Assembly: GCA_038853715.1 (NCBI GenBank)
Contig: JAWCJE010000005.1
Coordinates: forward strand, 12,241 to 76,240
Direction: 5' to 3'
From: Candidatus Nezhaarchaeales archaeon
GTDB taxonomy: Archaea > Thermoproteota > Methanomethylicia > Nezhaarchaeales > JAWCJE01
DNA length: 64,000 nucleotides
Shown: in pieces, positions 1-64,000 of the stretch
Layout: each line of letters opens with the position of its first letter
How positions within the stretch are numbered: position 1 is the stretch's first letter
Position numbers and translations under genes: made by a program
The notes under the pieces: generated by a model
Seen by the model: the letters and a program-made list of their open reading frames with translations, nothing else
What the model was told of the DNA's origin: nothing
The model's database searches: none

Positions 1-151
1 TCGTCTAGGGGGAACCTATCATCCTTAGCTTAAGTGGATCTCCGACCGTCTTCAACGGGAGCGATCGGTATCTTTCTCGTACGCGTTTTCTCTCGGTATT
101 TCCATTTAATCGGGTGGATGAGGACGTAGACTTCGACTTCTAAGCCTAGCG

Positions 152-337
152 TTAACGCGTTACTTGTCTAAGCTTTAAAAGCTCATTCCCTATATCAACC
201 TCGTAGATCGCGGCTTCCCCTACTTCAACCTCCTCGCCGAGCACGCTTCTTAACAGTACCTTACCCCCTAGGTCCTTAGCGTATACCACATCCTTAAACA
301 CCATCTTACCGTTTAAAACAGCTTTAAGCTCGCACAT
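152..337 (-). CDS. cooT: CooT-like small nickel-binding protein
   Basis: The 61-residue protein begins Met-Cys and has the compact beta-rich pattern of the CooT family: an early hydrophobic strand, a DVVYAKDLGGKVLLR stretch, a GEEVEV turn and a final IYEVDIGNELLKL strand. In CooT the cysteine at position 2 is the metal-binding residue of a nickel-binding dimer that supports CO dehydrogenase maturation. The gene lies downstream of cdhE on the same strand, about 140 bases away, so it is the last gene of the CODH/ACS group. Together with cooC at the other end, this frames the operon with nickel-delivery genes. Family membership is read from the sequence; the nickel role is inferred from the family and the context. 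Confidence 0.8.
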   Translation of the reverse strand: MCELKAVLNGKMVFKDVVYAKDLGGKVLLRSVLGEEVEVGEAAIYEVDIGNELLKLRQVTR

Positions 338-481
338 ACGGTTAACACCTACATAACTATAAGGTAATGGTGGAACTTAAAAGTTTAAGCTTATCGTAGA
401 AAGCCGTTTAAAACGTGTAAAGCCGAAGATGAACCCAGCGCTATGAACGCAAAATAGGAGGGATGGGAAGAAACTCTTTAA

Positions 482-1909
482 CTATTCCAGCTTAACCTCC
501 TTGCTCCACACCTTCTCCACGAACTCAGGTATACCGGAGCAGTCCTTAGGGCCTACGAAGACCCTCCAACCCTGTAGTAGCTCTTCGAGCTCCCCGCTTA
601 TCCTAGCGGCTTTACCAGGTATTATAACAGTCCTATGCTTAACCTTCTTCTCAACGCCCGAACTCTTTAAGGCCTCCACAACCTTCTCGGCCGTAAACCT
701 CTTACCGGCTACTGATGATTCAACGCTTATACCCTCGGTATCAATAGATATTAAGTAGCCCTTACCGCTCCTTTCAACATCACCCTTAACTAGGAAGTAG
801 GTGAGGGCTCCGTTACCGGTTACGAATATCGGCGTTTTATCGTCCACCGGTCCTATTTCGTAAAGCCCCGGTTTAACCGATAAGGGCGTCCTTGGATCCG
901 TATATACGTTCTGCCTCCAAACTAGGATTGGTAGTAGGACCCATGGATCTAGGCTATGCATAATCATTAAGTCCGCGTACCTAGCTATCAATAGGTTCGC
1001 TAGGTACGACTCCCTCATCTTAACCAATACCTCATTCTTCTCAGGGTTTAACCATACGGCGGCGGGAACCGCCATAAGCGGATAGCCTAAATCCTTATCC
1101 TCCCCCTCTATGGCGGCCAGCCTCAGCATGGTGAAGGCGTTAACGGTTTCACTAAGCATATCTGCTTCCACGAAGGTCCCAGGGTCTAAAACTAGGTCGT
1201 CGAGGCCTAGCTTACGCATGGTGGCTGCTAACGACTTAAGCATCGATAGATCGCCTGGAGCCGATACGGTGAGCGGGCATTCATACTTTAAGGCTAGCTT
1301 CGACATCTTAAACCAGTTATCCTTAGTGGCAGCGTAGATTAAAGGCCTCCTCTTACCGGCCACTATTAACGCCTCCTCAATTACATCGGGATCGTAGGAG
1401 CATAGTACTAAGGGTAGGTTACTCGCCTCGCTTATCCTACTAACCATTTTAGCGAACTTATCGCGATCACCGCTCGTGCAGCGTACGGCTATCCCTTGAA
1501 GCCTTATCTTTGCGCCTATACGTTCATACTCAAAGGATTCAACAGTCTTAACCCTCTTCATTACCTCTTCGTCAGGCGCCTCGTCAGTAACATCGAAGAA
1601 TAGGGCTGTAGGTCTATACCAGGTTAGTTCATGTCTATAGACGCATACCTTCCCACCTATAGTAACCGCCCTATCACCTACCCCTATCGTAACCTCCTTA
1701 ACGGGAGGCCTAAGCACCTCCCTAAGGCCTTCAAGCTTAGCCTTATACTTAGGTTCAAAGATCGGTGGACAGTCCTCGATTTTCTTCTCACGCTCTATTA
1801 GTTTAGCGGCAAAGGCCATACAGTTAACCTCGCCGCATTTAGCGCAGTTAGTACCTGGTAGATGCTTATATACGTCTAGAGGCCTTAATATCTTGGGCGT
1901 GAGGATCAC
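482..1909 (-). CDS. cdhE: CODH/ACS gamma subunit, corrinoid iron-sulfur protein large subunit
   Basis: This 475-residue protein is the large subunit of the corrinoid iron-sulfur protein, which carries the methyl group on a cobamide between the tetrahydropterin and the acetyl-CoA synthase A-cluster. The N-terminal [4Fe-4S] domain has Cys22, Cys25, Cys30 and Cys47, in the motif TNCAKCGEVNCMAFA followed by DCPP. A TIM-barrel region follows, and the C-terminal third is the cobalamin-binding domain. The length is normal for archaeal CdhE. The start is one base past the cdhD stop, so the two are translationally close. A paralog with the same cysteine spacing lies at 56760-58112. Confidence 0.95.
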   Translation of the reverse strand: MILTPKILRPLDVYKHLPGTNCAKCGEVNCMAFAAKLIEREKKIEDCPPIFEPKYKAKLEGLREVLRPPVKEVTIGVGDRAVTIGGKVCVYRHELTWYRPTALFFDVTDEAPDEEVMKRVKTVESFEYERIGAKIRLQGIAVRCTSGDRDKFAKMVSRISEASNLPLVLCSYDPDVIEEALIVAGKRRPLIYAATKDNWFKMSKLALKYECPLTVSAPGDLSMLKSLAATMRKLGLDDLVLDPGTFVEADMLSETVNAFTMLRLAAIEGEDKDLGYPLMAVPAAVWLNPEKNEVLVKMRESYLANLLIARYADLMIMHSLDPWVLLPILVWRQNVYTDPRTPLSVKPGLYEIGPVDDKTPIFVTGNGALTYFLVKGDVERSGKGYLISIDTEGISVESSVAGKRFTAEKVVEALKSSGVEKKVKHRTVIIPGKAARISGELEELLQGWRVFVGPKDCSGIPEFVEKVWSKEVKLE

Positions 1910-1910
1910 C

Positions 1911-3128
1911 TCAAGCCTTCATCGTTACCCATTTATCATAGACGGCTTCCTTAACCAGCTTTTCGGCCTTCGGCTTTGAAAGCGCTTCAGCCAGCCTCTT
2001 CAAGGTTTTAGCCGCTACGGGGTGCATCATCATGAATAGGTCGGCGCCAGCAAGCATGTTTACTAAGCCCGTAGTTATCTCCCATAGTGGCCCGCGATAC
2101 TCTCTAGGCCCCCACTCATCAGCGGGCATCCACGCCTCCCTAGCGACCCAAGCGTTAGTAGCCGCGCAGCTTATGGGGACCTGCATCGTCTCCTCACCCA
2201 TTAAACCGGCCATCCTCATCCTCTCCATAATGCTAAAGGTATACTCAATACCGTAGCCAAGCCCACCGGTTGAAGGATCCGTAATGAGGTGGTCCTTAGG
2301 TAGCCCGCCGCTAAGTAGCTTCCTATTAAGCTCCTTAACTTGGTTTATATCGAGGAAGGCTAACGCTATCACGTTATGTCCATGCTTAGCGATCGCCTTC
2401 ACCGCCTTCTCCACGTCCATGTCGACCGTTACCGACGCTAATACAAGCCGCTCCCCCTCAGTAACTTTAGCGACCTCTTCAAACACTAACATATCCTTAT
2501 CAGGGTTGCCAGAGCCTCCAACTATTACAGGTATTTCCACCTGATCAAGCACTTTATCCACGAAGCGCGCCGCCTCATCGGCAGGCCTATTCTCCGCCGA
2601 TGGATCAGTACTCGTAAGGTGTAGCGTTACTAGGTCCGCTTCAAACTCGTCGATACATTTCCTAACCCAGGCTACGTGATCCTTAAACACGTCCTTATAG
2701 TAACTCTTAATGGTTTTAGGTAGTGGCGGAGGTGAATCAAAAACGTCGAGCGCTATAACTGGCCTATGCGGGAGTACGCCTTCGAAGTGGTAGAATGGAG
2801 GTACGGTTTCCCCACCTATCTTAATTACCTTCTTCCTAGTCCCCCCTTCACTACCGGTTGCACCTATTTGAACCACGGCTATCTTAGCAGCATATTTACC
2901 TACTGGAGGCTTAAATACCGCTTTAACCAATTCTTCAGTCGGCGGAGCCACAGCCGGTGGAGCTACGGCTGGCGGCGGGGCCGCTTGAACTATTGACGGG
3001 ACGATTTCCAAGGCTAGTTCTTCAGCTACTATATCCACGTCTTCAAGCTCAAGCTCTTTAGCCTTATCGAGAAGCGTAAAAAGCTCTTCAATACTCTTAG
3101 GAGCTCCTCCTTTACGTTCCTCAACCAT
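1911..3128 (-). CDS. cdhD: CODH/ACS delta subunit, corrinoid iron-sulfur protein small subunit
   Basis: The 405-residue protein is the CdhD partner of CdhE and forms the TIM-barrel small subunit of the corrinoid protein. The core begins near residue 75 (VGKYAAKIAVVQIG, then a GGTRKKVIKIGGE stretch). It continues through barrel signatures such as VIVGGSGNPDKD and LITDPSTGGLGYGIEYTF, and ends with a GADLFMMMHP motif. The first ~70 residues are an acidic helix plus an Ala/Pro-rich linker (repeats of VAPP), as in archaeal CdhD; the second copy at 58117-59073 lacks this extension. It sits between cdhC (10-base gap) and cdhE. Confidence 0.95.
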   Translation of the reverse strand: MVEERKGGAPKSIEELFTLLDKAKELELEDVDIVAEELALEIVPSIVQAAPPPAVAPPAVAPPTEELVKAVFKPPVGKYAAKIAVVQIGATGSEGGTRKKVIKIGGETVPPFYHFEGVLPHRPVIALDVFDSPPPLPKTIKSYYKDVFKDHVAWVRKCIDEFEADLVTLHLTSTDPSAENRPADEAARFVDKVLDQVEIPVIVGGSGNPDKDMLVFEEVAKVTEGERLVLASVTVDMDVEKAVKAIAKHGHNVIALAFLDINQVKELNRKLLSGGLPKDHLITDPSTGGLGYGIEYTFSIMERMRMAGLMGEETMQVPISCAATNAWVAREAWMPADEWGPREYRGPLWEITTGLVNMLAGADLFMMMHPVAAKTLKRLAEALSKPKAEKLVKEAVYDKWVTMKA

Positions 3129-3138
3129 GAAGTATCGC

Positions 3139-4548
3139 CTAACGCTTTATCACGATCTTATCTATGTGGATTTTAGCCCCCTTAAGCACTATTTTAAGCC
3201 CTCCACCAGCCGGTACTACGAGGGTCCCCGGAGCGCTTACCGTGGGCGTTACGGCTGGCGCTACAGCGGCTAACGGTGTAACCTCCTCAACCTTTTCAGC
3301 TGGTGGTGCAGCTGCCGCCTCTAACTCCTTTATCCTAGCCGCTAAGGGATGGCCTTTCTCAACTAGGAACTTCTTAAGTGAAGCTACGTCAGAAGCTTCC
3401 TTCTCGGTGGGTATCTTATCCTTTAACTCCTCGGGTATAGCGTCCTCAATCCTCTTCCTAAGCGTTGAACACATCCATGCTACCCTACCCCATCCTCCAT
3501 CGCCTTGGAGGAACTTAGGGCTCCGGTAATATTCTAAACCCATACCTAAGAAGCCCTCGGTTTGGATTCCACCGCCCGTTTGAGCCGCCATGGTTGCGAA
3601 GGGTAAACCGTTAACAGCCGCGCCCTTAAACCCTCGATCGACAAAGCCGAAGCCGTCTACTTCAGGGATGTAGAAGCCTATGGTCTCGAAGCATCCGCAT
3701 GAAGTATGCGGGTAGCTGAACATGCTGTATAGGTATACGCGTTTATTAGCGCCTAGGGAGCGCTCATTAACCACCTTATTAACGCCTTCATACTCACCCT
3801 TGATCGGGTCGAGCAGCTTACCTTTAGGTATCGGGAAGTTCGGCCCCTTAGGATCTACGCTCGCGGCAGCCCTAGCGTCAAACCAGTTCATGGCTCCGCA
3901 GAGGGATACCCTATTAGGCGGTATTACGCATACGTGCTGAGGAGCGAAGGATTGGCAAAGGACACATCCATAGAAGGTGTCAACATCCTCGTCCCTAAGC
4001 CCTCGAACCCTAGCGTCTCTAGCCTGATACGTTTTAAGGGCCTGATCATACCACCACTTAACCTTCTCCGGGTCCGTGTAGAACGTAACCTGAATCTTCT
4101 CGATGAAGGGCATGGCGCTCTTAAATAGCTTTATCAGTATTAAGCCCCACCATTTAAGGGTGTTGAAGCCCTTCTTGTAGCTCTTCTTACTAATCCTAAT
4201 CCAAATGTCGTAACGCTGGTTAAGATGCATTACGCCCTCAATGTAGTTTGTGAAGTCGTGGATCCTCCTCTCAATCACAGCTTCAAGGTCCTTCTCCACC
4301 TTAGCCCCGGCCACGTATATTATGTTGGCGAGCGGGTAGCTTTCACCCTCTTTAAACTCTTGTAGGTCTGGGCCTACGACCTCCACCTTACCGTCCTCTA
4401 CTTCATCCATCCCCTTAGCCAAAACCAATTCGCACTTATAGTCTATCTTAGGCCCTCCGAACTCGACGTACATATCTTCCTTTCTTATCCTTTCACCCTC
4501 GTAAACTGGCCCAACGTCAACCGGAAAACCCGCGAAGGATTTGGACAC
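3139..4548 (-). CDS. cdhC: CODH/ACS beta subunit, acetyl-CoA synthase
   Basis: This is the acetyl-CoA synthase subunit (469 residues) that condenses a methyl group from CdhDE, CO from CdhA and CoA at the nickel-containing A-cluster. The A-cluster cysteines are visible around residues 195-220 in FYGCVLCQSFAPQHVCVIPP and VSLCGAMNWFD, and again in PHTSCGCFET. The length matches archaeal CdhC, which lacks the N-terminal CODH-binding domain of bacterial AcsB. The C-terminus ends with an Ala/Pro-rich linker and a short hydrophobic, lysine-rich tail. The start is GTG. A ~150-base gap with a TATA-like box separates it from cdhB, so it may have its own promoter. Confidence 0.95.
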   Translation of the reverse strand: MSKSFAGFPVDVGPVYEGERIRKEDMYVEFGGPKIDYKCELVLAKGMDEVEDGKVEVVGPDLQEFKEGESYPLANIIYVAGAKVEKDLEAVIERRIHDFTNYIEGVMHLNQRYDIWIRISKKSYKKGFNTLKWWGLILIKLFKSAMPFIEKIQVTFYTDPEKVKWWYDQALKTYQARDARVRGLRDEDVDTFYGCVLCQSFAPQHVCVIPPNRVSLCGAMNWFDARAAASVDPKGPNFPIPKGKLLDPIKGEYEGVNKVVNERSLGANKRVYLYSMFSYPHTSCGCFETIGFYIPEVDGFGFVDRGFKGAAVNGLPFATMAAQTGGGIQTEGFLGMGLEYYRSPKFLQGDGGWGRVAWMCSTLRKRIEDAIPEELKDKIPTEKEASDVASLKKFLVEKGHPLAARIKELEAAAAPPAEKVEEVTPLAAVAPAVTPTVSAPGTLVVPAGGGLKIVLKGAKIHIDKIVIKR

Positions 4549-4591
4549 CTTAAATCGCCCCGTTAAGCTTCAAAAATAGGAAGAAGAGGCG

Positions 4592-4601
4592 AATATATAG
4601 G
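4592..4601 (-). promoter_or_regulatory. Possible TATA box upstream of cdhC
   Basis: On the minus strand a CCTATATATTC-like box lies about 45-50 bases before the GTG start of cdhC, in the 149-base gap after cdhB. This is the largest internal gap of the operon. It suggests an internal promoter for cdhC-cdhD-cdhE. Assigned by eye only. Confidence 0.35.
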
Positions 4602-4697
4602 TTTTGGATGTAGGCCGCCTTTAAACCGAGGCGTGTTAAACAGCGTGGCCTAGGGGTTGATCCGTTTAACGTTGGATGGCTAACGTAACGGTCGGCT

Positions 4698-5231
4698 CTA
4701 GATCGTTTTAAGTACCTCATTTAACGCTTCACCCCATTCCTTTTCGCTTAAGTTGTTAAAGGAGAAGGAGGCGTTCGGATGGTAAAACCTATCGAGCGAA
4801 ATGGTTATGAGGTGGGGCGCGAAGTTCTTTAGCGTTGAAAGGACTTGCGATTCAAACTGGTAGGATATACCTAAAAATATTACGTGCGTATAGGGGCCTT
4901 TACCGTCAAGGCTCCATTTAGGGTCTTGAAGCCTATTAACTACGTCGACGAGGCTCATCACTAAGACCTTATCAAACCCCTTCTCTAGGAAGGCCTTCAA
5001 GGTGTTAGACGTTGCGACTATCGGTATGCCGCGCTTCCCGAGCTCCAAGGCAAAGTCGATTAACGGTCTACCGTTAAACCTCCATTCTAGTAGCGCCCCT
5101 CCAACGATTAGTAGCGGCCGTTTAGCCGCCTTAATCATTTTACCCGCTACCTCAGGTCTAAGTACGTTGGCTGTCCTAGGCCCAGGTACGTTCCCCCACT
5201 GCCAAGGAGTTACAGCAGCCATCATAATCAC
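4698..5231 (-). CDS. cdhB: CODH/ACS epsilon subunit
   Basis: The 177-residue protein matches CdhB, the small subunit that forms the archaeal alpha2-epsilon2 CODH component. It shows the flavodoxin/transhydrogenase-like fold pattern: AKRPLLIVGGALLEW, an IPIVATSNTLKAF segment and a VIFLGISYQFESQVLSTLKNF segment. The family usually has about 165-180 residues. The GTG start at 5231 overlaps the cdhA stop by four bases (GTGA), a coupled arrangement; ATG codons at 5225 and 5222 are alternatives. Confidence 0.9.
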   Translation of the reverse strand: MIMMAAVTPWQWGNVPGPRTANVLRPEVAGKMIKAAKRPLLIVGGALLEWRFNGRPLIDFALELGKRGIPIVATSNTLKAFLEKGFDKVLVMSLVDVVNRLQDPKWSLDGKGPYTHVIFLGISYQFESQVLSTLKNFAPHLITISLDRFYHPNASFSFNNLSEKEWGEALNEVLKTI

Positions 5232-7588
5232 TTCCTAACCCTTATCAACCTCTCCAGTAGGGTTGGATCTATGGACGGTACCTCAGCCGGCTTCCAGCCC
5301 CTGCCCTTTAAGAAGTCCATCACCTCGTCCTTAAACGTTATCGGGACGTCAGCCTCAGTCCTAACGAGTAGTGGTAGATCATCCGGCAGCCTACCGTAAA
5401 GCCTCCTATAGAGGTCTATGTAGTGGGTTAGCTTTATCATCCTACCCTTAGTGGTATCGTTCGGCCTCATGCAGAGTTTAGCGGTCCAAACCATACATTC
5501 CTCCTTGGTTTCAGCTATGTAAACTAGGTGTTCAGGGGCTGGACCTATGTAGACCTTCTGACCCGTTCTAGCGTCGTAAGTCTCGAAGCTAGCCACGTCC
5601 TCAACCCTACCTAGGTAGAGGCGCCTATACTTTGATCCTTGAGGACCTATGATCACGGGTATACCTAGCCTATTATAGCCCGTCGCTATTGACGCAGCCT
5701 TCTGCGAATAGGCGCCCCAAGCTACTCCGCACGCTCCAACCCTATGAAGCACGTAGTCCGCTATCTCCTCGTAGTTCGCTCTAAGCTTACGCCTCGCGAA
5801 TATACTTGCTATCTTTATCGCCGCCCCGCTTATATGGGCGTTAGCTACGCATGAACCCACATTAACCAGCCCGCCCCTATCGAAGACCCCGGGGAAGGCC
5901 TCGTAAGGCGTTCTACCCTCCTCATCGCGGTATTCGCCTATACTCATAGCTGAACAGCCGCTAGCTACAACTATATAGCCCCGCTTAGCAAACTCGTAAG
6001 CCATCTCGCCAACGTCGCGCCCGGCGCCTGGATAATTAGCGCATCCAACGTAGGCTACGACGCCGGGTATCTCACCAAGTACGATCGGCGATCCTACCTC
6101 GCGTATTTCAGTATCAAGTATCGGCCCCCTACCAGCCCTCACCTTATACTTCTCAGTCTTAATCTTATGCTGGGCGGCCGCCTCCATTAGGCTTAGTATC
6201 GGAATCTTTTGAGGGCATTCAGATTCACATCTTAAACAGCCGAGGCAGACGTCGTGAAGATCCGCCAGCTTATCTAGAACGCCCTGTTTAGCAGCGTTTA
6301 CAGCGTCACTTACCGGTAGATCCGAAGGGCAGTTCCTACGGCACCTATGACAGTAGGTACACGGAGAAGCTAGTTCACGTACCTTCTCGACATCGGGTAT
6401 AGCCTTAAACTTCCTACGTAGGGGGGCTATCCTTATCGCCGTTAGGGCCGCTACAGCCCCCGCTTTTTCAAGGTCCAGTATTAACGCACCTTTCAACTTA
6501 CCCGTTACTAGCATATCGACTATTCTATCAACGGGCTCATCGCTTACGTCGGGGAAGCCGTAACAAACTTTTTCAGATACAGCTATAACCGGCGTATTAA
6601 CGGAGGCAGCTAAACTAGGTATATCAGTCCTTATGCACTGTTCATCAACCACCACCACGTCGGCTATACCGCTCCTTACGAACTTTGATTGGTAGGATAT
6701 GGGCCCTATGATCTTAGCCTTACTCGTATACCTCGTAATATCGTGGCTCGTGCAGCAGATACCTGCAACCTCCACGCTAGTTCCGGCTTCACCCAACCCG
6801 GCTTTACGTATGTAGTCTACGAGCTCCACCCCTGCACATACGTTATGCCCTATTAGTAGGACAACGGGCTTCGTGGTATCAGCTAGTATGCCTAGCCCGC
6901 TTTCAACTAGGGGGGCGTTAGGGTCTCCCTTCGGGAAGTTAAAGCCTACTACTTGGGCTATATCGGCCGCCTCCATGGCTACGTGGTCTATCATGCTGAC
7001 GTGTAGCGCCTTAGACTCATAATCTATATAGTCGCCCTCCTGCCCGGTATGCGTCGCAGCCAACGAATGCGTTATCTGCTCCTCGCAATAGTTTAATACG
7101 TGAGCTAGATCTCCGAGGGTCTTAGGCCGAATCCCTGTTACAAGCCTAATATGCGGGGCTTCAACCTCGATCTCGGTTCCGAGGTTTATAGGGTAATCAG
7201 GGCCATACTTTTCGAGTAGGTAATGGACTAGGTGCCTAGCGTGAGCAGTATGCGTAGAGGCCCCTATACAACACGCTATTAGAATGATTCTAGCTTGCTG
7301 CGTTCTAAGGTCTAAGCCGCAAGCGCCCTTCTTACCCCTGGTTAAGTCGCATTTACCGTAAGTGCATAGACAGCATAGGTCGCAGAAGGGCATGTAGAAG
7401 GGCGTATAACGGCTTAAAAGCTTACGATCCCAGCTTCGAAGCGTTGTAAGGCTAGGCATGGGGGTTGGGCCCATGGGTTCCCATTCTTCCTCCATGGCGA
7501 GCCTACCTATAGCGACCTCAAGGTCTTTAGCGTAAAGCGTACCTGTTCTAAGCTCCTTAACGCTAATCTTAGCAGGGCCTCTCTCCAT
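5228..7588 (-). CDS. cdhA: CODH/ACS alpha subunit, Ni-Fe-S carbon monoxide dehydrogenase
   Basis: The catalytic CODH subunit interconverts CO and CO2 at the Ni-Fe-S C-cluster and passes electrons to ferredoxin. The N-terminal cysteine motif CDLCCLCTYGKCDL plus GACGLDL holds the B- and D-type clusters. A bacterial-ferredoxin-like insert (PCTYCHRCRRNCPSD and VCLGCLRCESECPQK) marks the archaeal alpha form. C-cluster cysteines are in GICCTSHD, VGSCVANAHISG and GACGVAWG. I chose the ATG at 7588 (786 residues) over the ATG at 7606 because a GGTGAGG ribosome site lies six bases before it. It is the first cdh gene, followed by cdhB with a four-base overlap. Confidence 0.95.
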   Translation of the reverse strand: MERGPAKISVKELRTGTLYAKDLEVAIGRLAMEEEWEPMGPTPMPSLTTLRSWDRKLLSRYTPFYMPFCDLCCLCTYGKCDLTRGKKGACGLDLRTQQARIILIACCIGASTHTAHARHLVHYLLEKYGPDYPINLGTEIEVEAPHIRLVTGIRPKTLGDLAHVLNYCEEQITHSLAATHTGQEGDYIDYESKALHVSMIDHVAMEAADIAQVVGFNFPKGDPNAPLVESGLGILADTTKPVVLLIGHNVCAGVELVDYIRKAGLGEAGTSVEVAGICCTSHDITRYTSKAKIIGPISYQSKFVRSGIADVVVVDEQCIRTDIPSLAASVNTPVIAVSEKVCYGFPDVSDEPVDRIVDMLVTGKLKGALILDLEKAGAVAALTAIRIAPLRRKFKAIPDVEKVRELASPCTYCHRCRRNCPSDLPVSDAVNAAKQGVLDKLADLHDVCLGCLRCESECPQKIPILSLMEAAAQHKIKTEKYKVRAGRGPILDTEIREVGSPIVLGEIPGVVAYVGCANYPGAGRDVGEMAYEFAKRGYIVVASGCSAMSIGEYRDEEGRTPYEAFPGVFDRGGLVNVGSCVANAHISGAAIKIASIFARRKLRANYEEIADYVLHRVGACGVAWGAYSQKAASIATGYNRLGIPVIIGPQGSKYRRLYLGRVEDVASFETYDARTGQKVYIGPAPEHLVYIAETKEECMVWTAKLCMRPNDTTKGRMIKLTHYIDLYRRLYGRLPDDLPLLVRTEADVPITFKDEVMDFLKGRGWKPAEVPSIDPTLLERLIRVRK

Positions 7589-7594
7589 GGAAGG

Positions 7595-7601
7595 CCTCAC
7601 C
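7595..7601 (-). promoter_or_regulatory. Ribosome-binding site deciding the cdhA start
   Basis: GGTGAGG on the minus strand, ending six bases before the ATG at 7588. It lies inside the reading frame that would start at 7606, so it supports the downstream start. It matches the archaeal anti-Shine-Dalgarno pattern GGTGA seen at other starts in the window. Confidence 0.6.
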
Positions 7602-7657
7602 AGCATCCAAGTAGGATTTAAGCGTCCATATAAGAGTTACCTAACTGCCCTCTAAGC

Positions 7658-7671
7658 TCTATATATGAACG
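7658..7671 (-). promoter_or_regulatory. TATA-like promoter of the cdh operon
   Basis: A TTCATATATAGAGC box on the minus strand lies about 75 bases upstream of the cdhA start. A second weaker box (CTCTTATATGG) is at 7626-7636. Either could drive the cdhABCDE-cooT transcript. Assigned by eye, without mapped transcripts. Confidence 0.4.
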
Positions 7672-7727
7672 CGCTCGTTAATACGGTACGCTAGTTTAAA
7701 CGGTTTAACCGTATGAGCCTACACGGT

Positions 7728-8504
7728 TTAAAGAAGCCCTGTTAGAAGTTTTTCGCCGATCCCTCTAATAGCCTTAACCGCTACCCCTTCCACTAGTAAG
7801 GGGTTTTGCCCCGTTCTTTCAGCCTTAGCCACCCCTTCATCGTAGGGCACTAGGCCTAGTAACGGTACGCCGACGTCCTTAGCGAAGCTGGTTATCGCCT
7901 CAACGTCTCTATCCTCAACAACCTTGTTCCCGACGAGGTAGGCCTTCGGGACCTTCAAGCTTAACGTTAACCCGTAGATCTTCTTAGCTACATCCATGGA
8001 CCTAAAGCTAGGCTCAGTTACTATAAGCATATGTTCCACGTACTTCGCCGTCCCCCTACCTAGGTGTTCAACGCCAGCCTCCATATCCATAACCACAGCC
8101 TCGCTCCTATCCACGATTAAATGCCTCATTAAGGCCCTAATTAACGCGTTAGCAGGACACGTACATCCTCCACCAGCATCCTTAACGGTCCCCATCACTA
8201 GGAGGTATACGCCCGTAGGGGTTTTAACGGCGTACCTATCAACCACGTCGTCAACGCTAAAGCTAAGCCTATATACCCCCGGATACCCGGTTGAAGTCTT
8301 ACTCTCTATAAGCTCCCAGTCTTCAGATAAGGGCTTTATAGTTGAAGCTTGGCTTAAAGGCACCCCCAGCATTAAAGCTAGGTTTGGCGATGGGTCAGCG
8401 TCTACAGCTAGCACCTTAAACCCCTTCTTAACGAAGAAGCTAGCCAGAGCCGCGGCTATAAAGGTCTTCCCTACACCCCCCTTACCACTAACCGCTACCT
8501 TCAC
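7728..8504 (-). CDS. cooC: CooC-type nickel insertion ATPase
   Basis: This 258-residue MinD/ParA-type ATPase has the deviant Walker A motif KGGVGKT at residues 7-13. It also has the DADPSPNLALMLGVP segment and the CooC-specific CxC metal site in GGGCTCPANAL. CooC dimerises through that CxC motif and uses ATP hydrolysis to load nickel into CODH. It lies directly upstream of cdhA, same strand, with a 120-base gap holding the operon promoter. The length and motifs are typical, so I consider the call firm. Confidence 0.9.
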   Translation of the reverse strand: MKVAVSGKGGVGKTFIAAALASFFVKKGFKVLAVDADPSPNLALMLGVPLSQASTIKPLSEDWELIESKTSTGYPGVYRLSFSVDDVVDRYAVKTPTGVYLLVMGTVKDAGGGCTCPANALIRALMRHLIVDRSEAVVMDMEAGVEHLGRGTAKYVEHMLIVTEPSFRSMDVAKKIYGLTLSLKVPKAYLVGNKVVEDRDVEAITSFAKDVGVPLLGLVPYDEGVAKAERTGQNPLLVEGVAVKAIRGIGEKLLTGLL

Positions 8505-8544
8505 GCGTTACCACTCACTTAACAATTACACTACGGCGACTTAA

Positions 8545-8944
8545 AGAGTTAAGCTATGCTTAAAAGGTTAAAGGCGAAACTATACATAGGCTCTTTAATA
8601 GCTAAAAAGTTTACACTATCTCTACTAGAGTCTCTGGTGGAAATACTGATTTTAAACCTAACCGATTAAGCCCTTCTCCACTCTAAACTCCGGTTAAAGT
8701 TAAGGTTGGAACGTTGAGCTTAACCTACATTTCTACTGGAGTTTCAAGTGGAGAAAAAGGCTTCACCTTTAATACGTTACTATTAACCTCTTAAGCTACA
8801 AAGCGATATTTACGTAATCCTAGATGGAAGCTTCATGTAAATAGTTAGTTCTATAGCTTAACCGCTGAAATCTTCTTCGGGAGTTACGCCTACCGTTAAC
8901 GTAAAAATTATAAGCTTGCCCTTTCACTGTTTGACGGTGTCTAC
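8545..8944. repeat. Divergent intergenic region with three copies of a palindromic repeat
   Basis: This ~400-base gap separates cooC (minus) and the winged-helix gene (plus). It holds three related units: 8619-8670 (palindromic head plus a TAACCGATTAAG tail), 8671-8698 (head only, degenerate) and 8728-8757 (head reading TTTCTACTGGAG then TTCAAGTGGAGAAA). The same family occurs at 18509, 21259, 28141, 28200, 30971 and 53121. No gene is visible in the gap. Confidence 0.6.
8905..8916 (+). promoter_or_regulatory. TATA-like box upstream of the winged-helix gene
   Basis: AAAAATTATAAG lies about 30-40 bases before the ATG at 8945, the usual archaeal spacing for a short leader. A CGGTG sequence about 8 bases before the ATG could be the ribosome site. 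Confidence 0.45.
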
Positions 8945-9211
8945 ATGTCCGACGTATACGCGCGTATAATGATGAACGACGTTCAAAGGTTAATTGTGGA
9001 GAGCTTAAAGAACGGCGAGAAGAAAACTAGTCAAATCGCTGAGGAACTTAGTAAGGTATCGCCTGCGGGAGTATCACCCCTAATAGTTTACTTACACGCG
9101 TGGTACTTAGAGCAAAAGGGCATCGTAGAAAGTAAAGGCGAAGGAGTTGAAAGAACCTATAAGCTAACCGATAAATGGAAGGAGTTAGAATCTAAAGCTA
9201 AACAAAAGTAG
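8945..9211 (+). CDS. Small winged helix-turn-helix regulator
   Basis: The 88-residue protein has a winged-helix layout: helix 1 (VQRLIVESLK), helix 2 (KTSQIAEELSKVS), a recognition helix (VSPLIVYLHAWYLEQKGIV) and a wing (ESKGEGVERTYKLTDK). This is typical of small archaeal MarR/PadR-like DNA-binding proteins. It is divergent from cooC across a repeat-rich gap, so it might control the cdh operon, itself or both. That link rests only on position. There is no effector domain. Confidence 0.65.
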   Translation: MSDVYARIMMNDVQRLIVESLKNGEKKTSQIAEELSKVSPAGVSPLIVYLHAWYLEQKGIVESKGEGVERTYKLTDKWKELESKAKQK

Positions 9212-9335
9212 GAAGAAGCAGCGTAGCCTTTAACTGCTTACGTAACCCATGCTTCTCTACGATTCCATTAGCTTTCTACACCTACATAAGTGGATATTAA
9301 TCGTATCCACCGTTAACCTATGGATCATTAACGTG

Positions 9336-10112
9336 TTAAGAGCCTTTAAGCTTAAAGCCGCGTTCAAACCTTGATCCTACTTTTTGAGGGGTCAAAAGCT
9401 CCTTAACGAATTCGTAGTTCCGCTTATATATATGGCAGTTCTTCGAATGGAATATTAGCTTCCCCGTGTGAACTTCCTCCTTAAAGCCCTTTAAGCGTAG
9501 CCTTTCGTTTAGCTCGCCTACGAAGGTTTCGTTCCAAAGCTGGATCGCGGCGATATTAGCCGGTAACCCGCCGTAGGCATCCCAAGACCTAAAGTAGCAG
9601 GTTAAGTTTAAAGCTAGCCCCCCATCAACATCCCTACAGACTTCAACGTCTATAAGCCTTAAACAGGGAGGTTCATGCCTCCTACCGCAAAACTCCTTAA
9701 GGATGTCCTCAGGCCTTTCAACGACGAGGGTCACTTGCCTATCGAAAAGATTTTCAGATAGCCTCTTTAAAGCCTCTTCAACCTGATCCACCTCAATAGC
9801 TTCTCCTTGTTCACAGCTACGGGCTTTCCTCAACCTATAACTATACGTATAGGTTTCCTCAGCCTCCTTAACGCCGAGCCACATATACTGTAGGAAGTAG
9901 AAGTTAAGGTAGGAAAGGGTGAAGGGGGCCCTCTCATCAAGCAGCGGCCTAACCTCCGGATGTAATATCTCAATGGTTACGTCGAGCTTCTTAGTTTCAC
10001 CAACCTCCGAACCATACTCCACGTAGTAGACCTCACCTTCCTCCCAAATTCTCTTTAAAACCTGGAACCAGGCATCGGGACAGTTAAAGGCCGTAATCTT
10101 TACGTGCTTCAT
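9336..10112 (-). CDS. Archaeal (methanogen-type) thymidylate synthase
   Basis: The 258-residue protein matches the divergent archaeal ThyA-like family. The likely nucleophile is Cys150 in HEPPCLRLIDVEV. The substrate-binding region appears as FRSWDAYGGLPANIAAIQLW, corresponding to the RSxD and G-x-P-x-N-I-A motifs of ThyA, followed later by HIYKRNY. Unlike bacterial ThyA the catalytic Cys segment is preceded by a long divergent N-terminal half. The C1 donor in archaea may be methylene-tetrahydropterin rather than folate. Its ATG overlaps the stop of the upstream radical SAM gene (TAATG), so the two are translationally coupled. Confidence 0.75.
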   Translation of the reverse strand: MKHVKITAFNCPDAWFQVLKRIWEEGEVYYVEYGSEVGETKKLDVTIEILHPEVRPLLDERAPFTLSYLNFYFLQYMWLGVKEAEETYTYSYRLRKARSCEQGEAIEVDQVEEALKRLSENLFDRQVTLVVERPEDILKEFCGRRHEPPCLRLIDVEVCRDVDGGLALNLTCYFRSWDAYGGLPANIAAIQLWNETFVGELNERLRLKGFKEEVHTGKLIFHSKNCHIYKRNYEFVKELLTPQKVGSRFERGFKLKGS

Positions 10113-11377
10113 TAAACCACCTCTTCAACGGCTTTACGCGCCTTTAGACCGTGGCTAAGTAGGTTATAGTTAAACCTCGGCTTAAACCGCTTATAGTCGG
10201 ATAGCTTTAACGCGCTCGCTTTAGCTAGCTTAGGCTCGTTGCAAACGGGTTCATTAAGGTGTTTAGCGCAGGCTAAACAGTTCCCACGGCATCCCTCCAT
10301 AGGTTTAAAGGCCTCGGAAAGGCTGGACCTATAGTACATGGGGATATCTATCCCCTCACAGCTTTCAGACGTAGCGTAAACGCTATTTAACCCGACGTAG
10401 GTCTTTCCACCCTTACCTAGTTCAACCTTAAACTCCATGCAGAGGCTCATAGTTAACCCCTCCCGATCGCAAACCTCCCTAGCCCTCCTAAAGACCTCTT
10501 CACGGTAGCTTAGACAGGCTTGACTCCCTCCCTCCTCCACGTAAACCTCCCTCCAAACCTTTAACGCCTCCGGAAAGTAATGCTTAATAACGCTTAGAGT
10601 CCTCCTACGCCACTTCCATCCTAAGTCGCAAACGCTGAAAATAACGTGTTTCACGCCCTCCTTCTTCGCTCGCTCCACTAATTCACGTATGCTTCGCTCG
10701 CTATCCGTTATACCCGGAAGGATGGGGTCCATCCTAACCACGGTAAATAAACCTCTATCAACGGCCCTCCGAACGGCTTTAAACTGCTGCTCAACCGTAG
10801 CCCCTCCAGGTGAAAAAACCCTTCTAACATCATCGTCCACGCTTAGTATGGAGAACTGCGTAAAGCAATGCCGATACTTATGCTCAGCCATCCTATCAAG
10901 TAGCCTTAACGGTACGTTATCACCCCGCTTCGTTATGAACTCCACGGGAAGACCCCTATCAAGGAAGGCGTAAGCAATCTTCTCGCTTAACCCGTAGGTG
11001 TTCTCCAAAGGCCTTTGGAAGGGATCAGTTACGGGTGATAGGTAGGCGCATGAAGCTACGTATAGCTGATCGAGCTCAAAGGCGCATTTTTCATCTATAC
11101 CTTCAAACACCGTGATAACCCGTTTCTCATTCCAAAGGTCAAAGTAGCCTCCAAAGCCCCTAGCATAACACATAGGGCACTCCACGGAGCATCCATTATA
11201 AGGGTTTACGAGAATACGTTCCGAGCTACATTCGCGGCGTCCACGATTCTCATACCCGTAAAACCATCCATGAACCACCTCTTTAACCGTTGGCACCGTG
11301 ATGTGGGGGATGGGATCCTCATCCACCCGAAACACCTTAACCCTACCGGCAAAGTCGACCTTGACCGTCGATACCAT
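10112..11377 (-). CDS. SplB-like radical SAM protein coupled to thymidylate synthase
   Basis: The 421-residue protein has the radical SAM cluster motif CSVECPMCYA (C-x3-C-x2-C) after NPYNG, about residues 58-72. It also has the SPL/COG1533 pattern YLSPVTDPFQRPLE and FITKRGD. The C-terminal region carries an extra cysteine set (CRGNCLACAKHLNEPVC), probably a second Fe-S cluster. SPL-family enzymes generate a 5'-deoxyadenosyl radical, and classic members repair thymine photoproducts. The substrate here is unknown. The gene overlaps the start of the thymidylate synthase gene by one base, which suggests a thymidylate or DNA-thymine related role. That link is inference. Confidence 0.75.
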   Translation of the reverse strand: MVSTVKVDFAGRVKVFRVDEDPIPHITVPTVKEVVHGWFYGYENRGRRECSSERILVNPYNGCSVECPMCYARGFGGYFDLWNEKRVITVFEGIDEKCAFELDQLYVASCAYLSPVTDPFQRPLENTYGLSEKIAYAFLDRGLPVEFITKRGDNVPLRLLDRMAEHKYRHCFTQFSILSVDDDVRRVFSPGGATVEQQFKAVRRAVDRGLFTVVRMDPILPGITDSERSIRELVERAKKEGVKHVIFSVCDLGWKWRRRTLSVIKHYFPEALKVWREVYVEEGGSQACLSYREEVFRRAREVCDREGLTMSLCMEFKVELGKGGKTYVGLNSVYATSESCEGIDIPMYYRSSLSEAFKPMEGCRGNCLACAKHLNEPVCNEPKLAKASALKLSDYKRFKPRFNYNLLSHGLKARKAVEEVV

Positions 11378-11567
11378 TAAAACCGCCCCTTAAAGGAAGC
11401 AGTAAAGGAACGATTTAACCCTATCAGGGCCCCTTCAACACTATAAACCCTCTGACCGTGTAAACCCGTATAACTATGAAAACTGATGGGGAGGAGGTAT
11501 ATCTTTAAATGGACGCGAAAACCACATTAAATAATCGAAAATTAAACGTTTTAATGGGTGTAACCGC

Positions 11568-13676
11568 TTGACCGGCTCCTTCATCGTGAAGTCAGTGTGT
11601 AGGATGTGTCATGGAGGTTGTGGAGCCCTTATACACGTGGAGGATGGTAAAGCCGTTAAAATCGAAGGAGATCCATCCCACCCTGTAAGTAGAGGTTATC
11701 TATGCGTTAAGGGGTTAGCAAGCCTTGAACTGGCTTACCACCCGGATAGGTTAAGGTATCCGCTAAAAAGGATTGATGAGCGCGGTAAAGGTAAATGGTC
11801 GCGAGTTTCATGGGATGAGGCGTTAAACGAGGTTGCACGTAAGCTCTTAGAGATTAAGGAGCGTTACGGGGCTGAGGCCGTGGTGTTTGCTCACGGTACT
11901 AACCGTGAATACCTCCACATGGTTTATAGGCTAGCCCACGCCTTCGGCTCGCCTAACGTAACCTCCCCAGGCTACGTATGCTACTACCCTAGAGTAATAG
12001 GCTCCATAGTAACCTGCGGCGGTTTACCTATAGCGGATTACGATGGCGGTCCCCGCTGTATAATGATATGGGGCTGTAACCCTATAGATACAAGCCCCGA
12101 TGAATACTGCGCAGCACAAGTCCTTAGGGCTCTCGAGCGAAAGCCGCGCTTAATAGTTATAGACCCCCGTAAAACCTTACTCGCGTCTAAGGCGGATTTA
12201 TGGCTTCAGCTTAGGCCGGGCACCGATGCAGCGCTAGCTCTAGGTATACTTAACGTTATTGTGGAGGAAGAACTATACGACCGCGAATTCGTTGAACGTT
12301 GGACGACGGGCTTCGATAAACTCGTAAACCGCGTTAAGCAGTATACGCCTAACAGGGTTGAGGAGATTACTTGGGTTCCAGCCGATAAGATAAGGGAGGC
12401 TGCGAGGCTTTACGCTTCCACTAAGCCTGCCTGCATTCATTGGGGCGTTAAAATAGAGCAGAACCTAAACTGTACGAGTACTGTTAGAGCGTTAGTAGCC
12501 CTAATGGCTATCACCAACAACCTAGACGTAGCTGGAGGAAACATGCTACACTCACCTCCACCAGTGGTCCGCTTCACCGATTTCATGCTTACGAGCTCCT
12601 TACCTAAGGAGCAACACCGTAAAAGGCTTGGAGGCGAGCATAAGCTAGCATCTATGGGCTCCGTGGTTCCACCCATGTACGTAGTTAAAGCAATACTCGA
12701 AGGCACCCCCTACCCGGTTAAGGCCATGGTGGCTATAGGGACAAACCCCTTACTAACTTGGCCTAACTCTAAACTGGTTAAGGAGGCCTTGCTTAAACTT
12801 GACCTCCTAGTGGTCGTAGACCTCTTCATGACGCCTACAGCCGAACTAGCTGACTACGTGCTACCAGCGTCTTCCTGGCTGGAGATAGACGATGTAGCCT
12901 TCTACTTCTTTAGGGCTGGCTACGTTATGGCTAGGAGGAAGGCTGTTGACGTTAAGGAATGCTGGTCCGACCATAAAATAATTATTGAGCTCGCTAAACG
13001 CTTAGGATTACGCGAAGCCTTCTGGGACAACGTAGAGGAATACCTTAACTACCTACTCTCCCCCTCAAGGATGAGGTGGAACGAATTCGCCGAAGTAGGC
13101 TTCCTACGAGCCCCTTTACGCTATAAGAAGTACGAGGTTGAAGGCTTTAAAACCCCTTCAGGTAAAGTCGAGCTTTACTCTTCAATCCTTGAATCCTTAG
13201 GCTTCGATCCCCTACCTAGCTACGTCGAACCCCCCGAAACACCATTTAGCCGCCCCGACCTAGCGGAAAACTACCCCTTAATCCTAACTACGGGGGCTAG
13301 AAGCCCCTACTTCTTCCATTCGGAGTACCGCCAGTTACCATCATTAAGGAGGCTTCAACCAGATCCCTACGTAGAGATAAATGTTGAAACCGCCGAGTCG
13401 CTAGGTATAAAGGATGGCGACTGGGTTTGGATTGAAACGCCTCGAGGTAAAATTAAGCAAAGGGCTAAACTTAACCGGGATATTCACCCAAAGGTTGTTA
13501 GTGCTCAACACGCTTGGTGGTTCCCCGAGGAGCCCGGCCCCGACCATGGATGCTTTAAATCTAACGTAAACGTGCTTACCAGTAGCGATCCACCCTTCGA
13601 CCCATGCGTAGGAGCTTCCATCCTTAACTCCCTGCTTTGCAGGGTTTATAAAGCTGATAGTGAAAAATCTAACTAG
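11568..13676 (+). CDS. Molybdopterin (Mo/W-bisPGD) oxidoreductase catalytic subunit
   Basis: This 702-residue protein belongs to the DMSO-reductase/formate-dehydrogenase superfamily. The N-terminal [4Fe-4S] cysteines are Cys11, Cys14, Cys18 and Cys46. Cys138 in GYVCYYPRV is the best candidate for the metal ligand. The C-terminal pterin-binding domain begins near residue 590 (LILTTGARSPYFFHSEYRQ). The TTG start at 11568 is preceded by a GGGTG site. No iron-sulfur or membrane subunit is adjacent; a DmsC-like membrane protein sits 38 kb away at 51854. There is no signal peptide, so it is probably cytoplasmic. The substrate cannot be read from the sequence. Confidence 0.85.
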   Translation: MTGSFIVKSVCRMCHGGCGALIHVEDGKAVKIEGDPSHPVSRGYLCVKGLASLELAYHPDRLRYPLKRIDERGKGKWSRVSWDEALNEVARKLLEIKERYGAEAVVFAHGTNREYLHMVYRLAHAFGSPNVTSPGYVCYYPRVIGSIVTCGGLPIADYDGGPRCIMIWGCNPIDTSPDEYCAAQVLRALERKPRLIVIDPRKTLLASKADLWLQLRPGTDAALALGILNVIVEEELYDREFVERWTTGFDKLVNRVKQYTPNRVEEITWVPADKIREAARLYASTKPACIHWGVKIEQNLNCTSTVRALVALMAITNNLDVAGGNMLHSPPPVVRFTDFMLTSSLPKEQHRKRLGGEHKLASMGSVVPPMYVVKAILEGTPYPVKAMVAIGTNPLLTWPNSKLVKEALLKLDLLVVVDLFMTPTAELADYVLPASSWLEIDDVAFYFFRAGYVMARRKAVDVKECWSDHKIIIELAKRLGLREAFWDNVEEYLNYLLSPSRMRWNEFAEVGFLRAPLRYKKYEVEGFKTPSGKVELYSSILESLGFDPLPSYVEPPETPFSRPDLAENYPLILTTGARSPYFFHSEYRQLPSLRRLQPDPYVEINVETAESLGIKDGDWVWIETPRGKIKQRAKLNRDIHPKVVSAQHAWWFPEEPGPDHGCFKSNVNVLTSSDPPFDPCVGASILNSLLCRVYKADSEKSN

Positions 13677-14045
13677 AACCGCTTTACACTTATCGGATCC
13701 AGCGTACAGTAATACCGTTAGGGGGAGAGCCTATTATCGCTTGAACTCTCCAAGAGTTTTAAGTAAACATCTAAAAGCCCTCGTTAGATCCGTCTAACGG
13801 TTATAAAAAATCCCGATAAGGGAATTAAAGCTGGCTTGTAAACACCTATAAGCGTCTTCATAAAAGGTTAACTCCTCGCTATTGAAATCAGATAGTTCAC
13901 GTATAAGCCCATAGCGGAGCTTAGAACTCGGTATGATGAAGGCTTAGGCCGGAAAACCGAGAATCTCACGGCTTAAGCCGAGGAGAGTTTCAACGTTAAA
14001 CCTCGGGCTTTATAAGCATCTAGCTACCTGTTTTGCTGGAAGTCT
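13677..14045. other. 369-base intergenic region without a recognised gene
   Basis: I see no convincing gene. There is a small hairpin TCCCGATAAGGGA near 13811 and a region with repeated CCGAG/CTCGG blocks around 13950-14010 that could fold. I checked a TATGATGA sequence near 13930 as a box C, but found no matching box D. Confidence 0.4.
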
Positions 14046-14588
14046 ATGTGCGTAGTGGGTAGGAGCGAGCTTATAAAGCTGATTGAGGAGTACCGGGTGA
14101 TACATCCTCACGATTACGGCCTGCTTGATGGTGATAGCTACATACTTACGGTTAGGGAGGAAACAGTTCTTCAATACTTAGAGCATAAAAACCTAGTATC
14201 TTATGAAGTGGTTTTTACACCGCCGAACTACGTGGCTTACTTAACCGCTAAAAGCAAGTACGGACGTATGGGGTTATCCTTCCTTAACGCGGCTAAGGTG
14301 CATTCAGGCTTCCTCGGAAGGCTGGCTCTTGAGGTGGTAAACCTTAGTAATGATAGGAGACCCATAGTAATTAAGCGCGGAGACCCATTTATGCACATAG
14401 AGTTCATAACCCGGATAGGTGAACCAGCACCTTACACTGGCGAGTTCCAGTTCCAATTCATGACTGATGAGGAGGTTAAAGCCTACATACCAATACTACG
14501 TAAAGCATTCCCAAACCTAGAGGATTTAGCCAGAACGTGGTGTAAAGGTAAACCCGAGCTATATGAGGAGTTTAAACGATCACAGTAA
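14046..14588 (+). CDS. dCTP deaminase/dUTPase-superfamily protein
   Basis: The 180-residue protein has the trimeric dUTPase/dCTP deaminase fold signature. It shows AKSKYGRMGLSFLNAAKV (Ser/Arg motif), HSGFLGRLALEVVNLS (the G-x-L-x-L-E block with the glutamate used by deaminases) and IKRGDPFMHIEF (the G-D-x-F-x-x-I/Q-E/F block). The dUTPase aspartate is absent at the usual place while the deaminase-type glutamate is present, so a dCTP deaminase-like activity is more likely than a pure dUTPase. It would supply dUMP for the thymidylate synthase encoded 4 kb away. The acidic C-terminus has an extra ~35-residue helix region. Confidence 0.65.
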   Translation: MCVVGRSELIKLIEEYRVIHPHDYGLLDGDSYILTVREETVLQYLEHKNLVSYEVVFTPPNYVAYLTAKSKYGRMGLSFLNAAKVHSGFLGRLALEVVNLSNDRRPIVIKRGDPFMHIEFITRIGEPAPYTGEFQFQFMTDEEVKAYIPILRKAFPNLEDLARTWCKGKPELYEEFKRSQ

Positions 14589-14889
14589 ATAAACTTCTTC
14601 AACTAGGCTTGACTCAATGATGCTTTTCGCGTCGCCATTAATAACGTGCACTAATGGTCTAACCCCGTTTAGCTTTACGTTTAAACCTATTAACGTCGTT
14701 AAGCCCTCTAAGGGGCCGTTCAACCATTATTAACCATTTACAGTTAGCCTTTAAGGTAGTATAGTAAGAAGTTTACGCGTAAAGAAGCCCAGGGTCTACC
14801 ATGGATCGGTGGCGATTTACCCCAGCTTCGCGGGCGAAGCAACGTTTAAATAGATGTTCCGAGCTTCACCTCTAAGCGGAGGCGAACCT

Positions 14890-15045
14890 ATGTCCGTTGA
14901 GATATTCTGCGTAAAGTGCAGAAAGAAGGTAGGCGTTGAAAAGGCTAAACTGAAGGAGCAGACACTAAAGAATAAGCGTAAAGCGTTAGTAGGTAACTGC
15001 CCAATCTGTGGAATTAGAATATTCAAGATAACGGGCAAGGCTTAA
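14890..15045 (+). CDS. DUF5679-like zinc-ribbon protein
   Basis: The 51-residue basic protein carries two CxxC pairs, FCVKCRKK near the N-terminus and NCPICGIR near the C-terminus, giving a zinc ribbon. Lys-rich sequence lies between them. It resembles the archaeal DUF5679 family, whose function is unknown. I chose the ATG at 14890 because GGAGG lies 8 bases before it; an in-frame ATG at 14854 would add twelve poorly conserved residues. Confidence 0.7.
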   Translation: MSVEIFCVKCRKKVGVEKAKLKEQTLKNKRKALVGNCPICGIRIFKITGKA

Positions 15046-15128
15046 AGGACGAAACCTTCCTCCTTTTTCTTTAAAATATAACCGCGGTTTAAACTAGCCG
15101 ATCCGCCTCCTACTCGTTATAGAAGTTT

Positions 15129-15767
15129 TCAAGTAGCCTTACGGATCCTTTGTAGCGAGCGTAGGTATTCGTAGGTACGCGTAGGGCTTTCAACCTCAAT
15201 AAACCTAAGTAATTCCTCCTTAGAATCTATGTCGAGGGCTATCCGCGGCGATTCATATACTAGGTAGCTAAGCTTTTTAGCCTTAGCCTCGGACAGGTGG
15301 AACTTAAAGCTTCGGGGCCCGTAACAGGGTTTAATAGCGTTAGGAGGCCTTAAGGCTAAAGCATTAGTACCTCCATTTATAGACGGCGAGATCACTATGT
15401 TCACTCTCTCTAAACACTTAATAATGCTTAATAGGTCTTCGCGTTGAATCAACGGTACATCAGCTGGCAGCACTACCACGGCTTCAGCCCCTTGCTTCAT
15501 ACACCATTCAACCGCGTACCCAACGGCTTGGTTTAAGCCAGCCTCCACCTCGATGAGGGGTAGGGCTCCATGCTTTAAGGCGAAGCTAAGGATCTCGACG
15601 TCCATGCTTATAACCACGGCGTCATTCACCACGTCCTTAACGGCTTTAAGCACGTCCTCGAGCATATAGAGCGTTAAAAACCTACGCTCCTCGCTACTTA
15701 ATATACTCGAAAGCCTAGCTTTAGCTTTAGAGAGGGGCTTAACAGGTGTAACGGTGAAGACGCGCAT
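15129..15767 (-). CDS. cofC: 2-phospho-L-lactate/phosphoenolpyruvate guanylyltransferase
   Basis: The 212-residue protein is a nucleotidyltransferase of the CofC family. The N-terminus VTPVKPLSKAKARLSSILS is the nucleotide-binding signature. AEAVVVLPADVPLI holds the metal-binding aspartates, and the conserved GGTNALALRPP and YGPRSFKFH motifs follow. CofC activates 2-phospholactate or phosphoenolpyruvate with GTP for CofD in coenzyme F420 synthesis. It lies 56 bases downstream of cofD on the same strand. Confidence 0.9.
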   Translation of the reverse strand: MRVFTVTPVKPLSKAKARLSSILSSEERRFLTLYMLEDVLKAVKDVVNDAVVISMDVEILSFALKHGALPLIEVEAGLNQAVGYAVEWCMKQGAEAVVVLPADVPLIQREDLLSIIKCLERVNIVISPSINGGTNALALRPPNAIKPCYGPRSFKFHLSEAKAKKLSYLVYESPRIALDIDSKEELLRFIEVESPTRTYEYLRSLQRIRKAT

Positions 15768-15823
15768 TCATCCCACTTAAGTAAAACCCGAGATTAACCC
15801 CTTTAACTAACGGGTTGTTAAGG

Positions 15824-16768
15824 TTATGCGTTCTCATGAGCTCCAAGGACCTTTCGAGCAAGCTCGATGGAGTCCTGAAGGCTTCTCATAACGGTATTCG
15901 TCACGGTTACCGCTATACCTAGTTCCTCGATACGTTCTTTTAAGGCTTCATCCACCTTATCTATGATTAAATGGTCGAGGAAGTCCGAGTAAAGCTTAGC
16001 TACACCGTAGGCTGAAGCTTCAAACCCTAAGCCCGCCATCATCCTATCGGCCGGCCCCTTAATAGTTTTACCGCCAACTATAGGGCTTACACCAACGACA
16101 TAAGCTTCAGCCTCCCTAAGCCTACTCCTTACGCCGGGTATCGAAAGTATTGGGCCTATGCTGACGATAGGATTGCTTGGACATAGAACTATTCGATCAG
16201 CCTGGCTTATAGCCTCTAAAACGCCGGGCGCCGGCTTAGCCCCCTCAATACCCTTAAATGTTACGCCTAACACTTCATCCTTCGCCCCCCGTTTAACGAA
16301 GTATTCTTGGAAGGGTAAGATGCCATGCTTAGTTTGCACCATGGTTTGAACGTCGTCGTCGGTCATGGGGATTAACCTAGCCTTCACGCCGAGCATCCTG
16401 CAAAGCTCGGCAGTAACTTGCGATAGCTTTAACCCGCTCCTTAAGAGCTGAGTTCTAACTATATGTATTGCTAAGTCTTTATCGCCAAGCTTAAACCAGG
16501 TTTCACGTTTAAGCCTTCCCAGCATTTCAAGGCAGTTAAACGTATCGTTCGCGATACCCCACCCCTTAACCTCATCAATTAAGCTGGCGAGCGTATACAT
16601 GATTATGTCGAGGTCCGGGCTTACGTGAAGGCCGTGTAGCTCCACGTCGTCACCCGTGTTCACGATCACCGTTAAATCCTCAGGAGGCACTACGTGAACC
16701 AATCCTCTTAACAGTTTAGCTGCACCAACCCCCCCAGCGAGAGCAGTTATACGCGTCACGGAGACCAC
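15824..16768 (-). CDS. cofD: 2-phospho-L-lactate transferase (F420 biosynthesis)
   Basis: The 314-residue protein is CofD, which transfers the activated three-carbon phospho-acid to 7,8-didemethyl-8-hydroxy-5-deazariboflavin (Fo). Signatures: ALAGGVGAAKLLRGL at the N-terminus, IVNTGDDVELHGLHVSPDLD, TFNCLEMLGRL, and LCPSNPIVSIGPILSIPG. Length is normal for the family. It forms an F420 block with cofC downstream and an FbiB-like nitroreductase upstream. A short copy of part of its sequence occurs just upstream at 16801-16835. Confidence 0.92.
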   Translation of the reverse strand: MVSVTRITALAGGVGAAKLLRGLVHVVPPEDLTVIVNTGDDVELHGLHVSPDLDIIMYTLASLIDEVKGWGIANDTFNCLEMLGRLKRETWFKLGDKDLAIHIVRTQLLRSGLKLSQVTAELCRMLGVKARLIPMTDDDVQTMVQTKHGILPFQEYFVKRGAKDEVLGVTFKGIEGAKPAPGVLEAISQADRIVLCPSNPIVSIGPILSIPGVRSRLREAEAYVVGVSPIVGGKTIKGPADRMMAGLGFEASAYGVAKLYSDFLDHLIIDKVDEALKERIEELGIAVTVTNTVMRSLQDSIELARKVLGAHENA

Positions 16769-16851
16769 GAGACCAAGTTTGATAAGACCTTACATATAGC
16801 CTCCTCAATACCCTTAAATATTACGTTTAGCGCCTCGCTACCTAAGAGCGC

Positions 16852-17481
16852 TTAAAGGACTAAGGAAACCTTATTAAGCGGTAAACGTGGAGGTGCCTCC
16901 GGCTCCTCAGCCGGATAACCCAAAGTTATTATGGCTTGCGGCTCCCAATCCTTAGGCGTGTTTAAGGCCTCTTGGACGGCTTCGGGGCAGAATAGAGGGG
17001 CGCAAACCCAGCAAGCCCCCAATCCTTCAACGTGTGCTGCTAGTAGAACGTTTTGTATCGCGGCGGCTACACTTTGCACCGCCATTAAGTACTCAGCCCT
17101 CCTCCTACGTTCGTCAGGGTAATGATGCATACCCTCCATGGTTAAGCAGGCAACTATCAGTAAGGGGCTCTTCGTGAACCTCTTAATGGACTCCTCGCTT
17201 ACAATCCTTAAACGCTCCTCCAGCGGGACACCATCCCTTTCGAGGTCTGAAAGCCAAGCTTTAGCCATAGCTTCAGCCAGTTTAACCTTAACATCTTGAT
17301 CCACGACGATAATGAAACGCCAAGGCTGAGCATTATGAGCCGAGGGAGCCCACCTACCAGCTTCCAACACCTTAAACGCTAACTCGATCGGTACGCGCTT
17401 TTCCAAGTACCTTCTTACGCTTCTCCTAGACCTTAAAACATCTATTAAGCCACGATCCAGCTTACCAGGCGAATAACTCAT
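16852..17481 (-). CDS. Nitroreductase-family flavoprotein, possible dehydro-F420 reductase
   Basis: The 209-residue protein has the FMN-binding nitroreductase pattern: RRSVRRYLEKRVP near the N-terminus, GRWAPSAHNAQPWRFIIV, SVAAAIQNVLLAAHVEGLGACW and ITLGYPAEEP. This subgroup resembles the C-terminal domain of FbiB, which reduces dehydro-F420 made from phosphoenolpyruvate. It is immediately upstream of cofD-cofC on the same strand, so a role in F420 synthesis is a good inference. A general NAD(P)H or F420-dependent reductase is the alternative. Confidence 0.75.
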   Translation of the reverse strand: MSYSPGKLDRGLIDVLRSRRSVRRYLEKRVPIELAFKVLEAGRWAPSAHNAQPWRFIIVVDQDVKVKLAEAMAKAWLSDLERDGVPLEERLRIVSEESIKRFTKSPLLIVACLTMEGMHHYPDERRRRAEYLMAVQSVAAAIQNVLLAAHVEGLGACWVCAPLFCPEAVQEALNTPKDWEPQAIITLGYPAEEPEAPPRLPLNKVSLVL

Positions 17482-17658
17482 GAAGACCCCCGATAAAATT
17501 TTTTAAGGGTAGAGGTAGCTTACCTTTACGCTTTAAAGGGGTTAAAGCGTTATTTACGCGTTAAGTTAAGCAAGGTCCTCATCGGCCGGGGGAAAGCAGG
17601 TACGGTTCGGGTTTGGACCATAGGCTACGGTTCACGGTCTAAGGAGCAGCTCCTTAAT

Positions 17659-18000
17659 ATGCTTAAGGCGAGTAGGATTGAAGTAGTGGTTGACGTTAGG
17701 AGGTGGCCAACGTCAAAGCTTAAAGACTTTAAACGCGAAAACATGGAGAAATGGCTTAAAGAAGCCAACATAAACTACATATGGATGGGTGAAACGCTCG
17801 GCGGTTACCGTAAAGAAGGCTACGAAAACTACATGAACACAAAAACCTTCAAACAAGGATTAAAGACGCTTCTTAAGCTAATTTCAGAAAAAAGGGTATG
17901 TCTTTTATGTTTAGAGGTAAGCCCTAGGGGTTGCCATCGACGCTTCATTAGCAGAGCGCTTCAACGTGAAGGTGTTAAGGTGTCGCATATATTAAGGTAG
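17659..18000 (+). CDS. DUF488 family protein, start unresolved
   Basis: The frame encodes DUF488 features: VVVDVRRWPTSKLKDF, GETLGGYR, and the C-terminal LLCLEVSPRGCHRRFISRAL, a typical ...C-x-E-x4-C-H-R motif. The family usually starts with a TIGYG-type strand, and here VWTIGYGSRSKEQLL is encoded in the same frame from about 17605, before the first ATG at 17659. No ATG, GTG or TTG precedes it in frame over the stretch I checked (back to 17521), so the real start is non-canonical (ACG at 17602?) or a base is wrong. Function unknown. Confidence 0.65.
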   Translation: MLKASRIEVVVDVRRWPTSKLKDFKRENMEKWLKEANINYIWMGETLGGYRKEGYENYMNTKTFKQGLKTLLKLISEKRVCLLCLEVSPRGCHRRFISRALQREGVKVSHILR

Positions 18001-18014
18001 GAAGTCAACGTTTA

Positions 18015-18344
18015 CTATTTAGATTCCTTTTTCTCCTCCTCCGAAGGAGGCTTTTCCGTCGGTGTAGCCTCAGCTTTAACCTCAGCCTTAGCTTCCTCAG
18101 CTTTAATCTCCTTCTCTATCTCCTCTATGGGTTTAGGTGGAGGCGTCGTCGCCAAGGTCCAGCCTATCCAAGACACTATGGCTAAGACCGCGGCTATAGC
18201 TACGAATAGCGGTATGGTTATCGCCCACCACTGCCACGGATTTGGGAAGAAGAGCCACCACGCGTAAAACACTATGAAAGCTAATGAGGCAACCATCATT
18301 AAGGCCCCTATGGCTTGATCCTTGTAGACCATGCTTAACACCAT
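18015..18344 (-). CDS. Small two-helix membrane protein with acidic/basic tail
   Basis: The 109-residue protein has two predicted membrane helices, about residues 12-32 (ALMMVASLAFIVFYAWWLFF) and 40-64 (rich in Ile, Ala and Val). A hydrophilic C-terminal tail of about 40 residues follows, rich in Glu, Lys and Ala (EEAKAEVKAEA type). I do not recognise the family. It lies tail to tail with the DUF488 gene (14-base gap) and upstream it faces a repeat-bearing region. Confidence 0.6.
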   Translation of the reverse strand: MVLSMVYKDQAIGALMMVASLAFIVFYAWWLFFPNPWQWWAITIPLFVAIAAVLAIVSWIGWTLATTPPPKPIEEIEKEIKAEEAKAEVKAEATPTEKPPSEEEKKESK

Positions 18345-18508
18345 TAAACCTTTGAAGTAAGGTTAAAGCCTTAAAGATATAAGGTTTTTGGTTCAGGAGA
18401 ATTTTTATGTTTTAAAATTTACGCGTTACGTATTAAGTGGTTAACGTCGCGCTACTCCGATACGTGGCTTCCACCAATAGCTTCCTTTGAAGTAGCTAAA
18501 GGTTTACA

Positions 18509-18559
18509 TGGTTTCTACCGAGCCTCCAGTAGGAATTGGTTTTGAACTTAATAGATTAA
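18509..18559. repeat. Intergenic palindromic repeat copy
   Basis: Reads TGGTTTCTACCGAGCC then TCCAGTAGGAAT, followed by the TTTTGAACTTAATAGATTAA tail. Its first part (GGTTTACATGGTTTCTACC, 18501-18519) is shared exactly with the copy at 21251-21269. It runs directly into the longer repeat beginning near 18560. Confidence 0.55.
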
Positions 18560-18610
18560 CCCTTTGATCGAAGGCTGCTACCTACGCGGCTACCACGCCG
18601 CCAAGTATGG

Positions 18611-18850
18611 GTGGCGTTGGAGAGGTTAAAGGCGAAATACGGTGCAAGGTTTAAAGAACTGGAGAAGCGTATTAAGGTTCACTTCGAGCCCTTAAGCCCT
18701 CCATACGCAACGCGTTTTAAACCTTTGAGAAGTCACCTCTCCCTGCGACTTTTAAACCGCGGCTTCCAACCTTTACGCTTCTACCTTGCCCCGCTTAAGT
18801 TGAAGGATCAGTTAATTCGTAAAGCTTTTAGTAGCGTTCAACGACCCTAA
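18611..18850 (+). CDS. Repeat-family ORF, 79 residues, doubtful gene
   Basis: The frame begins in a segment repeated on the minus strand at 44900-45017. Both encode a similar peptide: KAKYGARFKELEKRIKVHFE here and KAKWDVRFNELEERIKARFG there, then PLSPPxAT. The alignment has no indels over this stretch, which suggests it once coded for protein. The 3' part (18745-18805) is repeated at 19715-19770. It could be a small real protein or the relic of a mobile gene; I do not recognise the family. It precedes the cis-prenyltransferase gene by 20 bases. Confidence 0.35.
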   Translation: MALERLKAKYGARFKELEKRIKVHFEPLSPPYATRFKPLRSHLSLRLLNRGFQPLRFYLAPLKLKDQLIRKAFSSVQRP

Positions 18851-18869
18851 ACTCGTAGGGGTCAACGGC

Positions 18870-19652
18870 GTGCTTAAAGGGTTGCTAAGCGCCGTAGGGG
18901 CCTATAAGCTCTACAAGAAGTGGTTATGGCAGCAGGTTAAGAATAAACCGCTACCATCCCATGTGGCCGTAATCCTCGATGGTAATAGGCGCTGGGCTAA
19001 AGGCCGTAGGCTTCCACCCTGGTTTGGGCATAGGGAGGGCGCTAGAAAGGTTGAAGACCTACTGGATTGGTGTTTAAAGCTAGGTATTAAGACATTAACT
19101 CTCTACGTTTTATCTACCGAAAACCTTCAAAGACCGGTGGAGGAGGTTAACGCGATATTTAAGATAGCCGAAGAAGAGCTTAGAAGGGCTTTAACCGACC
19201 GCCGCATCCATGAGAACGGGGTAAGGGTTAAGGCCTTAGGCAGGGTGGAACTGCTCCCCGAAGGCCTCCGTAGCCTTATAAAGGAGTTAGAGGCCTCAAC
19301 AAGTAATTATAACTCCCACTTCCTAAACATAGCCATAGCCTACGGTGGAAGAACGGAAATAGTGGACGCCGTTAAGAAGATAGCTGAAAGCATCGAGGGT
19401 GGTAAACTAAGAGCATCCGATATCGATGAACACGTGATCGAAAAACACCTATACACATGGTTTCTACCAAACCCCTACCCTGACCTCATAATAAGGACCT
19501 CCGGCGAGGAAAGGCTTAGCGGCTTCCTACTTTGGCAATCTGCCTATAGTGAACTCGTATTCCTCGATATTTACTGGCCCGACTTTAGGGAGATAGATTT
19601 ATTGAGAGCCATACGTACATACCAAACGAGGCAGAGGCGCTTCGGCATTTAA
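18870..19652 (+). CDS. uppS: Cis-prenyltransferase (undecaprenyl/dolichyl diphosphate synthase family)
   Basis: The 260-residue protein has all family motifs: VILDGNRRWAKGRRLPPWFGH (catalytic Asp and Asn-Arg), TLYVLSTENLQRP, AIAYGGRTEIVDA, and the C-terminal IRTSGEERLSGFLLWQSAYSE with FLDIYWPDF. It extends isoprenyl diphosphates in cis to make the polyprenol lipid carrier for glycosylation. The GTG start at 18870 follows the repeat-family ORF. The dolichol-kinase-like gene at 63327 acts on similar lipids but is far away. Confidence 0.92.
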   Translation: MLKGLLSAVGAYKLYKKWLWQQVKNKPLPSHVAVILDGNRRWAKGRRLPPWFGHREGARKVEDLLDWCLKLGIKTLTLYVLSTENLQRPVEEVNAIFKIAEEELRRALTDRRIHENGVRVKALGRVELLPEGLRSLIKELEASTSNYNSHFLNIAIAYGGRTEIVDAVKKIAESIEGGKLRASDIDEHVIEKHLYTWFLPNPYPDLIIRTSGEERLSGFLLWQSAYSELVFLDIYWPDFREIDLLRAIRTYQTRQRRFGI

Positions 19653-19712
19653 GGCGGATGTAAATGGAACGCTAAACCCCTAGCTTCAAACGTGGTGACG
19701 CTGGCTTTAACC

Positions 19713-19774
19713 GGCGAAGGAGCTTAAACCGCAGCTTCCAATCTTCACGCTTCTAACTTGCCCCGCTTAAATTG
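19713..19774. repeat. Fragment of the longer repeat overlapping the Trm112 3' end
   Basis: This stretch (TTAAACCGCAGCTTCCAATC ...) closely matches 18746-18803 (TTAAACCGCGGCTTCCAACC ...) over about 55 bases with a few mismatches. Its distal end covers the stop codon and last codons of the minus-strand Trm112 gene. Confidence 0.6.
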
Positions 19775-20139
19775 AAGGGCTTACCCTCCTCTAAAACCCA
19801 TTTAGGAGTTTTATCCTTATATTTTTTAAGGAACTCTAAGTCCTCCTTAGCTTCACGTAGTTCATCAGGTAGCATTCGAGGGATTTCCTCCATAATAGGG
19901 TACCATCTACCGCACTTAGTACAAATTAAGATTCCCTCCGCTACCTCCTTAGTGAAGCATACGTTACAATCACCCCTTCCATCCTTAACCCACCGCTTTA
20001 GGAGTCCGCAGTACTCTTCGCAGGTTTTAACCCGTACGCGGGTTGATGGCGGATAGACGTTCTCTTGGAACACCAGGAACTCTAAGGGGAACGTTTTACA
20101 GATGGGGCAAGCCAAGAGGTCTAAGAGGCGATACTTCAA
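19753..20139 (-). CDS. Trm112-like zinc-binding methyltransferase activator
   Basis: The 128-residue protein begins MKYRLLDLLACPICKTFPLEF, the Trm112 signature with a CxxC pair (Cys11, Cys14). It later has ICTKCGRWYPIMEEIPRMLP with the second CxxC. Between them lie extra Cys residues (CEEYCG, CNVC) as in archaeal long forms. Trm112 stabilises several class I methyltransferases that modify tRNA, rRNA and release factor. The last few residues (NLSGAS) are encoded inside a copied repeat fragment (19713-19774), so this C-terminus may be acquired. Confidence 0.85.
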   Translation of the reverse strand: MKYRLLDLLACPICKTFPLEFLVFQENVYPPSTRVRVKTCEEYCGLLKRWVKDGRGDCNVCFTKEVAEGILICTKCGRWYPIMEEIPRMLPDELREAKEDLEFLKKYKDKTPKWVLEEGKPFNLSGAS

Positions 20140-20251
20140 AAGGCCTCACCGCCTCTAAAATTAGCCTAAGGATAATTATATCCTTTAAGGTTAAAAGCGT
20201 AGAAGTTAAACGTAAGTTTAAGGTTTCTTTAACCGTGCTGGGGTTCTAGCG

Positions 20252-21184
20252 TTGAAGGTTAGGGTTTCAGCCCCTTCACGCTTACATCTAGGGTTAATAG
20301 ACCCCTTCAACGTCTACGGAAGGATGAATGGAGGCGTAGGGTTAGCCATAGATGAGCCTAGATCTACGGTTATCGCGGAGCCCTTCGACGGAGTGACCGT
20401 TGAAGCCCCGTATCGAGAGGAAGTGAAGGTATACGTAGAGCGGGTCTGCACCAATTACCGTTTGCCTGGAGCTAAAGTTACAGTTTTAACCACGGCTCCA
20501 CGCCATTCAGGGCTAGGGTCTACGACGCAGTTAGCTTTAGCCGTAGCTAAAGCCGTAACGAAGGCCTACGCCCTCGAAGTTAACGCCGTCAAACTAGCCA
20601 AGGTCCTCGGCCGGGGTTCAAGGTCCGGGGTTGGAACGTACGCTTTCCAGTACGGCGGCTTCATCGTTGATGGGGGCCGCGGCCCATCCACGTCTTTTCC
20701 GCCGTTAATTGCTAGGTACCCCTTCCCCGAGGAATGGCGTATCGTAATGATAACGGCGGGTGAACATGGCTTAAGCGAAGAAGTTGAAGACCGCGTTATC
20801 TCTTCACTACCTAAACCGCCGCTTAACGTAGTGCTTGAAGCTAGCTATACGGTCTTAATGGGCTTAATTCCCTCCCTCCTAGAGGGGGACTTCACCCTCT
20901 TTACCGGTAGCCTTTCAAGGCTTCAAAGGTTGGTTGGTAAAATGTTTGAAGCGGCTCAAGGAGGAGTTTTTAGGTCTGATATCGCTAAGTACGTCGACCT
21001 CTTATCAAAGGCCGGAGCCTTAGGAGTAGGTCAAAGCTCCTGGGGCTCCACCGTATATGGTTTTACCCAAAGCTGGAAGGAGGCTGAGGAAGTAGTAAGC
21101 AATCTAACCGACGAAGTAAAAACTGAAGCAAGGATCGTGAAAGCCGATAATGAGGGGGCTAAGGTCGAGATCCTAAGCTGTTAA
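20252..21184 (+). CDS. mptG: Beta-ribofuranosylaminobenzene 5'-phosphate synthase
   Basis: This 310-residue GHMP-superfamily protein carries the RFAP synthase signatures: APSRLHLGLIDP at the N-terminus, APRHSGLGSTTQLALAVA (phosphate-binding loop), GRGSRSGVGTYAFQYGGFIVDGG and GQSSWGSTVYGF. It condenses 4-hydroxybenzoate or p-aminobenzoate with PRPP in the first committed step of methanopterin synthesis. The start is TTG at 20252. Its presence implies that the organism makes a methanopterin-type C1 carrier, consistent with the archaeal CODH/ACS operon. Confidence 0.9.
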   Translation: MKVRVSAPSRLHLGLIDPFNVYGRMNGGVGLAIDEPRSTVIAEPFDGVTVEAPYREEVKVYVERVCTNYRLPGAKVTVLTTAPRHSGLGSTTQLALAVAKAVTKAYALEVNAVKLAKVLGRGSRSGVGTYAFQYGGFIVDGGRGPSTSFPPLIARYPFPEEWRIVMITAGEHGLSEEVEDRVISSLPKPPLNVVLEASYTVLMGLIPSLLEGDFTLFTGSLSRLQRLVGKMFEAAQGGVFRSDIAKYVDLLSKAGALGVGQSSWGSTVYGFTQSWKEAEEVVSNLTDEVKTEARIVKADNEGAKVEILSC

Positions 21185-21258
21185 GGCGGCTACTGAAAGC
21201 CGTTAAAGGAAGGTATGGTAAAGCTGGCTTAAGCCCGCCTTTGAGCCGAAGGTTTACA

Positions 21259-21306
21259 TGGTTTCTACCCGAGTTTCCATCGGAAGTAACCGGTTTAAAC
21301 GTTAAG
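21259..21306. repeat. Intergenic palindromic repeat copy between convergent genes
   Basis: TGGTTTCTACCCGAG then TTTCCATCGGAAGTAACC, followed by a GGTTTAAACGTTAAGC tail. It lies between the stops of mptG (plus) and the SPASM radical SAM gene (minus), so a terminator role is possible. The 19 bases at 21251-21269 equal those at 18501-18519. Confidence 0.5.
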
Positions 21307-21307
21307 C

Positions 21308-22798
21308 TTAACCTGCGCTTCCGAATGGGAACCGTGTAACCGTAGAATTACGGCTAAAAGGTCTTAAAGAGCGTATCAGTCTCTCAAAGACATCCTTATT
21401 CCTTATGCAGCCTGGATCTGGAGCTAATGGGTCTGCGAAGTAGCCATACGCTCTAGCTCTACAACCGCCACATACATACCTAAACTCGCAGAAGCCACAG
21501 TTACCTTTAAGCTGGTCCTTATCCCTTAAAGCCCATAATAGCTTTGACTCTCTCCATATCTTTTCGAAGTCGTCCTTCAATATGTTTCCAAGCCTAGTTT
21601 TTTCATCGTGGGGGAAGAAGACGCAAGGATATAAGTCGCCGTTTGGCTCTAACGCTAAATAAAACCTTCCAGCTCCGCATCCACCTATGAACTCGGATAG
21701 CCTCTTTAAATCGCCTACGAGCTTAGGGTTATAGAAGTGGGTTGGTATTATGTAGCCCTCTGCTTCAACTTGCTGAGCTACCCTCGCGTATTGAGGAGCC
21801 GTTGATAATACTTCAATACCACCCTCCTTCATCCGCCCCCACAACTCTTTAAGTAGCCATTCCCTTTCTTCAGGGGTTAAGTCTGCCTCCACTATGTTAA
21901 GGCCCCTACCGGTCGGTATAAAGTTGTAAGCCATAAACCAGTTAGCGCCAAGCTTTTCAATGAACTCAATCATGGATGGTACCTCCTTCAAGTTGTACCG
22001 GGTAACGGTCGCAGCTACTTCTACGAATATCCCTTGAGTAACACAGTTCTTAATCCCTTCAACGGCCTTAGCGAAGGACCCCGGAACACCCCTAAACCTA
22101 TCATGGGTTTCAGGGTTAACGCCGTCCAAGCTAATTTGAACAAAGCCTAGCCCAGCTTCCTTTAACTCCTTAACCCTTTCAGGGCTAAGGGTTGTAGCGT
22201 TAGTAGCCATAGCTACATACATACCTCGATCAGCAGCATGCTTAATAAGCACGGTTATATCAGGACGAAGAGTAGGTTCACCTCCTGAAAACGCCAATAT
22301 AACTACGCCTGCATCAGCCAGTGTATCTATAGCCTTAATAGCCTCCCTCGTACCGAGCTCAACCCTATCCTTAACCCCAGCGTTTTCATAGCAGTGTTTA
22401 CACTTTAAGTTACAAACCCTAGTAACGTTCCAAACCACCTGAAAAGGCGCACCGGGAACGTAGGGTCTTCTAACCCCGAATAAGGATATGCCCGCGATAA
22501 CGTTAACCAAGCCCCTACGCCAATAGGGATCGCGAAACCTCTCCTTAATCTGCTCCTTGGTAGCTCCAAAGGCGTTAGCTCCAGCTTCAACCACGGGCTT
22601 TACAAGCTTCTCAGCCAACCTACAGCGGTGGCAAGCCTTACCCCTTACACCTACATATAACTCTAAAGCTACCTCCAGCCTAGGCTTTCCATCCTTCACA
22701 CAACGGGCTAATAAGCCCTTTAATACGCGCCTAGTAAAGGGGTTATCAGCGACCGCCTTAAAGAATTGAACCATGCCAGCGGTCGAAGCCCCCTCCAT
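21308..22798 (-). CDS. Radical SAM/SPASM protein with cysteine-bearing N-terminal domain
   Basis: This 496-residue protein has the radical SAM motif CNLKCKHCYENAG at about residues 133-140. A C-terminal SPASM-type cysteine set follows: GGCGAGRFYLALEPNG, DLYPCVFFPHD, GNCGFCEFRYVCGGCRARAYG and DPGCIRN. The first ~120 residues form a helical domain with GKACHRCRLAEK. SPASM enzymes usually modify peptides, proteins or cofactors; the target cannot be read here. No small peptide substrate gene was found next to it. The gene stands alone, convergent with mptG and followed upstream by a 629-base gap. Confidence 0.8.
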   Translation of the reverse strand: MEGASTAGMVQFFKAVADNPFTRRVLKGLLARCVKDGKPRLEVALELYVGVRGKACHRCRLAEKLVKPVVEAGANAFGATKEQIKERFRDPYWRRGLVNVIAGISLFGVRRPYVPGAPFQVVWNVTRVCNLKCKHCYENAGVKDRVELGTREAIKAIDTLADAGVVILAFSGGEPTLRPDITVLIKHAADRGMYVAMATNATTLSPERVKELKEAGLGFVQISLDGVNPETHDRFRGVPGSFAKAVEGIKNCVTQGIFVEVAATVTRYNLKEVPSMIEFIEKLGANWFMAYNFIPTGRGLNIVEADLTPEEREWLLKELWGRMKEGGIEVLSTAPQYARVAQQVEAEGYIIPTHFYNPKLVGDLKRLSEFIGGCGAGRFYLALEPNGDLYPCVFFPHDEKTRLGNILKDDFEKIWRESKLLWALRDKDQLKGNCGFCEFRYVCGGCRARAYGYFADPLAPDPGCIRNKDVFERLIRSLRPFSRNSTVTRFPFGSAG

Positions 22799-23427
22799 AA
22801 GAACCTCCCGTTAAGACTGTTAAACAGCCCTTTATGGAAGAGTTAAAGATAGGTTGAAAGCGAAATACTTAACTTTTACCTTTATAGAGGGTAAAAAATC
22901 AAACTCTCAACTCTAATGCTTAGAGTTGTTTTAGGGCTTTCCAGCTTAAAGTGGGCCTTAATATGTCCCTCCTTAAATCTACATCGACTTTTCTAAGCCC
23001 TCCAACTTGAATCCATACGAAGGATTAGTTCAGCGGTATGTAAGGCTGTTAGAGGCTTAGGCTAAAGCTGTTATACGCGCCTACTGGTCAAGTGGAAGGG
23101 TTAAGTATTACGAGTAGGAGGTTAATGACCACCGCTGTAATACAACAATAAGAACTAGCGTCAAGTTCTAAGCGTTTACACGGTAGCATGCATAATAATA
23201 CGCCTAAGGTTTTTACGTTAACTTCTCCGCGGTTCAAGCCGGAGGCTTCTCTTTTTCTTCTAGCTAAGCCTTCACCATACCGAGTTCTAGGCGCCGTTAA
23301 GGGCCTCAGTCCTTTACCCGAGAAGGTACTTTAACACGTTAAGGGCGCGTTACGTACATATTTAGCTGGCTTAGTCTATATAAGCTAGGTATTTAATGTT
23401 CTAAACGGTTTTAGGTCGCGGTTAACC
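22799..23427. other. 629-base gap with a possible decayed ORF
   Basis: No intact gene. In one plus-strand frame around 23005-23170 the sequence reads NPYEGLVQRYVRLLEA, stop, AKAVIRAYWSSGRVKYYE, stop, which looks like a decayed gene but I cannot name it. TATA-like ATATAAG near 23379 may serve the MBL gene. No palindromic repeat head with a clear tail was found. Confidence 0.35.
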
Positions 23428-24126
23428 ATGATTTCAAGGTTTGGGGAGCCGGTTAAGGTTTTAGACGGCGTATACTGCATACCGAGCTTAGCCTTCGATT
23501 CTAACGTTTACGTGCTTTTAGGGTCCCACGGCTTCATAATGGTTGATTCAGGCCTAGGGCTTAATACTAAAAGCATAATTAACGCCTTAGGAAAGCTAGG
23601 TTTACGCGTAGAGGATTTACGGGTCCTCATTAACACGCACTGCCATATAGATCATACAGGTGGAAACCGTGAAATCTTAAGCTTAAGCGGGGCTAAGCTA
23701 GCGCTCCATGAGGAGGACGCCAAATTCTTAGAGGATGGTGAAGCATCCGCCGTAGAGCCCTTAGGCATTTTAGACGTAAGCCTTAAACCCTTAAAAGTTG
23801 ACTTTAAGCTTAAGGAGGATAGCGTCTTAAACCTCGGCGTTAGAACGCTCCGAGTAATCCATACACCTGGCCATACCCCAGGCTCCCTATGCCTCTTCGA
23901 TGAGGCTAATAAGGTCCTCATATCGGGGGACACAGTCTTCCTAGACGGGGTTGGAAGGTACGACCTACCCTATTCAAGCTACCAAGACCTACTTAGATCT
24001 GTAGAGAAGCTTACTAAGCTCGACGTGAACACACTACTACCTGGACATGGGCCCTACACGGTTAAAGGCGGCAAACAATGCGTAGTTAGAGACCTAAAAC
24101 TACTTAAAACCTTCGGGCCGCTCTAA
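23428..24126 (+). CDS. Metallo-beta-lactamase fold hydrolase
   Basis: The 232-residue protein has the MBL metal motifs: THCHIDHTGG (His71, His73, Asp75, His76), HTPGHTPGSLCLF with the third metal His, SGDTVFLDG with the bridging Asp, and LLPGHGPYT. It is the single-domain glyoxalase II-like type. Candidate substrates include thioesters, but nothing in the context fixes one. It is a stand-alone gene, convergent with livM. Confidence 0.85.
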   Translation: MISRFGEPVKVLDGVYCIPSLAFDSNVYVLLGSHGFIMVDSGLGLNTKSIINALGKLGLRVEDLRVLINTHCHIDHTGGNREILSLSGAKLALHEEDAKFLEDGEASAVEPLGILDVSLKPLKVDFKLKEDSVLNLGVRTLRVIHTPGHTPGSLCLFDEANKVLISGDTVFLDGVGRYDLPYSSYQDLLRSVEKLTKLDVNTLLPGHGPYTVKGGKQCVVRDLKLLKTFGPL

Positions 24127-24181
24127 ACCGTGTAAAGCACCACGTCTTAAACGCTTAACGGCCAATTAAAGCCTTACTACG

Positions 24182-25261
24182 CTACCCCTTAATACCTGGC
24201 TCCCTTAACTTTAAGGCAGCCGTAACCCTCCTTACCGCCACGGTCTTAATCGGCTTCTCCGGTATTAATCCCTCAGGCCTATAGAGGAGTATTAGGATGA
24301 GGGCTACGCCTAGAAGCAGCATATCGAGCCAAACCACATCGAAGGGTACGTAGGGAGCAAACGCATCCTTATAAAATATTATTAGCTTCCTAACGGTTAC
24401 AAAAACGAACGTCCCTAAGACAACGCCAACGTTATTCGCGGTACCGCCTAGGATCACCATTACCCAGGGCCAGAATGTCCAACTAACCTTTTGATAGGCC
24501 GCGGCTATAACGCTACCAGTGTAAATAGCGTAAAGGGCCCCTCCAAGGGCCGTTATAGCGGACGCGAGCGTAATGACCTTTATCCTTACCTTAGTTACGT
24601 CTTTACCTAGCGCTAAAGCCGCGTTTTCATCATCCCTTACGGCTCTAAGTAGTCGCCCTAAAGGCGACTTAGTTAGTAGGTATAAGTAAATAAACACCGC
24701 TACGACCACGGCAATCATGAACGCCGTGACCATAGGGAACCTATACTCACCAGCCCAGGCGAATACGTCTGGAACACCTATTCCCAATGTCCCGCCGGCC
24801 AACTCAGGGTAGTTATGCCCTATTACCACTAGGGCTTCACCGGCCGCTAGAAACACCATGGCCAAGCTTATTTCACGGAGCCTAATAGCCGGATGGGAAA
24901 CTAGGAAGCCGAGAGCAGCGCCTACAACCATGGCTAACGCTAACGTTAACGCTAATACCGCCATCGATAAGGGCACGTTGACGCGTAGAAATTCGTTTAT
25001 CTTCGTAACTATTTCAGCGTTATGCTCCACATAGCTTAACCCGAGCCCCACCCCTAAAAGCTGCATTAAAAGCCTACCCGGGAGATAACCTACTAGAAAG
25101 GCCCCACCAGCTACAGCTAAAGTCTTACCGAAGTCCGGTACCCCCGTATACCCGTACTCTAAGTTTAAGCTTAACGTTACTAGGAGGTAAGGAGCGAAGG
25201 TAGACATTAAGTCAACCAAGAATAACGCTTCAACTGGAAGCGTCAACCCGTCCACCTCCAT
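24182..25261 (-). CDS. livM: Branched-chain amino acid-type ABC transporter permease LivM
   Basis: The 359-residue membrane protein has about ten hydrophobic helices and the LivM signature GRLLRAVRDDENAALALGKDVTKVR with the EAA-like loop. SAITALGGALYAIYTGSV and a C-terminal LLYRPEGLIPE motif follow. It pairs with LivH to form the translocation pore. Its start overlaps the end of livH by 19 bases. The transported substrate is probably an amino acid or amide. Confidence 0.88.
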   Translation of the reverse strand: MEVDGLTLPVEALFLVDLMSTFAPYLLVTLSLNLEYGYTGVPDFGKTLAVAGGAFLVGYLPGRLLMQLLGVGLGLSYVEHNAEIVTKINEFLRVNVPLSMAVLALTLALAMVVGAALGFLVSHPAIRLREISLAMVFLAAGEALVVIGHNYPELAGGTLGIGVPDVFAWAGEYRFPMVTAFMIAVVVAVFIYLYLLTKSPLGRLLRAVRDDENAALALGKDVTKVRIKVITLASAITALGGALYAIYTGSVIAAAYQKVSWTFWPWVMVILGGTANNVGVVLGTFVFVTVRKLIIFYKDAFAPYVPFDVVWLDMLLLGVALILILLYRPEGLIPEKPIKTVAVRRVTAALKLREPGIKG

Positions 25262-26190
25262 ACCCTAATCCACTTAAACCTTACCCTACTCACCATAATC
25301 CCGGTGATGCCTCGAGGCGCTATTAAGAGCGTTATAACCATGGCCAATAACGGTATAATCGGCCTGTAGGGTATAATCCACGTTCCAACCGATAACGCTA
25401 GCTTCCCGGTTCCCAGCACCTCGACGAAGCCGACGAAAAACCCGCCGAATAATCCCCCATAGATGCTAAATAACCCACCCGTTACACTGGCTGCAAATAT
25501 GCTAACGAGCATATAATCACCTGTATCCGGGTTACCTATGAACCAGAGCGGTAGAAGCCCTCCAGCTAACCCAGCTAGCCCTCCAGCTAGAAACCATGAT
25601 ACTTTATACACTAAGTCAGCGTTAATACCTAGGGCTGAGGCTAAATCCGGGTTTTCTATGGTAGCTCTCATAGCGACCCCGAACTTAGTCTTAGTTAAAG
25701 CTAGGTGGAGTAATAAGGTTGTAATAGCTACGAGGGAGGGAGCTACGAAGAGGAGCCCCCGTTCACCGGCTAACTGGAAGTCTGCACCCCTTAACTGGAA
25801 ATACCTAGATGAAATTTTAAACGTCCGAGCTAAGTAGTCGGCGTAAATATTGAGTACCGCTAACAGTATGAGTTCGAGGGCTATGGTAGCCACCATTAAG
25901 GTTATGACGGAAGCCCTCCTCCTCGATAAGGGTTTAAGGACGACTAGGTACTGAAGTAGCGCGAGGAAACCCGTAAGTAGGAATGCTAACGGTAAGCCGT
26001 AGTATATATCCGCCTTAAACACCTTATGGACCGTTAGCGCTACGTATATCCCCACGGTGGCGAAGCAGCCGTGGGCGAAGTTCGGTATCCTCGTCGTTAG
26101 GAAGGTTAATGTAAGCCCAAGGCTTAAAAGGGATAGGAGGCTTGAAAACACTAATGCATCCTTATAGATCGGCTCAATGAACATTTGCAT
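25243..26190 (-). CDS. livH: Branched-chain amino acid-type ABC transporter permease LivH
   Basis: The 315-residue membrane protein shows LivH motifs: SLLSLLSLGLTLTFLTTRIPNFAHG near the N-terminus, TKFGVAMRATIENPDLASALGINAD (EAA loop) and VSWFLAGGLAGLAGGLL. It has about eight hydrophobic segments. It overlaps livM downstream. The binding protein and two ATPases are encoded divergently at 26644-29790. Confidence 0.88.
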   Translation of the reverse strand: MQMFIEPIYKDALVFSSLLSLLSLGLTLTFLTTRIPNFAHGCFATVGIYVALTVHKVFKADIYYGLPLAFLLTGFLALLQYLVVLKPLSRRRASVITLMVATIALELILLAVLNIYADYLARTFKISSRYFQLRGADFQLAGERGLLFVAPSLVAITTLLLHLALTKTKFGVAMRATIENPDLASALGINADLVYKVSWFLAGGLAGLAGGLLPLWFIGNPDTGDYMLVSIFAASVTGGLFSIYGGLFGGFFVGFVEVLGTGKLALSVGTWIIPYRPIIPLLAMVITLLIAPRGITGIMVSRVRFKWIRVWRWTG

Positions 26191-26259
26191 CGCTTAAGGA
26201 AAACGGGAACTAGACGCATAAAACCTTAACGGTCTAAAGCGCGTGTTTGTAACAGTTCA

Positions 26260-26484
26260 TCACCTTCTGATTATTTCGTTTATTATGTCTAGTATTTTTG
26301 CGTATGATTTCATCCAGTTTAATGTTGTTTGTTTTATAGCTACCCTATAAGATAAACCAAGATAATAATCTATTAATGCTTCAACCATACGCGTGGAAGA
26401 GTTATAATCACCGTACGGTTTAACCAAAGGTAGAATACCCAGTAAGACTTTAACCAAGTATACCCTAACAAACCTAGAAACCAT
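26260..26484 (-). CDS. Small AT-rich hypothetical ORF
   Basis: The 74-residue frame (MVSRFVRVYLVKVLLGILP ... DIINEIIRR) lies in an AT-rich gap between livH and livK. Its composition looks unlike its neighbours. A TTTATATG sequence just upstream of the ATG could be a promoter element, but no clear ribosome site is visible. I recognise no family. It could be spurious or a recent arrival. Confidence 0.3.
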   Translation of the reverse strand: MVSRFVRVYLVKVLLGILPLVKPYGDYNSSTRMVEALIDYYLGLSYRVAIKQTTLNWMKSYAKILDIINEIIRR

Positions 26485-26596
26485 ACATATAAATTAAAAC
26501 AGTAAAAGGCTTAGAAGAAACAGTAAAAACTTGACAAGCGTAGAAAGCATTAACAAAACTAATGGACTGTTACAAACACTAAAGCGCTTAAATAAC

Positions 26597-26633
26597 TTTT
26601 ATAAGCTACTTTTCCGCAGTTTTATAGCGGAGG
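26597..26633 (+). promoter_or_regulatory. TATA box and ribosome site of livK
   Basis: CTTTTATAAG at 26596-26605 lies about 40 bases before the ATG, and GGAGGT at 26629-26634 lies ten bases before it. Confidence 0.5.
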
Positions 26634-26643
26634 TTAACTTAAA

Positions 26644-27984
26644 ATGGGAAGCAAGAGGATCGGAATTACAACGACGGTAGCCGCCATCACCATCATAGTC
26701 GCGCTGATCATAGGTGGAGTAATTGGATACTTAGCTAAGCCGCCCGAAGTAGTCGAGAAGATAGTGGAGAAACCTGTTGAGAAGATAGTGGAGAAACCTG
26801 TTGAGAAGATAGTGGAGAAACCTGTTCCAGCTTTAAGTGGTGAAATACCCATAGGTGCCGTGCTCTGCTTAACCGGAGCCCTCGCGACCTACGCTGAGAA
26901 CGAAAAGGTAGCTTTAGAAATAGGTGTCAGCGAGATTAACGACATGTTGAGGAAATCCGGCGCTCCGGTAACCATTAAGTTGCTGGTGGAGGATAGCGAA
27001 ACAAAGCCTGATGTAGCCCTCGAGAAGCTTAAGAGCTTGGCGGCTAAAGGCGTTAAAGTCGTAATAGGAATGATGTCGAGCGCGGAAGTAAGGAACGTTA
27101 AGGGCTACGCCGACGCTAATAAGATACTTATAATCAGTCCGTCCTCAACAGCGCCAGCTCTAGCCATAGCCGATGACTACGTGTTCCGCCTCCCTCCTGA
27201 CGATACTAAGCAAGGCTCAGCTATGGCTAGGGTAATGTACGACGTAGGCATTAGATGCATTATACCCATATGGAGGGGGGATGCTTGGGGCGATGGCTTA
27301 CTAGCAACGACGCCGGCCAGATTTAAGGAGCTTGGGGGTGCCGTAGTCGAAGGTATAAGATATGACCCCGAAAAGAAGGAGTTCTCAGCCGAAGTTGCCG
27401 CTTTAGCTTCAAAGGTTCAAGACGCCGTTAATAGGTACGGTAAGGATAAGGTAGGTGTTTACTGTGTATCCTTCGAGGAGTATGAGACCATTTCCGTTCA
27501 AGCTAGCGAGTACCCTATACTTAAAGAGGTTAGGTGGTTTGGAAGTGATGGGACATGTCTTTCCATGAAGTTCATCGAGGATAAGGTTTGCGCTGACTTC
27601 TCGGTGAAAACGAAGTTCGTTAATACTTACTTCGCCCCAGCTGAGTCGAGAAAGCTCGTCGAGCTTAGGGAAGCTATTAAGGCGAAGATAGGCAGGGTTC
27701 CAGACCCCTACGCTTATAACGCTTACGACGCCCTATGGATCACCGTTAAAAGTATGTTTATAGCCGAGAAGTACGATGCTGAGGCAATTAGAACAGTCTT
27801 CCCCAAGGTAGCCGAAGCAACCTTCGGGGCGAGCGGTTGGGTTAAGTTAAACCCGGCTGGCGATAGGGAGTTAGCGGATTACGATCTATGGGCTATAGTG
27901 GTTAAGGACGGTAAGTACGAATGGGTTAAAGCTGGTTACTACTCCGGTGCTACTGACTCTGTAACTTGGCTTGTTTCACTTTAA
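26644..27984 (+). CDS. livK: ABC transporter substrate-binding protein LivK
   Basis: The 446-residue protein has an N-terminal membrane anchor/signal segment (residues 10-31) and no lipobox. A rigid charged linker follows, made of three tandem EKIVEKPV units. The periplasmic-binding domain starts near residue 66 (EIPIGAVLCLTGALATYAENEK). The motifs VIGMMSSAEVRNVKGYAD and YAYNAYDALWITVKSM are typical of Leu/Ile/Val or amide binding proteins. The anchor plus linker tethers the receptor outside the cell, as in archaea. The gene leads livG and livF after a repeat-bearing 324-base gap. Confidence 0.88.
   Translation: MGSKRIGITTTVAAITIIVALIIGGVIGYLAKPPEVVEKIVEKPVEKIVEKPVEKIVEKPVPALSGEIPIGAVLCLTGALATYAENEKVALEIGVSEINDMLRKSGAPVTIKLLVEDSETKPDVALEKLKSLAAKGVKVVIGMMSSAEVRNVKGYADANKILIISPSSTAPALAIADDYVFRLPPDDTKQGSAMARVMYDVGIRCIIPIWRGDAWGDGLLATTPARFKELGGAVVEGIRYDPEKKEFSAEVAALASKVQDAVNRYGKDKVGVYCVSFEEYETISVQASEYPILKEVRWFGSDGTCLSMKFIEDKVCADFSVKTKFVNTYFAPAESRKLVELREAIKAKIGRVPDPYAYNAYDALWITVKSMFIAEKYDAEAIRTVFPKVAEATFGASGWVKLNPAGDRELADYDLWAIVVKDGKYEWVKAGYYSGATDSVTWLVSL
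26755..26826 (+). repeat. Three tandem 24-base units inside livK
   Basis: Three 24-base units GAGAAGATAGTGGAGAAACC plus TGTT encode EKIVEKPV three times. The near-identity at DNA level suggests recent slippage in the linker. Confidence 0.85.
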
Positions 27985-28308
27985 CCCTCCCTTTTTTTCC
28001 TTTCGTAATGTATTCTCATTTTAGCTTAATTAAGCTTCAAGCCTTAGGAAGAGATCGTAAAGTTCTTCACCACTTATAGGTCCTCAGATTTACGCATGCC
28101 TAAGAGCTCCGGATCCAGGTCTAAACGTAGTAAACTCATATTTCCACTCCAGTTTTCCGGTAAAAAATAGCGGCTTTGAACCTAGCCGATGGGCCTCATT
28201 CCTACTGGAGATTTCACCGGAAACGCTGGTTACGAAGGTTAAAAGAAATAAGCCTTTTAACCCTTCACCGGCTTGAAATTTAGGGCGAATCGTTAATACC
28301 GTGGGTGG
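27985..28308. repeat. livK-livG gap with two palindromic repeat heads
   Basis: Two heads face each other: 28141-28165 (TTTCCACTCCAG then TTTTCCGGTAAA) and 28200-28223 (CCTACTGGAG then ATTTCACCGGAAA). The tail GGCTTTGAACCTAGCCGATG sits between them. The gap also holds the TTG start context of livG, with GGGTGG just before 28309. No gene. Confidence 0.55.
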
Positions 28309-29073
28309 TTGAAGTTGGAGCAGGAGCTCGTTGTAAACGGGGTTAAAAAGAGCTTCGGGGGATTACTAGCCTTACAGGGGGTAAGCCTTAGCGTTAATAA
28401 GGGTTCGTTAACGATGCTGATAGGCCCTAATGGTAGCGGTAAAACAACGCTTATTAACGTTATAGCTGGCTTCTATAAGCCTGATGAGGGATCGGTGCTT
28501 TTCGAAGGAAGAGATATAACCGGTTGGCCTCCTAATAAGATCTACGATGCCGGATTGGTTCGAACCTTTCAGATTCCCTCTCCCTTCGTAAAGCTATCGG
28601 TGCTTGAAAACCTGTTAACGGCCAGCCCGAGGAACCCTGGTGAAAGCATTCTTAAGGCTCCCGTAAGAAGGTTATGGGTTAGGAAGGAGCGTGAAGACGT
28701 TGAAAGGGCCTTTAAGGTTATGGAGCTACTCGAGCTGGACCATTTATGGGATCAACCGGCTAACACGTTAAGCGGCGGCCAGTTAAAGCTGTTAGAGGTG
28801 GGTAGGGCCCTTATGAGCGGCGCTAAGCTAATATTGATGGATGAGCCAGCGTCCGGTATAAATCCTGCCTTAGCCCATAAGGTGTTTTCACACATAGTCG
28901 ATATTAAGAGTAAGCTAGGCCTTACCTTCCTGATAGTTGAGCATAGGTTAGAGATAGCTTTAAGGTACGTTGACTACGTTTACGCAATGTCGCAGGGCAA
29001 GGTCATATCGCATGGTAGCGGCGAGGAGGTCTTAAAGGACCCTAAGGTTATAGAAGGTTACCTGGGAGGGTGA
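28309..29073 (+). CDS. livG: ABC transporter ATPase LivG
   Basis: The 254-residue ATPase has Walker A GPNGSGKTTL near residue 40, the LivG-specific VRTFQIPSPFVKLSVLENLL region, signature LSGGQLKLLEVGRAL and Walker B LILMDEPASGINP, with the switch His in VEHRLE. The start is TTG with GGGTGG a few bases upstream. It is four bases upstream of livF. It energises the LivHM pore with LivF. Confidence 0.9.
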   Translation: MKLEQELVVNGVKKSFGGLLALQGVSLSVNKGSLTMLIGPNGSGKTTLINVIAGFYKPDEGSVLFEGRDITGWPPNKIYDAGLVRTFQIPSPFVKLSVLENLLTASPRNPGESILKAPVRRLWVRKEREDVERAFKVMELLELDHLWDQPANTLSGGQLKLLEVGRALMSGAKLILMDEPASGINPALAHKVFSHIVDIKSKLGLTFLIVEHRLEIALRYVDYVYAMSQGKVISHGSGEEVLKDPKVIEGYLGG

Positions 29074-29076
29074 AGC

Positions 29077-29790
29077 ATGCTTAAGGTTGAAGGCGTTAAC
29101 GCCGGCTACGGGAGGTTCCACGTGCTTTTCGACGTTAACACTACCGTGGAGGAGAAGCTGGTTACGGTGGTGGTAGGCCCGAACGGCAGCGGGAAAAGCA
29201 CCTTCCTTAAAACTATTTGCGGCTTAACCACCGTTTACTCTGGTCGAATACTTTACGGGCAGGAGGAGATTACGCGGTTACCACCTCATCAAATAGCTAG
29301 GAAGGGAATAGCTTACCTACCGCAGGTGGGTAACGTCTTCTTAAACCTAAGCGTGAAGGAAAACCTCTTAATGTCGAGTTACACGCTTAATGAAGATGAA
29401 GCCCGGAAGAGGATAGGCGAGGTTCTAGATTACTTCCCGGTGCTAAAGGAGTTCTATAGTAGGAAGGCTAACACGTTAAGCGGTGGGGAGAGGCAGATGC
29501 TCGCCATGGCCATGGCGCTGGTAAGAAGGCCGAAGCTTATGCTCTTCGATGAACCTACGGCCAACCTATCGCCGAAGCTCGCTTTAGAAGTTCTCACTAG
29601 GATAGTTAAGTTAAGGGATGACTACGGGATAACCATAGTCCTCGTGGAGCAAAACGCTAAAAGGGCCTTAGAACTTGGCGATAAAGCATTACTATTCGTC
29701 GGAGGTAGGATCAACTTTGAAGGTGAACCTAACGCGCTTTTAAAGCACCCGGAGTTAAGCTCCCTCTACCTAGGAGTTAAAGCCTCTTAA
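29077..29790 (+). CDS. livF: ABC transporter ATPase LivF
   Basis: The 237-residue ATPase has Walker A GPNGSGKSTF, the LivF-type AYLPQVGNVFLNLSVKENLL segment, signature LSGGERQMLAMAMAL and Walker B LMLFDEPTANLSPKL, followed by VEQNAKRALEL. The length is normal. It follows livG directly and closes the livKGF group. Confidence 0.9.
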   Translation: MLKVEGVNAGYGRFHVLFDVNTTVEEKLVTVVVGPNGSGKSTFLKTICGLTTVYSGRILYGQEEITRLPPHQIARKGIAYLPQVGNVFLNLSVKENLLMSSYTLNEDEARKRIGEVLDYFPVLKEFYSRKANTLSGGERQMLAMAMALVRRPKLMLFDEPTANLSPKLALEVLTRIVKLRDDYGITIVLVEQNAKRALELGDKALLFVGGRINFEGEPNALLKHPELSSLYLGVKAS

Positions 29791-30076
29791 CCTCGAATTA
29801 GGCATAACTTAGAAAGGGCTCTCCTTAATTAATGCGGTATTTAACGGGTGAAGGGGATCCTACGAAGACTTATTGAAGCGTTAAGTACGCCGCTACGGTC
29901 CTTCGGACGATGTTTATTGAAGGTCAGAGTCGCTAGGCTTAATATGTACTAAGCCGGCGCCTCGTCATACGCTTAGCCGAATGAGATGATTTTGATCCAT
30001 ACTTAGCGCAGTTGCAACGTAAATCGAAAAGTCGAACGAAGTTTCAAATTACGCTTCGTAACCACCACGTCGGGTG

Positions 30077-30886
30077 TTAACACTTAAATATCTTCCGCAC
30101 GAAGATGTCGGCTAGTTTTTCAAGGTTTGTATGGGTATCCTCTTTAAGCAGCGTTTTTAAACCCGTAGTAATATCTAGTAGCTCCTTAGCGTAACGCTCC
30201 TCCACGGCTTTAAGCACACTGTCAATAAGGCTCCTCGCTCCCGGTAGGGGAAGTAAGGGTGCAATGCAGGCTAACGATTTTAAACATGCTGCTGCCTGCA
30301 ACGCTTCAAGCGTTTTAACCCCGCTTATCATTCTCCAAGCCTCCCAATCCTCCTCGTCAGGCTCCAGTAGATATTCAAGGAATGGTAGTTGGCTTTCCGT
30401 GAAACCCTTACGAGCTAGGTAGCTTGTAACCTCAAAGTCTTTAACTGACGTCGAAAGTAGGTAGGTTAAATCCACTATTAACTGCCGTGTAAACCCCTGC
30501 CTTAAAGCTAGGCTAAATAGGGCTCGGGGAACCGTTAACGCGTAGTATTCTAGAGAGCCGTGTAGTATTGAGTGTGCGGCTTCATGCATAAGCCCAGCCT
30601 CCTTAACGTTACTAGCTACCGTGTTCATCCTCTCTAGGGAGACGGTTATCCTTGGAACGCCGAGCCAAGCGTCATGCATAGCGAAGAACCTCTCATGAAG
30701 CTGTGAAGAAGCTACGCCTAGCTCCACTGCCTCTTTAAGCATCGCGGCCTCCAAGGAGGACCAGGACCCATATACGTAGAGGTATACCGGTTCACCCTTA
30801 GGAGGTTCAAGCCTCTCATAGCAAGCTAGTAAAGCCTCCTTAACGCTTCGACAAGCCTCCCGGCTAACCGCGTAGCCATACACCAC
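30077..30886 (-). CDS. Putative HExxH metalloprotein
   Basis: The 269-residue protein contains HEAAH at residues 101-105 (LMHEAAHSILHG), the zinc-binding pattern of metallopeptidases. A conserved-looking FEVTSYLARKGF segment about 55 residues later may supply the third ligand (Glu). The rest is helical with several Leu-rich segments and no signal peptide. The active-site assignment is from the motif alone. It is divergent from the YkgJ-type gene across a palindromic repeat. Confidence 0.55.
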   Translation of the reverse strand: MVYGYAVSREACRSVKEALLACYERLEPPKGEPVYLYVYGSWSSLEAAMLKEAVELGVASSQLHERFFAMHDAWLGVPRITVSLERMNTVASNVKEAGLMHEAAHSILHGSLEYYALTVPRALFSLALRQGFTRQLIVDLTYLLSTSVKDFEVTSYLARKGFTESQLPFLEYLLEPDEEDWEAWRMISGVKTLEALQAAACLKSLACIAPLLPLPGARSLIDSVLKAVEERYAKELLDITTGLKTLLKEDTHTNLEKLADIFVRKIFKC

Positions 30887-30970
30887 TACGACCTTAACGA
30901 TGCCTCTACGCCTCCACCAGTAAAAAAGTTTTTGCCTTAAAAATGCTTAATCGGTTAAATTCGGAATCGA

Positions 30971-31016
30971 TATTTCCGTTGGAGGCTCCAGTGGAAACAA
31001 TGTAAACCTTCGGCTA
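30971..31016. repeat. Best-preserved palindromic repeat copy
   Basis: TTTCCGTTGGAG, one base, CTCCAGTGGAAA: a 25-base inverted repeat with ten of twelve arm positions pairing (30973-30997). A degenerate tail (TGTAAACCTTCGGCTA) follows. It lies between divergent genes. Confidence 0.65.
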
Positions 31017-31183
31017 CTTCGAAGGGAGCTTGAGCAAACTGTTAAGCGTAGCGATGGATTTCATCCGAAAATTCCCGACAATTAATTAACCGGCTGACTT
31101 ACACGTTAAAGGTCGGCGTAAGCTTAAAAAGGGTTTAAGCCCTGATTAGGGTGACTCCTCAAGGCGTTTAAGGGGTTAAACCC

Positions 31184-31741
31184 GTGGGCTACGTGCCTTG
31201 GAGGAGCGTTAAAGGTTGGGTCTGCTTAGGTTGTGGTGAATGCTGTAAGCGTTATAGGGTCTTTCTAACGGCTTATGAATACGTTGTAATCATTAAAAGG
31301 TTCGGGTCAAGGTTTATCGATGTATCTAAAACTGGCGATCTCTGCCTTAAAAGGGTTGAGGGTACCTGCGTATTTCAAGACGTTAACGGGCTCTGCCAGC
31401 TTCAACCTTTAGGCCTTAAACCGTTGGCCTGTAAGGTTTGGCCTTTCAAGGTTCAAGATGCTCCGGCTAAAGGTTTTTGGGACGAGTACGCTAGCTTCAA
31501 CTACGCGGATAAAACCTACTACGTCTACGTGAACACGGATTGCAACGGTATTAACAATGGAACCTTCAACGACTTAATTCAAGCTATACGCGAAGTTATC
31601 GAGATACATAGGAACCCGTGGAGGCCCCAGTTCTACTCCACGTCCCGTAGGGTTACGTTAGGCTTGGAGCTTCAAGGTATACCGCTCTACTTGGAACGGC
31701 CGACGTCGAAGCCCCTCTGGACCTACTCGGGCTTACGTTAA
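31184..31741 (+). CDS. YkgJ-type cysteine-cluster protein
   Basis: The 185-residue protein opens with CLGCGECCKRY (Cys14, Cys17, Cys20, Cys21). It has more cysteines in CVFQDVNGLCQL and KPLACKVWPF, the YkgJ/UPF0153 Zn- or Fe-S-binding pattern. The start is GTG at 31184. It lies 43 bases before larE, likely co-transcribed. Function of the family is unclear. Confidence 0.8.
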   Translation: MGYVPWRSVKGWVCLGCGECCKRYRVFLTAYEYVVIIKRFGSRFIDVSKTGDLCLKRVEGTCVFQDVNGLCQLQPLGLKPLACKVWPFKVQDAPAKGFWDEYASFNYADKTYYVYVNTDCNGINNGTFNDLIQAIREVIEIHRNPWRPQFYSTSRRVTLGLELQGIPLYLERPTSKPLWTYSGLR

Positions 31742-31767
31742 GCTTAAAGCTTCGACGACCTTATTGA

Positions 31768-31774
31768 GGAGGGG
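31768..31774 (+). promoter_or_regulatory. Ribosome site deciding the larE start
   Basis: GGAGGGG lies eleven bases before the TTG at 31785 and would be inside the reading frame if translation began at the TTG at 31764, so the later start is preferred. Confidence 0.5.
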
Positions 31775-31784
31775 TTCCTTAAGC

Positions 31785-32606
31785 TTGCGGGAGGATGAAG
31801 CCTTAAAGCTCCTACTTGACTGGTTTAAAGGCAGAGGTAAGGTCGCAGTACTACTCTCCGGAGGCGTTGATAGCTCCGTTGTAACCGCTGCAGCTAAGAG
31901 GGCGTTGGGGGATGCGGCGGTGGCTATAACCGTGAGGTCGATAACCCTACCCCCAGATGAACTGGAAGCCGCTAAAAACATAGCTAACCTCTTAGGCGTG
32001 AAGCACGTGGTAATCGATCACGATGAGCTTAAAGACCCTGAATTCGTTAAAAACCCGCCTAACCGTTGTTACTACTGTAAGAAGGGTATGCTGGTAAGAG
32101 TTAAGGAGGCCGTTAAAGGGCTTGAAGTGGAGCAGGTAGTTGATGGTACTAATGCCGACGACCTTAAGGGTTATAGGCCCGGTGCCTTAGCCCTCCTAGA
32201 GGAGGGGGTTAGAAGCCCTCTAGCCGAGTTAGGAATTGGTAAAAGTATGGTTCGTAGGCTCGCTAAATCGTTAAACTTACCAAACGCTGATAAACCTTCC
32301 ATGGCTTGCTTAGCGTCCAGATTCCCCTATAACCAACCCCTAAACCTCGAAGCTTTAGTGAGGGTGGCTAAAGCGGAGCTTAAGGTACGGGAGCTAGTAG
32401 GCGTTAAGCAGGTTAGAGTTCGAGATCACGCCGGCGTAGCCCGTATAGAGGTTGGAAGGGATGAGCGTAAACTGTTCTTTAACGAGCTCTTAATGGATGC
32501 TATCTATCAACATCTTAAGGCCCTAGGGTTCATATACGTAACCCTAGACTTAGCAGGTTATAGGGAGGGTAGCCTTAATGAGGCCCTTAACAAGTCCTCA
32601 AGTTAA
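31785..32606 (+). CDS. larE: LarE-type ATP-dependent sulfur transferase
   Basis: The protein (273 residues from TTG at 31785) has the PP-loop SGGVDSS near residue 26, CYYCKKGM and the conserved MACLASRFPY motif. LarE adenylates a pyridinium carboxylate and transfers sulfur in nickel-pincer cofactor synthesis. The two-Cys CYYC pair plus the Cys in ACLASR form the three-cysteine set of the [4Fe-4S] LarE type, as opposed to the sacrificial single-Cys type. larB and larC are not in the window, so a related sulfuration role is possible. It overlaps the following gene by 29 bases. Confidence 0.82.
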   Translation: MREDEALKLLLDWFKGRGKVAVLLSGGVDSSVVTAAAKRALGDAAVAITVRSITLPPDELEAAKNIANLLGVKHVVIDHDELKDPEFVKNPPNRCYYCKKGMLVRVKEAVKGLEVEQVVDGTNADDLKGYRPGALALLEEGVRSPLAELGIGKSMVRRLAKSLNLPNADKPSMACLASRFPYNQPLNLEALVRVAKAELKVRELVGVKQVRVRDHAGVARIEVGRDERKLFFNELLMDAIYQHLKALGFIYVTLDLAGYREGSLNEALNKSSS

Positions 32607-33180
32607 AATTGTAGTAGAACACCTAGAACCAGAGTTAAGCGACTGGTTGCTTTACGAGTATGAAAACGCCTCTAGAATCGTTGGCGTAGACCGCTTAATG
32701 TTCACCAACGTGCCGAGCTTCGACGTAGAACGATTAAAGGGCTTCGGCGAGGTAAGAAGCGAGCACGTATGGGAACTTTTCAACCCTGAAGACCTAGTAG
32801 TGCTTGATCCTCAAGCACCTCAACCGCTTCAACCGGAGGACGTGAAAAGGAAAAAGGTCGTCATCGGCGGCATACTTGGCGATAACCCGCCTAGGGGGAG
32901 AACCATGAAGCTCCTAACCAGTAAGATTAAAGGCGTCACCTCGAGGAACATAGGGGTTTATCAGTTTTCCATCGACGGCTCAGCCTACATAGCCAAAAGG
33001 GTCATCGAGGGCTGTAGGCTTGAAGCCATAGCAGTTAGACGCCGCTTAACGATAAAGGTTAGCAGGAACCACCTAATCATGCTCCCCTACGCCTTCCCGC
33101 TCCACGAAGGGAAGCCGGTTATAAGCCCAAAGCTAATTACCTACCTAAGGTTAACTGATCCTACCGGTTACCTACGTTAA
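32578..33180 (+). CDS. SFM1/COG2428-type SPOUT methyltransferase
   Basis: The 200-residue protein matches the archaeal COG2428 family: EPELSDWLLYEYENASRIVG at the N-terminus, VVIGGILGDNPPRGRT (the SPOUT knot region) and YQFSIDGSAYIAKRVIEG. The yeast member Sfm1 methylates an arginine of ribosomal protein S3; the archaeal substrate is inferred by analogy. The ATG lies inside the larE 3' end (29-base overlap). A decayed, internally deleted copy is at 34251-34439, on the other side of a DUF3782-like gene. Confidence 0.8.
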   Translation: MRPLTSPQVKIVVEHLEPELSDWLLYEYENASRIVGVDRLMFTNVPSFDVERLKGFGEVRSEHVWELFNPEDLVVLDPQAPQPLQPEDVKRKKVVIGGILGDNPPRGRTMKLLTSKIKGVTSRNIGVYQFSIDGSAYIAKRVIEGCRLEAIAVRRRLTIKVSRNHLIMLPYAFPLHEGKPVISPKLITYLRLTDPTGYLR

Positions 33181-33206
33181 AGGTAGAAGGCGCAAGTCAA
33201 TAAAGA

Positions 33207-34034
33207 CTAGTCAATCACCCTCCCAATAATGAGCTCTACACCCTCCTCCTCAGCCATCCTACTTATTTCCCTAGCCGTATCCCTCTTAGTCGTAAGTATT
33301 ACTAGGATTTTCCTAGGCTCCTTAAGGTATTTGGCCTTAACTATACGAGCTTTCTTCAGGAGTTTCCGCGCTTCATTAACGGACTCAGCGTAACTAGTCA
33401 CCTCGCCAACTATTAAGGGCTCCTCCAAGAAAACGTTTACTTCCTCACCATCAATAACGACCCTCCTAAGCTCAGCGTCCTTAGGTATTTCCCCCGTTTT
33501 CCTCAGATTAACCGTTAGGAACCTCCTAACGAACTCCTCGAAGGTAATGCCCGCGAACTTGCTAAGCTCACCGAACCCGCTTACCATGGAGCTCCTAAGG
33601 GAGTCGAGCCCCTCCTTAAGCCCTCTTACCTCCTCCTGAACCCGCCTAATGACCTTGAGCATCTCATTAAAGTCTTCCCTCATTTTGTTAAAGTCTTCTC
33701 TAAGCTTCGTTTGTTCCTCCCTTAATGCCTCGATTTCCCTCCATATCTTCGTTTGTTCCTCCCTTAATGCCTCGATTTCCCTCCATATCTTCGTTTGTTC
33801 CTCCCTTAATGCCTCGATTTCCCTCCATATCTTCGTTTGTTCCTCCCTTATCCTAGTTTGTTCCTCCCTTATCCTAGTTTGTTCCTCGATTAGGTCGTCA
33901 AGCCTCTTCAGTACCTCGGATAACCCTAAGTACCCAGCGACGGCGTAACGGAACTCCACGTCCTTCTCTAAGAGTTCAAGGAACTCTCTCTTTAAAAGCT
34001 CCAAGGCGTGACCCGCATTAAACTGTGGACCCAA
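33207..34034 (-). CDS. Coiled-coil DUF3782-like protein with nuclease-like C-terminus
   Basis: The 275-residue protein has a long coiled coil (residues ~45-150), which includes three perfect copies of a 14-residue unit [14 protein letters not shown] and two shorter EEQTRIR units. The C-terminal ~110 residues ([45 protein letters not shown]) resemble the PD-(D/E)XK-like domain of DUF3782/DUF1626 proteins common in hyperthermophilic archaea. Function is unknown. It sits between the intact and broken SFM1 copies, as if it had been inserted or involved in the duplication. Confidence 0.7.
33724..33849 (-). repeat. Three tandem 42-base units in the coiled-coil gene
   Basis: Units at 33724-33765, 33766-33807 and 33808-33849 are identical in sequence and are followed by shorter 21-base units. 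They keep the heptad reading frame. Confidence 0.9.
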
Positions 34035-34250
34035 TTATTTAAGGATATCCTCATCGACGTTTACCTACATACAAAGTCTCCACGTTTGTTCAACCATTTA
34101 AAAAGGTATACGTCATGAACTATTAATGTCTATTGGTAGTATCAATACTTCCAAGCTGACAATTAGGCTGACCAAATACCCATAAAACGACTAGGTTATG
34201 GCTACCTCATAGACTTGTCTAACGTTATACTCGTTTTATGAGTATAGCTA

Positions 34251-34439
34251 TTCTACTAGTATGAAAATGCCTCCGGGATCGTTGGCGTAGACCGCTTAAT
34301 GTTCACAAACCTACCGAGTTCCAGCGTAGAACGGTTAAGGGGCCTCGGCGAGGTAAGAAGTGAACACGTATGGGAGCTGCTTAATCAATTCCCGCTTCAT
34401 GAAGGGAAACCGGTTATAAGCCCAAAGCTAATTAAGTAA
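34251..34439 (+). pseudogene. Internally deleted copy of the SFM1-type gene
   Basis: Aligned with 32651-33129, this segment keeps the frame of codons for YENASxIVGVDRLMFTN and EVRSEHVWEL, then jumps directly to FPLHEGKPVISPKLI and stops. About 309 bases (near 32785-33093) are missing. The codon before TAT is TAG where the intact gene has GAG. The deletion is in frame, so about 59 codons remain open between that TAG and the terminal TAA. The rest of the 34035-34504 gap holds nothing I recognise. Confidence 0.85.
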
Positions 34440-34504
34440 TTAATCGCCCGAGACCTGACTAGTTATTGAAGCTGGAGGTTGATCGTACTCCAGCTAGCGG
34501 CTAC

Positions 34505-34777
34505 CTAGCCTCCAGCTACCATCGGGAAAACCAGGATCCTATCCCCATCATTAAGCTCTACGTCAAAGCGGTCGACCACCCTACCGTTAACGGCTATTCG
34601 AAGCTCCCCCCTCAAAAACGCCGCCTTTAAGGATTCAGCAGTTTTCGCGTCTAAAGTCGAAGTTAAACGCCTTAAGAACACGTCGTAAAGGGTCTCCCCC
34701 TTCTCAATCGCCACCCATAACCATTCCCTCCCGGCCTTCATAGAAGCGTAACCGAGGAATTCGATCAGCGCCTTCAT
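34505..34777 (-). CDS. MoaD/ThiS-like sulfur carrier protein
   Basis: The 90-residue beta-grasp protein ends in Gly-Gly (FPMVAGG), the thiocarboxylate-forming tail of MoaD/ThiS proteins. IAVNGRVVDRFDVELNDGDRILVF is the typical C-terminal half. It follows the AOR gene by about 50 bases, a pairing common in archaea, so it probably supplies sulfur for the tungstopterin of that enzyme. ThiS-like use in thiazole synthesis is less likely because thi4 is present. Confidence 0.85.
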   Translation of the reverse strand: MKALIEFLGYASMKAGREWLWVAIEKGETLYDVFLRRLTSTLDAKTAESLKAAFLRGELRIAVNGRVVDRFDVELNDGDRILVFPMVAGG

Positions 34778-34826
34778 TGTGCCGCCTCAAGGAAAGGTAA
34801 GAGGTGTTAGGAGATCCTCGTTTAAG

Positions 34827-36722
34827 CTAAGCGGGCATCCTTCCTAGCTTTTTAAGCTCGTCAGCGACGTAACTAAGGCCTAACCCTTCAAGCTTCCCCT
34901 CGGTCGGTACGCCCGTCTTAATATCCCATCCTCTCGCTACGTAGTAGTCGTCTAAGAGCTTATCCAACTCGAATACTTGGCCCTTCGCCGGCGGCCTCGG
35001 GAACGGCATCTTCCGCAGCCTTTCAGGTAGCCAATCGTCCTTCCTCGTTAAGCCCTCCCTAACGTTAAAAGCCCTTTCAACGTTATACACCCTTTCACCT
35101 ACAAGCCAGATGTAACCCGGGTCCTTAAACTCCTCAATACCGGTGGCGGCGTAAAGGATCATCCCGATCCACTCCATGGTCTTCTCGACGCTCCCGTAGC
35201 TAGCCGTTTGAACCATTTCTGCAAACGCGCACCAGCCTACAGCCTCGTAGGCCGCTACCTGATCTTGTACCTTCTTAGCTAGAAGGCCCTTACCTTCAAC
35301 CGTTAACGGGTCAACCTTCTCCGGTATACCTGCTATTTCATACTTACTCCACCCTATCATATGGCTACCACCAATATTCGAGGTCGCATAGCTAAGCCCA
35401 TGGGCCTTAGCGGCCCTAGGATCGTAGGCCGGTAGCTCGAGGCGTTTACTATGCATAGCATACTTCTCAGCTCCCCTACCGATAGCTTCAGCGGCCCTAA
35501 CCGTACCTTCAGCTAACACGTTGCCTATACCCTCCCTAAGCGCTATTTTCCTAACAAGTTCAACCATAGCGTCCCCATCACCCCATCTAAGCCTTAAGCC
35601 ATCAGCCTCCCTCTCCGTTATTAGGCCCTTCTCGTAGAGCTCCATGGCGAACGCCACCGTAGCACCGGTCGATATGGTGTCAAGCCCATACCTATCGCAG
35701 AGCATATTAGCGTAAGCTATAGCTTCAAGGTTCGTAATGCCGCACGCGGAGCCGAAGCTCCAGAGGGTTTCATACTCAGGGAAGTCCCAGAGTAAACCGG
35801 CGTATGGACCCTTAGTTAACTTCCACTTCTTACCGCAGGCGATCATACAGTTGAAGCAACCGTAGTGCTTAATTATGTACCTACCAAGTACCTCAGGCCT
35901 CCAAACCTCCGCGTTCTCTAACTCGACGTTCTTAAAGTTATAGGTCGGATTATGGCCTAAAACGTAGAACTGGTAAACCGCAGAGTTCGTACCGAGGCTA
36001 CGGAAACCTTCAAGTAGCGGGCTCCTCCTATACGCGTCGACCTGCTCCTTAACGAGCTTCTCAAAGAGTTCAGGCTTCGAAACCACGGGCTTCCTAGCGC
36101 CACGTACAACTATAGCCTTAAGGTTCTTCGAACCTAAAACAGCTCCACCCCCACCCCTCCCCGGCGTCCTATAATCATCCGTTACGAGGCAAGCCATCCT
36201 TACAAGCCTCTCCCCAGCTGGCCCTATAGTTAGCATCCTAGCCTCCCTATCGGTTTCATCTTTAAGCACGTCGACGACCCCGTCCACCGTAGCCCCCCAT
36301 ACGTGGGCGGCATCCCTAAATTCAACGTCATCATCGTACACCCAAACGTAAGTAGGTTTCTCGGCCCTACCTTCAATGATCACGGCGTCATAACCCGCGG
36401 ATTTAACCTCAGCCGCGAAAAACCCTCCACCAGTAGACCTGAAATAAGTCCCCGTTAAGGGGGACTTAAACGTGGTGAACACCCTATGAAAGCTTTGAGC
36501 CGAAGTCCCCGTAAGCGGGCTAAAGGATAAAACCATTTTACTCTCCGGGCTCAACGGGTCAGCCCCCGGTTTAACCTCATCCCATAGTATCTTAGCCCCG
36601 AAGCCCCTACCTCCTATAAAGCCTTTAATAAGCTCATAGGGTGTTTCAACCTTAACCGCGGCCTTACTGGTTAAATCCAACCTTAGGATTCTACCAGCGT
36701 AACCATACAGGCTTTTAGCCAA
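34827..36722 (-). CDS. Tungsten-dependent aldehyde:ferredoxin oxidoreductase family enzyme
   Basis: The 631-residue protein has the AOR layout. The N-terminal pterin-binding domain includes GYAGRILRLDLTS, FIGGRGFGAKILWDE, SFSPLTGTSAQSFHR and TIGPAGERLVRMACLVTDDYRTPGRGG. The [4Fe-4S] cysteines appear in CFNCMIACGKKW, with the distal Cys in AVGWCAFAEM. AORs oxidise aldehydes to acids with ferredoxin. The downstream MoaD/ThiS gene supports a Mo/W cofactor. The exact substrate class (AOR, FOR, GAPOR or WOR) cannot be decided by reading. Confidence 0.9.
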   Translation of the reverse strand: MAKSLYGYAGRILRLDLTSKAAVKVETPYELIKGFIGGRGFGAKILWDEVKPGADPLSPESKMVLSFSPLTGTSAQSFHRVFTTFKSPLTGTYFRSTGGGFFAAEVKSAGYDAVIIEGRAEKPTYVWVYDDDVEFRDAAHVWGATVDGVVDVLKDETDREARMLTIGPAGERLVRMACLVTDDYRTPGRGGGGAVLGSKNLKAIVVRGARKPVVSKPELFEKLVKEQVDAYRRSPLLEGFRSLGTNSAVYQFYVLGHNPTYNFKNVELENAEVWRPEVLGRYIIKHYGCFNCMIACGKKWKLTKGPYAGLLWDFPEYETLWSFGSACGITNLEAIAYANMLCDRYGLDTISTGATVAFAMELYEKGLITEREADGLRLRWGDGDAMVELVRKIALREGIGNVLAEGTVRAAEAIGRGAEKYAMHSKRLELPAYDPRAAKAHGLSYATSNIGGSHMIGWSKYEIAGIPEKVDPLTVEGKGLLAKKVQDQVAAYEAVGWCAFAEMVQTASYGSVEKTMEWIGMILYAATGIEEFKDPGYIWLVGERVYNVERAFNVREGLTRKDDWLPERLRKMPFPRPPAKGQVFELDKLLDDYYVARGWDIKTGVPTEGKLEGLGLSYVADELKKLGRMPA

Positions 36723-36949
36723 GAAAACCTCAACTCCTCCTACGGGTCTACGTTTGGGAAGAAACGAGCCTAGAAGCTACTTAAGCATTTCTTCATAGGC
36801 TTCGCTACGGAGCCTCTTCACGTATCTCAAGGTTGGACGCGTGGAGGATTATAAACAGCTGAAACAGATAACGGGAAACAGATAATAAGGGGGACTATAT
36901 TAAGCGCTTAAAGCGGCTAAGGGGGCTTTAACCGGCTGGGGGCGGGTTC

Positions 36950-37744
36950 ATGATTAACGTTAAGCCGATTGATGAAGCCACCATAACTAAGGCCATAATT
37001 AAAAAGTCGTTGGACTTCCTCCTAGAACAGGTGGAAACCGACGTTATAGTGGTAGGTACCGGGCCGGCTGGTTTAACCGCTGCTATGTATCTAGCTAGGG
37101 CCGGGCTTAAAACCTTGGTCTTTGAGCGGAGGCTCTCCTTCGGTGGAGGTATAGGTGGAGGGGGGATGCAGTTACCGAAGATCGTAATCGAGGAACCCGC
37201 TGATCAAATACTTAAGGAGCTAGGGTGCCGTCTTGAGGAGTACGAGCCCGGGGTATACGTCGTCGACGCGGTGGAAATGATGGCTAAACTAGCCGTAGGA
37301 GCCATAGAAGCTGGGGCTAAAATAGTTTTAGGCGTAACTGTGGATGACGTAATATATAGAATTGTAAACGGGAGGCCTAGTATTGAGGGCGCCGTGGTTC
37401 AATGGTCCTCCGTTATAATGGCCGGCCTCCACGTGGACCCCATAGCCTTTAAGTCCAAGGCGTTAATAGATTGTACGGGTCACGAAGCCGAAGTACTAGC
37501 CGTAGCTTCAAGGAAAATACCCGAGCTAGGTATTACGCTGCAAGGCGAAAGATCTCTATGGGCTAGCGAAGCTGAACGTTTAACCATCGAGAAAACGGGT
37601 GAAGTATGCCCAGGCCTCTACGTAGCCGGTATGGCCGTTGCTGCGCTACACGGAACCCCTAGAATGGGCCCCGTGTTCGGCGGAATGTTAATCTCAGGTA
37701 GGAAGGTAGCGGAGCTAGTGGTAAAAGCGCTTACGCGAAGCTGA
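36950..37744 (+). CDS. thi4: Thiazole synthase Thi4, sulfide-dependent archaeal type
   Basis: The 264-residue protein has the FAD/NAD-binding GTGPAGLTAA near residue 36, the glycine-rich FGGGIGGGGMQLPK segment and the MAGLHVDPIAFKSKALIDCTGHEA motif. A His (GLHVDP) stands where suicidal yeast Thi4 has its sulfur-donating Cys. Archaeal His-type enzymes use free sulfide with iron. C-terminal GMAVAALHGTPRMGPVFGGML is also conserved. It makes the thiazole unit of thiamine from NAD and glycine. I found no TPP riboswitch in the 227 bases upstream. Confidence 0.9.
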   Translation: MINVKPIDEATITKAIIKKSLDFLLEQVETDVIVVGTGPAGLTAAMYLARAGLKTLVFERRLSFGGGIGGGGMQLPKIVIEEPADQILKELGCRLEEYEPGVYVVDAVEMMAKLAVGAIEAGAKIVLGVTVDDVIYRIVNGRPSIEGAVVQWSSVIMAGLHVDPIAFKSKALIDCTGHEAEVLAVASRKIPELGITLQGERSLWASEAERLTIEKTGEVCPGLYVAGMAVAALHGTPRMGPVFGGMLISGRKVAELVVKALTRS

Positions 37745-37875
37745 AGGGGTCAAGGTTTAAGCAAGAATATAAAGACCTTTAAAAACCGCTCTAAAACCTA
37801 GACGAGTAATACTGTTAAAAGGCTATCATAAACCATTGACTCCTCTAAATAAATTTTACTGGCTCTGGTTGAGAA

Positions 37876-37886
37876 AGTTTTATTAG
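37876..37886 (+). promoter_or_regulatory. TATA-like promoter of the purine cluster
   Basis: AGTTTTATTAG is centred about 28 bases before the GTG start of purC, which would put the transcript start at or next to the start codon (leaderless). Another box (CTATAAATA) at 37898 is too close to the start to act. Confidence 0.4.
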
Positions 37887-37908
37887 AATATGCTAACTAT
37901 AAATAGTC

Positions 37909-38643
37909 GTGGGCTTCAAGGGTTTAAAGCCGCTTAAGCTTATAAGCTCCGGGAAAACTAAGAACGTTTACTCTTCAAACGATCCAAACCTAGTTTTAAT
38001 AGAGTTTAGGGATGACGTTACGGCGCTGGACGGCCGTAAACACGACGTTCTTAAAGGTAAGGGCGTTATAAACGCGGCGATAACCGCTAAGCTATTCACG
38101 TTTCTAAACGCTTCGGGCTTCAAGACGCACTACGTCGGCATGGCCGGCGATAGCTTAATGGTTGCCCACCGCTTAAACATGATACCCGTCGAAGTCGTCT
38201 GCCGAAGCATAGCTACCGGTAGCCTCGTTAAACGTTTACCCTTCCAGGAAGGGGTTAGCCTCCCAATACCCTTAGTAGAGTTCTACCTTAAGGATGATGC
38301 GCGCGGCGACCCTATGATCAACAAGCGCCATATGGCCGCGCTCGGTTTAACTACGCTTAAAGAGGCTGATCTAATCGAGGATATTACGTTAAACGTTAAT
38401 GAAACGTTGAAGGGCTTCCTAGCGCGTCGAGGCCTTAAGCTCCTCGACTTTAAGCTTGAGTTTGGTAGAAGCCCTAATGGAGACTTGACGATAGGCGATG
38501 AACTTGACCCTGACTGTATGCGGCTACGCGACGCTAATTCCGGGGCGATCATGGATAAGGACCTATATAGGCGTGGCCATAGCCTAGCTGAAGTAATGGA
38601 AGCCTACCGTGAATGTTATAGGAGGATAGTTGAGGATGCCTAG
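37909..38643 (+). CDS. purC: Phosphoribosylaminoimidazole-succinocarboxamide synthase
   Basis: The 244-residue protein is SAICAR synthetase: LISSGKTKNVYSSNDPNLVLIEFRDDVTA at the N-terminus, VVCRSIATGSLVKR, VEFYLKDDARGDPMI and the C-terminal GDELDPDCMRLRD. It ligates aspartate to CAIR with ATP. The start is GTG. It is the first gene of purC-purF-purF2-purD-purN-folD and overlaps purF. Confidence 0.95.
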   Translation: MGFKGLKPLKLISSGKTKNVYSSNDPNLVLIEFRDDVTALDGRKHDVLKGKGVINAAITAKLFTFLNASGFKTHYVGMAGDSLMVAHRLNMIPVEVVCRSIATGSLVKRLPFQEGVSLPIPLVEFYLKDDARGDPMINKRHMAALGLTTLKEADLIEDITLNVNETLKGFLARRGLKLLDFKLEFGRSPNGDLTIGDELDPDCMRLRDANSGAIMDKDLYRRGHSLAEVMEAYRECYRRIVEDA

Positions 38644-40054
38644 GGAGAAATGCGGAGTTATAGGGATAGCGTCGGTAAAGGGTAGGAAGCCCGTAGCTGG
38701 AGCCCTCCACCAAGGCCTATACGCGCTTCAACATCGAGGCCAGGAAAGCGCCGGTATCTACGTTTTTAACGGTAAAAGTATCGCGGGCTATAAGGGTATG
38801 GGCTTAGTTTCTAACGTTTTTAACGCTGAAAGGCTTAAAGAGCTTTCAGGGTTTACGGGTATAGGACACGTACGCTACTCTACGACGGCATCCTCAACCG
38901 TTGAGGAGGCCCAACCCTTCCTCTTTAAATCCTCGAAGTTCACCTTTGCCTTAGCCTTCAACGGGACCATCTCAAACTTCATAGACCTAAGGCTGAAGCT
39001 ATCCGAGAAAGGTTACACCTTTAAAACCGATACGGATACCGAGGTTTTGGCTAACCTAATCGGCCACCACCTCCTAGAAACCGGGGATTACGTGGAGGCG
39101 ATAAGGCTTAGCGTCCAAGCCATGGAGGGAGCCTACTCCGCCCTCCTATTAAGCGGGGACGGTGAAATCTACGCGTTTCGAGACCCCTTAGGCTTTAAAC
39201 CTCTATGCTTAGGGGCTGCAGAGGAACAGGTGGTAGTAGCCTCTGAAAGCTGCGCGTTAGAATCCTTAGGCGTCCAATACCTAGGAAGCGTAAAACCAGG
39301 TGAACTGGTTGAAGTAGGCTCTAATGGCGTTAAACGTACGCTGTTAGCGAGGGCTGATCGAAGGGCTAGATGCATGTTCGAATACGTTTACTTCTCAAGC
39401 CCGGCGTCCATCTTCGACGGCGTATGGATATATCGTGCTAGGGAGAACATAGGTAGGGAGTTAGCCCGTACACAACCGGCTGAAGCAGACGTAGTAATAC
39501 CCGTGCCAGACTCAGGCCGTTCAGCGGCCTTAGGCTATTCGCAAGCCTCGGGTATACCTATGGTTGAAGGGTTAATGAAGAATAGGTATGTAGGAAGGGT
39601 CTTCATAACCCCGAACGAGAAGGATAGGGAGGAAATGGTACGATTAAAGCTCATCCCGATTAAGCCGTTAATCGAAGGTAAAAGGGTTGTACTTATCGAC
39701 GACTCCATCGTACGCGGTACAACCATGAAGCACATCGTAAACCTAGTTAGGTCAGCCGGAGCTAAGGAGGTCCACGTAAGGATAAGCTGTCCACCGATAG
39801 TAGCCGGCTGCTACATGGGTATAGACTTCCCAACTAGGAGGGAGCTTATAGCCTTCACGCATAGCGTAGACGAAATAAAGGGTTTAATAGGCGCGGATAG
39901 CTTAGGCTATAACACGCTGGACGGCTTAATTAAAGGTATAGGCCTACCCGAAAACGAATTATGCTTAGCCTGTTTAACTGGTAAATACCCAATTAAACCT
40001 ACGGTTAAGCTTAGCGAGCTTGAGGAAGCCTTAAGGCGCATGAGGAGGCGGTAA
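38636..40054 (+). CDS. purF: Amidophosphoribosyltransferase (glutamine PRPP amidotransferase)
   Basis: This is the committing enzyme of purine synthesis. From the ATG at 38636 the sequence is MPREKCGVIG, so a short propeptide must be removed to expose the N-terminal nucleophile Cys. Glutaminase motifs are intact: LQHRGQESAGI, GHVRYSTTA and FNGTISNF. The PRPP loop is VVLIDDSIVRGTTMKH, preceded by NRYVGRVFI. Cysteines in RCMFEYVYF, GCYMGIDF and CLACLTGKYP correspond to the Fe-S cluster ligands of the Bacillus-type enzyme. It overlaps purC and is one base upstream of a paralog. Confidence 0.95.
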   Translation: MPREKCGVIGIASVKGRKPVAGALHQGLYALQHRGQESAGIYVFNGKSIAGYKGMGLVSNVFNAERLKELSGFTGIGHVRYSTTASSTVEEAQPFLFKSSKFTFALAFNGTISNFIDLRLKLSEKGYTFKTDTDTEVLANLIGHHLLETGDYVEAIRLSVQAMEGAYSALLLSGDGEIYAFRDPLGFKPLCLGAAEEQVVVASESCALESLGVQYLGSVKPGELVEVGSNGVKRTLLARADRRARCMFEYVYFSSPASIFDGVWIYRARENIGRELARTQPAEADVVIPVPDSGRSAALGYSQASGIPMVEGLMKNRYVGRVFITPNEKDREEMVRLKLIPIKPLIEGKRVVLIDDSIVRGTTMKHIVNLVRSAGAKEVHVRISCPPIVAGCYMGIDFPTRRELIAFTHSVDEIKGLIGADSLGYNTLDGLIKGIGLPENELCLACLTGKYPIKPTVKLSELEEALRRMRRR

Positions 40055-40055
40055 T

Positions 40056-41399
40056 ATGGGGGGCGTTATAGGGCTCTACGCGTTCGACGAGCTTTGGAGG
40101 ATGTCGAGGTTTACCTACTACGGGCTTCTAGCACTTCAACATAGGGGCCAGGAAAGCGCCGGAATCTCAACCTACGGGAAAAACCTAATTTCAACCCGTA
40201 AAGCCGCGGGGACGGTTGATAAAGCCTTTAGCGAAGCCGATATATCAAGCCTTGAAGGCTGGGCTAGCATAGGTTATGTAAGCGCTGAACCCTTAAACGG
40301 GCCCGAACCAGTCCAGCCGGTAACGGTTAATAGCCCGATCCGGTTAACGCTCTGCTACGATGGCCGCGTATTAAACCTAGCCGGGGAGCTTAAAGGTAGA
40401 CGTGAAGACGAAGCGAGCCTAGTAGCGACAATGCTTTCAAGGGAGCTTTCAAGGTGCAACCCGCTGGAAGCTGTTGAAGAGGTTATGGAGAGGTTAATCG
40501 GCGTTTACTCGCTTATAGCCTTAACCGAGCGTGGGGAGATGATAGCCTTCCGGGATCCATTAGGCGTTAAGCCTATGGTCATAGGGAGCTTCGGCTTCGA
40601 CTACGGCGTAATCGCGTCGGAGAGCTGCGCTATCGACGTAGTAGGCGCCGAGTTTAAAGCCGACGTAAAGCCCGGCGAAGCCTACGTTTTTACACCCTAC
40701 AGTATAGATAGGAGGCAGATTCTACCGGCGCGTCCAAGGTATTGCTCCTACGAATACGTCTACTTAGCTAGGCCGGACTCAATAGTTAATGAGCGAAGCA
40801 TCTACGACGTTCGACGTAGGATAGGTAGGATGCTAGCTGAAGAATGCCCGGTGGACGCCGACGTAGTTATAGGCGTCCCTGAAACCGCGATCCCCTTCGC
40901 CATGGCCTACTCCAACGCTACAGGTATACCAATAGAAATGGGCTTCATGCGTACGGGGCCTCACGTAAGAAGCGCTATAAAGCCGACGCAGTTCGAAAGG
41001 TTGGTAGGCGTACAGCTTAAGCTTAACGCCATAAGGTCGGCGATAAGCGGTAAACGCGTCATCCTAATAGATGATAGCGTCGTACGCGGTAATACTACGA
41101 AGAACGTCGTTTCAACCATGAGGAATAGGCTCGGCGTTAAAGAGGTCCACGTAAGGATAGGTAGCCCCCGCATAATTGAACAGTGCCCCTTCGGAGTTGA
41201 AGTACCGCCCAAGGACGAGTTGATAGCGGCCCACCTAACAGATGAAGAGGTAGCCTCAGTAGTAGGAGCAGATTCCTTCCACTGGCTTTCAATAGACGCC
41301 TTAATTAAAGCCTTAGGGTGCTCAAAGGACCAGTTATGCCTCGGTTGCTTCACTGGTGAATACCCCGAGATAGTTAAGGAGGCATTAAGCCATGGTTAA
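40056..41399 (+). CDS. PurF paralog lacking the glutaminase cysteine
   Basis: The 447-residue protein aligns with PurF over its whole length (LQHRGQESAGIS, AFRDPLGVKPM, VILIDDSVVRGNTT, DQLCLGCFTGEYP). It begins Met-Gly-Gly-Val-Ile-Gly where PurF has the catalytic Cys. The GHVRYST motif is replaced by IGYVSAEP and the FNG motif by CYDG, and NRYVGR is lost. The PRPP loop and the four Fe-S-type cysteines are kept. It is likely catalytically dead as a glutaminase and may pair with PurF as a regulatory or ammonia-dependent subunit. The gene overlaps purD by 8 bases. Confidence 0.85.
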   Translation: MGGVIGLYAFDELWRMSRFTYYGLLALQHRGQESAGISTYGKNLISTRKAAGTVDKAFSEADISSLEGWASIGYVSAEPLNGPEPVQPVTVNSPIRLTLCYDGRVLNLAGELKGRREDEASLVATMLSRELSRCNPLEAVEEVMERLIGVYSLIALTERGEMIAFRDPLGVKPMVIGSFGFDYGVIASESCAIDVVGAEFKADVKPGEAYVFTPYSIDRRQILPARPRYCSYEYVYLARPDSIVNERSIYDVRRRIGRMLAEECPVDADVVIGVPETAIPFAMAYSNATGIPIEMGFMRTGPHVRSAIKPTQFERLVGVQLKLNAIRSAISGKRVILIDDSVVRGNTTKNVVSTMRNRLGVKEVHVRIGSPRIIEQCPFGVEVPPKDELIAAHLTDEEVASVVGADSFHWLSIDALIKALGCSKDQLCLGCFTGEYPEIVKEALSHG

Positions 41400-42873
41400 G
41401 GTCCTAGTCGTCGGCGAAGCATCTAGAGAGCACGCTATCGCGGATGCGTTCGCTCGGAGCGTAAGCGAACCTAGGGTTTACGCGGCGATGAAGAATAGGA
41501 ACCCGGGTATAACTAGGATATGCGAACGGACTGGTGGAAGCTACGCTTTAGGCGATTTCACGGATCCAAGCTTCGTAGCTGAAGCCGCTCAACGGTTCTC
41601 GGTCGACTTCGTATTCGTAGGCCCCGAGGAACCCCTATTTAAGGGGGTTTCGGATAAGCTTAACGAGCTCGGCATACCATGCGTAGGGCCTATTGAAGCA
41701 GCCGCCGAGGTTGAAAGGTCGAAGGCCTTCATGAGGAGGATCATGTGGAAGTACGGAGTAGAGGGTAGGCTTAGGTTTAAATCCTTTAAAAACGTGGAGG
41801 ACGCCGTAGCCTACATTAACGAGTACGCTGAAAGCGTAGCACTTAAACCGGCTAGGCAAGCCGGCGGTAAAGGGGTTAAGGTAATAGCGGACCTACAGGT
41901 CTACTTAAGCCGTGAGAAACGCGAAGTTAAATCGAAGCACGCTAAAACGATAAGCGAAAAGTACATGGCCGGCTACAACGATATAGACGACCGCATCCTC
42001 ATAGAGGAAAGGGTTGAAGGGCCCGAATATACCCTTCAAGCCTTCACCGACGGCGTAACCGTTAAACCTATGCCGCTCGTCCAAGACAATAAGAACGCCT
42101 TCGAAATGGATATAGGCCCCGAAACAGGTGGTATGGGCTCCATATCCGGGCCAGGCTTACTACTACCCTTCATAACCAAGGAGGAGTACGATGAATCCGT
42201 TAGGATAATAACGAAGGTCGTACAAGCAATAGAAAAAGAAACAGGGGTTAAGTATCGAGGCGTAATCTCCGGGCAGATGATGCTAACAGCGCTTTGGGGC
42301 CCAACCGTTATCGAGTTCTACAGTAGGCTCGGCGACCCCGAGGCTTGTAACGTACTACCCTTCATGAAGGCCGACATGGTGGAGGTTTCAGAAGCTATAC
42401 TTCGAGGCTCACTTCATAAGGTAAAACTCGAGTTTGAAGACGTAGCCACAGTAGTTAAAGCCATATCCCCGAGGGGCTACCCAGACCATAGGGAACTAGC
42501 TAAGGGGCACCCAGTAGTGGTTGATGAAGAATCCATAAGGAAGGCTGGCTGTAAACTATACTACGGCTCCGTGGACCTTAAGGAAGACGGGGTAATGGTA
42601 ACCGGGGGTTCAAGAGTTGTTGAAATAGTCGGCGCGGCTCCAACAATACCTGAAGCCGAGGAGAAAGTGGAGGCTTGCATAAAATACGTGAGGTTAACGG
42701 ATGGATGGGGCTTATTCCATAGGAGCGATATAGGCACACCTACGCTTCTAAACAGGAGGATAGAGCAATCCCAACTAGTGAGGGAGGTCTACAAGTATAG
42801 GGTTAGTAGGGGCTTAATCGGTAAAACGTTGGAATGGATCCCGGGGAGAGGGAGGATTGAAACCACCTTTTAA
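41392..42873 (+). CDS. purD: Phosphoribosylamine-glycine ligase (GAR synthetase)
   Basis: The 493-residue ATP-grasp enzyme shows VLVVGEASREHAIADAF at the N-terminus, VFVGPEEPLFKGVSD, VALKPARQAGGKGVKVI and EERVEGPEYTLQAFTDG with DIGPETGGMGSISG. It converts phosphoribosylamine, the PurF product, to GAR. It is longer than bacterial PurD by an insertion around residue 190 (KSKHAKTISEKYMAGYND). It starts inside the 3' end of the PurF paralog and overlaps purN. Confidence 0.93.
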   Translation: MVKVLVVGEASREHAIADAFARSVSEPRVYAAMKNRNPGITRICERTGGSYALGDFTDPSFVAEAAQRFSVDFVFVGPEEPLFKGVSDKLNELGIPCVGPIEAAAEVERSKAFMRRIMWKYGVEGRLRFKSFKNVEDAVAYINEYAESVALKPARQAGGKGVKVIADLQVYLSREKREVKSKHAKTISEKYMAGYNDIDDRILIEERVEGPEYTLQAFTDGVTVKPMPLVQDNKNAFEMDIGPETGGMGSISGPGLLLPFITKEEYDESVRIITKVVQAIEKETGVKYRGVISGQMMLTALWGPTVIEFYSRLGDPEACNVLPFMKADMVEVSEAILRGSLHKVKLEFEDVATVVKAISPRGYPDHRELAKGHPVVVDEESIRKAGCKLYYGSVDLKEDGVMVTGGSRVVEIVGAAPTIPEAEEKVEACIKYVRLTDGWGLFHRSDIGTPTLLNRRIEQSQLVREVYKYRVSRGLIGKTLEWIPGRGRIETTF

Positions 42874-43696
42874 CGGAACCAGTAAGGAGTACGTAGCCGC
42901 AGTTCTAGCCTCCGGTAGGGGCTCTAACTTCAGGGCCATCATGGACCACGTCCGCCTTAATATCCTGGAAAAGGTCCGCATACCCCTCCTAATATGCAAC
43001 TATGAGAACGCGCCAGTACTTAAGGCGGCTGAAGAGTACGGTGTAAGGTGGGCCTTCATCGATCATAGGGGTAAGCAACGCGAAGAGTTCGATAAGGAGG
43101 TCTCAACGCTCCTAGAGGAGTATAATGTAGACATCGTTATTTTAGCGGGTTTTAATAGGCTGCTTAGCCCTTGGTTCGTTAACGAGTACCGGTGGCGGGT
43201 AATTAACATACATCCATCCTTAACCTTAAAGTTCGCGGGCCTCCACGCTCAAAGGAGGGCTCTAGAATACTTTAAATCGATCAATAAAACCTACGGCTAC
43301 GATGATAAGGGGCGTAGGATCATAGGCTACTCGGGTTGCACCGTCCACCTAGTCGATGAAGGCGTGGATACCGGGCCAATCATAATTCAATCGGAAAAGG
43401 TCCCGGTGAAGGAGGATGACGATGAACAATTGCTTTCATACAGGATACTTATCTACGAGCATAGGCTCTTCTCGAAGGCCATCCAGCTCTACGTCGACGG
43501 TAGGATAATCGGTGTTGAGGACGTTAAGCTAAGCTTCAACGGCTACGAGGAAGCCCGACGTAGGGTTAAACTCGACTTAAGCGGTGGATGGGAGGAGAGA
43601 TGGAACAGGCGTGAACAAGCCTACATCAAGTACCAGCAGAGCATGGATTACTCCGTTAAAAACCTAGGAGGTAAACCGTTAAACGAGGTCTTATAG
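42857..43696 (+). CDS. purN: Phosphoribosylglycinamide formyltransferase
   Basis: The 279-residue protein is the folate-type GAR formyltransferase: VLASGRGSNFRAIMDHV, VILAGFNRLLSPWF, the catalytic Asn-His (INIHPSL) and the Asp in VDEGVDTGPIIIQ. The C-terminal ~70 residues are an extension. The start is TTG, within the purD 3' end. It needs a 10-formyl pterin, so its neighbour FolD is a natural partner. Confidence 0.9.
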   Translation: MKPPFNGTSKEYVAAVLASGRGSNFRAIMDHVRLNILEKVRIPLLICNYENAPVLKAAEEYGVRWAFIDHRGKQREEFDKEVSTLLEEYNVDIVILAGFNRLLSPWFVNEYRWRVINIHPSLTLKFAGLHAQRRALEYFKSINKTYGYDDKGRRIIGYSGCTVHLVDEGVDTGPIIIQSEKVPVKEDDDEQLLSYRILIYEHRLFSKAIQLYVDGRIIGVEDVKLSFNGYEEARRRVKLDLSGGWEERWNRREQAYIKYQQSMDYSVKNLGGKPLNEVL

Positions 43697-44662
43697 ATGG
43701 TAGCCGTAATTATGGACGGAGTTAAAACATCGATGGATATAAGGGCTAAACTAAAAGCCGAAGTGGAAGCCCTCAAGGATAAAGGCGTAACGCCATGCCT
43801 AACAACCATACTAGTTGGTGAAAACCCAGCCTCCAAACTCTACTTAAGGATTAAGCATAAAGCCTGCTCAGAGCTAGGCATAGCCTCCAAGAACTACGAA
43901 CTACCGGAGGATACTAATGAAGATAAGCTCGTGGAGCTGATCAATAAGCTTAACGAGGATAAATCCGTACACGGCATCCTAGTGCAATTACCACTACCAC
44001 GAAGCCTAAACGAGTTTAAAGTCGTTTGCAGCCTATCCCCCGATAAGGACGTTGACGGGCTTCACCCCTACAACGTTGGATGCACATCGTGGGGCAAGTA
44101 CCGTATGGTACCATGCACCCCGCTCGGCGTCATGGTCCTACTTAACCGCTACGGGATCAACGTAGCGGGTAAGAACGTAGTAATCATCAATAGAAGCACG
44201 CTAGTCGGTAAACCCCTCCGTAGATTGCTCATCCCGGATCCGCTTCAAATGTTGATCTCAGATATGGATACGCTCTTCCTAAACGCAGATGCAACCGTAA
44301 CCGTTTGCCACTCTAAAACCGAGGGGTTAAAGGAGAAAACGAGGGAAGCAGATATAGTGGTAAGCGCGGTTGGACAAAGGCCGTCGTTCATCCTAACCGG
44401 CGACTACATAAAGGAGGGCGCCGTTGTAATCGACGTGGGGCAGAGCAGGATCAACGGGAAGCTGTACGGAGACTCGGACTTCGAAAGCGTCGCTAAGAAG
44501 GCCTCCTACATAACCCCCGTACCGGGAGGCGTCGGACCTATGACTGTAACCATGCTCCTCTACAACACGCTACTAGCGACATCGATCCAGACCGGCCACC
44601 CCCTAAAGCTAAGCCTCAACGACCTACTCCAAGGATTTTCAACCTCAGGTCGGAGCCGCTAG
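43697..44662 (+). CDS. folD: Methylene-tetrahydrofolate dehydrogenase/cyclohydrolase
   Basis: The 321-residue protein has FolD motifs: PASKLYLRIKHKAC (Tyr and Lys of the active site), VHGILVQLPLP, DKDVDGLHPYNVG, PCTPLGVMVLL, and VPGGVGPMTVTMLLYN. It interconverts methylene-, methenyl- and formyl-tetrahydrofolate. It begins immediately after purN. A 20-residue insertion near residue 180 (around LLIPDPLQMLISDMDTLFL) distinguishes it from bacterial FolD. Confidence 0.93.
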   Translation: MVAVIMDGVKTSMDIRAKLKAEVEALKDKGVTPCLTTILVGENPASKLYLRIKHKACSELGIASKNYELPEDTNEDKLVELINKLNEDKSVHGILVQLPLPRSLNEFKVVCSLSPDKDVDGLHPYNVGCTSWGKYRMVPCTPLGVMVLLNRYGINVAGKNVVIINRSTLVGKPLRRLLIPDPLQMLISDMDTLFLNADATVTVCHSKTEGLKEKTREADIVVSAVGQRPSFILTGDYIKEGAVVIDVGQSRINGKLYGDSDFESVAKKASYITPVPGGVGPMTVTMLLYNTLLATSIQTGHPLKLSLNDLLQGFSTSGRSR

Positions 44663-45336
44663 AAATACTTACCAGCCGTGAAGGCTAGCGGTTTTCACCG
44701 TTCAACACGGTAGAGTAGTTAAACGGGCTTTTCCCGATAAACTTGGACTTCCGGATAATCACCCTTAACGCCCTACGATTAATATACCTCATCCAGATCG
44801 CTACCCCTATTCTTAGCCGTCGATCCCCCTTACTGCTTGAAGGAAGCTTAATCCGCGTAGAGAGAAGGTAGCTTCTTAAACATGTTACTCGTATGCCCTA
44901 CTTAGGCCTATCGAATACGGTCGCGCATGGAGGGCTTAAGGGCCCGAAGCGAGCCTTAATGCGTTCCTCCAGTTCGTTAAACCTTACGTCCCACTTCGCC
45001 TTTAACACCATCCACACCCGGCGCCGGAGGCCTAGGCGTAGCTCGCTACAAGCTACCCTTCTTCAGCGCGTAGCGTTAATCGGTTACTTAACCCGCTACG
45101 AGCCGGTTTAAGTATTAGCGGAAGGGGTTTGCCTCGTAGGATACTCCCTTAAAGAACTGTTCGAAGCCCCGTTTATAGGCTCTAACCGTACTTAGGCTGG
45201 AATATGTTTCAAGCCGCTTCAAACGTATAGGCCACGGCCGAAGCTAGGCGTAAAACGCATCCATTACGATAGGTTTACTTACGTCGTAGAAAAAGGAATA
45301 GGGAGGGAAAGCTTCATTGAAGGGAGGGATTGGATC
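44663..45336. other. folD-purE gap of 674 bases with a decayed repeat copy
   Basis: Contains the decayed minus-strand frame described at 44685-45017, and between it and purE a sequence with GTTAATCGGTTACTTAACC that resembles the tail of the palindromic repeats. No other gene was recognised. A TATA-like element before purE was not obvious. Confidence 0.4.
44685..45017 (-). pseudogene. Decayed copy of the repeat-family ORF
   Basis: On the minus strand the frame from 45017 or 45011 encodes MVLKAKWDVRFNELEERIKA, then RFGPLSPPCATVF and an in-frame TAG at 44898-44900. It then continues open for about 70 more codons to a TAG at 44685-44687. The first part matches the ORF at 18611 without indels. 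I read it as a decayed member of the same family, function unknown. Confidence 0.45.
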
Positions 45337-45789
45337 GTGTCCGAGCCCTTAATATCCGTGATAGTTGGAAGCGAATCGGATATACCGGTAGCTGAAAGGG
45401 CCGTAGCCGTATTAAAGGAGTTCTCGATACCCTACGAGGTGAAGGTGTTAAGCGCCCATAGGAGCCCGAAGCGGCTCGAAGCGTACATAACGTCCTCCAA
45501 GGCCGAGGCCTTCATAGCGATAGCCGGGTTATCGGCTGGCCTACCTGGCTACATAGCCTCGCGGACGCTAAAGCCGGTTATAGGCGTACCCGTAAACGTT
45601 AAACTCGGAGGGTTAGACGCGCTACTATCAATAGTCCAAATGCCTAAAGGAGTACCGGTAGCCTGCGTAGGTATAGATAGCGCTGAAAACGCAGCCATAC
45701 TCGCCGTACAAATACTAGCATTAAAGGACCAAAAGCTAGTGGAGAAACTTAAAAACTACCTATCCCGAGCCGGGTTAAGGGAGGTTTAA
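45337..45789 (+). CDS. purE: AIR carboxylase PurE, archaeal type
   Basis: The 150-residue protein has [27 protein letters not shown], the glycine-rich [17 protein letters not shown] and [23 protein letters not shown]. The AHLPG His of bacterial class I PurE is absent (SAGLPG), as in other archaeal enzymes, and purK is not present here, so direct CO2 use is likely. Three bases separate it from purM. Confidence 0.9.
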
Positions 45790-45791
45790 GC

Positions 45792-46865
45792 TTGGCCTCC
45801 GAGGAGTCTTGGACCTACGCTAAAAGCGGGGTTGACGTAGATAAGGTGAGGGAGGCGCAGAGGAAAATAGCTGAACTAGCATTAAGCACGCTTAGCTTAA
45901 GGAGGGGCGGCGTTGGAGAAGCGTTAACGGGCCTAGGGCATTACGCCGGGTTAATAAGTCTTGGAGGCGGTAAGGCGTTAGCCCTCCACGTGGATGGCGT
46001 AGGGACGAAGGTCTTAATAGCTCAGCTTATGGATAGCTACGAAACCATAGGTATAGACGCGGTAGCTATGTGCGTAAACGACATAATATGCGTAGGAGCC
46101 GAACCCCTAGCCCTTATAGATTACTTGGTGGTTGAAGAGCCCGATGAACGGTTTATAGCGAGAATAATGAAGGGCTTGGTTAAAGGCTGCGAAGAAGCCG
46201 GAGTAGCCTTGGTTGGAGGCGAGACAGCAGTAATGCCGGACGTTATTAAGGGTGCTATTAAAGGGCGTGGCTTCGACCTAGCAGCTTTAGGCGTAGGGAT
46301 GGTGGACGTCGACAAAATGGTTACGGGGGCCAAACTTAGGCCCGGCGACGTAGTCATAGGGTTGGAGAGTAGCGGTATTCATAGCAACGGGTTAACCTTG
46401 GCCCGTAAAGTATTGCTTAGTAGCGGTAGAAGCGTAAACGATACACTACCGGGGTTTAAGCAAACCATAGGTGATGAACTGCTTAAACCGACTAGGATCT
46501 ACGTGAAGCCGATCCTCCAGCTCTTAAGGGAGGTGGAAGTACGTGCATTAGCCCATATAACCGGCGGGGCCTTCACTAAGCTTAAACGCTTCGAGCCCTA
46601 CGCTAAGGTGGGTTTCGAGCTTAACCAGATGCCCGATCCAAGCCCGATCTTTAAGGTGATACAGAGCTTAGGCCGTATCTCCGACCGTGAAATGTATAAG
46701 ACGTTCAACATGGGGGTGGGCTTCTGCGTCGTAACCCCGCGGAGCGAGGCTGATAAAGCCATCAGCATACTCGAAAAACAAGGCGTTAAAGCCACGATAA
46801 TAGGTAGCGTTGTTGAAGAGCTAGGGGTTCGTATTAAGCTACCTTCGGGCGTTGCTACGTATTAA
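45792..46865 (+). CDS. purM: AIR synthetase PurM
   Basis: The 357-residue protein is phosphoribosylformylglycinamidine cyclo-ligase: YAKSGVDVDKV, DGVGTKVLIAQLMDSYETIGID, AMCVNDIICVGAEPL, VGGETAVMPDV, GLESSGIHSNGLTLARKVLL and ITGGAFTKLKRF. It converts FGAM to AIR with ATP. Length is typical. It closes the plus-strand purine group. Confidence 0.95.
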   Translation: MASEESWTYAKSGVDVDKVREAQRKIAELALSTLSLRRGGVGEALTGLGHYAGLISLGGGKALALHVDGVGTKVLIAQLMDSYETIGIDAVAMCVNDIICVGAEPLALIDYLVVEEPDERFIARIMKGLVKGCEEAGVALVGGETAVMPDVIKGAIKGRGFDLAALGVGMVDVDKMVTGAKLRPGDVVIGLESSGIHSNGLTLARKVLLSSGRSVNDTLPGFKQTIGDELLKPTRIYVKPILQLLREVEVRALAHITGGAFTKLKRFEPYAKVGFELNQMPDPSPIFKVIQSLGRISDREMYKTFNMGVGFCVVTPRSEADKAISILEKQGVKATIIGSVVEELGVRIKLPSGVATY

Positions 46866-47005
46866 CGCGTTTAAAGCGTTCTTCGACCGCCTCATACCGC
46901 CTCCGTAAAACCTCCCGTATGGCTAATATGGGGGAGGCTCCGGCCGGTAAGATGGAAGAAGCCTCTAAGCGAGCGGTAGACTCATCCAGTAGGCCGGTAA
47001 GGGGC

Positions 47006-48289
47006 TTACGTAGCTCGCCTCTCCGGACCTATATGGCCTATCGCCGTTTGAACCACTACGAACTTGAGGCCGGTACCTTCAAGGACCCGCTTCACCTTAA
47101 GCATCTCCAAGGGGCTTGGCCTCGTTATATCCCTACGCCTAAAGGCTGGGAAGTAGTCTAAGACGCATAGTTGGACCTCCGGGTTTATGGAGGCCAGTTT
47201 AACGCCGAACATGTATACTTCCTCCATGCTTACGAAGGCGGGGTTATAAGGTAGACCGACACCTAAAAACACCCTCCCAGCGTAGTTATCAACGACGTAT
47301 TTAACCGCCTCCCAAGAAGTATTTAACAACCTTTGAGCTAGATCAGTATCGGCTATACCCGTTATCCTCTTGAAGGTTTCAACCCGTACAGCTTTAGGCT
47401 CTAAACCTATATCGGTAACCCCTCCTTCATTGACGAGCTCATCCACGTAGTCCTTACTAAGGAGGGTTCCATTACTATCTAGATGTAGCCTAGCCTTCTC
47501 ATCGGGGTTTAGCTTCTTCAATTGCTTAAAGTAGTTGATCAACCAACGCCTATTAAGGGTAGGCTCACCCCCCGAGACCGCCATCCTATCAACGTTATAC
47601 CTACGCCTAGCCTCCGATACCATTAAAGCAGCCTCTCTAGGGGTTAAGGGCGGCGTCCTCCCATCGTAGGTTGTTTCCCAGTTTTGGCATTGAGGGCATC
47701 TAAGGTTGCAGCCAGCCGTCCAGATCGCTACCTCTATGTAGCGTCCACGCGATTTAAGCCACCAAGGCGTAGCCTTACCGCCAACGGGGTGGGGTTGGGG
47801 CCCATGAACGATCCTTAAGGGCTCGACGTCTACCGGGACCTCGGTTTCTATACTCATACCTTCACGGATCGGGGTTATACATGCACGTTTAAGCTCCCCA
47901 TCAACGAGTAAGCTGCAAGCGTAGCAACCACCAGTACCGCAAGGGGCTTGGAGGCAACCCTTCTCCGGGTAGATGGAGAACGTATAGCCTAAGAGCTCTA
48001 AAGCCTTCTTCACGGTTATACGCTCAGGAACTCTGTGCGTAACGCCGTTCACTACTATGTTCACGGCCCTCCTTAATCCGCGGTCAACCATTAGCCTACG
48101 GGCCATACCGGGGCATCCATGGTAGCACGCTAAGCAGCCTACGCAGCTTTTAGGGCTTGGACAGATTATTACGTAGCTACAGGCTAAGCAGTTAATACAG
48201 GCCTCCACGTCAACGGTACAATAGTAAAGCTCGGGCAACGGTGAAGCCTCCAATCTTAACGCGTACGGCTTCCCTACTCTAAACCCCAC
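47006..48289 (-). CDS. Ferredoxin-domain radical SAM activating enzyme-like fusion
   Basis: The 427-residue protein has three Fe-S modules. Residues ~28-60 hold 4Fe-4S ferredoxin-type clusters (CINCLACSYVIICPSP and CVGCLACYHGCPG). Residues ~110-135 hold a plant-type [2Fe-2S] pattern (CLQAPCGTGGCYACSLLVDG). From about 190 there is a radical SAM domain (AGCNLRCPQCQNWE, SGGEPTLNRRW). Related enzymes are glycyl-radical activases or AmmeMemoRadiSam-type proteins; the [2Fe-2S] insertion is unusual to me. No glycyl radical enzyme is next to it. It lies between purM and purQ. Substrate unknown. Confidence 0.8.
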   Translation of the reverse strand: MGFRVGKPYALRLEASPLPELYYCTVDVEACINCLACSYVIICPSPKSCVGCLACYHGCPGMARRLMVDRGLRRAVNIVVNGVTHRVPERITVKKALELLGYTFSIYPEKGCLQAPCGTGGCYACSLLVDGELKRACITPIREGMSIETEVPVDVEPLRIVHGPQPHPVGGKATPWWLKSRGRYIEVAIWTAGCNLRCPQCQNWETTYDGRTPPLTPREAALMVSEARRRYNVDRMAVSGGEPTLNRRWLINYFKQLKKLNPDEKARLHLDSNGTLLSKDYVDELVNEGGVTDIGLEPKAVRVETFKRITGIADTDLAQRLLNTSWEAVKYVVDNYAGRVFLGVGLPYNPAFVSMEEVYMFGVKLASINPEVQLCVLDYFPAFRRRDITRPSPLEMLKVKRVLEGTGLKFVVVQTAIGHIGPERRAT

Positions 48290-48355
48290 AGGATAGGTTT
48301 AAACGTTAAGCTTAACCTCTACTGGAAGAGGCCTTCAACCATTTCGAAGGGGCTT

Positions 48356-48504
48356 AACTAAGGCGCTAAACGTAATTTAGGGCCTCGAAGCGTTGAGATG
48401 AAACCCGACGTAAGCATCAGTAAGATGGGCCTCCTAATCCCGTCTGAAGCCATGTTAGAGTCGAGACGCCGGGTTATGAGGGGAACCGCTTCCGGCATGA
48501 TTTA
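48356..48504 (+). other. Short open frame of unknown origin in the purQ-radical SAM gap
   Basis: A 46-codon plus-strand frame (RSVEMKPDVSISKMGLLIPS ...) ends with TAG near 48502. It faintly recalls C-termini of archaeal TnpB-type transposases. The region also contains a weak palindromic-repeat relative at about 48296-48345. Evidence is thin. Confidence 0.2.
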
Positions 48505-48512
48505 GGGGATGC

Positions 48513-49331
48513 TTAAAACCTCTTCTCTACGTATTCGACTACCGAGGCGAATATGAACCATCCGTCACCATACCTTGGAGGCTTCCCGCCGTCGGTCCAA
48601 TCCGGTAGTTGCCAACCGTAATAGGCGCGTTCAGGATGTGGCATTAGGCCGAGTACGTTCCCCTCCGGGTTACAGATAGCGGCTATATCGCTTAGGCTAC
48701 CGTTAGGGTTATAGGGGTACCTGCCTTCAGCCGGTTTACCATCCTCATCACAATACCTAAACACCACTTGATCGTTCTCTTCGAGAAGTTTTAAATACTC
48801 ATCCTTAAGCCTTCTATGTAGTAGGAACCTGCCTTCACTATGCGCTACGGGCATTCTAAGCACGGAGCCTGAGCTTAGCTTCGACGTGAAGACGCATCTA
48901 CCCCTACCTTCATATCTTAAGTAGACCCAACGGCACTCATACCGAGCTGAAGCGTTAACGGCTAAGGAGGCTTCAGACTCCTCGGATACCCCCTTAAAAC
49001 CGGGTAGGAAGCCCGCTTCGATAAGTACTTGGAAGCCGTTACATATGCCTAGGATCGGCTTCGCCTCATCGCTAAACCTTTTAAGGCTTAACCCTAGCTT
49101 AGCCTTAACCTTCTTACCCCATATAGCGCCAGCCCTAACGTAATCGCCGTAGGAGAAACCACCCGGAAAGACTAGGATCTGGTAGTCGTCCAGTTTACCC
49201 GTTTTAACGAGCTCATTCATATGTAACACGTACGCTTGAACACCCAAATCCTCAAAGGCTATCTTCGTCTCCCGATCACAATTAGTCCCTCCTACGCGTA
49301 GTATGCATACCTTTATCTCTTCGCGCTTCAT
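48513..49331 (-). CDS. purQ: FGAM synthase glutaminase subunit PurQ
   Basis: The 272-residue class I glutaminase has LVFPGGFSYGDYVRAGAIWG, the nucleophile Cys in ILGICNGFQVLIEAG, and His/Glu in LMPHPERAYYGW. It provides ammonia to PurL. It is longer than bacterial PurQ by an insertion around residues 185-230 that includes YCDEDGKPAEGRYPYNPNGS. It lies nine bases downstream of purL. Confidence 0.95.
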   Translation of the reverse strand: MKREEIKVCILRVGGTNCDRETKIAFEDLGVQAYVLHMNELVKTGKLDDYQILVFPGGFSYGDYVRAGAIWGKKVKAKLGLSLKRFSDEAKPILGICNGFQVLIEAGFLPGFKGVSEESEASLAVNASARYECRWVYLRYEGRGRCVFTSKLSSGSVLRMPVAHSEGRFLLHRRLKDEYLKLLEENDQVVFRYCDEDGKPAEGRYPYNPNGSLSDIAAICNPEGNVLGLMPHPERAYYGWQLPDWTDGGKPPRYGDGWFIFASVVEYVEKRF

Positions 49332-49340
49332 TAACTCCCT

Positions 49341-51728
49341 TCACCTTATGAAGGCCTCAGCTAAACCCTTCCAAGCCTTTTCGAGCTCGTCCACTTTAAC
49401 CTCGATCACCGAGCCGTTAAGTCCCCGGATGGTTAGGTTACACGTTTTAACTACTAAGCCTACCTCGTTACAGGGTATTCCGCTTATGATCGATTTAAAC
49501 TCCTCCACCCGGTCTCTTCTAACTTCGACTAGGAACCTAGTATTACTCTCGGAGAAGAGTAGGAAGTCGTTCCTATTGACGTTGGCTTCAGCCGGCACCT
49601 TGGCTAGGTCTATTTCGGCTCCGAAACGGCTCGCTATCAGCATTTCGGCGATGGCTACGCCTAACCCTCCCTCCGATAGGTCGTGGCAACTCCTTACGTA
49701 GCCAGCGTCAATAGCGGCGGTCACCCTTTCAACGATACGCGGGGCTAGGTTGAAGTCAACCTTAGGCACGCTATTACCCAGCATCCCCATAAGCCTATAG
49801 TACTCGCTTCCCCCTAGCTCCCTCCTAGTTAAACCTACTAAGTATATGGGGTTTCCTGCCTCCTTAAGGTTAGCCGTTACGCTCATCCTAACGTCAGGTA
49901 TTATGCCTACGGCCGTTATTAGTAGGGTGGGTGTTATAGGTCCAAGCACGGATTCGTTATATAGGCTATCCTTCCCGGATATGAAGGGGGTTTTAAAGGC
50001 TTTAGCAGCCCGGTAGCAGGCTTTAACAGCCCTTAAAAGGCCTCCAAGCCTATCAGGCCTCTCCGGGTTACCCCAAGTAAAGTTATCGAGTAGAGCTATA
50101 CGTCTACCCCCTACCGCTACGTTATTCCTTACGGCTTCATCAACGGCTGAAGCAGCCATCCAGTATGGGTCTATCCTACCGTAGCTAGGCTTAATGCCGC
50201 AGGAAACAGTTAAACCCATCCAAGAGCTTGGTAGGGGTTTTAGTACAGCGGCGTCGTTAGGGCCGGCTTTAAGGCCTTGCAGAGGTTTTACTACGGTGAT
50301 GCCCTGAACTTCATGGTCGTAAGTCCTAATGACCTCCTCCCTACTACGTACGTTAGGCGCGCTTAACAACCTTAAAAGTACGCTTAACAGGTCGCGGGGC
50401 TCCTCGAAGCGGGGCTCCTCAAGCTTAGCCTTCCTCCATACCGCCACTCTTTCAACCGTGGGCGGGTTAAATAGGAAGCCTACATCAAGCTCCGCAACAT
50501 TAACCGCCTGATAACTAACCTTAAGGGTTTGATCTTCGGTGAAGCATCCAAGAACCACTGCCTCAACCTCTTCGTCGTGGAAGGCCTTCAAAACCTCGTT
50601 TACGCGTTGAGGGCTAGCTGATAAAAGCATCCTCTCCTGCGACTCGGAAACCCAGATCTCCCAAGGAGACATACCTCGATGCTTTAACGGTACCCTTCCT
50701 AACTCCACCCAGGCTCCAAGCCTAAACCTATAAGCTGCCTCACCGACCGCTGATGAAAGCCCTCCACCGCCTAGATCGGTTATATAGGAGGCAGCCCCTA
50801 GATCCCTAACCGTAAGTATAGCCCTCCTAAGCTTCTCCTCCTCTATTGGGTTAGGTATCTGGACGGCTGGCCTAGAGACAACCTCAGCTTCCTCCGTTAA
50901 CTCGGCTGAGGCAAAGGTTACGCCGTGTATCCCATCCCTACCCGTTCTTCCGCCAGCCAATACTATTAGGTCGCCGGGCCATATGCTTTTAACATACCTA
51001 CGCTTAGGAAGTAGCCCTATACAGCCACAGTAAACCACTACGTTTCCCACGTAGCCCTCGTCGAAGTATATGGCTCCATTAACGGTAGGTATACCCATAT
51101 TGTTCCCGTAGTAACCTATACCGGCTACAACCCCCCTAAAGAGGTAGCGGGGATGCTTAACGCCCTTCGGAAGCTTTTCGTAATTGTAGTCTAAGGGGCC
51201 GAAGCAAAGTACGTCGGTATTAGCTATAGGCTCACCCCATACGCCTAGTATATCCCTAATAACCCCGCCAACGCCTGTAGCAGCTCCTCCGAAGGGCTCG
51301 ATGGCCGACGGATGGTTATGTGTTTCAACCTTTACCGCTATGGCGTAGCCCTGATCGAACTCAACGATCCCAGCATTATCCTCGAAAACGCTTAAACACC
51401 AATCTGGCTTAAGCTCCTCCGTAACCTTAGCTATATAGCTCTTAAACATGTTAATAACGGTCCTACCCCGCCTGGTCTTAATTACGCCTTTAAACGTTCT
51501 ATGGAAGCAGTGCTCCGACCACGTTTGACCTATCGTTTGCAACTCAACATCAGTTGGGTTCCTGCCCTTCCTAGCGAAGTACTCCTTCACGGCCAGCATA
51601 TCCTGAATACTTAACCCTATACCTAGCTCCTCGCTAACCCGCATCAATTCCTTATTATCCGCTTTATCGAGGCGTATTTCGTAAACGTTAACGTCCGGCC
51701 TCTTAAGGTAAAGAGCCCGTTTATCCAC
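49341..51728 (-). CDS. purL: FGAM synthase subunit PurL
   Basis: The 795-residue protein is the small-type PurL of the PurSQL complex: TWSEHCFHRTFKG, VKVETHNHPSAIEPFGGAATGVGGVIRD, GGRTGRDGIHGVTFAS and CHDLSEGGLGVAIAEM. It forms FGAM from FGAR with ATP and ammonia from PurQ. It is a little longer than bacterial small PurL. It is co-directional with purQ. Confidence 0.95.
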   Translation of the reverse strand: MDKRALYLKRPDVNVYEIRLDKADNKELMRVSEELGIGLSIQDMLAVKEYFARKGRNPTDVELQTIGQTWSEHCFHRTFKGVIKTRRGRTVINMFKSYIAKVTEELKPDWCLSVFEDNAGIVEFDQGYAIAVKVETHNHPSAIEPFGGAATGVGGVIRDILGVWGEPIANTDVLCFGPLDYNYEKLPKGVKHPRYLFRGVVAGIGYYGNNMGIPTVNGAIYFDEGYVGNVVVYCGCIGLLPKRRYVKSIWPGDLIVLAGGRTGRDGIHGVTFASAELTEEAEVVSRPAVQIPNPIEEEKLRRAILTVRDLGAASYITDLGGGGLSSAVGEAAYRFRLGAWVELGRVPLKHRGMSPWEIWVSESQERMLLSASPQRVNEVLKAFHDEEVEAVVLGCFTEDQTLKVSYQAVNVAELDVGFLFNPPTVERVAVWRKAKLEEPRFEEPRDLLSVLLRLLSAPNVRSREEVIRTYDHEVQGITVVKPLQGLKAGPNDAAVLKPLPSSWMGLTVSCGIKPSYGRIDPYWMAASAVDEAVRNNVAVGGRRIALLDNFTWGNPERPDRLGGLLRAVKACYRAAKAFKTPFISGKDSLYNESVLGPITPTLLITAVGIIPDVRMSVTANLKEAGNPIYLVGLTRRELGGSEYYRLMGMLGNSVPKVDFNLAPRIVERVTAAIDAGYVRSCHDLSEGGLGVAIAEMLIASRFGAEIDLAKVPAEANVNRNDFLLFSESNTRFLVEVRRDRVEEFKSIISGIPCNEVGLVVKTCNLTIRGLNGSVIEVKVDELEKAWKGLAEAFIR

Positions 51729-51853
51729 CTACCTACCCCTTACCTTAATTTTCGTTAAGGCCTCAGGCTAAAAACGCTTTCCGCTGAGTAAGATAGGATC
51801 TTCAGCGTTAACATCCCTGTAGGCGACGGGTTTACGCTTAACGCGTTTAACCA

Positions 51854-52780
51854 CTATATACCGGTTACCGCCCCTTTAAGGCGTAACCCCCGCGATCTAA
51901 CTAAAACGTTGAAAACAGTTATCCTCCCCTTAGGCGGCCCCCTAGACGAATAGAAAAGCATCCTACCAGTGGTTTCGCTTATCGAGGTTGATGGTAACGT
52001 CATTAACATTAAGGCGTTAACGTACCTAGCGAGGCCGCTAAACGTAAGAAGCTGTACGGAGACGGCTAAAACGAAGCTTAAAAGCAGGAAGACCACTTCT
52101 AGGCTGAGTAAAGGTTTAAACCTATTGAGCATAAGCTCCCTTGAAACCCTTAAAACCGGGTCAGGATCGCCGCCCTTCAGGTATAGGGTTAATGAAGCCA
52201 GCCTGATTAAAGCCGCCATCGCTATTAGCAGCGACGCTACCCGATGGTAGGCCAGTATTGAAGCGTTAATAGCCTCAAAGTATTTTAACCCGTAGATGAA
52301 GCCTAGAAGGGAGAACCCGAGTAGTATTGTGGAGCAGTAAAACGATACTAACGTGTTGTAATGACTCCAGGAAGGCCTAGGTAGCGTCATGTAGCTCGCG
52401 GCCATGGCCGTCAGCGTTAAAAACCCAACAATCAACGTAGTAGCGTCGTAAAGCGAGTTTAAAACATAACCCGGCACCGTTGAAGCTAGGAGGAATAGGA
52501 GGAAGGCAGCCGCTAAGCCTACCTCCCTACTTAACCACGAAGACTTAAAGTTGAAGATAACCCTATACGCCTTTAACCTATTCCTCGAAGCGTGGAAGAT
52601 CGAGGCTAAAACCCCAATCCCCATAAGTAGGGTTGATAGATGGAGTGCCACTAGCTCTAAAGGTATTTGAAGCATGTACGTTGAAACGAGGACCCCGACG
52701 TAAACACCGAGGGAGGCTTGCCCGAGGAGCGTGAAAACGACCAAGGGCGCCTCATAATCCGCCTCTTCAGGTTTAAGCAA
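51854..52780 (-). CDS. DmsC-like membrane anchor protein
   Basis: The 308-residue protein has about eight membrane helices and DmsC/YnfH features: APLVVFTLLGQASLGVYVGV at the N-terminus, SRNRLKAYRVIFNFKSSWLSREV after helix 2, and SISETTGRMLFYSSRG near the end, which parallels GELIGRGVFY of DmsC. DmsC anchors a molybdopterin oxidoreductase and passes quinol electrons. Here no catalytic or ferredoxin subunit is adjacent; the gene lies between purL and purS. Start TTG. Confidence 0.65.
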   Translation of the reverse strand: MLKPEEADYEAPLVVFTLLGQASLGVYVGVLVSTYMLQIPLELVALHLSTLLMGIGVLASIFHASRNRLKAYRVIFNFKSSWLSREVGLAAAFLLFLLASTVPGYVLNSLYDATTLIVGFLTLTAMAASYMTLPRPSWSHYNTLVSFYCSTILLGFSLLGFIYGLKYFEAINASILAYHRVASLLIAMAALIRLASLTLYLKGGDPDPVLRVSRELMLNRFKPLLSLEVVFLLLSFVLAVSVQLLTFSGLARYVNALMLMTLPSTSISETTGRMLFYSSRGPPKGRITVFNVLVRSRGLRLKGAVTGI

Positions 52781-52824
52781 GTCTACCCCTCCTTTAAGCT
52801 CCTTCCACGCTTTTAAGCGGAAAA

Positions 52825-53094
52825 CTATTCGGACCCCTCCTTAAGCGCTTCCACCCTAAAGCTATAATCGTCCTTCACCTCCGGGTTAGCTAGAAGCCTC
52901 CTACACATGGAGTCGACGAGCTTTACCGCCTCCTCCTCATCGTTAGCCTCTAAAACCACCTCATACAGTTTTCCAACCCTAACCGACCTAACGTTGTAAC
53001 CTAAGTCCCTAAGCGAACCGTAGGTAGCCTCACCTTCACCATCGGTAAGCTCAGGCTTCAACTTAACCACTATGCTAGCTTTAAACAGCATCAC
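52825..53094 (-). CDS. purS: FGAM synthase subunit PurS
   Basis: The 89-residue protein is the PurS adapter of the PurSQL complex: FKASIVVKLKPELTDGEGEATYGSLRDLGY, then VRVGKLYEVVLEANDEEEAVKLVDSMCRRLLANPEVKDDYSF. GTG at 53094 or ATG at 53091 can start it; GAGGTG precedes the ATG. It is upstream of the DmsC-like gene and purL on the same strand. Confidence 0.9.
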   Translation of the reverse strand: MMLFKASIVVKLKPELTDGEGEATYGSLRDLGYNVRSVRVGKLYEVVLEANDEEEAVKLVDSMCRRLLANPEVKDDYSFRVEALKEGSE

Positions 53095-53120
53095 ACCTCA
53101 CCGATGAAGTTTACCGCGGC

Positions 53121-53168
53121 CTCCATAAAGCCTCTAGCGGAAATATTTGAATCCAACCGATTAAGCTT
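53121..53168. repeat. Intergenic palindromic repeat copy upstream of purS
   Basis: CATAAAGCCTCTAGCGGAAATA followed by TTTGAATCCAACCGATTAAG: the right arm and tail of the family are kept, while the left arm is degenerate. The rest of 53095-53445 holds no gene that I recognise. Confidence 0.5.
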
Positions 53169-53445
53169 TATTGAGTTGGTTAGGCTTATTGAAACAAGTC
53201 GCGTACGGAGGGATTCGGGGGCTCGAAGTATTTAAAGGGGCTTTTAGGCTTGGAGGTAAGCCTAAATCCCTTCCTTAAACCTATTAAAGGCTTTATCGTA
53301 CTTTTCTTTTAAACTTACACGTTGCCTATAGTAAACACCCGCAGTCAATAGTTATACTGAGCGCGCTGTAAAGCCATAGCATTGAACAGGGCCGTTTACG
53401 AAAACTTAATATGATTGATGTAGCCTCCTTTACCTCGGTGTAAGC

Positions 53446-53532
53446 TTGAAGCGTAGCAAAGTGAAAATAGGACATATTAGGGGTAGGAGGAGGCCTAGGA
53501 TAGGGCATATTAGGAGTAGGGGCGTAGCTTAA
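53446..53532 (+). CDS. Basic micro-ORF overlapping a retropepsin-like gene
   Basis: A 28-codon frame from TTG encodes LKRSKVKIGHIRGRRRPRIG followed by HIRSRGVA. Its TAA overlaps the ATG of the next gene (TAATG). GGTG lies five bases before the TTG. It contains two GHIR units, matching a duplicated CATATTAGGGGTAGG-like DNA repeat. A similar VKIG-I peptide precedes the paralogous gene at 54361-54795. It could be a leader peptide or a coupled partner. Confidence 0.35.
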   Translation: MKRSKVKIGHIRGRRRPRIGHIRSRGVA

Positions 53533-53951
53533 TGGCCGTTAGAGTTAAGCTCCTAGTAAAGTGTGAAAGTAAAGAACTCATAGTAACGGCGCTGGTAAAT
53601 AGCGGTTTTGAAACGGATACGCCTCAACTCCTTCTACCTATAACCGCTGCTGGAAGGCTTGGCCTATCTCCTCCGCTAGGAGGACTGGAGCAAATTTACG
53701 ATACGGCTGGTGGCCCAACGAGGGTCTGGGTTTACCCTGAAAAGGTCGAGGTTAAGGTTTTAGCTGGCGAAGGGTTCTCGAAGACTGTTAAAGCGGACGT
53801 CGTCGTCTCCGCGATAGAGGACGAAGCCCTCATAAGCGACAAGCTAGCCGGAGAATTGGAGCTAGTTGTTGAGGATTTCGGCAGGGGGTTATGGAGGCTA
53901 CGTGGTGAAAAAGAAACCCATCCGACGGAGAAACGGCAATTATGGAGGTAA
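53532..53951 (+). CDS. Retropepsin-like aspartic protease-family protein
   Basis: The 139-residue protein follows the small single-domain clan AA pattern: VTALVNSGFETDTPQLLLPI (the place of the usual DTGA motif, here NSGF), ITAAGRLGL, EVKVLAGEGFSKTVKADVVVS, EDEALISDKLAGELELVVED and a final GLWRLRGE. The catalytic Asp-Thr-Gly is not present, so it may be inactive or use the nearby acidic residues. It resembles the AF_0612-type archaeal family. A convergent paralog lies at 54361-54795. Confidence 0.6.
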   Translation: MAVRVKLLVKCESKELIVTALVNSGFETDTPQLLLPITAAGRLGLSPPLGGLEQIYDTAGGPTRVWVYPEKVEVKVLAGEGFSKTVKADVVVSAIEDEALISDKLAGELELVVEDFGRGLWRLRGEKETHPTEKRQLWR

Positions 53952-54009
53952 GCTAGCTTAAAAGCGGCTTATGTAAGGCTGAGGCTACCACTTAAAATAC
54001 CAAAAGGTT

Positions 54010-54350
54010 GTGCTAAGGGAGCCCTACGGAATAAGGTTCATGTTAAAACGTAAGCAGGAAACGAACAAACTGTTCACTAAGAAGTATTCCAAGCGGGAGG
54101 AGAAAAGGGTGAACGATACGCTTCGTAAAGTAACTACGGAGATCGTTAGAGAGCTTACCAGCGGAGGTATAACCCTATCCTCGAAAAGTTAAGAGGGCTT
54201 TCCTACAACGCGACGAGGAACAAGTATGTTAAAAGAAAGAACCGAAGGGTTACATCGCTCCCATACAGGAAGATCTAGAGCTTCACCGAGTACAAGATTG
54301 CTCGGATTTAAGGCACGTTGCCGGTAAAAACACGGGTAAAACCTACCCCA
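54010..54350 (+). pseudogene. TnpB (IS605-type OrfB) relic
   Basis: The plus-strand frame from 54010 encodes LFTKKYSKREEKRVNDTLRK and VTTEIVREL, typical of the TnpB helical region, then stops. In another frame the sequence continues as EKLRGLSYNATRNKYVKRKN, SLPYRKI, stop, SFTEYKIARI, stop. This is the conserved TnpB segment before the catalytic zinc-ribbon region. At least one frameshift and two stop codons make it a relic. Both ends are missing. It lies between the two retropepsin-like genes. Confidence 0.85.
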
Positions 54351-54360
54351 GACGCTGAGG

Positions 54361-54795
54361 CTACTCCGCCAGCCAGTAACTAGGCTTAGCCGAGGCCCTA
54401 AGCTTATCTAGGGCTTCATCCCTAAACCTCCAAAGCCCCTCCTTTAAGTCCTCGATGGCTATGCTAAGCATGCTGGCTAAGTAGTCGCTGATCAATACCT
54501 CGTATTCGTATTCGGAGATTAAAACGTTAACCCTGTAAGTCGGTGTCTCCCTATCTTCGCAGGTTAATTTAAGCTCTAACGCCTCCTCAAGGTAGTATAA
54601 CCTTCCCAGGCCTATTGGAGTTGTTCTCTCGGTTACCGAGGCCTTATCCAGCTTTAATCCTAAGGCTTTAGCTAGCGCTAAAGGTATAACTAGCTCAGGC
54701 TTATCGGCTTCGTAACCGCTAATAATTAACGCTGAGGTTTTGATCCACCCGTCTGAACCTACAGGTTTAAGCTTTACCCTCACCCTCACGACCAT
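54361..54795 (-). CDS. Second retropepsin-like aspartic protease-family protein
   Basis: The 144-residue paralog of the gene at 53532 has the same order: VRVKLKPVGSDGWIKTSALIISGYEADKPELVIPLALAKALGL, then VNVLISEYEYEVLISDYLASML and GLWRFRDE. The catalytic motif is ISGY in place of DTGA. Similarity between the two is clear at both ends. It converges on the TnpB relic and overlaps a small upstream ORF by 29 bases. Confidence 0.6.
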   Translation of the reverse strand: MVVRVRVKLKPVGSDGWIKTSALIISGYEADKPELVIPLALAKALGLKLDKASVTERTTPIGLGRLYYLEEALELKLTCEDRETPTYRVNVLISEYEYEVLISDYLASMLSIAIEDLKEGLWRFRDEALDKLRASAKPSYWLAE

Positions 54796-54871
54796 GCTGC
54801 TTCGCCGCTGGCCTAACCGGGGCTAACCTACCGATCCTACCTATTTTAACCACGCGCACCTCGTACTCCAT
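54767..54871 (-). CDS. Micro-ORF overlapping the second retropepsin-like gene
   Basis: A 34-residue frame from ATG encodes MEYEVRVVKIGRIGRLAPVR with a basic tail and ends inside the retropepsin-like gene. GGTGA lies just before the ATG. VKIGRIGR resembles VKIGHIRG of the micro-ORF before the first paralog. Confidence 0.4.
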   Translation of the reverse strand: MEYEVRVVKIGRIGRLAPVRPAAKQHGREGEGKA

Positions 54872-55220
54872 ATTCACCTAAATTGAGGAGGGTTATGGGG
54901 GTAATTAAGCTTCCGAGCCTCTTTACCGTTTTAAAGCTTTGCGCCTCAATCATGTACCCCTCATCAATCCCGCATTAAATACCTCACGTTAACCCGTGAG
55001 AGTTAATGTAAGGCTAGGAATCAAGCCGCAAAGCAGTTTTAATTCACGCCTAGGGTTTCTAGGTTCATTGGGGTTTGCTTGGTTTAAGCGGTATTTGGAT
55101 CGTTAAAACGTAGGCTAAAACTCCATAGCTTTCCCATCCACGTTCACTCTTAGGCCTAAACCCTCTAGGAGCTACTAGACGTAGGAGACGCGGCAACTTA
55201 AGATGTAGGTTTTTATACTT

Positions 55221-55430
55221 AGTGTTAGGGGTTATGTTGAACGCTTAAGGCTGTTTGAAAGGAATAAGGTTCCGCCGGGGTTTAAGGTTCCTGGCTACTA
55301 CTTTCAGGTTTAAGCCTTAGGAGGACTGTTGAGGTTCCGCGGCATTTCTAAGACTGCCGTTTGGAAATGGCTTATTAAGCTTAAGGGGAAGCTACAGCTT
55401 CTGAGAAGACTAGGCGTTTACCGCTGTTAA
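55221..55430 (+). pseudogene. Possible transposase relic
   Basis: One frame encodes YVERLRLFERNKVPPGFKVP, a stop, then LRFRGISKTAVWKWLIKLKG. The SKTAVWKW segment resembles the helix-turn-helix of archaeal DDE transposases. There is one in-frame stop, and both ends are missing. Assignment is tentative. Confidence 0.35.
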
Positions 55431-55722
55431 TAAGGTGCGCGTCAATGTTAACTGCGAACAGTATTAGGCTTACTTAGCCTTAATAGAAACGGGCCTATAC
55501 CCAACGAGGAACCCTTATCCTACCGTTTCTCCACTTTAAGGAGACGTATCCCCATATAGTAACGGCTCCTTACCGTCCTTCAGGTATTACGCCTTCGAAG
55601 CCTATGTAGTTTAACTCGCGCCCCTCCACTAGTACAGCTAGCCTTCTAACGCCCGCGTTTTACGTGGAAAAGCTTAACTTAGGGGAGGATTCGTTAGGAA
55701 TACGCCGTTCTTCGGCGGGGCG

Positions 55723-55824
55723 ATGCGTAAGGCCATGATTAAATGCGAGTATTGCCTAACCCATAAGTGTGGGGATGAATGCGCATTCGTAAAGTGGTAC
55801 GGCTTCTGCCCGTTCAAGGATTAA
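55723..55824 (+). CDS. Possible 33-residue cysteine-rich mini-protein
   Basis: ATG start, GGCGGGG upstream, encoding MRKAMIKCEYCLTHKCGDEC and AFVKWYGFCPFKD. Cys spacing C-x2-C-x4-C-x3-C could bind zinc, with a fifth Cys later. I do not recognise a family. It lies alone in a decayed zone. Confidence 0.3.
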   Translation: MRKAMIKCEYCLTHKCGDECAFVKWYGFCPFKD

Positions 55825-56002
55825 GGGCTACGCGTACGTTAAGCCTATAATGTTTCGGCGGAGTTCCTCCTGTAGGTTGTAGTGATCTATCTCTCACGTT
55901 TAGGGTAGGTTACGTTAGTTTTAGCCGGCTTTACAGCGTCCTCAGCGTAGCCATCTAGCGAAGTACTTTTAATCCTCTAAGCGAGGCCCTCTGATGGGAG
56001 GC

Positions 56003-56710
56003 TTAGTCGCTTTTAACCGATAGTCCTTTACGGGCTATTAAGGCGGCCACCATATGATTCACGATGGGGAAAACAAATACCTTCTTGAAGAGCCTCCGGT
56101 ACATAGCCTTAAGGCTTGAGATCGTCGGCAGCCTCCGATAGCTCTCATATAGGGCTAAGTACTTAATGGGTCCTCCCACGTGAAGAGTGAGGGGAGCTAC
56201 GAGTAGTGGAGCTATAATTAACCAGTAAAACCCGTATAGCTTGAGGGCGATGCTTCGATCCGGCTTCATTATGTCCAACACTAGTACTTGGCCCCGCGGC
56301 TTAAGCATCCGATGCTGCTCCCTTATGGTTTCGCCTAAGTCCATGGCGTCTCGAAGTGAAAATCCACATATAACTAGGTCGAAGGCCCTAGGCTTAAAAG
56401 GCGCCCTTTCAAAGACCCCTACAACTAGCTGCCCCCCTAAGCCCTTAGCGGGTTTAACCATTTTCAACGAGTAATCCATGCATACGACTAACTCAGGGTT
56501 ACACTCCTTAATGAGCGCGGCCGTCATAGCTCCGGGCCCGCATCCTTCATCGAGAACCCTTAAACCCCGTTTAGCTACGAGTTTAACGGCGAGCTTACGC
56601 CACTTATGGGCCATGCCGAACGACATAACCCTGTTCGCTACCTCATATACTGGAAGCAGGTCTTCAAGCGCTCGCTCAACGCGTTCCCACCGCTCCTTAA
56701 GCCCGTTCAA
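56003..56710 (-). CDS. Class I SAM-dependent methyltransferase
   Basis: The 235-residue protein has the SAM-binding motif I VLDEGCGPGAMTAAL near residue 53, motif II region VVCMDYSLKMVK and a post-motif FDLVICGFSLRDAMDL, of the UbiE/MenG-like layout. A hydrophobic segment around residues 160-180 (LYGFYWLIIAPLLVAPLTL) suggests a membrane-associated lipid or quinone substrate. It lies 50 bases downstream of cdhE2. Its substrate is unknown; participation in methyl transfer to the corrinoid pair is only a positional suggestion. Confidence 0.75.
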   Translation of the reverse strand: MNGLKERWERVERALEDLLPVYEVANRVMSFGMAHKWRKLAVKLVAKRGLRVLDEGCGPGAMTAALIKECNPELVVCMDYSLKMVKPAKGLGGQLVVGVFERAPFKPRAFDLVICGFSLRDAMDLGETIREQHRMLKPRGQVLVLDIMKPDRSIALKLYGFYWLIIAPLLVAPLTLHVGGPIKYLALYESYRRLPTISSLKAMYRRLFKKVFVFPIVNHMVAALIARKGLSVKSD

Positions 56711-56759
56711 TACGCTTACACCTATCGATAGGTAACGTAAAGCCCATACGGCTTAGGTG

Positions 56760-58112
56760 CTATTGAGCCGCGTAGCTTCTTAGAAACTTGGTTAACCCGG
56801 CCGATTCCCTAGGTCCTACCACTACCTTCCATCCGGTACCTTCCTCCACCATCCCCTTAAACCTAGCCGCGATCCCGGGTATTATCAGGGTTTTACGCTT
56901 AATCCTCTCATTGAGCCCCGATGACTTAACAGCCTCGATGAAGACGTCGGCTGTAAGCTTCTTACCTCCTATCGACGTTGCTACGCTTAAACCCTCGGTA
57001 TTAACGACGAGGATCCAGCAAGGCACTCCACTCGCTCTAGCATCCTCTAGGACCGAGTGGAAGGTTAAAGCGTAGTTCGTCGTAACTAGTACCGGCGAGT
57101 TCTCATCCGGCTTATTAACCTCGTATAGCCCGGGTTTCACCTGTACAGGGCTTTGCGGATCCGTGTAAAGGTTCTGCCTAGTAACTAAAACCGGTAGTAG
57201 CCTCCAAGGCTCGGCGCTCGGAATTATGAGGAGGCTTACGTACCTAGCTACCATCGCGGCCTCAAGGATCGCGGCCTCATAAACCCCGTAGCCAGTATAG
57301 CTAGGCGAGAAAACCATTAACGGGTAGCCGAACCCCTTAACGTTAAACCTAACCGCTAAACCTCGGGCAAGCGTTAAACTACTCAAGGTTGAACGGGGGT
57401 TTCTACCCGTAAGGTCAAGTACCAGGTCCTCAAGGCCGAACTCAGCGACTCGGTTAACCACGTCGATGACGTTATCCAGGCCTTCACCCGCGATGGCTAG
57501 GGGACAGTTAAACCTAGCCGCTAACTCGACCATTTGAATGTAGTTATCGCTGTTAGCGGCGTGTATTAAAGGCCTAAGGTCTCCGCAAACTTTAAGGCCT
57601 GCTTCCAGAACCTCCGGCCTTCGACTTGAAAGCACTAACGGTAAACCTGAAAAGGAGGCTAACTCCACCGCCATACTAAAGCTTTCTGGGCTATTCGCCT
57701 CATCAATTACGGCTAACGCGTCCACCCTTAAAGGTTGGCCCATTCTTTCAATATTGAAGCTAGCTACTTGAGCGACAGCCTCTTTAAGCCTCTCTTGGCT
57801 CAGCGTATCGCTTAAGGCTACAGCTATAGCCGTAGGGCTATTAAAGCGCTTCTCATGCCTATAGAGAACTTCTTCACCGCCTATTTTAAGGGTTCTAGAC
57901 CCAACCCCTATAACGATCCTCCTTACGGGTGGAGCTAGTAGCTCCTGTAGCTTAATCCTATTCTGTGGGGTTAGCTGGGGGCATGCGTCAACCTCGGCTT
58001 CACCGGCTGAAAGCTTAATGGCAAAGGCCATACACGTTGGAACCCCGCACTTCCTACAATTAGTCTTAGGGAGTAAAGCATAGATTTGAATAGCGGGAAC
58101 CCTCCTAGCCAT
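56760..58112 (-). CDS. Second CFeSP large subunit (CdhE/AcsC paralog)
   Basis: The 450-residue protein is a full-length second copy of the corrinoid iron-sulfur protein large subunit. The [4Fe-4S] cysteines Cys19, Cys22, Cys27 and Cys44 have the same spacing as in CdhE at 482-1909, and the barrel and C-terminal cobalamin domain align throughout (YRHEKRFNSPTAIAV, LYTDPQSPVQVKPGLYEV, NTEGLSVATSIGGKKLTAD). Five bases separate it from its small-subunit partner. All expected features are intact, so it should bind a corrinoid. A CODH or ACS subunit is not near this copy. Confidence 0.9.
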   Translation of the reverse strand: MARRVPAIQIYALLPKTNCRKCGVPTCMAFAIKLSAGEAEVDACPQLTPQNRIKLQELLAPPVRRIVIGVGSRTLKIGGEEVLYRHEKRFNSPTAIAVALSDTLSQERLKEAVAQVASFNIERMGQPLRVDALAVIDEANSPESFSMAVELASFSGLPLVLSSRRPEVLEAGLKVCGDLRPLIHAANSDNYIQMVELAARFNCPLAIAGEGLDNVIDVVNRVAEFGLEDLVLDLTGRNPRSTLSSLTLARGLAVRFNVKGFGYPLMVFSPSYTGYGVYEAAILEAAMVARYVSLLIIPSAEPWRLLPVLVTRQNLYTDPQSPVQVKPGLYEVNKPDENSPVLVTTNYALTFHSVLEDARASGVPCWILVVNTEGLSVATSIGGKKLTADVFIEAVKSSGLNERIKRKTLIIPGIAARFKGMVEEGTGWKVVVGPRESAGLTKFLRSYAAQ

Positions 58113-58116
58113 ACCC

Positions 58117-59073
58117 TCACCCCCCTGAAAGCCTTCCGAGAAGGCTTTTCACTAGGCTTATCGATTGGGGATGAAGCATCAATACTATATCAGCCCCTGC
58201 TAGTATATGGTTAAAAGCGGTTACAGCTTCCCATAAGACCCCCCTAACGTTAACGGGGCCTAAAACCGGGTTCTCCGCGCAGCTCTCCTTGGCGGTCCAA
58301 GCGTTACAGGCGGCGCATAGAAGCGGCATTTGAAGCGTTTCATCTCCTTGGAGGGCTTGAAGCCTTATCCTCTCAAAGATCGTATAGGTATATTCGAAGC
58401 CCCAGCCTAAGGCGGCCGACGTCGGGTCTATGACTATCCTATCCTTAGGTACTCCCATATCGAGGAGGTTCGCATTAAGCTGCTTAGCCAGGTTGAGGTC
58501 GGTCGGAGTATAAGCTACTAAGGAGTGGCCATGTTGAAGGGCTGCCTTAGCCACCGTAGAATACTGGTCGAGTGAAGCGTAGGATAGGAGGCAGTTTTCA
58601 CCATGAGCTACCTCAGCTGCTTTAACCAATACCTCAGCATCCTCTAACGGCTTATCCGGATCTCCGGGTCCGCCTATGACTAGTGGCACCTTAACTGCTT
58701 GAAGTAGCTCTTCAACCAGCCTTACGGCTTCACTCGGGCTTCTAACACCGATGCTGGGGCTAATTAGTTGGACGTAAACGGCTTCAGCCTTCAGCTTTTC
58801 AACGCAGTACTTAGCCCACTCTACGGGGTTTTTTATGAGATCCCCATAGGCCTCCTTAACCGGCTTCGGCAGCTTAATGGGGTAATCGAAAACCATTGGC
58901 ACTAGTACCGGCGGTCTAGGGTTTTCAGATTCAAAGTCGTAGTAAGGCATGGTCGTTTCACCGCCAACTATAACCGCCTTCTCTCTACTCCCGCCTTCAG
59001 CCGGTGTATTACCGATTCTAACCTCAACGATCCTACCTATGCGCCGTTCAAGGGATTTTCTAAAGCTACTCAA
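58117..59073 (-). CDS. Second CFeSP small subunit (CdhD/AcsD paralog)
   Basis: The 318-residue protein is the paralog of CdhD at 1911-3128, with GGSREKAVIVGGE, VPLVIGGPGDPDKPLEDAEV, IVIDPTSAALGWGFEYTYTIFERIR and GADIVLMLHP. It lacks the ~75-residue N-terminal extension of the first copy and is close to the bacterial AcsD length. It is immediately upstream of the second large subunit. It may form a distinct corrinoid carrier. Confidence 0.9.
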   Translation of the reverse strand: MSSFRKSLERRIGRIVEVRIGNTPAEGGSREKAVIVGGETTMPYYDFESENPRPPVLVPMVFDYPIKLPKPVKEAYGDLIKNPVEWAKYCVEKLKAEAVYVQLISPSIGVRSPSEAVRLVEELLQAVKVPLVIGGPGDPDKPLEDAEVLVKAAEVAHGENCLLSYASLDQYSTVAKAALQHGHSLVAYTPTDLNLAKQLNANLLDMGVPKDRIVIDPTSAALGWGFEYTYTIFERIRLQALQGDETLQMPLLCAACNAWTAKESCAENPVLGPVNVRGVLWEAVTAFNHILAGADIVLMLHPQSISLVKSLLGRLSGG

Positions 59074-59264
59074 AGTAAGCCCCGCCTTTAAGCCGTAAAC
59101 GTACTATCTAATTCTTTCGCCCCTCGAAATAGTTGGTTAAGACGTAGCCCACTCCATGATCCGATCGCTTATCGAAAAGCTAAGCCTTAAGTTACGGCTT
59201 TAAAACCTCCTCCTTAACGTTCTAAATACTCCTTCGGGTGGTAAGCCTGTTTAAGGTGTTAACG

Positions 59265-61001
59265 TTAACCCCAACGCTTCCTCCTATACTCCATAATCAT
59301 CTGGTTTACTACCTCCCTACTTAAAACCCCGTTAGAGGTAGGTACCTCGAAGAACCTATTCGGTATTTTCAGCGTTTCGAAGCTAAACCCCTCCCTAAAC
59401 TTAAACCGGTAGGCGTTCATAAATATCTCAGAGCCCAGCCTATAGAGTTCCTCCTCACTTCTTTCGATGCCTACGGTTTTTAGGGCTTCAACCGTTAAAG
59501 ACGGCGTATACACACCTCTCGAGAATAGGCATATAACCATGCTTGTCTGGACGAAGCGCCAATCCTCCTCCTTAATCAACTCGTCAACGATTTGGCTCGG
59601 CGTTAAAGGCTTCCTAAGGGCTTTCTGATCTATCGAGTAGCCAGCGTTACTATTATGGGAATGCCTAGCTGCTACAGCGGTTCCAACTATTGAAGCGTAA
59701 CCGGTAAAGTAGCCAGCCAACCCGTTACCGGCTATAGTAGTAGCGTAGTCAAACCCTCCGTACGCTTCAGCCATGGGATTAACGCCTTGAGCCATTAAGG
59801 CGTAGAACTCATTAGGCGTTTTAAGCAGGTTATCAAGCACCTTTAAGTAGGTTTCAGTATCACCCCACCTCGGCTTAAGCCCTAACGTCTCCTTATCGCT
59901 TATTAAGCCCTTCTCGTAGGCCTCTGTTAACCATCCTAATGCGTTGCCTACCAGCATGGTGTCGACGCCGATCATGTTCGCCTTATATATAAGCCTTAAA
60001 ACTTCGGGAGCGCTTTTAATGCCTAGGTTGCTGCCGAGGGCATATATGGACTCGTAGTTATAGTAGATATCGATCGGTTCATATTCGTAGCCGGGTGCGA
60101 AGGCAGGTTTAAGCTTAGCTACGTGGAGGCATCCTAGAGGGCAACCAGCGCATGACACCTTCCTCTCCAAGTACTTTTCTCCGATAAGCTCGCCACTTAT
60201 CTCCTCAGCGTACTCAAACCATCCCTGCTGAAAGTTCCTAGTGGGTAAGGCCTTAATAGCGTTTAACGTTAAAACGTTAACGGGCGTACCCACGTAGTGG
60301 TACTTCGACATCTTATCGGTTTTAAGCACCTCATCGTACACCTTATCGAAGAGCTTCCTATGCGCGTCGGGGTTAACGGCTTTAACCTCGCCGCTGCCGC
60401 GGATAACAATAGCCTTAAGGTTTTTAGCTCCGAAAATCGCGCCTAACCCAAGCCTACCGAAGTAGTTGTAGCGGTCAACGTTAACGCTAGCGTAAAACAC
60501 CATCCTCTCCCCGGCCGGGCCAATACTTACAATGCTTTCAACGCCGGGGCCTTCAAGGCGGCGTAACTCCCTCTCAACTTCCAAGGACGATAACCCTTTA
60601 AGTGGTTCCGCACCGCGGAAGGTAACGCCCTCATCGTCGACGAAGAGGCATACGAGCCTCTCCGAAAACCCCTTAATAACAAGGGCCCCGTAACCAGCCA
60701 TCCTTAAGGCGAAGCTAAGCCTCCCTCCAGCGTGGCTTTCACCGTAGCTACCGGTGATCGGCGATTTAAAGTTAGCCACGGTTTTCGAAGCGCAAGGATA
60801 TAGGCAGTTAAGCGGTCCAACACTTAATATCACCGGGTTCTCAGGGGCGAAGGGGTCAACGCCTTGAGGGCACTCATCTAAGAGTAGCTTAGACCCAACA
60901 CCACTACCACCTAAATACTTATCGAAGAGGTCGAAGCGTTCAACCACTTCAAACTTACGCTCCGTCAAATCAACGTATAGGACCTTACCAAGCGTCATCA
61001 T
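59265..61001 (-). CDS. Second aldehyde:ferredoxin oxidoreductase family enzyme
   Basis: The 578-residue protein has the AOR plan: KVLYVDLTERKFEVVE, YLGGSGVGSKLLLDECPQG, SVGPLNCLYPCASKTV, and the [4Fe-4S] motif CAGCPLGCLHVAK with a distal Cys in SMVICLFSRG. It is about 50 residues shorter than the AOR at 34827 and belongs to a different subgroup. It lies 190 bases upstream of cdhD2 on the same strand; that gap may hold a promoter, so co-transcription is uncertain. The substrate is not deducible. Confidence 0.88.
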   Translation of the reverse strand: MMTLGKVLYVDLTERKFEVVERFDLFDKYLGGSGVGSKLLLDECPQGVDPFAPENPVILSVGPLNCLYPCASKTVANFKSPITGSYGESHAGGRLSFALRMAGYGALVIKGFSERLVCLFVDDEGVTFRGAEPLKGLSSLEVERELRRLEGPGVESIVSIGPAGERMVFYASVNVDRYNYFGRLGLGAIFGAKNLKAIVIRGSGEVKAVNPDAHRKLFDKVYDEVLKTDKMSKYHYVGTPVNVLTLNAIKALPTRNFQQGWFEYAEEISGELIGEKYLERKVSCAGCPLGCLHVAKLKPAFAPGYEYEPIDIYYNYESIYALGSNLGIKSAPEVLRLIYKANMIGVDTMLVGNALGWLTEAYEKGLISDKETLGLKPRWGDTETYLKVLDNLLKTPNEFYALMAQGVNPMAEAYGGFDYATTIAGNGLAGYFTGYASIVGTAVAARHSHNSNAGYSIDQKALRKPLTPSQIVDELIKEEDWRFVQTSMVICLFSRGVYTPSLTVEALKTVGIERSEEELYRLGSEIFMNAYRFKFREGFSFETLKIPNRFFEVPTSNGVLSREVVNQMIMEYRRKRWG

Positions 61002-61144
61002 GGGTCACCGAGGGCGTTACTTAACCCCTATAAGGTAAGCCTTATTAACATTTAGGATTAACCTTAAGCGTTAAAACCCATCGGCGTCCTTACCTTCTCT
61101 AAGCTTAAATTAGCCTCCTTCAAACCTTAAAGTGGTAACGCGCC

Positions 61145-61444
61145 ATGGATAGGTTAGCGTTAGCCGTTGAGACGGCTTTAAGGAGGGTTAAGGTTCCCGG
61201 CTACGATATTGACGTTATAAACTCAGGGCTTATTACGCGGTTTAGGTTTTCAAAGGATGCTTCAAGGATAGCCACCTTCGTGGATGTAACCGGTAAAACC
61301 CCTACATGCTCCTTCTGCAAATTCATAAGCTCAGTCCTACTCCACACTACCCTGAAAAGGGTTAAGGAAGAGGTTAAGAAGCTAGGATTTAACGTGGCCA
61401 CATTTATTGACGCATTTACCGGTAAGGAGATCGACTTAGAATAA
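61145..61444 (+). CDS. Small MIP18-like (DUF59-related) protein
   Basis: The 99-residue protein has a pattern like the MIP18/PaaD family: ALRRVKVPGYDIDVINSGLI, then VDVTGKTPTCSFCKFISSVLLHTTLKRVKEEVKKLGFN. Family members assist Fe-S cluster assembly. The CSFC pair is in the region where the family has a single active Cys. It is divergent from the second AOR. The call is moderate. Confidence 0.45.
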   Translation: MDRLALAVETALRRVKVPGYDIDVINSGLITRFRFSKDASRIATFVDVTGKTPTCSFCKFISSVLLHTTLKRVKEEVKKLGFNVATFIDAFTGKEIDLE

Positions 61445-61513
61445 CAGTTAATAACGCGCCGTCCTTCCTTAGACGGTGAAACTAGCTTATATAGCTCCTA
61501 CGGCTTCTGGTAA

Positions 61514-61939
61514 GTGTATATGCTTGATGAGAAGGAATACGAAAAGTGGTTTAATACCGGTAGAAGGAACGTGTCTTCCGCCAGGGAAGACCTCGGTAGA
61601 GGGGATTATAGCTGGGCTTGCTTTAAGGCTCAGCAAGCAGCCGAAGTAGCCGTAAAGGCATTACTCCACGGGCTAGGTTTACCGGCCTACGGTCATAGCA
61701 TCTCGAGGCTCCTTAAAGGGTTGGAGGCTAAAGGCGTTAAGATAGACGACGATTTAATGTATTCCGCTAAATCCCTTGATAAGCTCTACGTACCAACTAG
61801 GTATCCGAACGCCTGGGCTGAAGGAACACCCTACGACTACTACACTAAGAAGGATGCGGAAAACGCTATTAACGACGCGGAGAAGATTCTTCAATGGGTT
61901 GAAGATATGTGGAGATACTTAAAGAGAGGGAAAGGTTAA
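61514..61939 (+). CDS. HEPN-domain protein of a HEPN/MNT pair
   Basis: The 141-residue protein is a COG2250-type HEPN: WFNTGRRNVSSAREDLGRGDYSWACFKAQQAAEVAVKALLHGLG, GHSISRLL and LDKLYVPTRYPNAW. The R-x4-6-H RNase motif is not evident, so it may not be an RNase toxin. It overlaps the nucleotidyltransferase gene by 31 bases, the classic toxin-antitoxin-like arrangement. GTG at 61514 or ATG at 61520 may be the start. Confidence 0.85.
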   Translation: MYMLDEKEYEKWFNTGRRNVSSAREDLGRGDYSWACFKAQQAAEVAVKALLHGLGLPAYGHSISRLLKGLEAKGVKIDDDLMYSAKSLDKLYVPTRYPNAWAEGTPYDYYTKKDAENAINDAEKILQWVEDMWRYLKRGKG

Positions 61940-62289
61940 GGAAGGAGGCCATTAAAGAAGCTAGAGAATGGGTTAAAAGGTTAAACTTTAAGGTTACAGC
62001 CGTACTAATCGGATCGTACGCTAGAGGCGACTTCAATAAGTGGAGCGATGTAGATGTCCTACTAATAGCTGACTTTAAGGGTAATCCAATTGAGAGGCTT
62101 AAAACGCTGAACGCTCCGCCCGGATTCGAAGCGATACCGTTAACCCCAAAGGAATTTAGTAGTATGCTTTCAAGGAAGAATCCTTTAGCGGTTGAAGCGG
62201 TTAGCAGGGGCATCGTATTAAGAAACGACTTAGAGCTCATCTTACGCCATCCGAAACCTGGTACCGCTGAAGCTAAAGTGAAGGGGTAA
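61909..62289 (+). CDS. MNT-type minimal nucleotidyltransferase
   Basis: The 126-residue protein has the catalytic pattern LIGSYARGDFNKWSDVDVLL (GS-x-A-R-G ... S-D-x-D) typical of the MNT antitoxin family, with PLTPKEFSSML and NPLAVEAVSRGIVL. MNT proteins can nucleotidylate HEPN partners. It starts within the HEPN gene. A degraded second pair follows at 62382-63161. Confidence 0.87.
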   Translation: MEILKERERLRKEAIKEAREWVKRLNFKVTAVLIGSYARGDFNKWSDVDVLLIADFKGNPIERLKTLNAPPGFEAIPLTPKEFSSMLSRKNPLAVEAVSRGIVLRNDLELILRHPKPGTAEAKVKG

Positions 62290-62381
62290 TAACGTTATTT
62301 AAAGCTTAACGTTGCAGCAATAACTTGTCCCGCTAACAACGTTATATTAAGGAGTAATAATGAGTAGTAAGGGAGAATTCC

Positions 62382-62796
62382 GTGGAGGCCGTTGAAGAGG
62401 CTAAGAGGTGGTTTAAACAGAGCCTAAGAGATCTAAAGGCCTCTAAGACAGCCTACTAAATGGAAACTATGAACGGTCATGTTTTTCAGGCTTACCAATC
62501 GGCCGAGAAAGCCCTTAAGGCCCTTCTATACGCATACGGTGTAAGCGCGTGGGGACATAGTGTCCACGAACTACTAGATAGCGCGCGGAGGGTTGAAGAG
62601 GATAGCGAGGATTTTATACGTAATGGCCCGTGAACTCGATAGGCACTACGTGCCGTCGAGGTACCCAAACGCCTTCGAATCAGGGTACCCGGGGATGTAC
62701 TACGATGAGCCAACAGCTACGAGAGTTATACGCTCCGCCGAGGTGATCGTTGAAGGGGTACGGGTGAAGCTCGCGAAGCTTGGCGTAAAACCGTAG
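62382..62796 (+). pseudogene. Broken HEPN gene
   Basis: From GTG at 62382 the frame reads EAVEEAKRWFKQSLRDLKAS, then TAA at 62457. It continues with VFQAYQSAEKALKALLYAYG and GHSVHELLDSARRVEEDSE until TGA at 62631. The match resumes in another frame as ARELDRHYVPSRYPNAFESG. Thus there is one nonsense codon and one frameshift near 62620 relative to the intact HEPN at 61514. Confidence 0.8.
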
Positions 62797-63161
62797 AAAA
62801 CGTCTTAAAAAGGCTCTTAGGCGCCGTTAAGATCGGGTCGGCGTTACTCTTCGGCTCATGGAGTAGGGGCGAAGGAGGCGAATGGAGCGACGTAGACCTA
62901 TTAATCGTAAGTAGCGACGTTAAAAGCATCGAAGTCCTAGATCGCTTTAAACTCGTAGTAGGGATAGCACCCTCGAAAGCTGACGTATTCCTATACACCT
63001 TCGAGGAGCTTGAAAGAATGGTTAAAAAGGGGAATCCCTTAGCCCTCTCAGCCCTCATAGAGGGCAAACCTATAATACTATTCCAACGCGTCGAAGACTT
63101 AATTAAGCGCGTTAAAAACGCGTATACGAGAATGGGTAGGGCGTGGATAAGGCGAACCTAA
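62754..63161 (+). pseudogene. MNT gene of the broken pair, no start codon
   Basis: The frame encodes LLGAVKIGSALLFGSWSRGE, GGEWSDVDLLIVSSDVKS and continues to a stop at 63159. The catalytic motif (GSWSRG ... SDVD) is intact. No ATG, GTG or TTG occurs in frame between the upstream TGA (62751) and the catalytic region, so the start is lost. It overlaps the broken HEPN as in the intact pair. Confidence 0.65.
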
Positions 63162-63326
63162 AGCTAACGTCTCACTAACTAGAACGTGAGGGTAGCCTTA
63201 TAGTTCAGGGTCAACCTAACGTCGTAGTGACGGTTTTTAAGCCCGTTTAACGTAGATGGGTTACTGGCTTGGCGAAGCTCTTATAAGAGTATGTTCATCT
63301 TCTTAGTTTTAAGTGGTGACGTGTTT

Positions 63327-64000
63327 ATGTGGGTTGAAACGTGGTTTACGTTAAATGAAGCCTTATACGCGTTAATCCTATGCGTATGGGTGTTTATAGT
63401 GGTTCGGGTGATATCTAAAGCGGTTTACGAGGTTGCTAAGGGTAGGCGGGGTGAAGGGTCGGGGCATTACGTTGGCGTCTACTTCGCTAGGAAGGTTATT
63501 CATATACTGGCTGGGGGGCTTGTAGCGCTCGTAATACCGATGTTCAACCTGTTTAAAACCCCGTTACTTCCCTTAGCTTTGGGGATGGCGTTCGCTGTTT
63601 TCACCTATCTACCGCATAGAACCGGGAAGCTAATGTACTGGTTTCAAGACCCAGGGAATATCTACGAGGTGGACTTCTGCATCGTATGGGCCTTAACGAT
63701 GAGTTTAGGGTGGTTTCTAGGTGGAGGGAACTTCTGGTTCGGGGTAATCCCCGTTTCGTTTATGGCGTTTGGTGACGGAGTAACCGGGATCGTTAGGAAC
63801 TTCATATTTAAGAGGAGGACTAAGCATTGGAGCGGGAACGTAGCCATGTTCCTATTCTGCGCACCCCTCGGATACCTTTTAGGAAGCAACCTAGGGCCTT
63901 TTGGAGGGTTAATCTGCGTAGCGGCGGCCCTCGTAGCAAGCATAGTGGAACACGTAGAAAGGATCGGCAACTATGTGATAGACGATAACATAACGGTTCC
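63327..64000 (+). CDS. Dolichol/phytol kinase-like CTP-dependent membrane kinase, truncated by the window edge
   Basis: The frame is open from ATG 63327 to the end of the window (224 codons, no stop). It encodes a multi-helix membrane protein: YALILCVWVFIVVRVI, RKVIHILAGGLVALVI, LPLALGMAFAVFTYLPH, FCIVWALTMSLGWFLGG, and MAFGDGVTGIVRNFIFKRRT with HWSGNVAMF. The GDG-x-x-G-x-x-R...K...G pattern is that of the SEC59/DGK1 polyprenol or diacylglycerol kinase group. GGTGA lies seven bases before the ATG. It may phosphorylate a polyprenol lipid. Confidence 0.65.
   Translation, partial: MWVETWFTLNEALYALILCVWVFIVVRVISKAVYEVAKGRRGEGSGHYVGVYFARKVIHILAGGLVALVIPMFNLFKTPLLPLALGMAFAVFTYLPHRTGKLMYWFQDPGNIYEVDFCIVWALTMSLGWFLGGGNFWFGVIPVSFMAFGDGVTGIVRNFIFKRRTKHWSGNVAMFLFCAPLGYLLGSNLGPFGGLICVAAALVASIVEHVERIGNYVIDDNITV

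Follow-up and report, generated by a model that had tools for sequence, protein, structure and literature searches.

Among the central methyl carriers of the most ancient carbon-fixation pathway known is the corrinoid iron-sulfur protein (CoFeSP), which is usually discussed only within CODH/ACS. The locus described here raises the question of why an uncultured archaeon would carry a second complete CdhD/CdhE pair (CdhDE2) apart from its CODH/ACS operon and next to an AOR. We analyzed the window, a stretch of 64,000 nucleotides that includes both pairs, together with the remaining genome and related archaea. The old, intact second pair, located beside a special kind of predicted tungsten enzyme that accompanies second copies in other archaea too, suggests an undescribed one-carbon module. 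No description of an AOR-CdhDE arrangement was found in the open literature searched.

Gene content of the second-pair locus

The following features are relevant (window coordinates):

482-8504, minus strand: complete canonical CODH/ACS operon CooC-CdhA-CdhB-CdhC-CdhD1-CdhE1, used as reference
56003-56710, minus strand: UbiE/MenG-like class I SAM-dependent methyltransferase (UbiE/Methyltransf_11, Pfam)
56760-58112, minus strand: CdhE2, large (gamma) CoFeSP subunit, 450 aa (PF04060, 4e-14; PF03599, 2.5e-93)
58117-59073, minus strand: CdhD2, small (delta) CoFeSP subunit, 318 aa (PF03599, 1.6e-53)
59265-61001, minus strand: AOR, 578 aa (AFOR_N and AFOR_C, both <1e-62, Pfam)
61514-61939, plus strand: HEPN protein, between the AOR and ferredoxin genes
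61909-62289, plus strand: MNT nucleotidyltransferase, partner of the HEPN gene
63291-63998, plus strand: uncharacterised protein, 252 aa, continuing past the window end
64153-64566: ferredoxin of the AOR, starting 153 bp past the window end

The genes for the AOR, CdhD2, CdhE2 and the methyltransferase are transcribed in this order from one strand, with gaps of 191, 4 and 49 bp. Co-transcription of the AOR and CdhD2 is uncertain because of the 191 bp gap. CdhD2 and the methyltransferase both start with TTG. The original prediction of a CdhD/CdhE pair accompanied by a methyltransferase and an AOR, with no CODH or ACS subunit, is borne out by all four ORFs and by an ORF and Pfam scan that found no CODH/ACS genes at 51-64 kb of the window. 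The first operon, as also proposed, encodes a normal pair. It carries the genome's only ACS (CdhC), and the four PF03599 genes of the genome form two CdhDE pairs and no more, both of them inside the window. These and other genome-wide statements are based on family searches in a genome that is about 95% complete.

The ferredoxin gene is parted from the AOR by the HEPN-MNT pair and other ORFs in this genome. The protein encoded at 63291-63998 also neighbors the AOR/ferredoxin in two other loci (L067 and L068, 49-51% identity), and genes for MtrA/MtrH lie about 9 kb from the second-pair locus. The idea that a CooC-like ATPase accompanies every second pair was rejected, as such genes occur near several of them but not near the pair in this genome.

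Conserved residues and ancestry of CdhDE2

CdhE2 is composed of a [4Fe-4S] domain, a TIM barrel and a C-terminal cobalamin domain, and its predicted structure has the CoFeSP fold. The [4Fe-4S] cysteines (19, 22, 27 and 44 in CdhE2; 22, 25, 30 and 47 in CdhE1) share the spacing C-x2-C-x4-C-x16-C, just as the original prediction had read it. Its description of the cobalamin domain as intact also stands, since the contacts of the CfsA/HgcA fold are present: Thr344, Thr350, Val377 and Thr379 of CdhE2 align with the cobalamin-contacting Thr339, Thr345, Val372 and Thr374 of CfsA (contacts taken from PMC7305189 and PMC4934906). The residue under the cobalt is Thr in CdhE2, as in bacteria, and Ser in most canonical archaeal copies. 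Second copies in f16 have a Cys at the CfsA Thr374 position, which is also seen in two canonical rows of the alignment.

CdhD2 is the small TIM-barrel partner, encoded 4 bases upstream of CdhE2, and aligns along 4DJD_D. It lacks the N-terminal extension of about 70-90 residues found in CdhD1 (405 aa), and the alignment of the two begins at CdhD1 residue 72. Given its FeS motif, cobalamin contacts and small-subunit partner gene, CdhDE2 classifies as a corrinoid iron-sulfur protein, for which binding of a base-off cobamide and its methylation are predicted. Judging by the sequence and predicted fold, the corrinoid would be held base-off between the C-terminal domain of CdhE2 and the CdhD2 barrel, and the [4Fe-4S] domain may keep the cobalt reducible to Co(I).

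Both second subunits are 40% identical to their operon counterparts. In a tree of 42 CdhD+CdhE pairs, CdhDE2 branches outside the canonical archaeal clade (support 99/98), and a tree of CdhE only likewise recovers that clade without CdhE2 (100/98). The concern that the copies might be recent duplicates can thus be set aside, being excluded by the 40% identity and the position outside the canonical clade. Acquisition from bacteria is unsupported, as the pair also falls outside the bacterial CoFeSP clade (100/100) and the base composition of the locus matches that of the remaining window. As far as sequence can tell, CdhDE2 represents an ancient line of descent distinct from that of the canonical archaeal pair. 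Among 40 genomes of the class, this one alone has a second pair.

An AOR subclade tied to second CdhDE pairs

The window AOR has four [4Fe-4S] cysteines and equivalents of Pyrococcus Glu313 and His448; a tungsten cofactor and aldehyde oxidation would be expected from its family. This family, an AOR with a small ferredoxin-like subunit, is present in 80 of 398 genomes of the phylum. Within it, the window AOR falls into a clade of seven (AOR-C; support 100/100, one change on the tree) that comprises L061, L062, L063, L067, L068, L088 and the window locus. Examples of clade-specific changes near the active site are a Ser in place of Asp two residues past the catalytic His and, at the position of Pyrococcus Arg182, an Asn or Phe in place of Arg.

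All seven AOR-C members are located beside a second CdhDE pair or inside a Cdh cluster holding one, a linkage that reflects few independent lineages (about two). For the approximately 81 remaining AOR loci of the family, the contig concerned shows no CdhE at a distance of 70 kb or less. Across the 398 genomes, the six with AOR-C are all among the nine with two CdhE (Fisher 1.6e-11, uncorrected for kinship). Because this AOR subclade turns up again next to second CdhDE pairs of other archaea, the AOR neighborhood of CdhDE2 is no coincidence. Second pairs also occur without AOR-C in f26 and f50 (L064, L065 and L066). In topology tests, a single clade of AOR-linked second pairs was neither rejected nor established (p-AU 0.065 to 0.11). 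The f21 AORs are the closest to the window AOR, but the f21 pair is not the closest to CdhDE2; joint inheritance is therefore not demonstrated. These points, like the small number of lineages, count against reading the genes as a module.

Partners are swapped at other second-pair loci, which counts in favor of a module: L088 combines an MtmB and corrinoid-protein operon with AOR, and L067 and L068 encode an ACS-like protein that lacks the CGC motif. The same holds for the gene inventory of this genome, where CdhC is the sole ACS and no MetE/Mes, MetH-type or MtxC genes were detected. Feeding of a methionine synthase (MetE/Mes or MetH), the other CoFeSP use that is best known, was rejected as no PF01717 or PF02574 protein was found in the genome, and a methylotrophic MtxC system as PF02607 was not found. 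Methanogenesis is likewise rejected: the genome has no McrA, which many others of the class possess. How Mcr and CODH are distributed in the class would suit Methanomethylicia in the broad GTDB sense.

Candidate roles and relation to known systems

The original prediction held that CdhDE2 probably serves a separate methyl-transfer reaction or feeds another C1 route. The pair is indeed complete, divergent and apart from CODH/ACS, and its AOR link recurs. The four-gene order proved not to be conserved: it was seen at no other locus, the methyltransferase being specific to this genome. CdhDE2 may serve a separate methyl-transfer reaction. Our preferred reading, which we put forward tentatively, is an accessory CoFeSP methyl-carrier module that is coupled to a specialised AOR/ferredoxin and probably trades methyl groups with the single ACS. 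CdhDE2, the dedicated AOR subclade and the multi-cluster ferredoxin subunit, linked by gene neighborhood and clade, would form a unit, with the AOR/ferredoxin most likely exchanging low-potential electrons with the one-carbon pool where the carrier acts. CdhDE2 could then shuttle methyl groups between CdhC and a donor or acceptor that the canonical pair does not use. Candidate partners are a methyl-pterin directly, MtrA/MtrH, or SAM via the adjacent methyltransferase.

A plain isozyme is somewhat unlikely yet deserves consideration. CdhDE2 would run the same reaction from methyl-pterin to CdhC as CdhDE1, perhaps when the cells grow under different conditions, and the AOR would have a separate role. 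The single ACS, the retention of every cobalamin and FeS residue, and the f16 second pair, which shares an operon with the first, are consistent with this. However, only one of the 40 class genomes has a second pair, the copies diverge widely (40% identity), the N-terminal extension of CdhD1 is missing from CdhD2, and the association with an AOR clade would need a separate explanation.

It is unlikely that the AOR/ferredoxin turns the acetate formed by CODH/ACS into acetaldehyde by reduction, or provides CODH/ACS with ferredoxin by oxidising aldehydes, with CdhDE2 present only as a member of an acetyl-CoA-metabolism cluster. Acetate reduction by an AOR is established in a CO-using acetogen (PMC12727526), the AOR clade retains its catalytic residues, and the f21 AOR adjoins CdhE1, not CdhE2. 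Yet the sampled AOR clade tracks second CdhDE pairs while most CODH/ACS genomes lack AOR-C, and a further AOR of this family is encoded elsewhere in the genome (L163).

We regard as decidedly doubtful a bolder version in which AOR-C is a dedicated CdhDE2 partner and acts directly on the one-carbon unit handed over or taken up by the corrinoid protein. Archaea would then have a tungsten-dependent route at the methyl or formyl level, one that runs around the canonical carbonyl branch or diverges from it. Methyl groups could enter this route through interchangeable enzymes, such as the MtmB type in L088 and the altered ACS in f21, and here perhaps from SAM.

The UbiE-like methyltransferase lies 49 bp downstream of CdhE2 on the same strand, and could methylate the CdhE2 cobalt from SAM or join a methylation using CdhE2, HgcA-like. 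Besides this position, two points speak for such a role: a weak resemblance to the corrinoid-protein-associated methyltransferase CpaM (54.5 bits against a cut-off of 180, NF043040, and so outside that family), and the use of SAM as methyl donor for HgcAB (PMC11588087). Nevertheless, we consider this very improbable: the methyltransferase is closer to quinone methyltransferases than to CpaM, HgcA uses SAM itself, and the CdhE2 residue under the cobalt is Thr, not Cys. A conserved role of the enzyme with CdhDE2 is rejected since the remaining second-pair loci hold nothing equivalent, which also speaks against the SAM-fed reading; no homolog in the class exceeds 33% identity across the greater part of the protein. 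A decaying relic or chance neighborhood with no present function, which the absence of the pair from other class genomes and the unique four-gene order might suggest, is the most improbable reading given intact ORFs with all key residues, a base composition matching the remaining window and an AOR link that recurs elsewhere.

An intact, deep-branching second pair outside CODH/ACS and tied to an AOR subclade would show that archaea use this carrier modularly with other partners. The locus provides defined genes for asking whether a dedicated CoFeSP brings methyl groups of other donors into the pathway and whether corrinoid chemistry is coupled to an AOR.

Compared with canonical archaeal CdhD/CdhE (ACDS delta/gamma; NCBIfam PRK04165, PRK04452), CdhDE2 shares domain make-up, FeS spacing and cobalamin contacts, and CdhE2 passes the cut-off of 306 bits with a score of 520. 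We nevertheless do not count it as a member, as it lies outside the clade with no CdhA, CdhB or CdhC alongside; CdhD2 lacks the N-terminal extension and CdhE2 has Thr under the cobalt instead of the usual archaeal Ser. Bacterial CoFeSP (AcsC/AcsD; PDB 4DJD, 2H9A, 4C1N) are the best solved relatives (355 and 235 bits), with equal subunit lengths and the same Thr at the CfsA Thr374 position, but CdhDE2 is outside their clade and has no bacterial acs genes alongside. CoFeSP also donates methyl groups to the core methionine synthases MesB/MesC (PMC7857596), a system that likewise operates outside acetyl-CoA synthesis, whereas this genome has no PF01717 or PF02574 protein. CdhE2 shares a homologous cobalamin domain with HgcA and HgcAB-like corrinoid proteins (NF040863, 86.6 bits; HgcAB model 9a0b), but falls below the cut-off of 275 bits; an HgcA-like function is ruled out by the lack of a transmembrane part and of a Cys at the HgcA Cys93 position, which is Thr379. 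Finally, the window AOR belongs to the Thermoproteota family of AORs with a small ferredoxin-like subunit and has a ferredoxin-type partner, but is placed in its own subclade, which is tied to second CdhDE pairs and altered in residues beside the catalytic His.

A second CoFeSP pair apart from the CODH/ACS operon

The second corrinoid iron-sulfur protein (CoFeSP) pair, CdhD2 and CdhE2 (CdhDE2), is encoded in a four-gene group, listed here in transcription order and followed by the canonical operon that carries the first pair (CdhDE1).

61001-59265, minus strand: aldehyde:ferredoxin oxidoreductase family protein (AOR)
59073-58117, minus strand: CdhD2
58112-56760, minus strand: CdhE2
56710-56003, minus strand: UbiE-type SAM methyltransferase
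8504-482: canonical operon CooC-CdhA-CdhB-CdhC-CdhD1-CdhE1

The intergenic gaps are 191 bp (AOR/CdhD2), 4 bp (CdhD2/CdhE2) and 49 bp (CdhE2/methyltransferase). The assembly, 30 contigs totalling 1.55 Mb and ~95% complete, encodes only these two CdhDE pairs and one ACS, corroborating the original prediction of a complete second pair outside the operon. The [4Fe-4S] cysteine spacing is, as had been read from the sequence, identical in CdhE1 and CdhE2, and a residue check of the cobalamin domain found Thr344, Thr350, Val377 and Thr379 retained, using the corrinoid contacts in CfsA and HgcA as reference (PMC7305189, PMC4934906).

Among solved structures, the bacterial CoFeSP subunits of 4DJD are the closest matches to CdhE2 and CdhD2. 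The CdhE2 fold predicted by AlphaFold (mean pLDDT 82, pTM 0.72) has 4C1N, 2YCL, 4DJD and 9FZY as top structure matches, at the domain level. Global TM-scores are low (0.53-0.56, rmsd 13-16), perhaps because the domains of this protein are mobile in their orientation. The CdhD2 N-terminus coincides with the barrel start, and CdhD2 lacks the roughly 70-90 residues, including an Ala/Pro-rich linker, that CdhD1 carries in addition at its N-terminus.

Under the cobalt, at the position of CfsA Thr374, bacterial-type copies carry Thr (55/58) and canonical archaeal copies mostly Ser (58/74). The second copies carry Thr (window, L088), Cys (family f16), Asn (f26, f50) or Ser (f21, L060), a variety that fits divergent tuning without proving it. 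This position is that of the cobalt-binding Cys93 in HgcA. The Cys occurs in the second CdhE of L061:11489-12865, L062:7841-9166 and L063:9620-11002, and also in two canonical archaeal CdhE (L053, L149).

Elsewhere in the window, PurF occurs in tandem. The second copy (40056-41399) has MGGVIG where the first (38630-40054) has KCGVIG, and its glutaminase half is probably dead because the N-terminal catalytic Cys is missing. Two similar small ORFs in opposite orientations (53532-53951 and 54361-54795; 139 and 144 aa) have no Pfam match and resemble, by eye only, retropepsin-type aspartyl-protease folds.

Age and origin of the pair

The canonical archaeal clade holds CdhDE1 and excludes pair 2, both in a joined CdhD+CdhE tree (99/98) and for CdhE alone (100/98); the bacterial clade (100/100) of the joined tree excludes it as well. 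Recent duplication, which the original prediction had left to phylogeny, is ruled out by this position; pair 2 either is a long-standing paralogue or was acquired long ago from another archaeal lineage. It branches among deep lineages (L060 and other second pairs), with no exact placement from the CdhE and joined trees. p-AU values of 0.065 and 0.111 neither reject nor establish a common clade of the window pair with the second pairs of f16 and L088. The window genome is the only one of 40 in its class with two pairs.

An AOR clade beside second pairs

Two CdhE genes occur in 9 of 398 genomes of the phylum. Among the neighborhoods of these nine and one further named genome, L088, six loci encode an AOR with 50-58% identity to the window AOR beside Cdh genes. 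It adjoins the second pair in L061, L062 and L063 (f16) and lies ~3 kb from it in L088; in L067 and L068 (f21) it adjoins CdhE1 in a cluster that also carries the second pair. The f26 and f50 neighborhoods read contain no AOR of this kind. The f26 pairs (L064, L065) are flanked by a CooC-like gene on one side and ABC-transporter genes on the other, with purF/purD nearby.

Together with the window AOR, these six make up a single clade (100/100, branch 0.41) that leaves outside the nearest other AORs, including same-order ones and the window-genome paralogue L163. Each of the six genomes of the phylum sample with this clade carries two CdhE genes (Fisher 1.6e-11, with no correction for kinship). 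For ~81 other AOR loci, a coordinate comparison whose reach is restricted by contig ends found no CdhE on the same contig at a distance of up to 70 kb. Profile searches of the seven-genome class of f16 and f21 found the AOR clade together with two pairs in five genomes; the clade is absent from G081, with one pair, and G046, with none. The independent lineages number roughly two, given the kinship of f16, f21 and probably L088. Inside the clade, the f21 AORs are the sister group of the window AOR (100/99), which suggests transfer of the AOR between lineages, landing again beside a second pair. The AOR subclade thus recurs by second pairs, and the original interpretation stands in outline; its four-gene form does not, the window methyltransferase having no counterpart at the other second-pair loci examined.

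In all seven AORs the cluster cysteines are intact, as are the residues that correspond to Pyrococcus (Pf) Glu313 and His448. Compared with 21 sister AORs, they share Ser in place of Asp at the second residue past the catalytic His, Asn in place of Met (Pf 321), Gly in place of Glu (Pf 423) and Phe in place of Leu (Pf 261), with Arg at Pf 182 replaced by Asn/Phe. These changes suggest an altered substrate pocket rather than loss of function.

In the relatives, a multi-cluster ferredoxin-like gene (135-144 aa) precedes the AOR. Its orthologue lies just outside the window:

64153-64566 (window coordinates), AOR strand: ferredoxin-like protein, 61% to L067

Between it and the window AOR are a HEPN-MNT pair (61514-62289; possible HEPN fragment at 62593-62796) and a membrane-protein-like gene whose orthologues adjoin AOR/ferredoxin in L067 and L068.

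Other partners vary. An operon of ferredoxin-AOR-CooC-corrinoid protein-MtmB adjoins the second pair of 'Thermoproteota archaeon INS_M20_B145' (L088:14015-19083); its MtmB homologue has no in-frame stop (TAG) and is therefore probably not pyrrolysine-dependent. An AcsB-like ACS (L067:15602-17674, L068:2390-4468) precedes the very divergent f21 second pair. It retains the cluster cysteines and lacks the CGC nickel site, since STLS/STFS replaces the TSCGC stretch, and is probably not an acetyl-CoA synthase. The sole CdhDE pair of L060 adjoins an intact AcsB-type ACS.

Candidate roles of CdhDE2

CdhDE2 is intact, divergent and linked to a specialised AOR; the recurrence of this association is the point that deserves attention. 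We tentatively favor an accessory methyl carrier with AOR/ferredoxin as its redox partner. That CdhDE2 is a plain isozyme seems rather unlikely. It is improbable that the AOR has an acetate/aldehyde redox role in which the neighboring CdhDE2 takes no part.

As an accessory carrier, CdhDE2 would link CdhC to methyl-pterin, MtrA/MtrH or SAM. These are the remaining known partners because the ~95% complete genome has one ACS and no McrA, MetE/Mes or MetH-type methyltransferase, or MtxC protein. GlyA, MtrH and MtrA, present in this genome without McrA, lie just outside the window, at ~64859-68258 in window coordinates (L070:11100-14499). MtrA/MtrH of non-methanogens have been proposed as a methyl funnel into the CODH/ACS pathway (PMC9635834).
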